Of a stretch of DNA of 38,769 nucleotides, positions 1 through 38,769 are shown one piece after another (the stretch's first letter is position 1; each line of letters begins with the position of its first letter). The stretch spans positions 1 to 38,769 of the forward strand of contig NZ_JAUYUD010000078.1 of assembly GCF_030692605.1 (NCBI RefSeq). The letters run 5' to 3'. A program made the position numbers and the translations under genes. The DNA comes from Lutibacter sp. GTDB taxonomy: Bacteria > Bacteroidota > Bacteroidia > Flavobacteriales > Flavobacteriaceae. Below the pieces are notes generated by a model. The model saw only the letters and a list, made by a program, of their open reading frames with translations, was not told the origin of the DNA and searched no databases.

Positions 1-183
1 AACGCGTTGGGTGCAATTAATTTTTAACGATGATTTTTCGTCACTTCGAGTGATTTTCGATAGAAAATTGTATCGAGAACAGAAAAATGATAGTTAAAAA
101 CGGTTCTCGATACATTTTTTGTTTCGTTTTACTGCACAAAAAACACTCGAACAGACGTTTTTAATAATTGCACCCAATGGGTT
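1..183. repeat. MITE-like palindromic dispersed repeat
   Basis: The left end (1-19) and the right end (165-183) are imperfect inverted copies of each other. The shared core is TTGGGTGCAATTA, with AAC at the outer edge on both sides. Inside are two further hairpins. TCACT/AGTGA around positions 40-53 is small. TGTATCGAGAAC (69-80) pairs perfectly with GTTCTCGATACA (103-114) and is followed by a run of T. No open reading frame is present. Nested inverted repeats with terminal repeats in non-coding DNA are typical of a miniature inverted-repeat element. The left edge coincides with the window edge, so the element may extend further. Confidence 0.6.
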
Positions 184-200
184 AGATAATAAAAAAAATG

Positions 201-208
201 TACTTTTG
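201..208 (+). promoter_or_regulatory. possible Bacteroidota -7 box upstream of oxidase subunit III
   Basis: TACTTTTG matches the Bacteroidota TAnnTTTG -7 consensus and lies 35 bases before the subunit III start codon, just after the repeat at 1-183. No convincing TTG-type -33 element is seen at the usual spacing, so this is tentative. Confidence 0.3.
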
Positions 209-242
209 GCAAAACTAAACTAAAAATCAAAAAATAATTGAT

Positions 243-1223
243 ATGGAAGCAACTGCTGCTACAGAAACAAATGGAACTTCGTGGGAAGGCGGAAACAATA
301 ATCCTTTAGGCGCAAGTTACGGTAAAATGATGATGTGGTTTTTCATTTTGTCTGATGCACTTACCTTTTCTGGGTTTTTAGGCGCTTATGGATTAATGCG
401 TTTTAAATTTATTGATTCTTGGCCAATTGCCGATGAAGTATTTACTCACTTTCCTTTTTTACATGGAGTACATGCACCAATGTACTATGTAGCAATAATG
501 ACGTTTGTTTTAATATTCTCTTCTGTTACAATGGTTTTGGCTGTAGATGCAGGACATCAAATGAATAAAAAGAAAGTTACTTTTTACATGTTGCTTACTA
601 TTATAGGAGGTTTAATTTTCTTAGGCTCTCAAGCCTGGGAATGGAAAAATTTCATCAATGGTTCTTATGGAGCAGTACAATTACACGATGGGAAAATCAT
701 TCAGTTTGTAGATGCATCTGGCCATCAGATTGAATTAGAAAAATTTGCTTTATCTTCCGATGAAGGAAGAGTTGAGCATACAAAAAATAAAGGATTGTGG
801 TTTGTTAAAGAAGCCGCCTTACCTCCATTTTCTGTAAATCAAGTAATTGAAGGCTTTAAAGCAAACCCATCTATTACCATAAGAACAGAACAAATAAATC
901 CAGAAACAAAAGAAAAAACAATCATTCCTAGAGCAGAAGCAATGACTTATTTAAACGAAGCAAAAATTGTAGTTAAAGGAGCAAACTTAAAAGTTAATGA
1001 ATACGGAAAAACGCTATTTGCCGATTTCTTTTTCTTTATTACCGGGTTTCACGGGTTTCACGTTTTTTCAGGAGTAATTATCAATATTATCATCTTTTTT
1101 AATGTTATTATTGGAACTTATGAACGCAGAGGACATTATGAAATGGTAGAAAAAGTTGGATTGTACTGGCACTTTGTAGATTTAGTTTGGGTATTTGTTT
1201 TCACATTCTTCTACTTGGTTTAA
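243..1223 (+). CDS. cytochrome c oxidase subunit III, long form
   Basis: Subunit III of an aa3/caa3-type haem-copper oxidase in the inner membrane; it supports the core proton-pumping subunits. The hydrophobic segments fit the family: residues about 28-52, 80-102 and 113-132, then 258-290 and 305-326. The conserved FHGFHV motif is at 269-274 and the YWHFVDLVW motif at 308-316. A hydrophilic stretch of roughly 115 residues (about 140-255) separates the early helices from the FHGFHV helix, making the protein much longer than the usual 190-270 residues. It is followed closely by subunit IV and oxidase assembly genes. A preceding oxidase gene would be expected upstream of the window, beyond the repeat at 1-183. 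Confidence 0.93.
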   Translation: MEATAATETNGTSWEGGNNNPLGASYGKMMMWFFILSDALTFSGFLGAYGLMRFKFIDSWPIADEVFTHFPFLHGVHAPMYYVAIMTFVLIFSSVTMVLAVDAGHQMNKKKVTFYMLLTIIGGLIFLGSQAWEWKNFINGSYGAVQLHDGKIIQFVDASGHQIELEKFALSSDEGRVEHTKNKGLWFVKEAALPPFSVNQVIEGFKANPSITIRTEQINPETKEKTIIPRAEAMTYLNEAKIVVKGANLKVNEYGKTLFADFFFFITGFHGFHVFSGVIINIIIFFNVIIGTYERRGHYEMVEKVGLYWHFVDLVWVFVFTFFYLV

Positions 1224-1240
1224 TTCTTAAAAATTTAAAA

Positions 1241-1597
1241 ATGATGGCACACGCTCAAGAACATAAATCGCACACAAAATTAATTTGGAAAGTATTTGGC
1301 ATACTTTCAGTTATTACAATTGTTGAAGTTATTTTAGGTATTGTAAAACCAGAATCTCTTCATTTAACTAAAATTTTAGGCACAAGTCCACTGAATATTA
1401 TATTTCTTGTGCTAACTTTGGTAAAAGCATATTACATCACCTGGTTTTTTATGCATATGGCTGATGAGAAGGCAAATTTACGTAGAGCTGTTGTTTGGAC
1501 TGCCTTATTTTTAATTGCGTACTTAGCAGCACTTTTATTAATTGAAGGAAGTTATATAAACGACGTATTAGGACCATTAACAAAATGGAATTATTAA
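1241..1597 (+). CDS. cytochrome c oxidase subunit IV (CtaF/CyoD-like)
   Basis: Small inner-membrane subunit of about 118 residues with three hydrophobic helices, as expected for the prokaryotic subunit IV family. The conserved middle segment reads VKAYYITWFFMHM, which matches the family signature (VKAxxVxxFFMHL type). I chose ATG 1241 (MMAHAQEHKSH). An upstream in-frame ATG at 1187 would overlap subunit III by 37 bases and add a spurious hydrophobic tail. The gap from the subunit III stop is 17 bases, so the two genes are almost certainly cotranscribed. A hairpin with a T run follows at 1625-1649. Confidence 0.9.
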   Translation: MMAHAQEHKSHTKLIWKVFGILSVITIVEVILGIVKPESLHLTKILGTSPLNIIFLVLTLVKAYYITWFFMHMADEKANLRRAVVWTALFLIAYLAALLLIEGSYINDVLGPLTKWNY

Positions 1598-1624
1598 ATA
1601 CTAAAATATTTAGATTAAATTAGG

Positions 1625-1649
1625 AGGTAGTTTAATAGCTACCTTTTTT
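1625..1649 (+). terminator. hairpin with T run after oxidase subunit IV
   Basis: AGGTAG (1625-1630) pairs with CTACCT (1639-1644), with an 8-base loop that can close by two more pairs, followed directly by six T residues. This is a textbook intrinsic terminator. It ends only 16 bases before the next ATG (1666), so it may act as a partial terminator between the structural subunits and the assembly genes. Confidence 0.7.
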
Positions 1650-1665
1650 GTTTAACTTTATTAGC

Positions 1666-2358
1666 ATGAAAAAAATTAAAGATCTTTTTAGATTAGCATA
1701 TTCAAAGTTTGATTTGAAAAAATTCCTTTTACTGTTTGGCTTATTTATCGCCCCTTTAATATTTTATATTTTTCTCTCACTAGGTATTTATAAACATCAA
1801 AATTTACCAATTTTAACCGAAGAAGTTACTGATTTTAAACCATTATCTTCTACTAATGCATCATTTGCCACTAAATTAAATATTGTTTGTTTTTTAGGTA
1901 GTAATATTTCCGAAGCAAAAGCCAGCCTCTTTAATTTAAATCAAACTATTTACAAACGATATTACCAAAAGCCTTACTTTCAGGCTGTTGCAATTATTCC
2001 AAAAGAATCTGAAAAGGATTACAGTGAAGTAATAGTAGAATTGAGTGCTTTTACCGATATTAAAAACTGGCAATTTGTGTACGCATCTAAAACCGAAATT
2101 CAACAACTTTTTGCAAGTTTTAAAACTCCTTTTGACCTAAATCAGAATTTATATTCTGAAAATGCATTTATTGTAGATATGGATCTTAGACTAAGGGGCC
2201 GAAAAGATGATGAAGATACTTCAGATGGAAAGTTATATGGTTATACTATGAAAGAAGTAGCTACATTAAAAAATAAAATGAAAGATGATATTGCCATCAT
2301 TTATTACCAGCTTAAAAAATCTGAAGAAAAAAAGGCAAGAAGAAAACGAGAAATTTAA
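1666..2358 (+). CDS. membrane-anchored SCO-like protein without CxxxC
   Basis: A protein of 230 residues with one strong transmembrane helix (about 20-42) and a periplasmic domain. The C-terminal half resembles the end of SCO/thioredoxin-fold proteins: an AFIVDMDLRLRG strand-turn, a short DGKLYGY loop, and a final helix containing KMKDDIAIIYYQL. The usual CxxxC copper site is absent; I see only one cysteine (C75, in NIVCFLG). The C-terminus is very basic. It sits between oxidase subunit IV and the true SCO gene, so a role in oxidase assembly is likely. I prefer ATG 1666 over a TTG at 1648, which lies in the T run of the preceding hairpin. The thioredoxin-fold assignment is by eye and moderate. 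Confidence 0.7.
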   Translation: MKKIKDLFRLAYSKFDLKKFLLLFGLFIAPLIFYIFLSLGIYKHQNLPILTEEVTDFKPLSSTNASFATKLNIVCFLGSNISEAKASLFNLNQTIYKRYYQKPYFQAVAIIPKESEKDYSEVIVELSAFTDIKNWQFVYASKTEIQQLFASFKTPFDLNQNLYSENAFIVDMDLRLRGRKDDEDTSDGKLYGYTMKEVATLKNKMKDDIAIIYYQLKKSEEKKARRKREI

Positions 2359-2415
2359 TTTCTTTCAAAATTGTTATTAAGTGAATAAAGAATAGAGAAT
2401 AGAGAATTTAAAAAA

Positions 2416-3042
2416 ATGAAGAAATATTCATACATAGGAGTTGCTTTTATTATTTTAATATTTGGCATTTATACAGTTCCAAAAGTGGTAAATCGTTTTA
2501 AAACAACAACATTAATAACTATTGGAAAAGTTCCTCCATTCGAGTTTACAAATCAAAATGGTATATTAATTTCGAATTCATTTTACAAAAACAAGGTATA
2601 CGTAATTGAATTTTTCTTTACCACTTGTCCTACTATTTGCCCAATTATGAACAAAAATATGGCAACCATTCAAAATGAATTTTACGGAAATTTAGATTTT
2701 GGAATTGCTTCATTTAGTATAAATCCAGAATATGACACACCCCAAATACTCAAGGAATATGCCAAAAAAAATGGTGCTACATGGGCCAATTGGAACTTTT
2801 TAACAGGTGACAAAGAAACTATCTATGCTTTTGCAAACAAAGGAATTGCGTTATATGCAGGCGAAAATAGTGCCGCTGAAGGTGGATTTGAACATTCTGG
2901 CATGTTTGCCTTAGTAGATAAAAATGGTCACATTAGATCTCGTTTGGATGAATTTGGAAACCCTATTGCATTTTATGATGGTTTAGACACAAAAAATATT
3001 TTAATGTTAAAAGAAGATATTAAAACTTTATTAAAAGAATAA
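2416..3042 (+). CDS. SCO1/SenC family copper chaperone
   Basis: Periplasmic, membrane-anchored protein of 208 residues that delivers copper to the CuA site of cytochrome oxidase or maintains its thiol state. An N-terminal anchor spans about 5-22. The copper ligands are visible: the CPTIC motif with C71 and C75, and H160 in FEHSGMFALVDKNG. Length and motif order match the family. The stop codon shares one base with the start of the DUF420 gene (TAATG), which indicates translational coupling. The upstream spacer carries a short AT-rich GAATAGA tandem repeat. Confidence is high from the motif set and the oxidase neighbours. Confidence 0.94.
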   Translation: MKKYSYIGVAFIILIFGIYTVPKVVNRFKTTTLITIGKVPPFEFTNQNGILISNSFYKNKVYVIEFFFTTCPTICPIMNKNMATIQNEFYGNLDFGIASFSINPEYDTPQILKEYAKKNGATWANWNFLTGDKETIYAFANKGIALYAGENSAAEGGFEHSGMFALVDKNGHIRSRLDEFGNPIAFYDGLDTKNILMLKEDIKTLLKE

Positions 3043-3557
3043 TGACTAAAAATGCCCAAAAATATAATAAGTGGATTGTTTTTTTATCCATTTTAATCCC
3101 TATTTCTGTAGCACTTCTGTTTAGCGTAAAAGTAGATGTTGAACTACCTGTTTTTTTACCACCAATTTATGCAACTATTAATGCTCTTACAGCTATTATT
3201 CTTTTTGTTGCCGTTTGGTCCGTAAAATCTAAAAAAATAAAACTTCATGAAACCTTAATGAAATTGGCTATTTCCTTTTCAGTAATTTTTTTAGTTTTAT
3301 ACATTGCGCATCATATCACTTCAGAATCTACAAAATATGGTGGTGAAGGAATTATAAGAACTATTTACTATTTCTTATTAATTTCTCATATTCTGCTTTC
3401 AATTATAGTAATTCCGTTTGTTTTAATAACTTTTGTGAGAGGTATAACCAACCAAATTGAACTTCATAAAAAAATAGCAAAATTTACTTTTCCTTTATGG
3501 GCTTATGTTGCAATTAGTGGCGTTTTAGTGTATCTCTTAATTTCACCTTTTTACTAA
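3042..3557 (+). CDS. DUF420 family membrane protein (CtaM/YozB-like)
   Basis: Inner-membrane protein of 171 residues with five hydrophobic helices (about 11-28, 38-60, 73-90, 108-132 and 150-169). DUF420 proteins include CtaM of Gram-positive bacteria, which is needed to make active haem-A oxidase. Conserved histidines lie in LYIAHHIT and LLISHILL, and in IELHKKIAKFTFPLWAYVA near the end. These are plausible haem or metal ligands, but that is inference. The start overlaps the SCO stop by one base, and the next gene starts two bases after its stop, so the assembly genes form a tight operon. Confidence 0.88.
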   Translation: MTKNAQKYNKWIVFLSILIPISVALLFSVKVDVELPVFLPPIYATINALTAIILFVAVWSVKSKKIKLHETLMKLAISFSVIFLVLYIAHHITSESTKYGGEGIIRTIYYFLLISHILLSIIVIPFVLITFVRGITNQIELHKKIAKFTFPLWAYVAISGVLVYLLISPFY

Positions 3558-3558
3558 A

Positions 3559-3762
3559 ATGAAGAAAATAGCACTTTCCATACTGTTACTTTTATTCATT
3601 CAAATTGCAAAGGCTCAATGTGCAATGTGTAAAGCAGTGGTTGAAAGTGGTGGTGTTTCTGAAGCCGAAGGTTTAAATTCTGGAATTCTTTATTTAATGA
3701 TTTTTCCATACATTTTAGTTGGAACGTTGCTTTATTTTATTGTTAAGCACAAAAAGAAATAG
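3559..3762 (+). CDS. small exported CxxC membrane protein
   Basis: A protein of 67 residues. It has an N-terminal signal sequence (MKKIALSILLLLFIQIAKAQ) with a likely cleavage site before CAMC. The mature part opens with CAMCKAVVESGG, then has one transmembrane helix (about 43-62) and a lysine tail. The mature protein would be a tiny inner-membrane protein with a dithiol on the periplasmic face. Its start is immediately after the DUF420 stop. I know no assigned function. The CxxC and the copper-chaperone neighbours suggest a metal-binding or thiol role in oxidase maturation. It is short, but its signal, motif and position argue that it is real. Confidence 0.75.
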   Translation: MKKIALSILLLLFIQIAKAQCAMCKAVVESGGVSEAEGLNSGILYLMIFPYILVGTLLYFIVKHKKK

Positions 3763-3860
3763 AAATTTTAACATTCCTATAAGAGACAAAATATGTAACA
3801 AATGATTATTTTGGTCGTCTTATACCCATTCAGCTTAACACAAAAACTCGAAAGATAATA

Positions 3861-5228
3861 ATGAAAACACAATTTGCTACAATTTTAGCATTTCTGATTT
3901 TTTTAACCGGAATTGCACAAGATAAAAAATGGACACTTCAAGAATGCGTTAATTACGCTATTGACAATAACATTTCTGTTAAACAACAAGAACTTAGCAA
4001 AGAATTAATAGAGGAAGACATCACTATTGCAAAAGGAAATTTTTATCCTTCTGTAAATTCTTCCATGTCACAAAATTTTAATTTTGGCTCTTATATAGAT
4101 AATTACGGCGGACGAGTTTCTAGAGATAGCCGTTCTAATAGTTTTGGAATTAATACAGGCGTTACGCTATATAATGGAAATAGAAACAAGTTAAATTTAA
4201 TACAGACTCAAAAAAATCTTGAAGCGGCTGGTTTTAATTTAGAAGAAAATAAAAATGGCATTATGCTATATGTTGTTAACTTTTATTTAAATGTTCTATT
4301 AAATAAAGAAAGTCTTTTAATCGCTAAAGATCAGGTTAGTATTAGCGAAAAACAACTTGAAAAAGCAAAAATATTACTTGAGTCTGGCTCGAAGCCTAAA
4401 TCAATTTTATTTGAAGCTGAAGCCACTTTAGCTACCAATAATCAACAACTTACTGCTGCTCAAAATGCATTAGACCTTTCTTTATTAAGTTTAGCCCAAT
4501 TATTACAAGTTAGCCATAAAGGTTTTGACGTAGAGACTGTTCAATTAACTGTTAACTCAGCATCATTAATTTATAATGACACCGATGAAATATTTAACAA
4601 AGCTGTAAGCTCTTTACCAGAATTTAAAAGCGCAGAAATAGCAATTGAAAACTCTAAATTATCGGTTGATATGGCAAAAGCTGCTTTTCTTCCAACGCTA
4701 TCATTTGGTGGTGGAATTGGAACTTCATACCAACATAATCAAGGTGAAAAAGATCTTAGACCAATTATAGATAGTAACAATAATGTGGTATATGTACCAA
4801 ATGGTTTTGGGAAACAGATTGAAGATAACTTAGGATATAATGCCGGTTTTTCATTGAACATACCTATTTTTAATAGATTTCAAACAAAATCTAATGTTGC
4901 TAAAGCTCAAATAAACCAAAAACGTTCAGAACTTCAATTGCTCGATAAACAAGTTAAATTACGTGAAACGATTGAAAAAGCATATGCCGATGCAAAAGCC
5001 TCACTAAATCAATTTGTTTCTGCGGAAAAATCGTTGAAAGCACAACAAGAATCTTTTAAAAATGCTCAAGAAAGCTACAATTCTGGGGTAATGACTTCCT
5101 TTGATTTTGATCAAGTTAGAAATGGGTTGGTGAATGCACAATCTTCTATGGTAAATGCAAAATATAATTTTGTATTTAGAACCAAATTACTAGAATATTA
5201 TTTAGGAATTCCAATTGTAATTGAATAA
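3861..5228 (+). CDS. TolC family outer membrane protein
   Basis: Outer-membrane channel protein of 455 residues. It has a signal peptide ending in FLTGIAQ and then a family-typical start, WTLQECVNYAIDNNISVKQQEL. The repeated TolC pattern follows: long amphipathic helical hairpins rich in A, N, Q and L (about 110-220 and 330-430) separated by beta-type segments around FSLNIPIFNRFQTKSNV. The final part contains YNSGVMTSFDFDQVRNGLVNAQSSMVN, a typical OEP signature. It normally works with an RND or ABC exporter and a periplasmic adaptor, but neither is in the window. A 98-base spacer separates it from the oxidase cluster, so it probably has its own promoter. Confidence 0.92.
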   Translation: MKTQFATILAFLIFLTGIAQDKKWTLQECVNYAIDNNISVKQQELSKELIEEDITIAKGNFYPSVNSSMSQNFNFGSYIDNYGGRVSRDSRSNSFGINTGVTLYNGNRNKLNLIQTQKNLEAAGFNLEENKNGIMLYVVNFYLNVLLNKESLLIAKDQVSISEKQLEKAKILLESGSKPKSILFEAEATLATNNQQLTAAQNALDLSLLSLAQLLQVSHKGFDVETVQLTVNSASLIYNDTDEIFNKAVSSLPEFKSAEIAIENSKLSVDMAKAAFLPTLSFGGGIGTSYQHNQGEKDLRPIIDSNNNVVYVPNGFGKQIEDNLGYNAGFSLNIPIFNRFQTKSNVAKAQINQKRSELQLLDKQVKLRETIEKAYADAKASLNQFVSAEKSLKAQQESFKNAQESYNSGVMTSFDFDQVRNGLVNAQSSMVNAKYNFVFRTKLLEYYLGIPIVIE

Positions 5229-5346
5229 TTATTTTTATAAAGATTATAATTATAAAGGCTAAAATGAAAAGTTACCTTAATGGTATTTGAATATCTTAAA
5301 CATTAAAAAATTAGGTTTTCAAGTCCAGATCGAGATAACAATTGCG

Positions 5347-5365
5347 TGCATTTTTATAAAATGCA
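5347..5365. repeat. perfect hairpin upstream of tsaB
   Basis: TGCATTTT (5347-5354) and AAAATGCA (5358-5365) form an 8-bp perfect stem with a 3-base loop. It lies about 27-45 bases upstream of the tsaB -7 box. It could be an operator, or a weak terminator for the TolC gene. Confidence 0.4.
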
Positions 5366-5391
5366 TGGTGTTTTATGCGCATTGAATTAAG

Positions 5392-5399
5392 TATCTTTG
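5392..5399 (+). promoter_or_regulatory. Bacteroidota -7 promoter box for tsaB
   Basis: TATCTTTG is an exact match to the TAnnTTTG -7 consensus, 19 bases before the tsaB start codon at 5418. This implies a very short 5' leader. A clear -33 element is not obvious, but the position in the tolC-tsaB gap is right. Confidence 0.55.
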
Positions 5400-5417
5400 C
5401 TTTTTTAAAACTAGAAA

Positions 5418-6089
5418 TTGGCAATAATTTTAAACTTAGAAACTTCAACAAAAAACTGCTCTGTAAGTATTGCAAAAGATGGTGTAACTGTTGCGTTAAA
5501 AGAATTAAATGATGGTGGTTTTTCTCATGCAGAAAAGTTGCATGAATTTATAAAAAAAGTGTTAACCGATGCTTCTTTAACATTTTCAGATCTTAGCGCG
5601 GTTGCTGTTAGTAAGGGTCCTGGGTCTTATACTGGTTTAAGAATTGGCGTTTCAGCAGCAAAAGGATTATGTTTTGCGCTAAACATTCCATTAATTTCAA
5701 TACATACATTAAAATCATTGGCTCATTCTATGTACGTTGCAGAAGGATTTAAAATTCCACTTTTAGATGCTCGAAGAATGGAAGTTTATTGCGCTGTTTT
5801 CGATGAAACTAATTTTATAAAGGAAGATGTTGCTGCTAAAATTGTTACAAGTGAGTCTTTTAAAAAATATTTAGATCTTGGTAATGTGTATTTTTTAGGA
5901 GATGGTGTCGAAAAATGTAAAACAATTATCACTCATAAAAATGCCCATTTTATTGAAGATAAATTTCCATCAGCCAAAGAAATGGAACTTCTTTCGTTTG
6001 AAAAGTATAAAACTTCTTCTTTTGAAAATGTCGCTTATTTTGAGCCTTTTTATTTAAAAGATTTTATGGTGAATAAGCCTAAAAAATAA
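5418..6089 (+). CDS. tsaB: TsaB, tRNA threonylcarbamoyladenosine synthesis protein
   Basis: Partner of TsaD and TsaE in making the t6A modification at position 37 of ANN-decoding tRNAs; cytoplasmic, ASKHA fold. The protein has 223 residues. It opens with AIILNLETSTKNCSVSIA, the family's beta-hairpin and phosphate-loop start, and carries the diagnostic KGPGSYTGLRIGVSAAKGLC motif. The start codon is TTG 5418: family members begin at this point, no in-frame ATG exists nearby, and the -7 box lies just upstream. Its stop is directly followed by the stop of the convergent DUF1304 gene, with no intervening base. Confidence 0.95.
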   Translation: MAIILNLETSTKNCSVSIAKDGVTVALKELNDGGFSHAEKLHEFIKKVLTDASLTFSDLSAVAVSKGPGSYTGLRIGVSAAKGLCFALNIPLISIHTLKSLAHSMYVAEGFKIPLLDARRMEVYCAVFDETNFIKEDVAAKIVTSESFKKYLDLGNVYFLGDGVEKCKTIITHKNAHFIEDKFPSAKEMELLSFEKYKTSSFENVAYFEPFYLKDFMVNKPKK

Positions 6090-6464
6090 CTATTTAAAGT
6101 GCCAATTATTAAATATAATTAATGTTAATCCAACCAAAGCTGGCAAAGATTGAACATAAAACAACTTAATTTTTTTAGTAGTATAAGCTCCATAAATGCC
6201 AGCAACAATAGCGCAGGATAAAAAGAACAAAGCAATTGAATCAAAATTTGTTGAATCAACAATCGACCAAATGAGTCCAGCAGCCAAAAAACCATTATAC
6301 AAACCTTGATTTTTAGCTAACGTTTTTGAAATTTTTGCGTCTTCTAAAGTCAATCCAAAAACTTTTAGTCCTTTTGGTTTGTCCCAGTAAAACATTTCTA
6401 AAATCATAAAATAAATATGCTCAAAAGCTACTAAACCCACAAAAAATACTTGTAAAAATTTCAT
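6090..6464 (-). CDS. DUF1304 family membrane protein
   Basis: Inner-membrane protein of 124 residues with four predicted helices. It matches DUF1304 in length and in its conserved segments: VAFEHIYFMILEMFYW at the start, then KTLAKNQGLYNGFLAAGL, then a final helix pair. The biochemical function of the family is not established. Its start lies three bases after the stop of the upstream YyaL-like gene on the same strand, so the two are probably cotranscribed. The gene converges exactly on tsaB. Confidence 0.85.
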   Translation of the reverse strand: MKFLQVFFVGLVAFEHIYFMILEMFYWDKPKGLKVFGLTLEDAKISKTLAKNQGLYNGFLAAGLIWSIVDSTNFDSIALFFLSCAIVAGIYGAYTTKKIKLFYVQSLPALVGLTLIIFNNWHFK

Positions 6465-6467
6465 GTT

Positions 6468-8582
6468 CTAAAATTTAATTTTTAATTGATTTAATGCTTT
6501 TTTAGTATCTCTTTCAGGAAGTTTACAAGTGCCATCAACACATACATAAATAAAAGTTTCATTTTCCGAAAATCTCCCTTCCATTAAAGGAAGAGAACTT
6601 TTTTTAGTACTTCCCGCTATTAATTTATTTGGTATGTATTGGGTATTGATCTCTTCAAGTTTTACCAATGCATCTTTCCCTGAAATTGCAATTTCATAAT
6701 ATTCACCTACTAAATAACTCTTTAACTGAAGCCAATTTGAATATCCAGACCCATATAGATTCGCTTTGGCTTGCACATTTAAAAGCATTTGTTTACTCAC
6801 TTTTAAATAATAGTTGTTTGAATAATAATGACTTAATTTAAATAAATTTTTTGCCATTATGGAGTTAGAAGCAGGAATTACATTGTCTTCAATTTCCATT
6901 TTTCGGGCAATTAGATTCGCATCCTCATTAGATGTGAAAAAAAACATAGAACTTTTTGTGTCATAAAAATGATCAAAAACGTAATCTGTCAATTGTTTTG
7001 CCGTGTTCAACCATTTTTCATTTAGTGTGGCTTCATACAGTGAAATATAAGCATCTACTACAGTTGCATAATCTTCTAAATATCCATTAATTGTGCTCTT
7101 CCCATTTTTATAGGTATGATTTAAATTTCCACCTTCTTGAAGTTGTTTTGAATAAATAAACGTGGCATTTTTAATTGCAACATCAAGAAAATGTTTATCA
7201 CCAAAAACAGTATATGCATCAATGTACCCTTTTAGCATGAGTGCATTCCATGATGTCAACGATTTATCATCTAATCGTGGTTTGTCCTTTTTTATTCTTT
7301 CTTTTAAAAGTTTATTTCTCCAATTTGTTACTTTTTTATCCAAATCAACAATTGATATTCCATGCTTTTTAGAAATTTCATAGGTATTATTTTTTCTAAT
7401 TAACACATAATTATCATGTTCCCAATATCCATACTCGTTTACATTATAAAAATCAGAAAAAATTCTAAAATCACTCCCTAAAATTCGTTCTAATTCAGGT
7501 TTTGTCCATACATAATAAGCACCTTCAACTAATTTACCCTCTTTGGTTTTACTATCTGCATCTAAAGAAGAATAAAATGCTCCTTCATTTGTAGTTAATT
7601 CTCTTTCAATAAATTCTAACGTTTGATATACTGTTTTTTTGTACAATTCATTTTTAGTTGCTTGATAAGCTTCTGCATATAGACTTACCAACTGCCCATT
7701 ATCGTACAACATTTTTTCAAAATGAGGAATATGCCATTTGGCATCAACAGAATACCGAGCAAAACCTCCACCAATATGATCATTGATACCTCCTAAAGCC
7801 ATTTTAGTTAAAGAGGTGTTTACATAATTAAGTATCTCACCATCATTTGCTTGCACACCATATCGTAACAAAAACTGGTAATTATTTGGCATTGGAAATT
7901 TAGGCGATCCTTTTCTGCCTCCTAGCTCAGGGTCAATATTCTTTTTCCAATTATCAACAGACGATTTTAAATGAGAAATCTTGTAAATAACTTCATTTTT
8001 ATTTAATTCAATTAAATCTGAATTTTTGATACCTTCTGTAAGTTTTTCGGCATATTCAATTGCTTTTTCAGGTGTTTCTGAATATAGTTTTGAAAGTTGT
8101 TGAAGTGCACTAATCCAATTTTCTTTTGGAAAATAAGTCCCTCCCCAAAACGGTCTTCCATCTGGTAATGCAACACAATTTAATGGCCAACCTCCACTAC
8201 CTGTCATTAATTGCACCGCATTCATATAAATTTGATCTATATCTGGCCGTTCCTCTCTATCAATTTTTATATTTATAAAATGTTCATTCATTATGGCGGC
8301 AACTTCTTCATTTTCAAAACTCTCATGCTCCATAACATGGCACCAATGACAAGATGAATACCCAATAGAAATCAAAATTAATTTATTTTCCTTTTTGGCT
8401 AATTCAAGTGTTTCCTTATTCCAAGCATACCAATTAACTGGATTGTGCGCATGTTGAAGTAAATAAGGACTCGTTTCATTAATTAAACTATTGGTGAATT
8501 TGTGATTTTGCATTTTTTTTTCGGTTTTATCATTGCAACTTAAGAAAGAAATGACAGTAAAAAGAATAAGAAATTTATACAT
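6468..8582 (-). CDS. YyaL/DUF255 thioredoxin-domain protein, predicted lipoprotein
   Basis: A protein of 704 residues of the DUF255/SSP411 family: an N-terminal thioredoxin-like domain followed by a six-hairpin (alpha/alpha)6 glycosidase-like domain. The thioredoxin-like part (about 30-190) starts with [17 protein letters not shown]. It carries the active site [15 protein letters not shown] with C78 and C81, and [23 protein letters not shown]. The remainder has family motifs such as [17 protein letters not shown] and [17 protein letters not shown] start it at ATG 8582, giving [16 protein letters not shown], a lipoprotein signal with C16 as lipid site. Longer upstream readings run into the dodecin terminator. 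Family members are often cytosolic, so the exported form is notable. The in vivo substrate is unknown. Confidence 0.9.
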
Positions 8583-8615
8583 TAATATTTTTTTTTCAAA
8601 AATACATAAAAAACA

Positions 8616-8637
8616 AAAGCGCTTTAAAAAGCGCTTT
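8616..8637 (-). terminator. duplicated palindrome, dodecin terminator
   Basis: Two copies of the palindrome AAAGCGCTTT (8616-8625 and 8628-8637) are separated by two bases. They can pair into a stem of about nine base pairs. On the minus strand this is followed by a T-rich tract, as expected for an intrinsic terminator just past the dodecin stop. It separates dodecin from the YyaL-like gene. Confidence 0.75.
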
Positions 8638-8658
8638 AAATATAAATATACATTTATG

Positions 8659-8859
8659 TTATCTAACTTCAAATGTAATTTTAACGTTAACTCTAAATTC
8701 TTCAATCTCACCATCATTAACAACTACACTTTGCGATTGTACAAATGCTGACTTAATATGGTTTACACTTTTTGTTGCATGAGCAACTGCATTTCTCGTA
8801 GCTTCTTCCCAACTTTTGGAAGAACTAGCCATAATTTCTATTACTTTTAATACTGCCAT
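8659..8859 (-). CDS. dodecin family flavin-binding protein
   Basis: Dodecins are small proteins that assemble as dodecamers and store or buffer flavins in the cytoplasm. This one has 66 residues, the normal family length. It shows the family pattern: a beta strand [19 protein letters not shown], one helix, and then [10 protein letters not shown] as the last strand. W17 and the SxSWEEA segment are conserved. The aromatic residue that stacks on flavin in the archaeal protein is not clearly present. It is followed by a strong hairpin terminator and is probably monocistronic. Confidence 0.92.
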
Positions 8860-9148
8860 AATTTTTTGCTTTTTAATTAATAAACTTAAATATACAAAAA
8901 AATAATGAAACTTAAAAAAACCTTCTTAACTACATACTTAATAAAAGAATAAAAAAATCGAGGAATTTGCATGCCTATTTCTAATTGAAGATTTTTAAAA
9001 TTGTTCTTAATTTTTAACATATTTGAGTTTATTGAAAGCGGTATATAATTGATTTTTTGTTACATCCCATGAGATCTGTTTACAATTTAATTATCCAAAA
9101 TCATCAATAATTATAAATTGTCAAAATTGAGAATACATGAATAAATTT

Positions 9149-9162
9149 ATCCAAATTTGGAT
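9149..9162. repeat. 14-bp perfect palindrome
   Basis: ATCCAAATTTGGAT is a perfect dyad in the dodecin-antiporter intergenic region, about 250 bases upstream of the antiporter. It is a possible operator for a dimeric regulator. There is no functional evidence beyond symmetry. Confidence 0.3.
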
Positions 9163-9265
9163 GATTTTATTTGAAAATAGATAAAATATTTCAATTTTGA
9201 CTTTCTTTTTTTTGGTTTTTAAAAACCCTTTTCCCTATAAATAAAACTATGACGTATTCATTCAT

Positions 9266-9350
9266 AAAAATATTTATATATTCATTAAATCATCTATATT
9301 TACCGCAAATTCAGACCATAAAGCGTCAACAACAATAATAACATATGACA
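9266..9350 (+). promoter_or_regulatory. conserved leader, copy A, upstream of antiporter 1
   Basis: This stretch aligns with 11957-12042 ahead of the second antiporter. Shared blocks include AAAAATATTTATAT, TATATTTAC(C/T)GCAAATT, GCGTCAACAAC and ATGACAGA. By hand about 48 of 58 positions match from TATATTTAC to ATGACAGA. TATATTTAC resembles the -7 promoter box with one mismatch. A shared promoter and 5' leader is the simplest reading. Confidence 0.6.
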
Positions 9351-9380
9351 GATTTATTATTGGCCTTGGATTGCGGTTAA
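9345..9380 (+). CDS. possible 11-codon upstream ORF
   Basis: ATG 9345 opens a frame encoding MTDLLLALDCG and ends at TAA 9378-9380. The same ATGACAGA sequence is the genuine start of the second antiporter (MTDFF), so this uORF starts at the position equivalent to a true start codon. It may be a leader peptide or simply a relic of duplication. Confidence 0.25.
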   Translation: MTDLLLALDCG

Positions 9381-9408
9381 ATGAGTTTAATAAGCAATAC
9401 AAATAGGT

Positions 9409-11685
9409 ATGAAAAAATTCAAGAACAGCTTTTTTTATATGGGTGTAATCAGTGGATTTTCTGCCCTTATGTATTGGATTGTTTTGCTTGGCTCAAAATT
9501 GGAGCAAGACAGAAATATTGTAATCCCCAATTCCGGAAAAAGCCAATGGCAAGAATTTGTTGATTCCCTGATTTATAATTTGGAGCATCCGTTAGCCATT
9601 CTTCTGGCCCAAATTGTAACAATCATTTTTGTTGCCCGATTCTTTGGATGGGTATTTAAAAAAATTGGACAACCAACCGTAATAGGTGAAATAATTGCAG
9701 GCATTGTTTTGGGGCCTTCCCTGATTGGAATGTATTTTCCTGAATTTTCAGCCACATTATTTCCAACCCAATCATTAGGCAATTTACAGTTCTTAAGTCA
9801 AATAGGTTTAATCCTGTTTATGTTCGTTATAGGGATGGAATTGGATTTAAAGGTTTTGAGAAACAAAGCCCACGAAGCCGTCTTAATAAGTCACGCAAGT
9901 ATCATCATTCCGTTTGCTTTAGGAATGGGCCTGGCGTATTTCATTTACCGGTCTTTTGCTCCCGAAGGCGTTCAATTTTTATCCTTTGGCTTGTTTTTAG
10001 GTATCGCAATGAGCATAACCGCATTTCCGGTTTTAGCCAGAATTGTGCAAGAAAGAGGCTTGCAGAAAACACGTTTAGGAACAATTGTCATCACTTGTGC
10101 GGCAGTGGACGACATCACGGCCTGGTGTTTGTTGGCCGCCGTTATTGCCATAGTTAAAGCAGGTTCGTTTGAGAGCGCTTTATACATTATTGCCCTGGCC
10201 GCATTTTATGTTTTTTTAATGGTAAAAGTAGTTCGTCCATTTTTAAAAAGGGTTGGCGACTTGCATTCATCACGGGAAAATCTGGGCAAACCTATTGTTG
10301 CCATTTTCTTTTTGACTTTGATTATTTCCTCATATACCACCGAAGTAATAGGCATTCACGCTTTGTTTGGCGCTTTTATGGCTGGGGCAATTATGCCTGA
10401 AAACACAAAGTTCAGAAATATTTTTATTGAAAAGGTGGAAGATATTGCCTTGGTGCTTTTACTTCCCCTGTTTTTTGTGTTTACCGGCTTAAGAACCGAA
10501 ATTGGTTTGCTTAATGACCCTTATTTATGGAAAGTGACAGGCTTAATCATTCTTGTTGCTGTTGTGGGTAAATTTATTGGAAGCGCATTGGCGGCCAAAT
10601 ATGTAGGCCAAGATTGGAAAGACAGTTTAACCATAGGGGCTTTGATGAACACAAGGGGGTTAATGGAATTGATTGTTCTTAATATAGGCTATGACCTTGG
10701 CGTATTAACACCCGAAATTTTTGCAATGATGGTTATAATGGCTTTGGTGACAACATTTATGACCGGTCCCGCGTTGGACTTAATTAATTGGGCATATAAA
10801 TCCAAATCGGAAGAAATACCGCAAGAAATCAGGCAAATCAGTAAATACAAAATCTTAGTTTCATTCGGAAACCCAGAACGCGGTAAATCTCTTTTGAGAT
10901 TGGCAAATGGATTAATAAAGAAACTTAATGGAAATGCTTCAATAACCGCTATGCACCTCACATCAAGCAATGAAATGCACCATTACAATGCAGAAGAATA
11001 CGAATCAGAAAGTTTTGCGCCAATAATTCAAGAATCAAAAAAATTAAATCAAAAAATTACGACGCTTTACAAAGCTTCAAATAACATAGATGCCGATATT
11101 GCAGAAGTGGCGAACAAGGGCAATTATGACCTGCTGCTGGTTGGCGTGGGCCAGTCTATTTATGAAGGCAGTTTATTGGGTAAAATTTTAGGGTTCACCA
11201 CAAGAATTATTAATCCGGAAAAACTGCTTAACCAGGTTACGGGCAAAGAAAGTCTCTTTGAAAATTTACCATTTGACCAAAGAACCCAACAAATTTTAGG
11301 CAAGAGTGAAGTTTCGGTTGGTGTTTTGGTGGATAAGGGTTTTCAAAAAATTGACAAAATATTCATTCCGGTTTTTAGCGAAAAGGATATTTTTGCAATA
11401 ACGTTCGCTCAAAAACTAATTAAAAATTCAGATTCATATATTACAATCTTAGACACGGAAGGACAAATTAAAAATCATCCAGCACTAAAGGAAGCCATAA
11501 GGGAAATAGAGCAATTCGCTCCTGGCCATATCAATTTTGTCAATGAGCGAGTTATTGAAAAAGAATTTCTAAAACAAAACGACTTAATGATCATCAGCAC
11601 CGAAAGCTGGAAAAAATTGGTGGAAACAAAAAGTGTTTGGCTGTCAGATATTCCGTCAACACTGATCCTTTCCATTAAAGAATGA
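9409..11685 (+). CDS. CPA2-family cation:proton antiporter 1
   Basis: Inner-membrane monovalent cation/proton antiporter of 758 residues. A long N-terminal part with an extra first helix leads into the exchanger domain (about 60-470). Its motifs include GQPTVIGEIIAGIVLGPSLIG, FMFVIGMELDLKVL, MSITAFPVLARI, and ITCAAVDDITAWCLLA, whose Asp pair is the likely ion site. The HALFGAFMAGAIMP and MNTRGLMELIVLNIG segments match the CHX/KefB type. The C-terminal 270 residues are soluble and resemble tandem universal-stress-protein-like domains. I start at ATG 9409 (MKKFKNSFFYMG), because an ATG at 9381 is in another frame. Its codon use is more G+C-rich than the flanking genes, like that of its partner at 12036. 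Confidence 0.92.
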   Translation: MKKFKNSFFYMGVISGFSALMYWIVLLGSKLEQDRNIVIPNSGKSQWQEFVDSLIYNLEHPLAILLAQIVTIIFVARFFGWVFKKIGQPTVIGEIIAGIVLGPSLIGMYFPEFSATLFPTQSLGNLQFLSQIGLILFMFVIGMELDLKVLRNKAHEAVLISHASIIIPFALGMGLAYFIYRSFAPEGVQFLSFGLFLGIAMSITAFPVLARIVQERGLQKTRLGTIVITCAAVDDITAWCLLAAVIAIVKAGSFESALYIIALAAFYVFLMVKVVRPFLKRVGDLHSSRENLGKPIVAIFFLTLIISSYTTEVIGIHALFGAFMAGAIMPENTKFRNIFIEKVEDIALVLLLPLFFVFTGLRTEIGLLNDPYLWKVTGLIILVAVVGKFIGSALAAKYVGQDWKDSLTIGALMNTRGLMELIVLNIGYDLGVLTPEIFAMMVIMALVTTFMTGPALDLINWAYKSKSEEIPQEIRQISKYKILVSFGNPERGKSLLRLANGLIKKLNGNASITAMHLTSSNEMHHYNAEEYESESFAPIIQESKKLNQKITTLYKASNNIDADIAEVANKGNYDLLLVGVGQSIYEGSLLGKILGFTTRIINPEKLLNQVTGKESLFENLPFDQRTQQILGKSEVSVGVLVDKGFQKIDKIFIPVFSEKDIFAITFAQKLIKNSDSYITILDTEGQIKNHPALKEAIREIEQFAPGHINFVNERVIEKEFLKQNDLMIISTESWKKLVETKSVWLSDIPSTLILSIKE

Positions 11686-12035
11686 AAACAGAAACTTAAA
11701 ACTAAGGCCTAAATTAAAAAAAACCACACGCAAACCGACACTTCAAAGACAGTAAAACAAATAAAAAAATGGGTTCAAGGAATCCTGAAAAGAACACCGG
11801 TTGCTTTTTTACCTCTTCCATTAAAAGATCCTTTTGCAATATAGCTAAAATGAACTTATTGGTCTTTTTGTGGACATTGCAAAACGCGGTGTCATTAAAG
11901 CGTCCATCTGGTTTCAAAAAAACCATTTTATAAAAATAATATTTTGCACTCCCCAAAAAAATATTTATATTTCCCACAAATCCCATATATTTACTGCAAA
12001 TTAATACCGTACGGCGTCAACAACCAGAATAGCAA
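11686..12035. other. intergenic region between the two antiporters
   Basis: No supported gene. A minus-strand open frame of 90 codons (11714-11986) has no recognisable features and overlaps the leader of antiporter 2, so I regard it as chance. The right end (11957-12042) is the second copy of the leader shared with antiporter 1. Confidence 0.5.
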
Positions 12036-12042
12036 ATGACAG
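11957..12042 (+). promoter_or_regulatory. conserved leader, copy B, upstream of antiporter 2
   Basis: This is the counterpart of 9266-9350, with shared blocks AAAAATATTTATAT, TATATTTACTGCAAATT, GCGTCAACAAC and ATGACAGA. Here the ATG of ATGACAGA is the antiporter start codon itself at 12036. The conservation suggests both antiporters are controlled by the same promoter or leader-based signal. Confidence 0.6.
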
Positions 12043-14180
12043 ACTTTTTTAAACATTTATTGCACGAATTTGAATTGCCGCTGGGAAATCCGGTGTTGAT
12101 ATTTTCATTGATTCTGCTTATTATCCTGCTTTCGCCTATTCTTCTCAGGCGCTTAAATATACCCGGCATTATCGGTTTAATTATTTCGGGTGTCATTGTT
12201 GGCCCTTATGGCTTGAACATACTGGAAAAAAATTCGGCGGTCGACCTCTTTTCAACCATCGGTTTGTTGTATATTATGTTCATTGCCGGACTTGAATTGG
12301 ACATGAACCAGTTTAAGGCCAACAGGAACAAAAGCCTTTTATTCGGGTTTTTTACGTTTATTTTTCCTTTGAGCATCGGATTCTCCGTATTTTACTATCT
12401 GCTGGGTTATGGTTTTAATGCGTCACTGTTAACTGCAAGTATGTTTGCTTCACATACACTTATTGCTTATCCGATTGTGAGCAAATTTGGGATTTCCAAA
12501 AATCAAGCAGTCGCAATAACAGTTGGAGGGACTATTATTACAGATACCGCTGCCCTGTTGACACTTGCCGTTATTATGAGCAATAATCAGGGAAGCCTAA
12601 ATCAGGAATTTTGGATTAAGTTGGGCATTTCACTGGCAATTTTTTCAGCCATTATGTTTTTTGTGATTCCGAAAATAGCGAAATGGTTTTTTCGCAAGCT
12701 GGAAAGCGAAAAACATTCCCATTATATTTTTGTGTTGGCTGTTGTGTTCTTTTCCGCATTTTTAGCGCAAGCAGCTGGTGTTGAGGCAATTATCGGGGCG
12801 TTCGTTGCCGGGTTGGCCCTCAACAAATTGATTCCGCATTCTTCTGCATTGATGAACAGGATAGAGTTTATAGGAAACTCACTTTTTATCCCATTTTTTC
12901 TGATTTCAGTTGGAATGATTGTTGACATGAGCGTAATCCTAAAAGGCCCGGAAGCATTAATAATAGCTGTTGTCATGACGGTTGTCGCTATTTTCGGCAA
13001 ATGGTTTGCCTCCTTGGTTACACAACTCGTGTTCAGGTATTCAGCGGCACAACGCCAGCTTATTTTTGGGCTCAGCAACGCCCAGGCCGCGGCCACGCTT
13101 GCTGCTGTTCTGATAGGTTATAAGGCAGGAATACTGGATGAAAATATTCTGAATGGCTCTATAATAATGATTTTGATCACCTGCATAATAGCATCTTTTG
13201 CAACGGAAAAGGCAGCCAAAAAAATTGTCATTGAAATGGATGGCGATACCTCAGATTTGAAAAAAGCAAACAGCTTCAACAACGAACATATTCTCATTCC
13301 AATCGCCAACATAGAAAGCATAGAAAAGCTGCTCGAATTTTCAATTTTCATCAAGGAAAAAAAAGCAGCCAATCCTGTTTCAATTCTGTCAGTGGTTTCC
13401 AACAATGACGAAGCGGAAATAAACATTCTGAAAGCAAGAAGCAAACTCGAAGAATTTGTGAGGCAAGCTTCCGCAACAGAAACAAAAGTAAATATTATTA
13501 CCACCATAGACCATAATCCGGCAAGTGGCATCTCGCGTATTTCAAGGGAAATTATGGCCGATATTGTTGTTTTGGGATGGCCTCACCGTGCGGATTTAAT
13601 AGACAAACTAATTGGGGAAAAAGTGGACAATATTTTAAACAATACCGATAAAACCACTTTTATTTGCCATTTTGAAAAGCCTTTGGTATTGCACAAAAGA
13701 ATTGCGATTGTTATCCCGCCTTTGGCAGAACATGAAAACGGGTTTGAACAGTGGTTCACAAAAATGGCGAAACTGGCACAAGAGCTGAGTATTCCCATTT
13801 TGTTGTGCTGTAACGAAACAACCCAAAATTCTGTTAACAAACTGGTGAAAAAAGCGAGGTTAACGGCAGCAATTGTGCCCCATAACTTTGAAGATTGGGA
13901 CGACTTTTTTGTTTTGTCAAAAGCCGTCAATCTAGATGATTTGTTAGTGTTAGTTTGTGCACGCAAGGGAGCGGCTTCCTATATGAATGCACTCGAAAAT
14001 CTTCCCTCCAAACTCGAAAAACATTTTAAAAAAAACAGCAGAATCGTTATTTACCCGCAGCAATTCAGTCAACAATTTAGTAACGAACGCTATAATAACA
14101 TTACACCTGAACCATTGAGCTTAGGGATAGAAACCATTCAAAAAATTGGTCGGGGAATAGGAAACATTTTAAAAAAATAA
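12036..14180 (+). CDS. CPA2-family cation:proton antiporter 2
   Basis: Inner-membrane antiporter of 714 residues, paralogous to the 9409 gene. The exchanger domain (about 15-395) shows LNIPGIIGLIISGVIVGPYGLNIL and YIMFIAGLELDMNQF. It also shows AVAITVGGTIITDTAALLTLAV, where the ion-site position is TD and not DD, and IIGAFVAGLALNKLIP. The C-terminal part (about 410-714) is soluble, with two USP-like segments beginning at EHILIPIANIE and KRIAIVIPPLAE. The DD/TD difference from antiporter 1 suggests different ion specificity or stoichiometry, which is inference. Both share a leader sequence and elevated G+C, consistent with acquisition as a pair. Confidence 0.92.
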   Translation: MTDFFKHLLHEFELPLGNPVLIFSLILLIILLSPILLRRLNIPGIIGLIISGVIVGPYGLNILEKNSAVDLFSTIGLLYIMFIAGLELDMNQFKANRNKSLLFGFFTFIFPLSIGFSVFYYLLGYGFNASLLTASMFASHTLIAYPIVSKFGISKNQAVAITVGGTIITDTAALLTLAVIMSNNQGSLNQEFWIKLGISLAIFSAIMFFVIPKIAKWFFRKLESEKHSHYIFVLAVVFFSAFLAQAAGVEAIIGAFVAGLALNKLIPHSSALMNRIEFIGNSLFIPFFLISVGMIVDMSVILKGPEALIIAVVMTVVAIFGKWFASLVTQLVFRYSAAQRQLIFGLSNAQAAATLAAVLIGYKAGILDENILNGSIIMILITCIIASFATEKAAKKIVIEMDGDTSDLKKANSFNNEHILIPIANIESIEKLLEFSIFIKEKKAANPVSILSVVSNNDEAEINILKARSKLEEFVRQASATETKVNIITTIDHNPASGISRISREIMADIVVLGWPHRADLIDKLIGEKVDNILNNTDKTTFICHFEKPLVLHKRIAIVIPPLAEHENGFEQWFTKMAKLAQELSIPILLCCNETTQNSVNKLVKKARLTAAIVPHNFEDWDDFFVLSKAVNLDDLLVLVCARKGAASYMNALENLPSKLEKHFKKNSRIVIYPQQFSQQFSNERYNNITPEPLSLGIETIQKIGRGIGNILKK

Positions 14181-14455
14181 ATTTTATAAAAGGATAAATC
14201 ACATTTAAAAAGCTATTGGACAATTTTACAATTATTAAGGTTTTGATTTATCGATAAAACTATTAGTTTATTTTATTCTGCTACAAATTGTTCTAGAAAA
14301 ACTATTCAAATCCTAAAGAGTCGACCCATAAAAACCGTTTAACAAGCTGATATATAATAAATTAATTTAATATTTTTTGTTTAAAACTGCAAGATTTCGT
14401 GTTTTATATTCATTAAATCCATACAAATTTACTATTATTTTTCAAATAAATATTC

Positions 14456-14587
14456 TCAGTTTTGCATAATCATACTAAACTCAAAAGTGAGATAATCAGC
14501 AATTATTTTTTCAAAATCTTCTTCTTTTGGTATTTCGTCATTGAAATAATAAAAGGTGTGCAACCATTCGTCTGTGAATACTTCACT
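14456..14587 (-). pseudogene. 3' remnant of an unidentified gene
   Basis: Reading the minus strand from 14587 to the TGA at 14456 gives 43 codons that look like true coding sequence (SEVFTDEWLHTFYYFND and onward, ending FSMIMQN). It has an acidic, aromatic composition and no start codon. A stop codon (TAA, 14588-14590) lies directly upstream in frame, so only the C-terminal end of a former gene remains. Family not recognised. Confidence 0.4.
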
Positions 14588-14604
14588 TTATTGTAATTTT
14601 TAAG

Positions 14605-14730
14605 GCTAGCGCTCGCTCGAAATGTCATTAAATTAAGGAATATTTAACACGCTTTTGTCATTTCGACCAGCGAGAGAAATCACATAACGAGAGCAACAAA
14701 TGAGATTCCTCCTGCGTCGGAATGACAAAA
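14605..14730. repeat. flavobacterial-type intergenic repeat
   Basis: An imperfect inverted repeat: GCTCGCTCGAAATGTCA at the left against TGTCATTTCGACCAGCGAG at the right. It is followed by GAGCAACAAATGAGATTCCTCCTGCGT and GGAATGACAAA. The motifs ATGAGATTCCT and AATGACAAA recur at 16797-16852, and GGAATGACAAA at about 15651-15661, so this is a dispersed element within the window. Confidence 0.55.
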
Positions 14731-14779
14731 AAACTTATTCTTTTGTTGACACAAGCGAGAAGTTCGAACGTTCGTACTT

Positions 14780-15562
14780 TTATTTATTTCGTTTATAAAA
14801 TTCTTCTTTTACATATTTTTTTGCACCACGTTGTGCTTCATCTATTAGAAAATAAAAATCTATTATTGTTGGTCTTACATTCCGTTCCAATGAATATTCT
14901 TGAATTACTCGAACCGCTTTTCTAAAATTTTTATCTCCAGTTTCTTCTTCTACAAATTTTAACTTTTTAGCAACTTTCATTACTACCAAATCTGGTTTTA
15001 CACAATCATAACCGCTATCTAATAAAAAATGCAACAACGAAGTTGTTGATTGAAAAAAAGGAATTTTATTTTCTTTTAGTGTTTTTAGCAATATGTCAAA
15101 CCCGTTCCAAAAGTTTTCAATATCATCTTCTGTTTTGATTTTTTTCGGAATATTTATGTCATTTAGCAATTTATAGAATGAGCCAATCACTTTTATTTTT
15201 CTTGCTAATGTTACAATGTGAAATAATTTTCCTTGCTGTCTAATTCCTTTTATACTTTCCCAAGAATTGTCTGCAATATCACAAGGGTTTAATTTGGCAA
15301 CTTTGTCAATCTCAAAATTTTCAAATGCTTTGTCATAATTTCCAGATTTCAATATTTGTTCTACCAATTCAGAATTTGCATTTTGACTATAAGCGATTAA
15401 ATATGCAAATGTTTTTAAAATTTCGTTGTCATTTTTAAAATCCGAAACGATTTTATTTTGCCTTCTGTTTTTCTCAATACTAAAGTTCGGTTCATTCTTA
15501 TAATTGTCTATTGTTTCAATCAATAAATCGATTTCTTTGTATAGATTTTCTTTTTCGTTCAT
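14780..15562 (-). CDS. HhH-GPD/DNA-glycosylase-like protein
   Basis: A soluble protein of 260 residues. The helical organisation and several segments recall 3-methyladenine DNA glycosylases and the HhH-GPD superfamily. LKTFAYLIAYSQNANSELVEQIL (about 49-71) suits an N-terminal helical pair. IPFFQSTTSLLHFLLDSGYDCVKPDLVVMKVAKKL (about 167-201) fits a helix-hairpin-helix followed by the catalytic-type Asp (D191, in KPDLVV). This assignment is from pattern only and moderate. I start at ATG 15562 (MNEKENLYKE); the open frame extends 39 codons upstream through repeat-like DNA. It is flanked on both sides by repeat fragments ending in GGAATGACAAA, which suggests it may have arrived as a cassette. Confidence 0.6.
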   Translation of the reverse strand: MNEKENLYKEIDLLIETIDNYKNEPNFSIEKNRRQNKIVSDFKNDNEILKTFAYLIAYSQNANSELVEQILKSGNYDKAFENFEIDKVAKLNPCDIADNSWESIKGIRQQGKLFHIVTLARKIKVIGSFYKLLNDINIPKKIKTEDDIENFWNGFDILLKTLKENKIPFFQSTTSLLHFLLDSGYDCVKPDLVVMKVAKKLKFVEEETGDKNFRKAVRVIQEYSLERNVRPTIIDFYFLIDEAQRGAKKYVKEEFYKRNK

Positions 15563-15687
15563 TTTTTGTTTCTGTTTTGGTAGTATGATGCACAACTTGC
15601 GAATCCTTCCAATAAAATCATCCCAACCTACCAAAAAATTAAGCAGATTGGAATGACAAATATCAAACTTTAAAATCAAATAATTAA

Positions 15688-16686
15688 CTATTTAGACAAT
15701 ATAATCATCGCCAAACCTGCAATGTACAACAGCAACATAATATTCAGCAATGACTTGGTTCCTTTTGGTGCTTGATCAAATTCTTTCCAGATATAAATTC
15801 CCCAAATGGCCGCCACAACGGTTGCACCTTGTCCCAATCCGTACGAGATTGCTGGCCCAGCTTTGCCTGAAGCGATAATGCTCAAGGACATTCCTACACA
15901 CCAAATTGCACCACCAAAAATACCAATTAAATGGTCTTTGGTCGCACCTTTAAAATAATCTGAAAAGGAAACTGGAACACCAATAAATGGTTTTTTCATT
16001 TGAATTGTATTGAAAACAAAACTGCTCACGACAACGCCAACTGCAAAAATCACCAAAGCTGTGTATGGAGTTAGTTTTCCTGCTTCGGGTATATTGAAAT
16101 CGGCAACCATAGACTCGGCAACATATTTATAGAATAATCCCATTAAACAACCACTTACTATCGACAAGATTAATCCTTTTTTGGAAACTTTTTCGGCCAA
16201 GTTGGATTGTAATTTTTGATACGCTTTGGCATTGAGTAAAATAGCCAAAGTAATTAAAGCAACTCCACCAAAAATCAAGGTTGGATCGCCTTGTGGGTTA
16301 GAAATATAATTTACAAGAACGCCAAGAACCAAAGCAATCCCAATCGCAACCGGAAAAGCAACAGACATTCCCGCAATGGCAATGGCTGCCACGAGTAAAA
16401 TATTGGCGGCATTGAAAATTACACCTCCAATAAATGCAGAGGTTAAGCTGTCTTGATTTGCTTGAGAAAAATCTTCAAGAAATGCTCTACCTTCCATTCC
16501 ATTGCTTCCTAAAGTGAAAGCCAAGAGTAAAGTGGTCAATAAAATTCCGAAGCCATAATCCCAATAAAAGAGTTCAAACCGCCAAGTTTTGGTGGTGAGT
16601 TTTGTTGTATTTGCCCAAGAACCCCAACAAAACATAGTGATAACACAAAGCATAATTGCCAATCCGTAATTTTCTACAATAAACAT
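15688..16686 (-). CDS. DMT-superfamily transporter, ureide permease/GRP type
   Basis: Inner-membrane protein of 332 residues with about ten helices. It begins YGLAIMLCVITMFCWGSWANTTKL, a signature of the ureide permease/GRP sugar transporter branch of the drug/metabolite transporter superfamily. Further conserved segments are ELFYWDYGFGILL, GGVIFNAANILLVAAIAIAGMSVAFPVAIGIALVLG, and AIWCVGMSLSIIASGKAGPAISYGLGQGATVVAAIWGI. Plant relatives carry allantoin and uracil; bacterial ones are annotated as sugar or nucleoside-type carriers. It lies downstream of the ribosyl locus on the same strand but is separated from it by a strong terminator and a repeat, so it is not cotranscribed. It could still supply the inner-membrane step for that locus. 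Confidence 0.8.
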   Translation of the reverse strand: MFIVENYGLAIMLCVITMFCWGSWANTTKLTTKTWRFELFYWDYGFGILLTTLLLAFTLGSNGMEGRAFLEDFSQANQDSLTSAFIGGVIFNAANILLVAAIAIAGMSVAFPVAIGIALVLGVLVNYISNPQGDPTLIFGGVALITLAILLNAKAYQKLQSNLAEKVSKKGLILSIVSGCLMGLFYKYVAESMVADFNIPEAGKLTPYTALVIFAVGVVVSSFVFNTIQMKKPFIGVPVSFSDYFKGATKDHLIGIFGGAIWCVGMSLSIIASGKAGPAISYGLGQGATVVAAIWGIYIWKEFDQAPKGTKSLLNIMLLLYIAGLAMIILSK

Positions 16687-16734
16687 AAGCTAATAATTTA
16701 AAGGTTAATATTAATAAAGTTTTTTAATTCTGTG

Positions 16735-16870
16735 GTCAGAGACCGCCAAACACATCCACAAAGTCAGTCCCGAAAGCTTTCGGGATTACGGAGCAATGAG
16801 ATTCCTACGAACTCGAGTTCGCCGTGGCAGACGAACTGGCGAAGCAATGACAAAGGGAGTGCAAATGGTT
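16735..16870. repeat. palindromic intergenic repeat, second copy type
   Basis: Contains the 18-bp perfect palindrome TCCCGAAAGCTTTCGGGA (16768-16785), the 14-bp palindrome CGAACTCGAGTTCG (16808-16821), and GAGCAATGAGATTCCT with GCAATGACAAA. The last motifs also occur in the repeat at 14605-14730. A 63-codon open frame here is not credible as a gene. Confidence 0.6.
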
Positions 16871-16921
16871 ATATCTTTTTTATCATAATACCTCAAAAAA
16901 GAATTAACCAAAAAACAATAT

Positions 16922-16955
16922 AAATCCTACTAAGAAAACATACTTAGTAGGATTT
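16922..16955 (-). terminator. strong bidirectional terminator ending the ribosyl operon
   Basis: A 13-bp perfect stem, AAATCCTACTAAG (16922-16934) with CTTAGTAGGATTT (16943-16955), and an 8-base loop. T-rich flanks occur on both sides. It lies 18 bases past the stop of the DUF4595-like lipoprotein gene on the minus strand. Confidence 0.85.
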
Positions 16956-16972
16956 TTATCTATTTATGTCAT

Positions 16973-17773
16973 TTAATCTTCATAATACGTGTAAGTCCAA
17001 GACTCTGAAAATGGCCCGGCACTTCCTACTCCGTTTTTGGTTTGTGTAGCAACTCTATTCTTGGTATCAAATGTATAAGCAAATGTTCCGTTGAAATTTG
17101 ATGTTGGGTTAGAGGTGATCTTACGGGTATAAGTAAGTGCGAGTTTCTGGTTTTGTTTACCAAATAAACCACCAATATTTTTCCACTCTGAATCAACAGC
17201 GTAAATCTGAGGAATATTGCTCAAATTATCTGCAACTGTATAGGTAAACACTCGATCTTCTCTCAAGGTTGAACCTGCATCGTCGTTGTAACGAAGTCTA
17301 TTTGTTACATTCTTGCTTGCGATTGTCATATTGTATTTCAAATAGGTTTTTCCACCATAATATTCTTCTACTTTTTTCATAATGCCGTCAGCATCATATT
17401 CATAAGCTTCCCATTCAGTTCCAGCAGCATTCCACAGTTCTTTAACAACTCGTCCATTAGTATCGAGAATATAAACTGTTTTAGTTCCGTTTTTATTAAT
17501 AGTAAGCTTGCCAGCAACACTATAATCATAAGTAATTGCTTCTGGAGTTCCTCCGTCATAGATGTTCGATATGCTCGTAACACGCTTATTTGCATCGTAA
17601 ATAAATTCCCAAGATTCTATTTTATTATCTGTGTACTTCATAGAAATTTTCTTGATTTTTGAAGGTACTGGTGGTGGTGGTGGTGGTGAGTCATTATCGC
17701 CCCCACAAGAGCTAATAAACATTGTACTAGCGATTAGTGCAATTGCACTTAAAAAGATTTTAGATTTTTTCAT
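16973..17773 (-). CDS. exported lipoprotein, DUF4595/YD-repeat-like
   Basis: A protein of 266 residues with a lipoprotein signal (MKKSKIFLSAIALIASTMFISSC). A GGDND spacer and a run of six prolines come next. The body is built from repeating beta-hairpin units with YD-type motifs such as FIYDANKRVTSI, YILDTNGRVVKEL, YEYDADGIMKKVEEYY and YTFDTKNRVATQTKNG. This resembles the Bacteroidota DUF4595 lipoproteins and RHS/YD repeats. The likely location is the cell surface or outer membrane. It is the last gene of the minus-strand run, 129 bases after the esterase gene, and is followed by a strong terminator. A substrate-binding or surface-exposed accessory role is plausible but unproven. Confidence 0.75.
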   Translation of the reverse strand: MKKSKIFLSAIALIASTMFISSCGGDNDSPPPPPPVPSKIKKISMKYTDNKIESWEFIYDANKRVTSISNIYDGGTPEAITYDYSVAGKLTINKNGTKTVYILDTNGRVVKELWNAAGTEWEAYEYDADGIMKKVEEYYGGKTYLKYNMTIASKNVTNRLRYNDDAGSTLREDRVFTYTVADNLSNIPQIYAVDSEWKNIGGLFGKQNQKLALTYTRKITSNPTSNFNGTFAYTFDTKNRVATQTKNGVGSAGPFSESWTYTYYED

Positions 17774-17902
17774 AATTATTGTTTTTGTTTAGTGATTAAA
17801 ATTTTAAATTGTAAGTCTACAAGGTTTTTTATCATATTTATATTGGTATTAGTTAAACATTTATTTATTGTTAAAGGGATTCTATTTATAGGGATTCGTT
17901 TC

Positions 17903-19453
17903 TTATCGGTGCATTTTTTGTTGTGTAAAAGTTAAAGTTTCTTTAAGATTATTCAAGAACCAAAGGCTTTCTCCTGTTCCTTCGCCAACACGGTATTCGT
18001 GATAAACATCTTCTTCTCGCAATAACAAATGTGCATTGCCATTGGTTTGATAATTAACGCTTTTATCTGTAGTGCTGATAAAAAACCAGGTGCGTTTCAA
18101 TTGCTTTTTGTTTTTATCGATTGCTTTTTTTAATAAATCATTATCGATAGGAGAATCAAAAAGAACACAAGATGTAAATTTTTCTGGTTGGAGTGCGTTT
18201 TCTAATGCTGTTGTTCCTCCTTCTTCAAAACCTATTAATGCTCGGAAACGATACCCAGTTCTGACACGATATTCTTTTTCTACAGACGGAATTATAGTAT
18301 TAATAATATCAACTTTTTCGTTGATAAAAATTATAATTAATGGTGCCAATACTCCTGCTTTAATTTCTGTTTGAACAGTTAAAGCGATTTTTTCTTTTGT
18401 TTGTTGGCCGAGATTTCCTACGCAATATAGTGTAGGATATAAGCGGTTTGAACTTTTGTACTCTTCAGGTAAAAACACATCATATTGTGTGTTATATACT
18501 ATTTTATTTTTTAAATTTTTAAACGTATTACTATCTTTTGACAAGGTTTTTAAATCCCCACGATAATTCTTTCCTTGAAAGGCATCGCTGATATAACGAA
18601 GACCGTTCGGCAATGCTTCTCTCCAATAGGAAAATTCGTGACCGCCATTTCTCACTCTAAATTCATGAGGAAAATTGCGATTTCGAAGTAATATATGAAG
18701 TTCTTCGTTACTTCTGCTTAAGGTGTTTTCATCGTCGCCATTATCAATATAGAGTTTTAAATTTTGATGTTTTGATACGTCTAATTGTGCAAAAATGTGA
18801 AAAGGGGAATGTTTCATATAATAATCGGTAATTCGCTCTTGTCCGATGCTTCCTTGTCCGCCAAATAAACGTCCCCATTGCTCATTCCATTCCGAAGCGT
18901 CTTCTGTTTTATATTGTTCATCTGTTCTTACTGAAATGCTCAAAGGAACACTTATAGTGAATACTTCGGGATTTAATAACGGAAGGACAATAGCCCCAAA
19001 TCCTCCCATAGAATAGCCCATCGTAGCCCTATGTTCTTTGTTAGGAACTGTTCGGTATTGCTTGTCTATAAAAGGAACTAACTCCTTTATGAACATGTCT
19101 TGGTACATAAATTTTTTGGCATAATCATTTATATAATAATTTCGAAATCCTTGTGGCATCACAAAAATCATTGGTACAATTTTACCGCTTTTCACGGCTT
19201 CATCTGCAAATTGGCTTACTCGACCATTTTCGAGCCATGATGTTTCGTCATCGCCCAAACCGTGTAATAGATAGACAACTGGGTAATTTTTATTTGTAGA
19301 ATAATACTCTTCTGGAAGAACGATTGAATATTTGATATCTTGATTTAGAACTTCACTTTTCATCGAAAGACTTTCCATGATGCGTAGGTTGTTCTGTGCG
19401 AAACCTATCGCAAACGGAAACAAGACTACAAACCATATCAAATATTTTTTCAT
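17903..19453 (-). CDS. exported tandem esterase, second domain lacking catalytic Ser
   Basis: A protein of 516 residues with a cleavable signal peptide (MKKYLIWFVVLFPFAIGFAQ). The first esterase-family alpha/beta hydrolase domain (about 28-295) has an intact apparent triad: S148 in GYSMGG, D240/D241 in DNGDDENTL, and H272 in NGGHEFSYW. The oxyanion-region LLHGLGDDETSW is also present. A second domain of similar fold (about 315-510) keeps the strand order (YDVFLPEEY, LYCVGNLG, RALIGFEEGG, HEYRVGEG), but has E410 where the nucleophile serine belongs, so it appears inactive. The gene is 87 bases downstream of a paralogue with the same layout. A likely role is removal of acyl groups from the locus substrate in the periplasm. 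Confidence 0.85.
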   Translation of the reverse strand: MKKYLIWFVVLFPFAIGFAQNNLRIMESLSMKSEVLNQDIKYSIVLPEEYYSTNKNYPVVYLLHGLGDDETSWLENGRVSQFADEAVKSGKIVPMIFVMPQGFRNYYINDYAKKFMYQDMFIKELVPFIDKQYRTVPNKEHRATMGYSMGGFGAIVLPLLNPEVFTISVPLSISVRTDEQYKTEDASEWNEQWGRLFGGQGSIGQERITDYYMKHSPFHIFAQLDVSKHQNLKLYIDNGDDENTLSRSNEELHILLRNRNFPHEFRVRNGGHEFSYWREALPNGLRYISDAFQGKNYRGDLKTLSKDSNTFKNLKNKIVYNTQYDVFLPEEYKSSNRLYPTLYCVGNLGQQTKEKIALTVQTEIKAGVLAPLIIIFINEKVDIINTIIPSVEKEYRVRTGYRFRALIGFEEGGTTALENALQPEKFTSCVLFDSPIDNDLLKKAIDKNKKQLKRTWFFISTTDKSVNYQTNGNAHLLLREEDVYHEYRVGEGTGESLWFLNNLKETLTFTQQKMHR

Positions 19454-19540
19454 AACTACAATCGATTAATGTGACATAAAATAAGATTTATTCTGTTGAA
19501 ACTTGTCTAAAACGCTACCATCATACTAACTATTCTTAAT

Positions 19541-21148
19541 TTATTTAAGAACTTGAAATAAGGAAGAATACGATTCGCCAAAACCATTCAGAAAGGATTG
19601 ATAGTTATCTCTTCCTTGCCTTACTCTATATTCATTTCCAATACCTGAATTTTTTATTTTTTTATAGAAATTATGATATTCTTTGTAATTGTTGCTGTCA
19701 TCGGTAATGTCGAGATAATAAAAAACCCCAGAAGTCGGATTAGGCGTATCGCTTTTTAATTGTGCGTCAAACAAAAAACAAGAACCAAACAATGCTGGAT
19801 TTTCTGAAACGACGATGTTCGCTTTTGTTCCTCCTAATAAATTTCCTAAAACAACTCTATTGACTTTATTTGCTTTTGTACGATAGCTTGCGTCAATTTT
19901 TTGAATAATTTTTGCAATCACAGCACTACTCAAATTTTCTGAAAAAGGAATCTCAACAATAATCGATTTTGGAATTTTTCCAACCGTCATAGCATTTTTA
20001 TAAAGAGAAAAAACATCTGTAAGGTTTTTTGTTCTTTGATCTTTCTCGTGATTGTGAATAAAATACACTACCGAATAATTTGCAGTGCTTGTCGCATAGT
20101 CATCTGGTTTTAAGACATTGAGTGAAATTCCAGATTCTTCAACAGTCTCATATTCATTACTTTTGATTAATGTTCCTATTGTTATAGGTGTTGAGTCTGA
20201 TGGATACGGAATTCCTCGAACAGCATTGCTGATAAATAGTAACACCTCTCGATATGATTTTTTCCAATAATCAAAAGAGTGTCCTCCGTTTCTTGTTCTG
20301 TACTCGTGAGGAATTTGTCGGTCTCGCATAAGAGCGTGCATATCATCATTTGTTATCGAAAGCGTTTCTTCGTCGTCGCCACAATCAATAAATAGTTTAA
20401 GCCCATTAAACGAGCTTGTGTTTTGAGTGTTAAAAAAGTGAAACGGGCTATGTTGTTTGAAATAATTTGTAATACGAGCTGTTCCACTCGAGCCTTGACC
20501 TCCAAATATTGATCCCCATTGAGAATCAAAAACATGCTGCGGTTCTGCCATGTATTGTTGGTCATTGCGAAAAGACATGCTTAATGGCACACCAATAGTA
20601 AATACATCAGGGTTCAATACCGGAAGAATTAAAGCTCCATATCCGCCCATAGAATAACCCATAACAGCTCTTGCAGATTTGTCGCGCTTGGTTCTAAAAC
20701 GAGCATCGATGGCAGGAACCAATTCTTTGGTAATCATGTCCATATAAGGGTAATTTCCTGTAAACTTGTTTACATAATAGGTATTAAAACCTACTGGCAT
20801 AACATAAATCATAGGAACAATTTCGTCTTTATAGAAATCAACATAATATTTAATATTTCCTTCTGTGTACCAAGATTTTTCGTTATTATCTAAACCGTGC
20901 AAAAGATAAACTACTGGGTAATCTACTTTCGTTTCATTATAATCTGCTGGAAGCAAGACGGCATAATTAATATCAACCTTAAAAATAGCACTTGGCATTT
21001 TCTGGTTTTCTAACAAACGTTCAAATGGTTTAGGTTGAATATCCAAAATAACAGAATCATCTTCCTTGCAACCAATAAGACTCAACGGAAGTAGTACGCC
21101 CCAAAAGAATATCGCAAAAAGTAAGCTGTATTTTCTAACAAGGTTCAT
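19541..21148 (-). CDS. esterase lipoprotein, second domain lacking catalytic Ser
   Basis: A protein of 535 residues with lipoprotein signal MNLVRKYSLLFAIFFWGVLL and lipid site C27 (LSLIGC). The first esterase-family domain (about 45-310) carries S166 in GYSMGGYG, D258/D259 in DCGDDEETLS and H290 in NGGHSFDYW. The second, degenerate domain (about 325-530) has L437 in GNLLGG where serine is expected. I chose ATG 21148 because the 16 further codons to 21196 would overlap the ARH gene and spoil the signal peptide. It starts seven bases after the upstream ARH gene stop. It is a paralogue of the 17903 gene; the lipid anchor suggests the two work in different locations. Confidence 0.85.
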   Translation of the reverse strand: MNLVRKYSLLFAIFFWGVLLPLSLIGCKEDDSVILDIQPKPFERLLENQKMPSAIFKVDINYAVLLPADYNETKVDYPVVYLLHGLDNNEKSWYTEGNIKYYVDFYKDEIVPMIYVMPVGFNTYYVNKFTGNYPYMDMITKELVPAIDARFRTKRDKSARAVMGYSMGGYGALILPVLNPDVFTIGVPLSMSFRNDQQYMAEPQHVFDSQWGSIFGGQGSSGTARITNYFKQHSPFHFFNTQNTSSFNGLKLFIDCGDDEETLSITNDDMHALMRDRQIPHEYRTRNGGHSFDYWKKSYREVLLFISNAVRGIPYPSDSTPITIGTLIKSNEYETVEESGISLNVLKPDDYATSTANYSVVYFIHNHEKDQRTKNLTDVFSLYKNAMTVGKIPKSIIVEIPFSENLSSAVIAKIIQKIDASYRTKANKVNRVVLGNLLGGTKANIVVSENPALFGSCFLFDAQLKSDTPNPTSGVFYYLDITDDSNNYKEYHNFYKKIKNSGIGNEYRVRQGRDNYQSFLNGFGESYSSLFQVLK

Positions 21149-21155
21149 AATTATT

Positions 21156-22730
21156 CTATTTTTTTGTTGTGTCGAGTGGTTTGTTTTGCGAATCACTGTA
21201 GATGACGATAGACTTCATATAGATGCTAAAATCAGGACTTTTATTTACCCATTTTATTTCTACATGATGTTTTCCTTCTTTTAATAAATACTTATGATAA
21301 ATATCGTATTTTCTTACTATATAATCGAATGGCATTTTTACTTGCTCTACTTTCTCTCCGTCTATATATACGTCTAACAGTGCAACATAATCGCTTTTGG
21401 TTGTAGAGCAAATACTATTCACGTTTCCTAATACAACAATCCCATTTCCTGTAAAGTCTATATTGATGTTTTTATCGGTATAATGCTGTCTGAGGTATCG
21501 TTCTTCTTTTGGATACATACCCACAAAGGATTCTTCAAACCGCACGGTTTCAGGTTTTTGAACTTTTATATGAACTTTGTCTCCTTCTATTTTTCCTCCG
21601 TTTTGTTCTATTAATTGAAGGGAATGTTTATAGGTCAAATCATATACTTGATTTAAGGTAATGTCCATGTACGGAAACTTTAAACCCTCTGCTTCTTCTA
21701 AAGCAGGTTTCCAAAAAGCAGGAATGTTTTTGTATCCATCCATCACTCCTAATATTCCTGCGGCAGTAGCTGGATTACAATCGGAATCCTGACCGCAACG
21801 GGTAGAAATATCCATTGTTTTATGAAAATCTTTTTGACCGTACAACAAGCCAATTATAACATAGGCTGCGTTTAATCGGGCATCAATATTAAAGGAGTTG
21901 AACACTCCTTCTGGACATCCTTTTTCTGAAGAGTGATTTTTTTCGACTTCAAACCAAGTTTGTTTCCAGTCATTTGGATATTGTTTGTGCCATTTGATTA
22001 CATCTGCAATTGTTTTATAAAACAAACTTTGTTCAGGAATGGTTTTTAATGCTTCGTTAATAACAAAATCAAGGTCGTTTGAGGTATAGGCTAATGTGTA
22101 CATTGCCGACATAAATACGCCTCCATACCAACCGTCACCATAATTCATAATATGACCAATTCTATCACAATAATCTGAAGATGTATTGATCATTCCTGGA
22201 GACATTAATCCAATAAAGTCTGCTTCTATCTGAAAATCAATATCGTCTGCGTGTGGATTATTCATCCAATGCCCTGAAGCAGGTGGCATAATCCCGTTCA
22301 AAACATTATAACGTGCTGCTTGATTGGCATGCCAAAGTTTGTAGTCTTCATTGGCAAACTCTAAAGCAAAAGCATCTGCACTTGCATTAAGCCCGACTTT
22401 TTCAAGAATATTAACAAAGGTTAGGTCAAGGTAAACATCATCATAAAGTCCTGGATCCAACTCATAAGTTTCTTTGATATAATGGTCATGCCAAATTATG
22501 TCTTGATAATCTTGAATCATCGTTCCTTTGAATCGGAATTCTGTTGGACCACCATAAGTCACACCAATAGTTTGTCCTGCCCAACCTCCTCGTATTTTGT
22601 CTTTTAATTCTTCTTTTGAAATAGAAAATTCTTTAGGAAATTTGCTAACGATATCTTTCTTTGATTTGCAACCGCTTGCAATACTAAGTAGCATTATTAA
22701 AACACCGATATAAATTATTTTTGTATTCAT
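21156..22730 (-). CDS. exported ADP-ribosylglycohydrolase family lipoprotein (ARH-c)
   Basis: A protein of 524 residues with a lipoprotein signal (MNTKIIYIGVLIMLLSIASGC, lipid site C21). The ARH fold covers about 38-390. It has DKIRGGWAGQTIGVTYGGPTEF at the start, the first acidic metal motif YDDVYLDL (96-103), and the second, GQDSDCNPATAAGILG (313-328). Both metal-binding halves of the family are retained, so it is probably catalytic. The C-terminal 130 residues look like a beta-rich accessory domain. Classic ARH enzymes are cytosolic and remove ADP-ribose from proteins; an exported, surface-anchored version next to SusCD points to a nutrient-foraging role on ribosyl compounds. It is two bases downstream of ARH-b. 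Confidence 0.88.
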   Translation of the reverse strand: MNTKIIYIGVLIMLLSIASGCKSKKDIVSKFPKEFSISKEELKDKIRGGWAGQTIGVTYGGPTEFRFKGTMIQDYQDIIWHDHYIKETYELDPGLYDDVYLDLTFVNILEKVGLNASADAFALEFANEDYKLWHANQAARYNVLNGIMPPASGHWMNNPHADDIDFQIEADFIGLMSPGMINTSSDYCDRIGHIMNYGDGWYGGVFMSAMYTLAYTSNDLDFVINEALKTIPEQSLFYKTIADVIKWHKQYPNDWKQTWFEVEKNHSSEKGCPEGVFNSFNIDARLNAAYVIIGLLYGQKDFHKTMDISTRCGQDSDCNPATAAGILGVMDGYKNIPAFWKPALEEAEGLKFPYMDITLNQVYDLTYKHSLQLIEQNGGKIEGDKVHIKVQKPETVRFEESFVGMYPKEERYLRQHYTDKNINIDFTGNGIVVLGNVNSICSTTKSDYVALLDVYIDGEKVEQVKMPFDYIVRKYDIYHKYLLKEGKHHVEIKWVNKSPDFSIYMKSIVIYSDSQNKPLDTTKK

Positions 22731-22732
22731 TT

Positions 22733-24394
22733 TTAATGAGTTTCTTCTGGTAAATTACTTGTAGGTTCTTTTTCTGAATATACTATTAAATCATTTATCC
22801 TAAATTCATAATCAGGATTGTGATTTATCCATTTTAATTTCAAGGTGTGTTTTCCTTCGGTCATTTGGTATTTCCAAGCGGGTTCCAATCTGCGAGCAGA
22901 ATTCATCATTGGTAATTTTACGGTTTGGTCTAAAACGCCATCGACATAAATTTCCATAAGTGCTACGTACGGATCATCTGCTTCGGCAAGAGCCAAAGGT
23001 TCAGAGCCATAAGTTCTTTTTGAAATTCGATCAATGTATTTGACATCAATTTTAGATTTCTTTACTAAGTTTCCGTAAACTACATAACCATTACCGTTGA
23101 ACTCAAGAGTAATTTCATCTGTAAATGATTGGTCAATTTTATTGCGTTCGATTGGAAAAGAATTTTCGAAATTTTGCTCGAAAGCGACTGCTATTGGTTC
23201 AAACAATGGAATGCTAACTTCATTTCCTTTGGTTTTTCCTCCTGCTTGTTCTATGGTTGCTAAAGCATGTTTGAAACTCAAACCGTACGCTTTATCGAGT
23301 GAAACAGTCGTGTTTTCAAAATCTTCTTTTTCGATTTCTTGAAGCGGACTCAACCAGAATTTAGGAATATAACTGTATCCGTGCATTACGCCTAAAACAC
23401 CACCTACGGTTCCTGGATTGCAATCGGCATCTTGTCCGCAGCGTGTTGCAATATCAATCGATTTCGTAAAATCTCCTTTTCCATAAAGTAATCCTATTGC
23501 TACATAAGCGGAGTTTATTTTTGCATCTATATTAAAACCAAGAAAAACTCCTTTTGGACAACCAACGTCATTGTTCCATCTCTTCTGTATCTCGAACCAT
23601 GTTTGCTTCCAATCGTTTGGATATTGCTTGTAAAATTTGATTACATCGGCAATACAACTATGAAATTTTGTTCCTTTCGGAATGGTTTTGATTGCTTGTT
23701 CTACTATATACTCTGGATTATTAGAAACAAAAGCGGTTGAATATAAGGCTGCAACAAATACTCCGCCGTACCAACCATCGCCACTGTTCATTACATGGCC
23801 AACACGGTCTGCAATTTCGGTTGCTTTGTTTATCATTCCTGGTGCCATTAATCCAATAAAATCTGCTTCAATTTGAAAGTCGAGATCATCGGCATGAGGA
23901 TTATTTTTCCAGTTGCCAGAAGCTGGAGGCATTATACCGTTGAGGATATTATATCTTGAGGCTTGATTGGCATGTGCAAGGTGATATGCTGTGGTTGACC
24001 AATGGTTTGCTATATCATTAGAACTTGCGTTTAGACCATATTTTTCAAATGCTGCAACAAAATTTAGGTCAGTATAAATATCGTCAAACAAACCTGGTTT
24101 TTTATCCCACCAATATTTTACATAGTGTTCATTCCAAGGAATAATATGAGATTCATCTACCATAGATCCATTGTATTTGAACTCTACTGGAGCACCATAA
24201 ACAACGCCTATTGTTTGTCCTGCCCAACCGCCTTTAATTTTATCCTGCAAAGTGGTTTTAGACATTTTTATTGATTTTTTTGACAATTCTTCTTTTGTGT
24301 TTGAGTTCTGCGAATAAGCCTCCGACAAGAATATTCCGGTCAATACAATTACTAATTTTACTATTTTTGTTTTGGAAGACATCATAACTACCAT
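22733..24394 (-). CDS. exported ADP-ribosylglycohydrolase family protein (ARH-b)
   Basis: A protein of up to 553 residues. The ATG at 24394 overlaps the upstream gene by seven bases. Internal ATGs at 24385 and 24382 give a cleaner signal peptide (MSSKTKIVKLVIVLTGIFLS, cleavage after EAYSQ). The ARH domain carries DKIKGGWAGQTIGVVYGAPVEF, the first acidic motif FDDIYTDL (103-110 in the longer form), and the second GQDADCNPGTVGGVLG (320-335). The central HADDLDFQIEADFIGLM segment is shared almost word for word with ARH-c, so the two are recent paralogues. The C-terminal part is beta-rich and of unknown type. It is probably periplasmic or secreted and acts on the same substrate class as its neighbours. 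Confidence 0.88.
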   Translation of the reverse strand: MVVMMSSKTKIVKLVIVLTGIFLSEAYSQNSNTKEELSKKSIKMSKTTLQDKIKGGWAGQTIGVVYGAPVEFKYNGSMVDESHIIPWNEHYVKYWWDKKPGLFDDIYTDLNFVAAFEKYGLNASSNDIANHWSTTAYHLAHANQASRYNILNGIMPPASGNWKNNPHADDLDFQIEADFIGLMAPGMINKATEIADRVGHVMNSGDGWYGGVFVAALYSTAFVSNNPEYIVEQAIKTIPKGTKFHSCIADVIKFYKQYPNDWKQTWFEIQKRWNNDVGCPKGVFLGFNIDAKINSAYVAIGLLYGKGDFTKSIDIATRCGQDADCNPGTVGGVLGVMHGYSYIPKFWLSPLQEIEKEDFENTTVSLDKAYGLSFKHALATIEQAGGKTKGNEVSIPLFEPIAVAFEQNFENSFPIERNKIDQSFTDEITLEFNGNGYVVYGNLVKKSKIDVKYIDRISKRTYGSEPLALAEADDPYVALMEIYVDGVLDQTVKLPMMNSARRLEPAWKYQMTEGKHTLKLKWINHNPDYEFRINDLIVYSEKEPTSNLPEETH

Positions 24395-26415
24395 GTTTTA
24401 TTTGATTTATAGACACTTAACTCTGTAATAGATGTGAAACCTGAGACATTTTTAGTGTATTTGTTCCAGTGATCCTGAATCATTGCATCGCCAATAATAC
24501 GAATGGCTTTTGTTTTTACGGACTCAAAACTAATCATGTATTCAGCAAAATGTGGCTGAAAAAAAACAACATCTGTTTTTGGTAATGGTGGATTGAAAGT
24601 GCTTTTATTGACAGAAACCCACTTATTTTCTTCATTTTTGTATTGAACATTCAGAGAAGTGAACCAACCACCAAATTCTTCCATCCCTCCTGTATTAAAG
24701 ACCAACATATCAATATCTTGTTCCTCGTTCCATTCATATCCATAATAATCTACTTTCGGGATTTTTGCTTTGGCAGCCAAACTATAAAATACTGAACCTG
24801 CTCCATTAATCTTTCCATCACGAATTACTTCTGCATTTTTAGCATAGATTGATTTACCAAAAGTGGTCCAACATGAATCGAGTACAGATTCATTTAAAGT
24901 GTTTACATTAGCCAATACTTTGGCAGCCTCTTTTTCAATATTTATGCCACGAACTAACAATTCAAAATCTTTTTTTAAAAATTTTTCACCATTGTCCAAT
25001 TGTACAGTTACTTTGTACTTTCCTGAAATTACTGGTGTACCCGTGAGTCTTCCGTTATTAAATGAAATACCTTTTGGAAGTTTACCATCAACTAATTTCC
25101 AATTGTATTTTTTATTGGCATCGCTGTAAAAAACAAAATCAACAGGCTTGTTTACTTCCATTCGTGCTGCTGGACCAATATAAAACTCAAGTGGAGCATT
25201 AAACACAGTATTTGTATTTATGGTAATTATTTCCTTGCCTGGTTTTCCTGTAACTTTTCCGCCTTTATCCTTTACAAGTTGAACGGTCATTTGTACCATT
25301 CTGTCAATCTGATTTTGAATGCTCGAGTCAGGTAATTCATATCTGGTAATATTGATGTAAGTGTCATTAAATGGTTTTGTCCAAGTATCAATAGGTAAAT
25401 ACAAATCTTTAGGCAAAGCTTTAAAGCCATAAACAATTCCCAACAATCCAGCAACAGTAGCTGCCTGATTGTCTGCATCAAAACCCATGGCACAGGATAG
25501 ATCAAGCGTGCGTTGAAAATCTCCATTGCCGTATAACAATGCTAATATTCCGCATGCACCATTTAGGTTTGCATTCCAAATTGTTTTAGTTAAGTCAGGT
25601 TCGTTTATGTAATATTTATTTGCCATTTCCTGCCAGGCATCTTGCCATTTGTTAGGATATTTTTTATGCAAAGCAATCATGTCGCGAATTGTTTGGGCAT
25701 ATCTGCCGTTACTAGGCAACTCTTTTAAACCAATGTTTATTAATTTGTTAATGTCCTTCTCAAAAAAAGCTGCTGCATACATGGCACCGTAATGAATAGT
25801 AGGTTCTGTTCCCCAGCCATCACTAGTAATTCTCGCCGCCCAATCTGATTTTTGTGCCACATATTTTACCATTCCAGGAGCAGTATAAGCCCATATTTCA
25901 TTAATCAGTTGTGGATCAATTTGAAACCAATGAGGATTAATATCCTTATCTCCTGTGAAAGGAGGTGTAAATCCATAGTGCATTAATCCTAGTGTAGCGC
26001 GATTAGCCAACCACACACGGTCACGAATGTGATACATCCAAGTTTCACGTATTTGCTCGTATGTTGGCTCGAAACCATATTTTTCCATTGCAAGCAAATA
26101 CATATACTCCACATCTGTATCATCATCTGAAAATGCGCCATTATATTTTTTTAATTTATCAAGATTTTTGCTGTAACCATAAGGCCAATTTTCAGCACCA
26201 GGCGCATTTACATATTTATTTTCATGTGGAAGACCATAAATATTACCAATCATCTGACCAATCCAAGCTCCAGCAATTTTATTGTGCATTTCGCTTAACG
26301 AAATCGATTTCTTATCACTTGTTTGCTTTTTCGGTTTCATCGAAGAAAAAAGAAATAAGGCAACGATTGTTAACACAATGATGGTAAATGATGATATGGA
26401 ACTTTTATATTTCAT
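24388..26415 (-). CDS. large exported ADP-ribosylglycohydrolase with Ig and C-terminal modules (ARH-a)
   Basis: A protein of 675 residues. The N-terminal hydrophobic segment (about 8-26) acts as signal or anchor. The ARH domain (about 38-400) has NKIAGAWIGQMIGNIYGLPHE, the first acidic motif DDDTD (97-101), and the second GFDADNQAATVAGLLG (311-326). A putative Ig-like module (about 415-490) contains LPKGISFNNGRLTGTPVISGKYKVTVQ. A last module (about 495-675) resembles discoidin/NPCBM-type beta-sandwich carbohydrate-binding domains. Its start shares one base with the SusD stop, so it is coupled to that gene. It diverges more from ARH-b and ARH-c than those two do from each other. Extra modules suggest it binds a polymer or cell-bound substrate. 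Confidence 0.85.
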   Translation of the reverse strand: MKYKSSISSFTIIVLTIVALFLFSSMKPKKQTSDKKSISLSEMHNKIAGAWIGQMIGNIYGLPHENKYVNAPGAENWPYGYSKNLDKLKKYNGAFSDDDTDVEYMYLLAMEKYGFEPTYEQIRETWMYHIRDRVWLANRATLGLMHYGFTPPFTGDKDINPHWFQIDPQLINEIWAYTAPGMVKYVAQKSDWAARITSDGWGTEPTIHYGAMYAAAFFEKDINKLINIGLKELPSNGRYAQTIRDMIALHKKYPNKWQDAWQEMANKYYINEPDLTKTIWNANLNGACGILALLYGNGDFQRTLDLSCAMGFDADNQAATVAGLLGIVYGFKALPKDLYLPIDTWTKPFNDTYINITRYELPDSSIQNQIDRMVQMTVQLVKDKGGKVTGKPGKEIITINTNTVFNAPLEFYIGPAARMEVNKPVDFVFYSDANKKYNWKLVDGKLPKGISFNNGRLTGTPVISGKYKVTVQLDNGEKFLKKDFELLVRGINIEKEAAKVLANVNTLNESVLDSCWTTFGKSIYAKNAEVIRDGKINGAGSVFYSLAAKAKIPKVDYYGYEWNEEQDIDMLVFNTGGMEEFGGWFTSLNVQYKNEENKWVSVNKSTFNPPLPKTDVVFFQPHFAEYMISFESVKTKAIRIIGDAMIQDHWNKYTKNVSGFTSITELSVYKSNKTW

Positions 26416-27929
26416 TAATTTGGATTTTGAACAAGATTAGTGTTTGCGTTTAGAGCACTTTGGGGTATTGGAAATAATTTTTTATTTGGTCCAGAAGCTG
26501 GTTTTTCCCACCAAGAATTTCCCCACACACCAAAGCGTATTTGATCTTGTCGCCTGTGACCTTCCCAAGCAAACTCTCTTCCTAATTCATCTAATAGTTC
26601 GTTATTAGTAATGTTTCCAATGGTATAAACAGGCAATCCTGCTCTTGTTCTAATTTTTTGCAAATCAGGATTGTTTATGAAGCCAGCTACAGAACCTCCG
26701 CCACGATGAAGTGCTTCAAGTTTAGTATAGAGTACATCAGCATAGCGAAAAAGAACGAAGTCGTTTTCCATATCGACTACATCGTAACTAAGTTTTTCTT
26801 GGTATTCATATTTGGCAACTCGAGCACCTTCCCATTCTCCTCTTGATTTGTAATTTGCGATAGTAGGTGTGTAGATGAATGGTTTACCTCCTATAACAAT
26901 AGCATTTCCTTTGATGTCGTATTGTTGTCCAAAGAGAAAGGATTTTCTTCTGATATCATTGGCTGCATATTTGCCAAAAAAGTCAGGCTGCAATACAAAT
27001 CCGTCCCAAGGCACACCTGCTAAATTAAATGTTGACTGGCTATCAGCATTTAATGTGAGGGCTTGCCAATAAAAGTGTTCGTCTGTGAGCTGAGGATGAT
27101 AAGGAATTACAAAAATATTTTCTTTTGAGCCTTCATTTTTTACTTTAAAATTGGCGAAATAGTCATTTTCGATTTGGTATTTATTTAATGCTATAACCTT
27201 GTCACAAGCCGCTACTGCTTCAACAAATTGATTTTTTCCTACCCATTCTTGTGCGTTAATGTACATCTTTGCTAAAAGAGTATAAGCCATTCCTTTTGTA
27301 ACTCTTCCGTAATATTCTGGTGTAGGAGATTCTTGCAAAAGATTGACATTGTCTAGTATTTCTTTAACTATAAAATCATATACAAATTGTCTGTTCTTTT
27401 GTTGTGGTGGGTTTCTATCACTAAAATCTACAGAAAATGGAATATTGCCCCAGTAGTCTATAGCCCAATAGTAATAAAAGGCTCGAAGGGTTTTGATTTC
27501 TGCAATCACTCTATCTTTGTTTTTAATATCAAGCGGCGTTATTACCTGCAAGATTTCGTTACAGGCCGATATTCCTTCAAAAACCATATCCCACGATTTT
27601 GTAAGGATTTTATTGTTAGCTGTTGAGCTGCCGAGAGTGTGTTTCTGAATGACTTCCCATCGTCCTTGCTCGAACCATTCACCATTGTGTTTGGTAGGAA
27701 TAACAAGCTCATCTGATGCGTTTTGACCTAGCGACCAAAGCCTTTGTTCTTCTGGGTAAGGCTGTAGTTTTACATAAGCACGACCAGCATAAGCAATTAC
27801 ATTTTGTTCATTGGTTAAGAAATTACCTGCTGGAATTTCAGAATACACCTCTTCCGTAAGGTCGGTACAAGAAAATATACTAGAAGCCAATAAGACTAAT
27901 GAAACAGTTGAGATTAAATATTTTTTCAT
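26415..27929 (-). CDS. SusD/RagB family nutrient-binding lipoprotein
   Basis: Cell-surface glycan- or ligand-binding partner of the SusC channel, 504 residues. The lipoprotein signal ends SSIFSC, with lipid site C21. It has family-typical segments: SCTDLTEEVYSEIP near the mature N-terminus, AEIKTLRAFYYYWAIDYWGNIPF (TPR region), and a C-terminal FAWEGHRRQDQIRFGVW followed by KLFPIPQSALNANTNLVQNPN. Length and order match the family. The gap to SusC is 14 bases; the stop overlaps the ARH-a start by one base. Its presence makes the locus a polysaccharide-utilisation-type locus, here with ARH enzymes in place of usual glycoside hydrolases. Confidence 0.95.
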   Translation of the reverse strand: MKKYLISTVSLVLLASSIFSCTDLTEEVYSEIPAGNFLTNEQNVIAYAGRAYVKLQPYPEEQRLWSLGQNASDELVIPTKHNGEWFEQGRWEVIQKHTLGSSTANNKILTKSWDMVFEGISACNEILQVITPLDIKNKDRVIAEIKTLRAFYYYWAIDYWGNIPFSVDFSDRNPPQQKNRQFVYDFIVKEILDNVNLLQESPTPEYYGRVTKGMAYTLLAKMYINAQEWVGKNQFVEAVAACDKVIALNKYQIENDYFANFKVKNEGSKENIFVIPYHPQLTDEHFYWQALTLNADSQSTFNLAGVPWDGFVLQPDFFGKYAANDIRRKSFLFGQQYDIKGNAIVIGGKPFIYTPTIANYKSRGEWEGARVAKYEYQEKLSYDVVDMENDFVLFRYADVLYTKLEALHRGGGSVAGFINNPDLQKIRTRAGLPVYTIGNITNNELLDELGREFAWEGHRRQDQIRFGVWGNSWWEKPASGPNKKLFPIPQSALNANTNLVQNPN

Positions 27930-27943
27930 AATTTCTGTTTTAA

Positions 27944-30892
27944 TTATTTGAATGCTGCTTTTATACCGATAGACAAAGATGTGGTTCTAGGATAGTATGA
28001 TAATCTATCTATTCCTGGTTCTAAACCGCCTTGATTTACTTCTGGATCTATTCCTTTGTATTTGGTAATCCAAAAAACATTTTGAGCTGAACCAAAGATA
28101 TTTAATCCTGAAATGTATTTCGATTCAATGTTAAAATTATAGTTAAGGGTAATGTTGTCTAATTTCAAAAACGATGCGTCTTCAAGATATTTTGAAGAAT
28201 AGGTAATGTTTCCTATAAATTCTGGATTTTCTAACTGTATGTGAACAATATTTCGAAGACCTATATTATTCCAAGACTCATAATACAAACGATATGAATT
28301 CAACACTTTGCCTCCAATTCCTGCACGAAATACAAATCCTAAATTCCAATTTTTATAGGAAAGGTCATTACTCCAACCAATTATAGCATCTGGATTAGCA
28401 CTGCCTAAATTTTCCCATTTACTTTTATCAACTTCGCCAATAGGGTTTTGATTTTTAAATACATCATAGCCGTCTTTAACACCCAACCAAACTGGACCAT
28501 AAAAAGTGCCGAGTTCTTGTCCTTCTTGAATTCGTTGAGTCCAAACTCCAACTGTACCACCAATAAAAGCGGTCTCGTAAGATGTTTGAGTAAATTCGCT
28601 ATTAGAGATTTTATCTAAATAATTTTTATTATGACTGGCGGTAAGAGTAGAATTCCATTGAAAATTATCGTTTTTAATCAGTGTACTATTAAGAGTTAAC
28701 TCTATACCTCTGTTGCTGATTGTGCCTACGTTTGTAAACAATGTAGGATAAAGGTATGGAGGAACAGACACTTGAAATTCCCATAGTAAATCTTCGGTTT
28801 TGCGAACATAATATTCTATGCTACCGCTTAATCTTTTATTTAAAACGGAAAAATCAATTCCTATATTTAACTCGTTTTTCGTTTCCCATTTTAAATCAGG
28901 ATTAGGATTTTGCCCTGGCCCATAAGAATTAATCCACTGTTGATTGTAGTATAGACTGCCTACTCTTTCTAACAAAAGTTGAGATCGATAAGGACTAAAA
29001 TCTTGGTTTCCAGTTACTCCGTATCCAACACGCAATTTCAAACTATTAATCCAATTTACATCTTTAAGAAAGGCTTCTTCGCTTAATCTCCAACCTAAAC
29101 TTAATGAGGGAAATAATCCCCATTTATTATCAGTACCGAACTTAGATGAGCCTTCATTTCTTATTGATGCCGATGCAAGATACTTACCATCATAATTATA
29201 CATCACCCTATTAAAAAAGGCAATTAGCGTGCTGGATTCTTTATAAGAACCCAGTTCTCCTTTTCCTTCTCTAAAATAAGAACCTGCAGCAATATTGTTA
29301 TAAAGAAATAAGTCTGTGTCAAAATTAGAATTTCCTATAAAAGAACTATTCATTTCGTACTCTTGATAAGAGTAGCCAGCTATTGCTTGCAAATTATGTT
29401 TATCGAAGGACTTGTTATAAGTCAAAACACTTTCAAACTGTGAGTTGCTGTTGCGACCATTAGCGATGTCGGCTTCTCCATTAATACCTATAATAGTAGG
29501 GTAATATTTTGTTTTATAAGAGCTGTCTTCCCAATCTGATTTTTGTGTAGCGATAAAATTATCCCAAATAAGACTGTTAGTAACTTTTAGTTTTGCTCTA
29601 AGGCTTAACAAAATATCCGTTGTTTTACCTTCACGTGTTCTTTCGTTTAACATTGCTACTGGGTTATAATATTCTAATCCTTGTTTGAAGGAATATCCAC
29701 CTGTTGCTGGATTCGAATTATCATAAACTGGCTGTGTTGGGTTTTGGATAAAAGCCTGTCTAAATATTTCGTAATTTGCTGGACTATAAGTTCTTATATT
29801 ATTTGTAACATTAAAGTCAAAAGTAAGTTTATCATCGAAAACTTTTTGGATTAAATTAGCTTTAATGATAAGATTTTCCGCTTCATTTTTCTGCAATAAA
29901 CCTTGATTACTCACGTGTGTTAGTGATAAACGTTGAGAAAAGGTTTCTGTTCCTCCCGAAAAGCTAAGATGATTCTCAAAACTAATAGGATTTTCATTTG
30001 TTACCTCTTTAAACCAATCTGTGTTGCTGCCAAAAAGACTTCCCGCTTTCGATGGTTGATAGGTTTCAATTGCATATTTAAACTCATCTGCAGTTAAGTT
30101 TTTTACACCTCTTGGAGCAACTTGAGTAGAAATTTGAGAAGAAAATTCAAAAGTTCCCTTACCTCGCTTTGCGGCTTTAGTAGTGATGATAATAACTCCA
30201 TTTGAGCCACGTGTTCCGTAAATAGCAGCAGCAGAACCATCTTTCAATACATCAAAGGATTCAATATCTTGAAAATTCACATTCTTCAAATCTGCTCCAA
30301 TTACTCCATCTATAATGATTAAAGGTCCTTGTCCTGATGTAAGTGTATTTGTTCCACGCAAAAGAATCTGATATCCAGCCATTGGATCAGCTCCATTTGG
30401 TTTAGTTATAGACAAACCTGCTACCTTTCCTTGAATTAATCCCATTGGATTATTGTAAACTCCTTTATTAAAAGCATCTGATTTCAATGTAGTTACGGCC
30501 CCAGTAATTTCTTTTTTTGTTGTAGTACCATATCCAATTACTACAATTTCATCTAAGTTTTGAGATGATTCATTTAATTTTATATCGATGTGATTCCTTT
30601 TACTTACTGAAACTTCTCTGGTTTGGAAGCCCATAAACGAAAAGATTAAAATTGCATCAGGAGAAGCCTTAAGCGTATAATCACCTTCGAAGCTGGTCAA
30701 GGTTCCTGTTTGTGTGCCTTTTACTAATACATTTACACCAGAGAGTGAATTGCCTGTAGCGTCAGTTACTTTCCCACTAACAACAAAGTTAGCATTAGAT
30801 TGAGCCGATAGCTGTGCAATAGGATATAAAGAGATTGAAGCAAGAAGTATCCAGTAAAATATTCTTGAATGATTAATAAAGTTTGTTTTCAT
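27944..30892 (-). CDS. SusC/RagA family TonB-dependent outer membrane transporter
   Basis: Outer-membrane channel of 982 residues that imports ligand with energy from TonB/ExbBD. A signal peptide ends ISLYPIAQLSAQ. A carboxypeptidase-regulatory-like domain follows (about 35-110, VSGKVTDATGNSLSGVNVLV). The TonB-box-like segment DEIVVIGYGTTTKKEITGAV leads to the plug, and the plug motif ADPMAGYQILLRGTNTL is followed by the barrel. A C-terminal YYPRTTSLSIGIKAAFK matches family ends. It is shorter than many SusC proteins but has no gaps in the expected order. It is preceded by ribokinase (11-base gap) and followed by SusD, so it is cotranscribed with both. Confidence 0.95.
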   Translation of the reverse strand: MKTNFINHSRIFYWILLASISLYPIAQLSAQSNANFVVSGKVTDATGNSLSGVNVLVKGTQTGTLTSFEGDYTLKASPDAILIFSFMGFQTREVSVSKRNHIDIKLNESSQNLDEIVVIGYGTTTKKEITGAVTTLKSDAFNKGVYNNPMGLIQGKVAGLSITKPNGADPMAGYQILLRGTNTLTSGQGPLIIIDGVIGADLKNVNFQDIESFDVLKDGSAAAIYGTRGSNGVIIITTKAAKRGKGTFEFSSQISTQVAPRGVKNLTADEFKYAIETYQPSKAGSLFGSNTDWFKEVTNENPISFENHLSFSGGTETFSQRLSLTHVSNQGLLQKNEAENLIIKANLIQKVFDDKLTFDFNVTNNIRTYSPANYEIFRQAFIQNPTQPVYDNSNPATGGYSFKQGLEYYNPVAMLNERTREGKTTDILLSLRAKLKVTNSLIWDNFIATQKSDWEDSSYKTKYYPTIIGINGEADIANGRNSNSQFESVLTYNKSFDKHNLQAIAGYSYQEYEMNSSFIGNSNFDTDLFLYNNIAAGSYFREGKGELGSYKESSTLIAFFNRVMYNYDGKYLASASIRNEGSSKFGTDNKWGLFPSLSLGWRLSEEAFLKDVNWINSLKLRVGYGVTGNQDFSPYRSQLLLERVGSLYYNQQWINSYGPGQNPNPDLKWETKNELNIGIDFSVLNKRLSGSIEYYVRKTEDLLWEFQVSVPPYLYPTLFTNVGTISNRGIELTLNSTLIKNDNFQWNSTLTASHNKNYLDKISNSEFTQTSYETAFIGGTVGVWTQRIQEGQELGTFYGPVWLGVKDGYDVFKNQNPIGEVDKSKWENLGSANPDAIIGWSNDLSYKNWNLGFVFRAGIGGKVLNSYRLYYESWNNIGLRNIVHIQLENPEFIGNITYSSKYLEDASFLKLDNITLNYNFNIESKYISGLNIFGSAQNVFWITKYKGIDPEVNQGGLEPGIDRLSYYPRTTSLSIGIKAAFK

Positions 30893-30903
30893 AATTTTTG
30901 TTT

Positions 30904-31836
30904 TTATAATTGAGCCAACTCACTACTAAATAATAACAATTCATTACGGTATGGAATTGATGACTGAGCACCCATCCTTGTTACGCTGAGAGCTGATGCT
31001 TTCGCTGCTGTTTTTGCCGCTTCTAATATTGTTTTTCCTTCGGAAAGTCCAACGCAAAGTGTGCCACTGAAACAATCGCCTGCTGCGGTGGTATCAATCG
31101 CCGTTACTTTAGTAGCTATAATATTATAATAATTATCTTTCTCCTTAACAAATACTCCCATTGAGCCCATCGTAATCACAACATTCTGAACCCCCTTTGC
31201 ACTTATTATATCAGCCGCTTGCTTCGCTCGCTCAAAGTTAATTACCTTTATGCCAGAAAGTATTTCTGCTTCTGTTTCATTGGGCGTAACAAGATAAATA
31301 TTTTTAAGTAATTTGTCTGATAAAGTTCTAGCGGGAGCTGGATTAAGAATTACAGGAATTCCGTTTTTTGATGCCAATTCCGCTACATACTCAACTGTCT
31401 CAATCGGTATTTCTAATTGCATTAAAATCAAGTCTGCTGTTTTTATTTCATCTTTCGCTTTATCCACGTCAGATGGATTTAAATTTCCATTTGCCCCTGA
31501 AGCTACTGAAATGCAATTCTCCCCGTAAGAATCCACCATAATTAATGCAACTCCAGAAGGAGCTTTTGGATCGGAGAATATAAAATTTGTATTTATCCCT
31601 TCTGAGTTGTATAATTCAATGGATTGTTTTCCGAAAATATCGTTTCCTGTTTTGGAAATAAAAGTGACCTTACCCCCTTGTCGTGCTGCTGCTACTGCCT
31701 GATTGGCTCCTTTACCGCCTGAATTCATCAAGAAAGTACCACCAATAACAGTTTCTCCTGGAATAGGTAATCTATCACCTTTAATAACCATGTCTGTATT
31801 GCAACTTCCTATTACAATAATTTTTTTCTTATTCAT
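30904..31836 (-). CDS. rbsK: ribokinase
   Basis: Cytoplasmic PfkB-family kinase of 310 residues that phosphorylates D-ribose to ribose 5-phosphate. It has the family signatures: NTDMVIKGDRLPIPGET near the start, NSGGKGANQAVAAARQGG in the first third (the ribose-binding GGKGxN motif), a central PTPNETE-like VTPNETEAE, and DTTAAGDCFSGTL for the catalytic Asp and anion hole. The last reads AAGD where many family members have GAGD. It is the first gene of the run, 11 bases before SusC. Having a ribokinase as the leading cytoplasmic enzyme is the main reason to infer that the locus releases ribose. Confidence 0.93.
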   Translation of the reverse strand: MNKKKIIVIGSCNTDMVIKGDRLPIPGETVIGGTFLMNSGGKGANQAVAAARQGGKVTFISKTGNDIFGKQSIELYNSEGINTNFIFSDPKAPSGVALIMVDSYGENCISVASGANGNLNPSDVDKAKDEIKTADLILMQLEIPIETVEYVAELASKNGIPVILNPAPARTLSDKLLKNIYLVTPNETEAEILSGIKVINFERAKQAADIISAKGVQNVVITMGSMGVFVKEKDNYYNIIATKVTAIDTTAAGDCFSGTLCVGLSEGKTILEAAKTAAKASALSVTRMGAQSSIPYRNELLLFSSELAQL

Positions 31837-32484
31837 GAGTTTTGTTTTTAAACTATGCTAAAAATATCATTTTAAATACTTAAAAAAATTCAATAAATGA
31901 TGATTATTAATATGAATAAATTAATACATATATTTTTAATATATTGATTATTAGTTATATATATGTATATAATTGAAAACTAACAATAATTATAAAGATA
32001 TAATTTCAACTAAAGAATTGAGAAGTTTAAAATACATTAAGTTTATTGCAAAAAAATTCGTTTAACAATTACCAGTATTTAATAAAAATAGCTTCAAAAA
32101 ATGTTGCTAATACACATTGAATTAATAACAATTACATGAAGAAGAATTTTTATTTATGTTTTTAATAATGAAAAGCACCTCATTCACAATATAGAAACCG
32201 CACTTTGGTTTCGGCTAACTCTACCATTTAAGTACTATTCGAGGCTTTTTTTCTGATTTGCAAATTTAGGCGCAGCCAATAACTTTTAGAATTTATTTTG
32301 AATTTAAAAATTAGCCAGAAGATTTAGGGGAGAGATAATTAAACTCATTATTTTCCTAGAATGTTAAGCATGTTTCCAGAATCCTATTTTACTTAAAAAA
32401 CATAAGTGAATCTAAGAAAGATAAATCTCAGAAGTTGATTATTATATGAGCCATAAGTATGTGAAAAGCCTAGATGATATTAGG
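31837..32484. other. intergenic region between citF and rbsK
   Basis: No gene seen. Very AT-rich near rbsK, where the promoter of the ribosyl operon should lie; no clear TAnnTTTG box is found there. An 82-base imperfect inverted structure lies at 32171-32252. The stretch 32253-32484 just past citF shows nothing further. Confidence 0.6.
32171..32252. repeat. structured inverted-repeat element, possible small RNA or terminator
   Basis: Outer arms AAAAGCACCTC (32171-32181) and GAGGCTTTTTTT (32241-32252) pair with a small bulge. Inside is a perfect hairpin GAAACC/GGTTTC (32194-32199, 32207-32212) with a 7-base loop. The minus strand contains the tRNA-like string GGTAGAGTTAGCC, but the full tRNA consensus (anticodon U33, T arm) is missing. 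It could be a terminator for citF or an unrecognised RNA. Confidence 0.35.
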
Positions 32485-34050
32485 TTATTGCGGACAAACC
32501 TTTCTTATAGCATCAATTATTGTTCCATCAACCCATTTAACGACCGCCACAATTTTATCATCAAATTTTTGTTTGATCGGAACACCACATATTTTTTCAG
32601 CTTCATTTTTTAGCTCTTGAATTGTTCTAATAGGTAAGCTACTATTTTTTAATTTTTCGATTAAATCCTGACGCAAAGGGTTTATCGCAATGCCCCGTTC
32701 GGTTATAATCACATCAATCAGTTCTCCTGGACCACAAATAGTTGTTACTTCATCACGGATTACCGGAATTCTATCTCTAAAAAGTGGCACTGGCAGTATG
32801 GTACACTTGGCAAATAAACAATTTTGCCACCCACCTATACCATGCAAAAGCACTCCATCAGAATGTGTAACAACATTTGCATTGAAATTTACATCAACTT
32901 CTGTAGCTCCTAGAATAACAACATCTACAAGCTGTGCGAAATTACCCTTACCATGATAGTTGTAACTGGTAAACGGACTAGTATTTACATGTTTTGGATT
33001 ATCTCTCATCGACTTTACTCCGTCTAAATCGAATGTTTGTCCGTCTAAAATATATTCTACTAATCCTTCGTTCAGCATATCCACCAAATACTTATTGCTT
33101 CCTCCCCTTGCAAAACGAGCTTTCATGCCCTTCTTTTTTAGCATCTCGCTAAAATAAATTCCAATCGATAAAGCTGTACCTCCAGCGCCCGCCTGAAAAG
33201 AAAATCCATCCTTAATAATCCCAGCATATTCACAAAATTTAGCAGTCATCTCTGCAAGCAGAAGCCTGTCCGGACTTTTTGTTATTTCAGTAGTGCCTGA
33301 AACAATTTTTTCGGGAATACCAATTGTATCCACTTTTACCACATAATCAACATAATTGCCCTGTATTTGCCATGGCAAACAAGGAAATGGAACTAAATTA
33401 TCGGTCACTACAATCACTTTATCTGCATATTGTGAATCTGCCAATGCGAATCCTAAAAGACCGCAAGCGGCTGGACCGTCAACACCATTGGCATTGCCAA
33501 AAAAATCAGCTGTCGGCGCTGCGATAACGGCAATATCAATTTGTATTTCGCCATCCTGTACAGCTTGATATCGCCCTCCATGAGAACGCAGCACGCCAAC
33601 ACCTTTCATTTTACCTTCAGAAGCGAAACGACCTAACTGACCATTCATACTTCCTTCAATATGATGGATGGTTCCATCTTCAAGATATTTAATTAATGAA
33701 GAGTGACATTCGAAGGAGGCAGAGGGAAACCAAATTAAATTTTTAACTCCAAGCTCTGCTGCAATATCAAAGATTTCATTAGCAACCAAGTCACCGTTTC
33801 TAAAATGATGATGTGTAGATATTGTCATACCATCTTTTAATCCTGCCTTAATCAATGACTCCTTTAATGAAGAAACCAGCTTATTGCCGTCATTAGGAAA
33901 ATCTATGCATGAAGAAATGCGCTGCCCAAATTTATTTCCGATAGGACGATGCTGCCCAACACCTTTAAAAGGCACAACAGTCTCTCCATTTACTCTCGTT
34001 GGTACTTTTCTACCAATTGCATTTACAACTAACTTTTCTTCCTTATTCAT
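32485..34050 (-). CDS. citF: citrate lyase alpha subunit (citrate CoA-transferase)
   Basis: A cytoplasmic enzyme of 521 residues that transfers the acyl carrier thioester from acetyl to citrate within the citrate lyase complex. Clear family signatures include GVGQHRPIGNKFGQRISSCIDFP near the N-terminus and STHHHFRNGDLVANEIF. Others are ADFFGNANGVDGPAACGLLGFA, FSFQAGAGGTALSIGIYF, and the long GATEVDVNFNANVVTHSDGVLLHGIGGWQN segment. The length matches CitF. The start overlaps the upstream citDE gene by eight bases. It is the last gene of the citrate operon. The accessory genes for the prosthetic group are not in the window. Confidence 0.95.
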   Translation of the reverse strand: MNKEEKLVVNAIGRKVPTRVNGETVVPFKGVGQHRPIGNKFGQRISSCIDFPNDGNKLVSSLKESLIKAGLKDGMTISTHHHFRNGDLVANEIFDIAAELGVKNLIWFPSASFECHSSLIKYLEDGTIHHIEGSMNGQLGRFASEGKMKGVGVLRSHGGRYQAVQDGEIQIDIAVIAAPTADFFGNANGVDGPAACGLLGFALADSQYADKVIVVTDNLVPFPCLPWQIQGNYVDYVVKVDTIGIPEKIVSGTTEITKSPDRLLLAEMTAKFCEYAGIIKDGFSFQAGAGGTALSIGIYFSEMLKKKGMKARFARGGSNKYLVDMLNEGLVEYILDGQTFDLDGVKSMRDNPKHVNTSPFTSYNYHGKGNFAQLVDVVILGATEVDVNFNANVVTHSDGVLLHGIGGWQNCLFAKCTILPVPLFRDRIPVIRDEVTTICGPGELIDVIITERGIAINPLRQDLIEKLKNSSLPIRTIQELKNEAEKICGVPIKQKFDDKIVAVVKWVDGTIIDAIRKVCPQ

Positions 34051-35254
34051 TTGTCTGATTTTTCCAATTTATATCTAACTTACCCAATGAGACAGCCAAA
34101 TCTATAATTCTTTGAGCCCTTTTCACAATTGGGGCATCAATCATTTTCGAACCAAGGGAAACTACTCCTAATCCTTCTTCTGTTGCTTTTATAAAGGCTA
34201 TTACAATTTTCTTCGCATTATCAATTTCTTTTTCATTTGGAGCAAAATTATCACGAATGACTTTTATTTGGCGAGGATGAATACATCCCATACCTTCAAA
34301 TCCTAATGCTTTTGATTTATGCACATTTTCTTTCAATGCTTCTATGTCATCAACTGAACTAAAAACCGAATCTATTGCTTGAATCCCAACGGCTTTACAA
34401 GCATTGATAATCTGACATCTTGCAAAAAGAGATTCTATACCTTCGTTTGTACGGTTTACGCCAAGATCGGCAGTATAATCTTCTAATCCGATGGCGATGG
34501 CTACAACATTATCAGCAGCTTGTGCAATTTCGAAAGCTTTTATTACGCCCATGGCACTTTCGATAATTGGCATCAGCCAAACAGGATTAATCATTTTAGA
34601 TTTTTTCTGAATTGCTACAATGCGTTGATTTACTTTATGAAGTTGGTCTGCACTTTCGCATTTTGGAACCAACACAAGGTTTACATTGTGGGGAATAATA
34701 TATTCAAGATCTTCAAGACCTGCTGGGATTTGGTTTATACGCACCATTCGTTCTACTCCCATAAAATTGAGATTCCGCAACGCATTACGAACCAAGAATC
34801 GGGCTTCATTTTTCTTATCAACCGCCACAGCATCTTCAAGATCAAGGATAATACCATCAGGTTTATGAATTCCTGCATTAATCATTAAACTAGGAGTGTT
34901 TCCAGGCAGGTACAATCTAGTGATACGGTGTTGATCAAAACTTGAAGTATTTATATTTTCTGGCAGCATTTCAAGCAAAAACTCCTTGTCAGTTTTTATT
35001 TGCTTTTTGATTGCAGCTTCAAGTCTTGCAGCCAATACAAATGGCAATGCACCTTTGTCTTCAATTTTTAATATAACGTGTTTAAGATTAAAGAATTTTA
35101 AAACCTCTTTACATAATAGCACAATACTATCACCATAAAGTGATTTTACCTTACTTTGTAAATCAATTTGTATCCCTCCTGATTTAGTTAGTTTTAGAGA
35201 AACAAAACAATCAGACCTATCTTTATCTCCTTTATTACCTGTAGTTACAATCAT
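34043..35254 (-). CDS. fused citrate lyase acyl carrier protein and beta subunit (CitD-CitE)
   Basis: A protein of 403 residues made of two normally separate subunits. Residues about 1-90 match the citrate lyase acyl carrier protein: S14 in DRSDCF lies where the phosphoribosyl-dephospho-CoA carrying serine is expected, and IEDKGALPFVLAARLEAAI is the conserved C-terminal helix. Residues about 108-400 match CitE, the citryl-ACP lyase of the HpcH/HpaI fold: RLYLPGNTPSLMINAG, DGIILDLEDAVAVDKKNEAR, VLVPKCESADQL, IIESAMGV, AIGLEDYTADLGV and GCIHPRQIKVI. In most bacteria citD and citE are separate genes. The fusion would fix a 1:1 ratio of carrier and lyase. Confidence 0.9.
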   Translation of the reverse strand: MIVTTGNKGDKDRSDCFVSLKLTKSGGIQIDLQSKVKSLYGDSIVLLCKEVLKFFNLKHVILKIEDKGALPFVLAARLEAAIKKQIKTDKEFLLEMLPENINTSSFDQHRITRLYLPGNTPSLMINAGIHKPDGIILDLEDAVAVDKKNEARFLVRNALRNLNFMGVERMVRINQIPAGLEDLEYIIPHNVNLVLVPKCESADQLHKVNQRIVAIQKKSKMINPVWLMPIIESAMGVIKAFEIAQAADNVVAIAIGLEDYTADLGVNRTNEGIESLFARCQIINACKAVGIQAIDSVFSSVDDIEALKENVHKSKALGFEGMGCIHPRQIKVIRDNFAPNEKEIDNAKKIVIAFIKATEEGLGVVSLGSKMIDAPIVKRAQRIIDLAVSLGKLDINWKNQTNE

Positions 35255-35295
35255 TTTATTATGCTAAAAGTTCAACAATATAAACAAATTAAATG

Positions 35296-36783
35296 TTATT
35301 TAGCCCATAAAGGCAATGCCATTTCCAAATCCAACCATGGAATGATAATAAAATAAAGAATTATAGTCAGAAGAACCAATGTGATTATGTTAAGCCAAAA
35401 ACCACATTTCACCATTTGCGCAACAGAAACTCGTTCACTGGCAAACACAACAGTATTAGGGCCAGTTGCAGCAGGCATCATAAAAGCACAAGAACATGCT
35501 ATGGTTGCGGGTATCATAAGCAGCAACGGATTAATACTTGCTGCAATAGCAGTACTTGCTAAAACGGGCAACAAAATATTGGCACTGGCTGTATTGGAAT
35601 TAAATTCGGTAAAGAATAAAACAAAGGAGATTACTATTACAAGTATCATAAAAAAAGGATAACCATTAATAAATGATAGCTGGGAGCCTAGCCAATCTGC
35701 CAAACCAGTTGACACAAAACCCTCTGCCACGGCATAACCACCACCAACAATCATTACTACTCCCCAAGGTATTTGGCTTGCCTCTTTCCAATTGATTAAT
35801 CGTCTCTCTTTATTGGCAGGAATCATAAACAATAGGATCGCTGAAGCCATTGCAATAGTACCGTCATGTACATTGCCCGTAATACCAAATATACCCGTCC
35901 ATCCCGGAATTACAATTTGCCCCAATATTAAATCATCTTTAAAAACCCAACCAAAAACAGTAATTGCAGCAACATACAAAACTCTTTTCTCACCCGAACT
36001 CATTTTACCCAATGCATCTAATTCCTCTTTAATAATTGTAAGGTTATTACTAAGGTTCCCCTCTATTTTGAAGTATCGAATAATAAAATACCAAAACACC
36101 GGAATTAAAATTATAAGGATTGGAACCCCAATTTTTAACCATATAAAAAAGTTAATTGGAGGGGCTTTTGGAAACATTTTTTCATAAATACCAACAAAAA
36201 TCATATTGGTGGGTGAGCCTATAAGTGTGACTAGACCACCAATGGAAGCTGAATATGCAATGGCTAACATAAGACCAGGCGCAAATAAATTTTTTTGAGC
36301 ACCTTCTACCTCATCATCTTTAGCAAGAATTGAAAGTCCAATAGGTAACATCATCAGGGCTGTTGTAACATTCGCTATCCACATTGAAACAACCGCTGTT
36401 GCAATCATCATACTTAATACAATTTTTTGACGGCTGTTACCAAAAATATTTATTATTGACAGCGCTATTCTCTTGTGCAAATTTTGAGTTTCAATAGCCT
36501 TCGCCAAAAAGAAAACTGCCAGAAACATGAGCGCATAGCTATGCCCATAGTTTGCTGCAGTATCAGCAGGTGATAATATCCTCATGGGTGGATACAAAAC
36601 TAACGGGACAAATGCGGTAACGTATACAGGAATGGCCTCGGTGACCCACCAAACACTCATAAGAACCACTACCGCAGCTGCCCCTTTGGCCTCAACACTC
36701 ATTCCTGTTGGCGTGGGAAGCAACAATATAACCACAAATGCTATGATTCCTCCAATAATTCCAGAATATTTTTTTGAGAGCAT
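35296..36783 (-). CDS. DASS/SLC13 family sodium-dependent dicarboxylate or citrate transporter
   Basis: Inner-membrane symporter of 495 residues with about twelve helices, in the divalent anion:sodium symporter family. Visible motifs: AYSASIGGLVTLIGSPTN (176-193), the second SNT sodium/substrate motif NSNTASANILLP (395-406), and MMPAATGPNTVVFAS (435-449). The first SNT position reads ANVTTA (137-142) where other members have SNT, so the site is altered. The family transports succinate, malate, fumarate, sulfate or citrate. Citrate is inferred from the citDE-citF genes that follow at short distance. It diverges from the 507-aa gene at 36987. Confidence 0.88.
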   Translation of the reverse strand: MLSKKYSGIIGGIIAFVVILLLPTPTGMSVEAKGAAAVVVLMSVWWVTEAIPVYVTAFVPLVLYPPMRILSPADTAANYGHSYALMFLAVFFLAKAIETQNLHKRIALSIINIFGNSRQKIVLSMMIATAVVSMWIANVTTALMMLPIGLSILAKDDEVEGAQKNLFAPGLMLAIAYSASIGGLVTLIGSPTNMIFVGIYEKMFPKAPPINFFIWLKIGVPILIILIPVFWYFIIRYFKIEGNLSNNLTIIKEELDALGKMSSGEKRVLYVAAITVFGWVFKDDLILGQIVIPGWTGIFGITGNVHDGTIAMASAILLFMIPANKERRLINWKEASQIPWGVVMIVGGGYAVAEGFVSTGLADWLGSQLSFINGYPFFMILVIVISFVLFFTEFNSNTASANILLPVLASTAIAASINPLLLMIPATIACSCAFMMPAATGPNTVVFASERVSVAQMVKCGFWLNIITLVLLTIILYFIIIPWLDLEMALPLWAK

Positions 36784-36887
36784 TATTCTAATTGTATTTA
36801 ATTTGAATCAAACTTATGAATTTAAAAGATGGGGATTATTCAAATAATATCGTATAATTGTAGTCTCAAATGTTGTGTAAATATTTC

Positions 36888-36921
36888 AATTAATTGATTA
36901 ATAATTAATTACGAATTAATT
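36888..36921. repeat. three AATTAATT repeats in the divergent promoter region
   Basis: AATTAATT occurs at 36888-36895, 36903-36910 and 36914-36921, between the transporter gene and the 507-aa gene. Each copy is self-complementary. They could be operator sites for the divergent pair. Base composition is so AT-rich that chance is a fair alternative. Confidence 0.3.
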
Positions 36922-36986
36922 ATGATGTTTTTTTTGTAATTATAAAACGAACTTTATTCTGATATTATAAACCTTTTCATCTACTT

Positions 36987-38510
36987 ATGATAAAATCCGA
37001 ATCCTTAATATACCTCGTGAACTCCATGACAAAGCCCGAGAAGAAAGCTTTTAAAATAGCGACCGCAACAACTATCACAAATTATAGCAAACTCTATACT
37101 CTTATAGTTAATGACAAAGACGTGACGTCAGCATCACTTCGTATAAATTATTTACGTTTAATTAAAGGTGCTTCGTTTGATACTTCCGTAAATTATCTTT
37201 ATGAACTTTTATTAAATATAATGCTCGAATTGCGGAAGGAACAAGATATTTATTATGAATTATTTGATAAAATTTCAAAAGCACGAATTCTTTATGAGAA
37301 ATCCTTGTATAAAGAATGTTTTAATTTACTTGACAAAATAAAGGCAAGCGCCACTGTGTATGAGAACTATTACGCTTTGCTTATTTCATCACGCCTCGAA
37401 TTAGAATATCTTCTGGCTCTGAATTATCCAGAAACGAATGAAAAGGCTTTGCATCATAAGCAATTTAAAGTAAACGAAACATTGAGAATTACCCAAAAAA
37501 TGCATCAACAATCAGCCTTATATGAATTACTGAAACACCGGATGATTTACAAAGGCAACTCTCGTTCTGAAAAACAAAAAACAGAGTTAAACGATTTAGT
37601 GGTCAGTGAGATGAGTATTATGGCCTCCTCAAACCTTGAGGGTTTTGAAATTAACAAACTCCATCAATTATTTCAGGCCAACTATCTTATTAGCGTAGGA
37701 GATTACAAATCGGCCTATCATTCATTTTTTGAATTAAATAACTTATTGGAAGCAAATAAACACCTGTGGTCAAATCCTCCCTTTTATTATGTTCTAACAT
37801 TAGAAGGCGTTTTAGATAGTTTAAGGAGTCTTCATAATTATGATGGTATGACTTACTATATACAGCAATTGAAAAACCTAAAATCATCTTCCCTTAATTT
37901 TAACACCAATGTTGTTTGTTTGATATTTCTTTACGAATTATTTCCAATTCTTGATAGCGGAGATTTTTTGGCATGTGAAATACATATGAAAAAATATGAT
38001 GAAACATTGTTGAAAAAAGTGAATTCACTTAGTCTGTCCAGAAATGCAGAATTAAGTTTAAACATTGCACTCATTCATTTTGGATTAAAGAAATTTCGCA
38101 AAGCCCAAAATATTTTGAGTAAGGTGATTTTTGCCAGCAGGGATTATTCCTATCTACCTCTTTATCGAACACTGAGATTAGTTAATCTTATGGTATTATA
38201 TGAATTAAAAGATTTTGATTTTATAAAATATGAATCACGATCTATAAAAAGAGAAATACTAATGGCTGGGAAAAATTATAAAATTGAAAGAAGAATTATC
38301 AATTTTGTAAACAAACAAACCCTTCCAGCCTATGCGTTAAAGCGTATTAATTTGTGGGAGAAAATGAACAAAGATTTTAAAACAATTAGTCAAGATGTTT
38401 ACGAACAGCAAACCATAAAACACTTCGATTTTTTGGCTTGGATTGAAAGTAAAATCAGAAGAATTCATTTATCTAAAATTTTAATTGAAAAAATGCATTC
38501 AAGGTTCTAA
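36987..38510 (+). CDS. helical-repeat (TPR-like) protein of unknown function
   Basis: A soluble protein of 507 residues without signal peptide or membrane segment. It is almost wholly helical, with repeated amphipathic helix pairs reminiscent of TPR arrays, for example ILYEKSLYKECFNLLDKIKASATVYENYYALLISSRLELEYLLAL and FQANYLISVGDYKSAYHSFFELNNLL. The N-terminus reads LIYLVNSMTKPEKKAFKI. This resembles a motif I recall (L-x-K-S-E-K-R-x-F-K-like) from other Bacteroidota hypothetical proteins of similar size. It diverges from the citrate transporter gene with a 203-base gap, so control of the citrate operon is conceivable. No DNA-binding or kinase domain is visible, so I leave the function open. 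Confidence 0.7.
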   Translation: MIKSESLIYLVNSMTKPEKKAFKIATATTITNYSKLYTLIVNDKDVTSASLRINYLRLIKGASFDTSVNYLYELLLNIMLELRKEQDIYYELFDKISKARILYEKSLYKECFNLLDKIKASATVYENYYALLISSRLELEYLLALNYPETNEKALHHKQFKVNETLRITQKMHQQSALYELLKHRMIYKGNSRSEKQKTELNDLVVSEMSIMASSNLEGFEINKLHQLFQANYLISVGDYKSAYHSFFELNNLLEANKHLWSNPPFYYVLTLEGVLDSLRSLHNYDGMTYYIQQLKNLKSSSLNFNTNVVCLIFLYELFPILDSGDFLACEIHMKKYDETLLKKVNSLSLSRNAELSLNIALIHFGLKKFRKAQNILSKVIFASRDYSYLPLYRTLRLVNLMVLYELKDFDFIKYESRSIKREILMAGKNYKIERRIINFVNKQTLPAYALKRINLWEKMNKDFKTISQDVYEQQTIKHFDFLAWIESKIRRIHLSKILIEKMHSRF

Positions 38511-38663
38511 CGCAACAAACGTTACTTCTTTATAAGAGTCTAAGCTACAAATTTTAGTTCAGAATCCATTATTTCTTTAGGGGTTTATATCTTATAATTT
38601 TTCGGGGTCTGTTATTGAGTTTTTCTTGTGTTATTAACCTGACGGTTATTTAACGGAATTTTA
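38511..38663. other. short intergenic stretch
   Basis: AT-rich spacer between the stop of the 507-aa gene and the stop of a convergent minus-strand gene. A T-rich tract is present, but no convincing hairpin terminator. Confidence 0.4.
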
Positions 38664-38768
38664 TCAAGCTGCATATTTGATGTCTTTATGATTGAAATAT
38701 TTTTGAACTCTATCTGGATTTTGAACTAACATTTGCATATGGTTTTCTAAATTTTCTTTAAGTTTTTC
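38664..38768 (-). CDS. 3' end of an unidentified gene, cut by the window edge
   Basis: On the minus strand an open frame enters from the right edge and ends at TGA (38664-38666). The 34 residues read EKLKENLENHMQMLVQN and onward to YFNHKDIKYAA. It has a lysine- and asparagine-rich charged composition that looks like real coding sequence. A transposase or other mobile-element gene end is possible, but the family is not recognised. Confidence 0.45.
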   Translation of the reverse strand, partial: EKLKENLENHMQMLVQNPDRVQKYFNHKDIKYAA

Positions 38769-38769
38769 A

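Follow-up and report, generated by a model that had tools for sequence, protein, structure and literature searches.

The locus described here is most likely, judging from its gene content, a variant of the known ribose-utilisation (rus) system, widespread in Bacteroidota. It probably represents a rus subtype that takes ribose from acylated ribosides by means of ARH-fold enzymes and takes citrate in addition. The locus lies in a stretch of 38,769 nucleotides from Lutibacter sp. (contig NZ_JAUYUD010000078.1), which was analysed as a whole and is called the window in the following. Its parts, their families, their conservation and their linkage can be read from the sequence itself. Ribose foraging through a SusCD system, which the initial annotation had already proposed, is well supported by a ribokinase gene in 58 of the 59 related loci having 6.5 kb of upstream sequence and by a regulator of the BT2802 family.

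Profile searches and inspection placed nine genes on the minus strand, running from 31836 to 16973 in the order claimed before. The previously named families were borne out by profile matches: a ribokinase (rusK/rbsK; 30904–31836; TIGR02152, 366 bits, cut-off 300), a SusC/RagA TonB-dependent outer-membrane transporter (27944–30892; TIGR04056, 701 bits, cut-off 368), a SusD-like surface lipoprotein (26415–27929; PF07980, PF14322), three ARH-fold proteins (PF03747, cut-off 26 bits) and two PF00756 esterases. The ARH-fold proteins are ARH1 with an Ig-like (He_PIG) domain (24388–26415; 675 aa; 104 bits), ARH2 with a C-terminal beta domain (22733–24394; 553 aa; 124 bits) and the lipoprotein ARH3 (21156–22730; 524 aa; 127 bits); the esterases are EST1 (19541–21196, likely start 21148; 140 bits) and EST2 (17903–19453; 153 bits). 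The ninth gene (16973–17773) encodes a lipoprotein without clear family, which had been called DUF4595-like; this label was not upheld, as there was only a sub-threshold RHS-repeat match. The tight spacing that had been described applies to six of the eight intergenic gaps (11, 14, -1, -7, 2 and -41 bases), but not to the remaining two (87 and 129 bases); with the internal ATG of EST1 as the start, the overlap of 41 bases turns into a gap of 7. At the end of the run there is indeed a terminator-like hairpin (16955–16922, minus strand), with 4 G-C pairs in a stem of 13.

The initial annotation missed genes at both ends of the operon. A rusT-like sugar permease of the DMT/GRP type (15688–16686, minus strand; PF07168, PF06800) is a further operon member beyond the nine genes. 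A dispersed repeat in the gap between permease and lipoprotein was considered and rejected; the sequence is single copy in the genome. On the other side, three minus-strand genes (32485–36783) fill the space between rbsK and the regulator: a DASS-family anion symporter (citrate/dicarboxylate; 35296–36783; TIGR00785, 263 bits, cut-off 199), citDE, an acyl-carrier domain fused to the citrate lyase beta subunit (34043–35254), and citF, the citrate lyase alpha subunit (32485–34050).

The regulator itself had been overlooked as well, the locus having been described as without one. The gene at 36987–38510 (plus strand; 507 aa) is rusR-type and divergent from the symporter-citDE-citF-rbsK run. Since it passes the cut-off of NCBIfam NF058569 'BT2802 family ribose utilization protein' (645 bits, cut-off 550), the locus can be assigned to the rus systems; BT2802 is taken by us to be RusR. 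The window thereby holds four features of a rus locus: a BT2802/RusR-family regulator, a ribose-equivalog ribokinase, a SusC/SusD pair and a sugar permease. A regulator homologue stands divergently beside rbsK in 29 of 63 rbsK-holding loci and adjoins the symporter in all five extended loci that share the layout of the window. The structure model of the regulator is all-helical with weak TPR-like matches, and the fold search gave no match at E 0.001 or better. A 2020 paper on rus is said to have described these loci as diversified across Bacteroidetes, perhaps with ARHs.

In Bacteroides thetaiotaomicron, RusR governs BT2803–2809, most active on ribose, according to a passage of PMC12596196. 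The row for BT2804 in a table of PMC10434189 lists a ribokinase, a TonB receptor, SusD, a DUF4969 protein, a nucleoside hydrolase and a DMT permease. The rus locus of that organism (BT2802–BT2809) and the locus in the window have in common a BT2802-family regulator, a ribokinase, SusC/SusD and a DMT-type permease. However, no nucleoside hydrolase is found among the scanned locus genes of the window, which instead has three exported ARHs and two esterases, and the citrate transporter and citrate lyase genes are a further difference. In our view the nucleoside hydrolase characterises one rus variant and does not define rus as such.

The gene order comparison across Bacteroidota that had been suggested as a check shows a recurring core. 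Among 80 related loci, the best 80 of 118 relatives by ARH2 similarity, rbsK, susC, susD, the three ARH genes and an esterase gene occur together in 55, with ARH2 identities of 57–77%; hence the operon goes beyond a chance arrangement. A permease homologue is present in 67 of the 71 assessable loci, and a homologue of the ninth-gene lipoprotein in 50 of the 80; several contigs are short, and absence beside the operon is often not assessable there. Minimal relatives consisting of rbsK, ARH and permease exist as well. In an even sample of the phylum, a ribokinase gene lies within about 1.5 kb of the ARH gene in 4 of 8 other ARH-type genomes.

All three ARH proteins had been described as carrying both acidic metal motifs, and these are present and nearly invariant: in alignments of relatives, from which ARHs below 430 aa were excluded, the catalytic Glu, DD and DxD are kept throughout 68 rows for ARH1, 72 for ARH2 and 71 for ARH3, with a single gap, in ARH2. 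For ARH1 this comprises Glu65, SDDDTD and DxDN in 68/68 rows. The role of each residue is assumed by us to be that in the ADP-ribosylhydrolase ARH3. The ARH2 model (pLDDT 90) matched ARH/DraG structures in Foldseek (best E 1.4e-6; TM by target 0.54–0.76 for the listed ARH/DraG chains) at identities of 10–15%, and ARH3 of the window is 50% identical to ARH2. Because the catalytic acids are invariant and the fold is that of ARH/DraG, it is plausible that the exported ARHs release ribose. The claimed export signals are plausible by eye, with a lipobox in ARH3, but less clear in ARH1.

Fold and catalytic acids are thus shared with the ADP-ribosylhydrolases (ARH1, ARH3, DraG, Tri1; PF03747). Unlike these, the ARHs of the window are probably exported, have extra C-terminal domains and carry DxDC or DxDN, whereas the motif of the ADP-ribosylhydrolase ARH3 is DxDT. 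The initial annotation had considered ADP-ribose, NAD or nucleosides as the substrate, with the ARHs acting extracytoplasmically on ADP-ribosyl or nucleoside bonds. Such scavenging would be in line with the fold and the metal-ligand acids and with a gene of the phosphoribulokinase/uridine-kinase family that precedes rbsK in one relative (L075). Yet this is the only nucleotide-handling gene in the scanned portion of the relatives' neighbours, and no nucleotidase, pyrophosphatase, nuclease, nucleoside hydrolase or phosphorylase is found among the scanned locus genes. Moreover, solved ARHs resemble these proteins in sequence marginally or not at all, and the esterases and citrate genes would be left unexplained. 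We therefore regard scavenging of this kind as very improbable. With the catalytic acids kept and no nucleotide-handling gene among the scanned locus genes, we read the ARHs of the window as probable extracytoplasmic ribosidases and not as ADP-ribose enzymes; the gene context argues against hydrolysis of ADP-ribosyl bonds.

The esterases share the GYSMGG motif with the CE1 / feruloyl esterases (PF00756), and the nearest solved structures of EST2 are ferulic acid esterases (7xrt, E 6e-45). They differ from that family in their length of about 520 aa and in a second half without GxSxG. In relatives (esterases below 470 aa excluded) the motif is found in the first half in 62/62 cases for EST1 and 40/43 for EST2, and the second half lacks GxSxG in 101/105.

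The citrate genes were followed by a genome-wide search covering 50 of the 80 loci, mostly the longer ones, in 49 genomes. Symporter orthologues (53–81% identity) occur in 29 of these genomes, in all 29 on the ARH2 contig and adjacent; in 25 other phylum-sample genomes matching at E 1e-110 the best match is 46%. Across the operon genomes and the phylum sample, this symporter subclade is found only with the ARH operon locus. In a tally compiled by hand for 44 full loci, with five short loci excluded (none with CitF over the cut-off), a citrate gene is linked to the operon in 34. CitF is encoded in 33 of these 34 genomes versus none of the 10 without a linked gene, against a background of 36 of 394 phylum genomes at E 1e-60. 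A specificity of CitF for the operon locus was rejected, since these 36 genomes carry the same clade (the CitF trees comprise reading frames longer than 450 aa, the later one without the canonical CitF outgroup). Genome-wide positions, phylum sample and trees thus speak against a chance neighbourhood of the citrate genes, which we consider unlikely; the independent origins are few, as the citrate module changes only 3 times on the ARH2 tree, and 3 independent pairs are too few for statistical significance.

Two adjoining operons could also travel together by chance or horizontal transfer. Among 36 congeners, a strong ARH relative occurs in G010 only, where it is part of a different rus, and the nearest kin of the window are spread over several families; hence the cluster was probably acquired by transfer. 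However, in the relatives (46 labelled loci) the citrate genes lie upstream, downstream or inside the operon, or the transporter is present alone; Gelidibacter japonicus (L028) and G. salicanalis (L025), for example, show the upstream arrangement. In Ferruginibacter, permease, lipoprotein, symporter, citDE, citF and rbsK follow one another on a single strand. We therefore hold two merely co-travelling operons to be improbable.

Another interpretation is that ribose and citrate are separate nutrients which co-occur, for example in plant, algal or fungal exudates or lysates, with the regulator shared for convenience and no molecule containing both. The presence of the citrate genes varies, 10 of the 44 full loci being without a linked one; CitF lies on a contig other than that of the operon in 19 of the 33 CitF genomes; and in the window 648 bases separate citF from rbsK. 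A hairpin in this gap was no better than chance, and no shared operator emerged from a comparison of the two intergenic regions, whose longest common word was 11 bases versus a shuffle mean of 10.6. Restriction of the symporter subclade to the ARH operon locus, and linkage that remains across several layouts, speak against separate nutrients. This is a serious possibility, although we do not favour it. It is compatible with most of our preferred explanation.

The acid could also be a relative of citrate such as citramalate. Known citrate lyase (CitDEF) systems with DASS/CitT or CitMHS uptake resemble the window's genes in CitF, in a citrate-type transporter and in the presence of carrier and beta domains, although here citD (63.4 versus 63.5 bits) and citE (267 versus 443) stay below their cut-offs. 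Unlike these systems, the window's genes have a CitD-CitE fusion and are built into a SusCD locus, in a genome where neither citG nor citC, which serve lyase activation, was matched. These low scores and the two missing genes count against our preferred explanation as well. CitG is absent from all 36 phylum-sample genomes with the CitF clade of the window. Seven operon genomes were examined as well: five lack CitG, and the two that have it carry it on the contig of an additional, canonical CitF. In addition, the pattern ES[GSA][DN] occurs in the carrier domain of 0/54 relatives tested. A CitG-less CitF/CitDE clade with another substrate or cofactor would fit these observations. Yet CitF exceeds the citF equivalog cut-off (TIGR01584, 535 versus 501 bits), and in two relatives (L034 and L036) the symporter slot is occupied by CitMHS, an unrelated citrate symporter (544 bits). 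A different acid appears unlikely.

On our preferred reading, SusC/SusD would import an acylated riboside, whose ester groups would be removed by CE1-type esterases. The three exported ARH-fold enzymes would free the sugar; they would be metal-dependent ribosidases whose target is ribose in O- or N-linkage, not ADP-ribose. The permease would carry ribose to the cytoplasm for phosphorylation by the ribokinase, and the BT2802-family regulator would control this arm. In a second arm, a DASS or CitMHS symporter, CitDE and CitF would import and split citrate, or an acid close to it, that becomes available in the same feeding event. Here we infer the bond specificity of the ARHs, the removal of esters, the order of steps and the origin of citrate.

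Ribose and citrate may come from one molecule; citrate genes in a ribose cluster hint at a natural substrate holding both. Tentatively, this could be a widespread glycoconjugate in which citrate, or an acid resembling it, is esterified to ribose that is probably alpha-linked. Esterases would free the acid, which would be consumed by a branch of citrate lyase that does without CitG, and the exported ARH-fold proteins would constitute extracytoplasmic ribosidases of a new class. A literature search without full texts gave no report on point for ARH genes in SusCD loci, a ribose-citrate glycoconjugate, citrate lyase with ribokinase and SusC, or citrate lyase and CitG in Bacteroidetes. If the proposal is true, the ARH fold would serve nutrition, in a place other than the cytoplasm and in a context other than ADP-ribose signalling; gene order would moreover lead to a chemical prediction, namely that some Bacteroidota meet a substrate from which both ribose and citrate are obtained. 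A second question raised by the locus concerns the citrate lyase clade without CitG. Citrate-free relatives exist, e.g. the Alistipes and rumen loci. These and the minimal relatives let the ribose and citrate halves be probed apart.

The nine genes that the initial annotation had grouped were found in the claimed order on the minus strand, from 31836 down to 16973: a ribokinase (rbsK), SusC, SusD, three PF03747 (ARH-fold) proteins (ARH1, ARH2 and ARH3, the only PF03747 matches in the whole genome), two PF00756 esterases (EST1 and EST2) and a lipoprotein of unknown family, with a terminator-like hairpin (13 pairs, including 4 G-C) 3' of the lipoprotein gene. The tight spacing described there holds for six of the eight gaps, which are short or overlapping, and fails for the last two, of 87 and 129 bases. 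The cluster is real and widespread, and was mis-bounded. A sugar permease gene (15688-16686; PF07168 and PF06800) follows downstream on the minus strand, and upstream of rbsK come citF, a fused citDE gene and a gene for a DASS symporter (32485-36783). Nor is the locus without an adjacent regulator, as had been claimed: a divergent gene at 36987-38510 encodes a 507-aa protein with no Pfam match that scores 645 bits (cut-off 550) against NCBIfam NF058569, 'BT2802 family ribose utilization protein'. We take BT2802 to be RusR.

The BT2802-family regulator and the rus gene content together identify the cluster, with high confidence, as a rus-type ribose-scavenging system. According to PMC12596196, the RusR module of Bacteroides thetaiotaomicron comprises the rus genes BT2803-2809 and its activity is highest on ribose. 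A BT2804 table row from PMC10434189 gives ribokinase, TonB receptor, SusD, a DUF4969 protein, nucleoside hydrolase and DMT permease. Ribokinase, SusC-type receptor, SusD and permease are thus common to both systems, whereas the nucleoside hydrolase is on the BT2804 side. The locus is a new variant among the known rus systems, and its citrate arm was unexpected.

Searching species genomes with ARH2 gave loci across Bacteroidota, of which the best 80 of 118 (48-77% identity) were compared. The conserved rbsK-SusCD-ARH set suspected at the outset is borne out: rbsK, susC, susD and ARH1-3 occur together in 55 of these 80 loci, each of which also has one or more esterases. Many of the remaining 25 are interrupted by contig ends, and the most distant, L095 to L101, are differently laid out. 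Among the same best 80 of 118, ribokinase is present in 58 of the 59 loci with at least 6.5 kb 5' of the first ARH gene (exception L096) and the permease in 67 of the 71 assessable for it; minimal relatives consist of rbsK-ARH-permease (L098) or rbsK and three ARHs (L099, L100). In an even phylum sample of 395 genomes, the window's own included, eight further genomes reach E 1e-60 for this type of ARH, and four of the eight show a ribokinase within about 1.5 kb. Judging from relatives and sample, this ARH branch therefore goes with ribose. At one locus (L075, 1-1446) a phosphoribulokinase/uridine-kinase family gene lies 5' of rbsK; L077 and L083 have genes in its place, matched by size and position.

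The regulator homologue is divergent beside rbsK in 29 of the 63 rbsK-bearing loci (among the best 80 of 118 relatives); elsewhere the neighbour is another divergent gene (16), citF (8), another same-strand gene (6) or the contig end (4). Five of the 16 divergent genes were scanned. Four have LacI-type binding domains and replace the BT2802-family regulator (L069, L082, L090, L091); the fifth, in L099, encodes an unrelated THUMP-like protein. When the loci with the window's layout were extended, the regulator was divergent beside the symporter in 5 of 5. No operator common to both intergenic regions was found.

The AlphaFold2 model of ARH2 (mean pLDDT 90) matched DraG and solved ARH1, ARH3 and Thermus ARH structures in Foldseek (best E 1.4e-6, 10-15% identity). 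By sequence, ARH2 matched only Tri1 among solved ARHs, marginally, and the window's ARH1 matched none of the solved ARH structures. The acidic motifs are kept in all three proteins, as first described: the putative catalytic Glu, the paired Asp and DxD are invariant in ARH1 (68 rows) and ARH3 (71 rows) and, save one gap, in ARH2 (72 rows). By these motifs ARH1-3 look like active enzymes. DxD is followed by Asn in ARH1; in ARH2 and ARH3 the next residue is Cys, except for Ser in one ARH2 row, whereas human ARH3 has Thr there. The usual target of ARH enzymes is alpha-linked ribose. No nucleotide-handling gene was found in the part of the locus that was scanned, and therefore we infer that the ARHs cut O- or N-ribosides. 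Another unusual ARH-fold setting appears in Prevotella intermedia, where PMC10434189 reports an ADP-ribosylglycohydrolase family gene next to a hemin-uptake HmuY gene, upregulated in the iron stimulon of that study.

EST1 and EST2 are each about 520 aa long; among solved structures, ferulic acid esterases come closest to EST2. The serine motif lies in the first half (62 of 62 EST1 and 40 of 43 EST2 relatives); GxSxG is absent from the second half in 59 of 62 and 42 of 43, respectively (101 of 105 together). Hence the second half, in the window's pair (17903-21196) and in relatives, may possibly be a conserved dead domain. EST2 goes with the citrate module (DASS or CitMHS symporter, citDE and citF): in 44 full loci, both occur in 33, EST2 only in 4, the module only in 1 and neither in 6. 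In the sole locus with the module and without EST2 (L023), the contig ends after EST1.

Citrate genes were surveyed in 49 operon genomes, from 50 of the 80 loci (best 80 of 118 relatives). A symporter orthologue (53-81% identity) is present in 29 of the 49; in every case it shares the contig of ARH2 and lies no more than about 11 kb away. The remaining matches in the 49 genomes have 35-42% identity. The symporter has matches at E 1e-110 in 25 other genomes of the phylum sample, the best at 46%, and thus this DASS subclade appears to be confined to the operon locus. CitF exceeds its cut-off in 33 of 49 operon genomes versus 36 of 394 sample genomes at E 1e-60 (Fisher value 6e-19, indicative only because the two thresholds differ and kinship is uncorrected). 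It shares a contig with the operon in 14 of the 33 genomes and is on a different one in the other 19. A linked citrate gene occurs in 34 of 44 full loci, with CitF in 33 of these 34 genomes versus 0 of 10 others. As linked citF itself counts among the linking genes, the symporter gives the sharper figure: CitF is present in 28 of 29 genomes with it and in 5 of 20 without.

In the 46 labelled loci the citrate genes are upstream in 9, downstream as symporter plus citDE-citF in 4 and as symporter alone in 18; citDE-citF alone occurs in 3, CitMHS in 2 and no citrate gene in 10. CitMHS (TIGR00784, 544 bits, cut-off 260) belongs to another family and takes the same slot, and Ferruginibacter has its citrate genes within the run itself, flanked by lipoprotein and rbsK. 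On the ARH2 tree, module presence needs only 3 changes, and layout, with module gain and loss counted in, 11; of three independent pairs 2-3 agree and 0 disagree, which is too few for significance. CitF linkage needs at least 2 changes. No citrate gene was seen in the 28-row branch of the ARH2 tree that includes the Alistipes and rumen loci, where some loci are incomplete and most have one esterase, not two. This branch also takes in Paludibacter-type and digester loci, and habitats were read from record titles, so the habitat contrast is loose.

The Bacteroidota CitF/CitDE clade (window 32485-35254) occurs in 36 of 394 sample genomes. In the window citE and citD score under the equivalog cut-offs, and CitG and CitC had no match in its genome (99.99% complete by tool estimate). 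All 36 sample genomes that carry this CitF clade (G117 to G499) lack CitG, as do 5 of 7 operon genomes tested; the two that have it (G070, G076) also encode a canonical CitF (600 bits), on the contig that bears CitG. Since CitG is missing across the clade, a local defect of the window's genome does not explain its absence. In the window, and in the 14 rows of relatives inspected (some of them repeats), the carrier domain has RSDC, and the pattern ES[GSA][DN] was found in 0 of 54 relatives. Either activation works in another way in this lyase clade, or the acid it handles is not citrate.

A citrate arm in a rus locus makes a chemical prediction. We consider it probable that ARH1-3 liberate ribose from a riboside other than a nucleotide, and that the citrate arm functions within the system. 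Counting against this are the small number of changes on the tree, the lack of an operator common to both intergenic regions, the citE and citD scores below cut-off and the missing CitG and CitC. It is conceivable, and rather doubtful, that a single molecule supplies both ribose and citrate. We know of no ribose-citrate glycoconjugate, and none appeared in the literature listings searched for one.

The 286-base gap between lipoprotein and permease (16687-16972) is hairpin-rich and has a 131-base core that is single-copy in the genome; in relatives the median gap is 48 bases. Beyond the permease, after a gap of 8 bases, the minus strand at 14780-15679 encodes a 299-aa protein with a sub-threshold methyladenine-glycosylase match.

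ARH2 has a match in 8 of 36 congeners, strong only in G010 (39%), and in the ARH2 tree it groups with Ferruginibacter, Cyclobacteriaceae, a Flammeovirgaceae genome and Gelidibacter. This sparse and mixed distribution suggests that the window locus was likely acquired by horizontal transfer. The ARH of G010 belongs to a different rus locus (L021), a further glycan-type variant within the same genus, with GH3, GH5, GH27-like, GH63-like and beta-helix genes.
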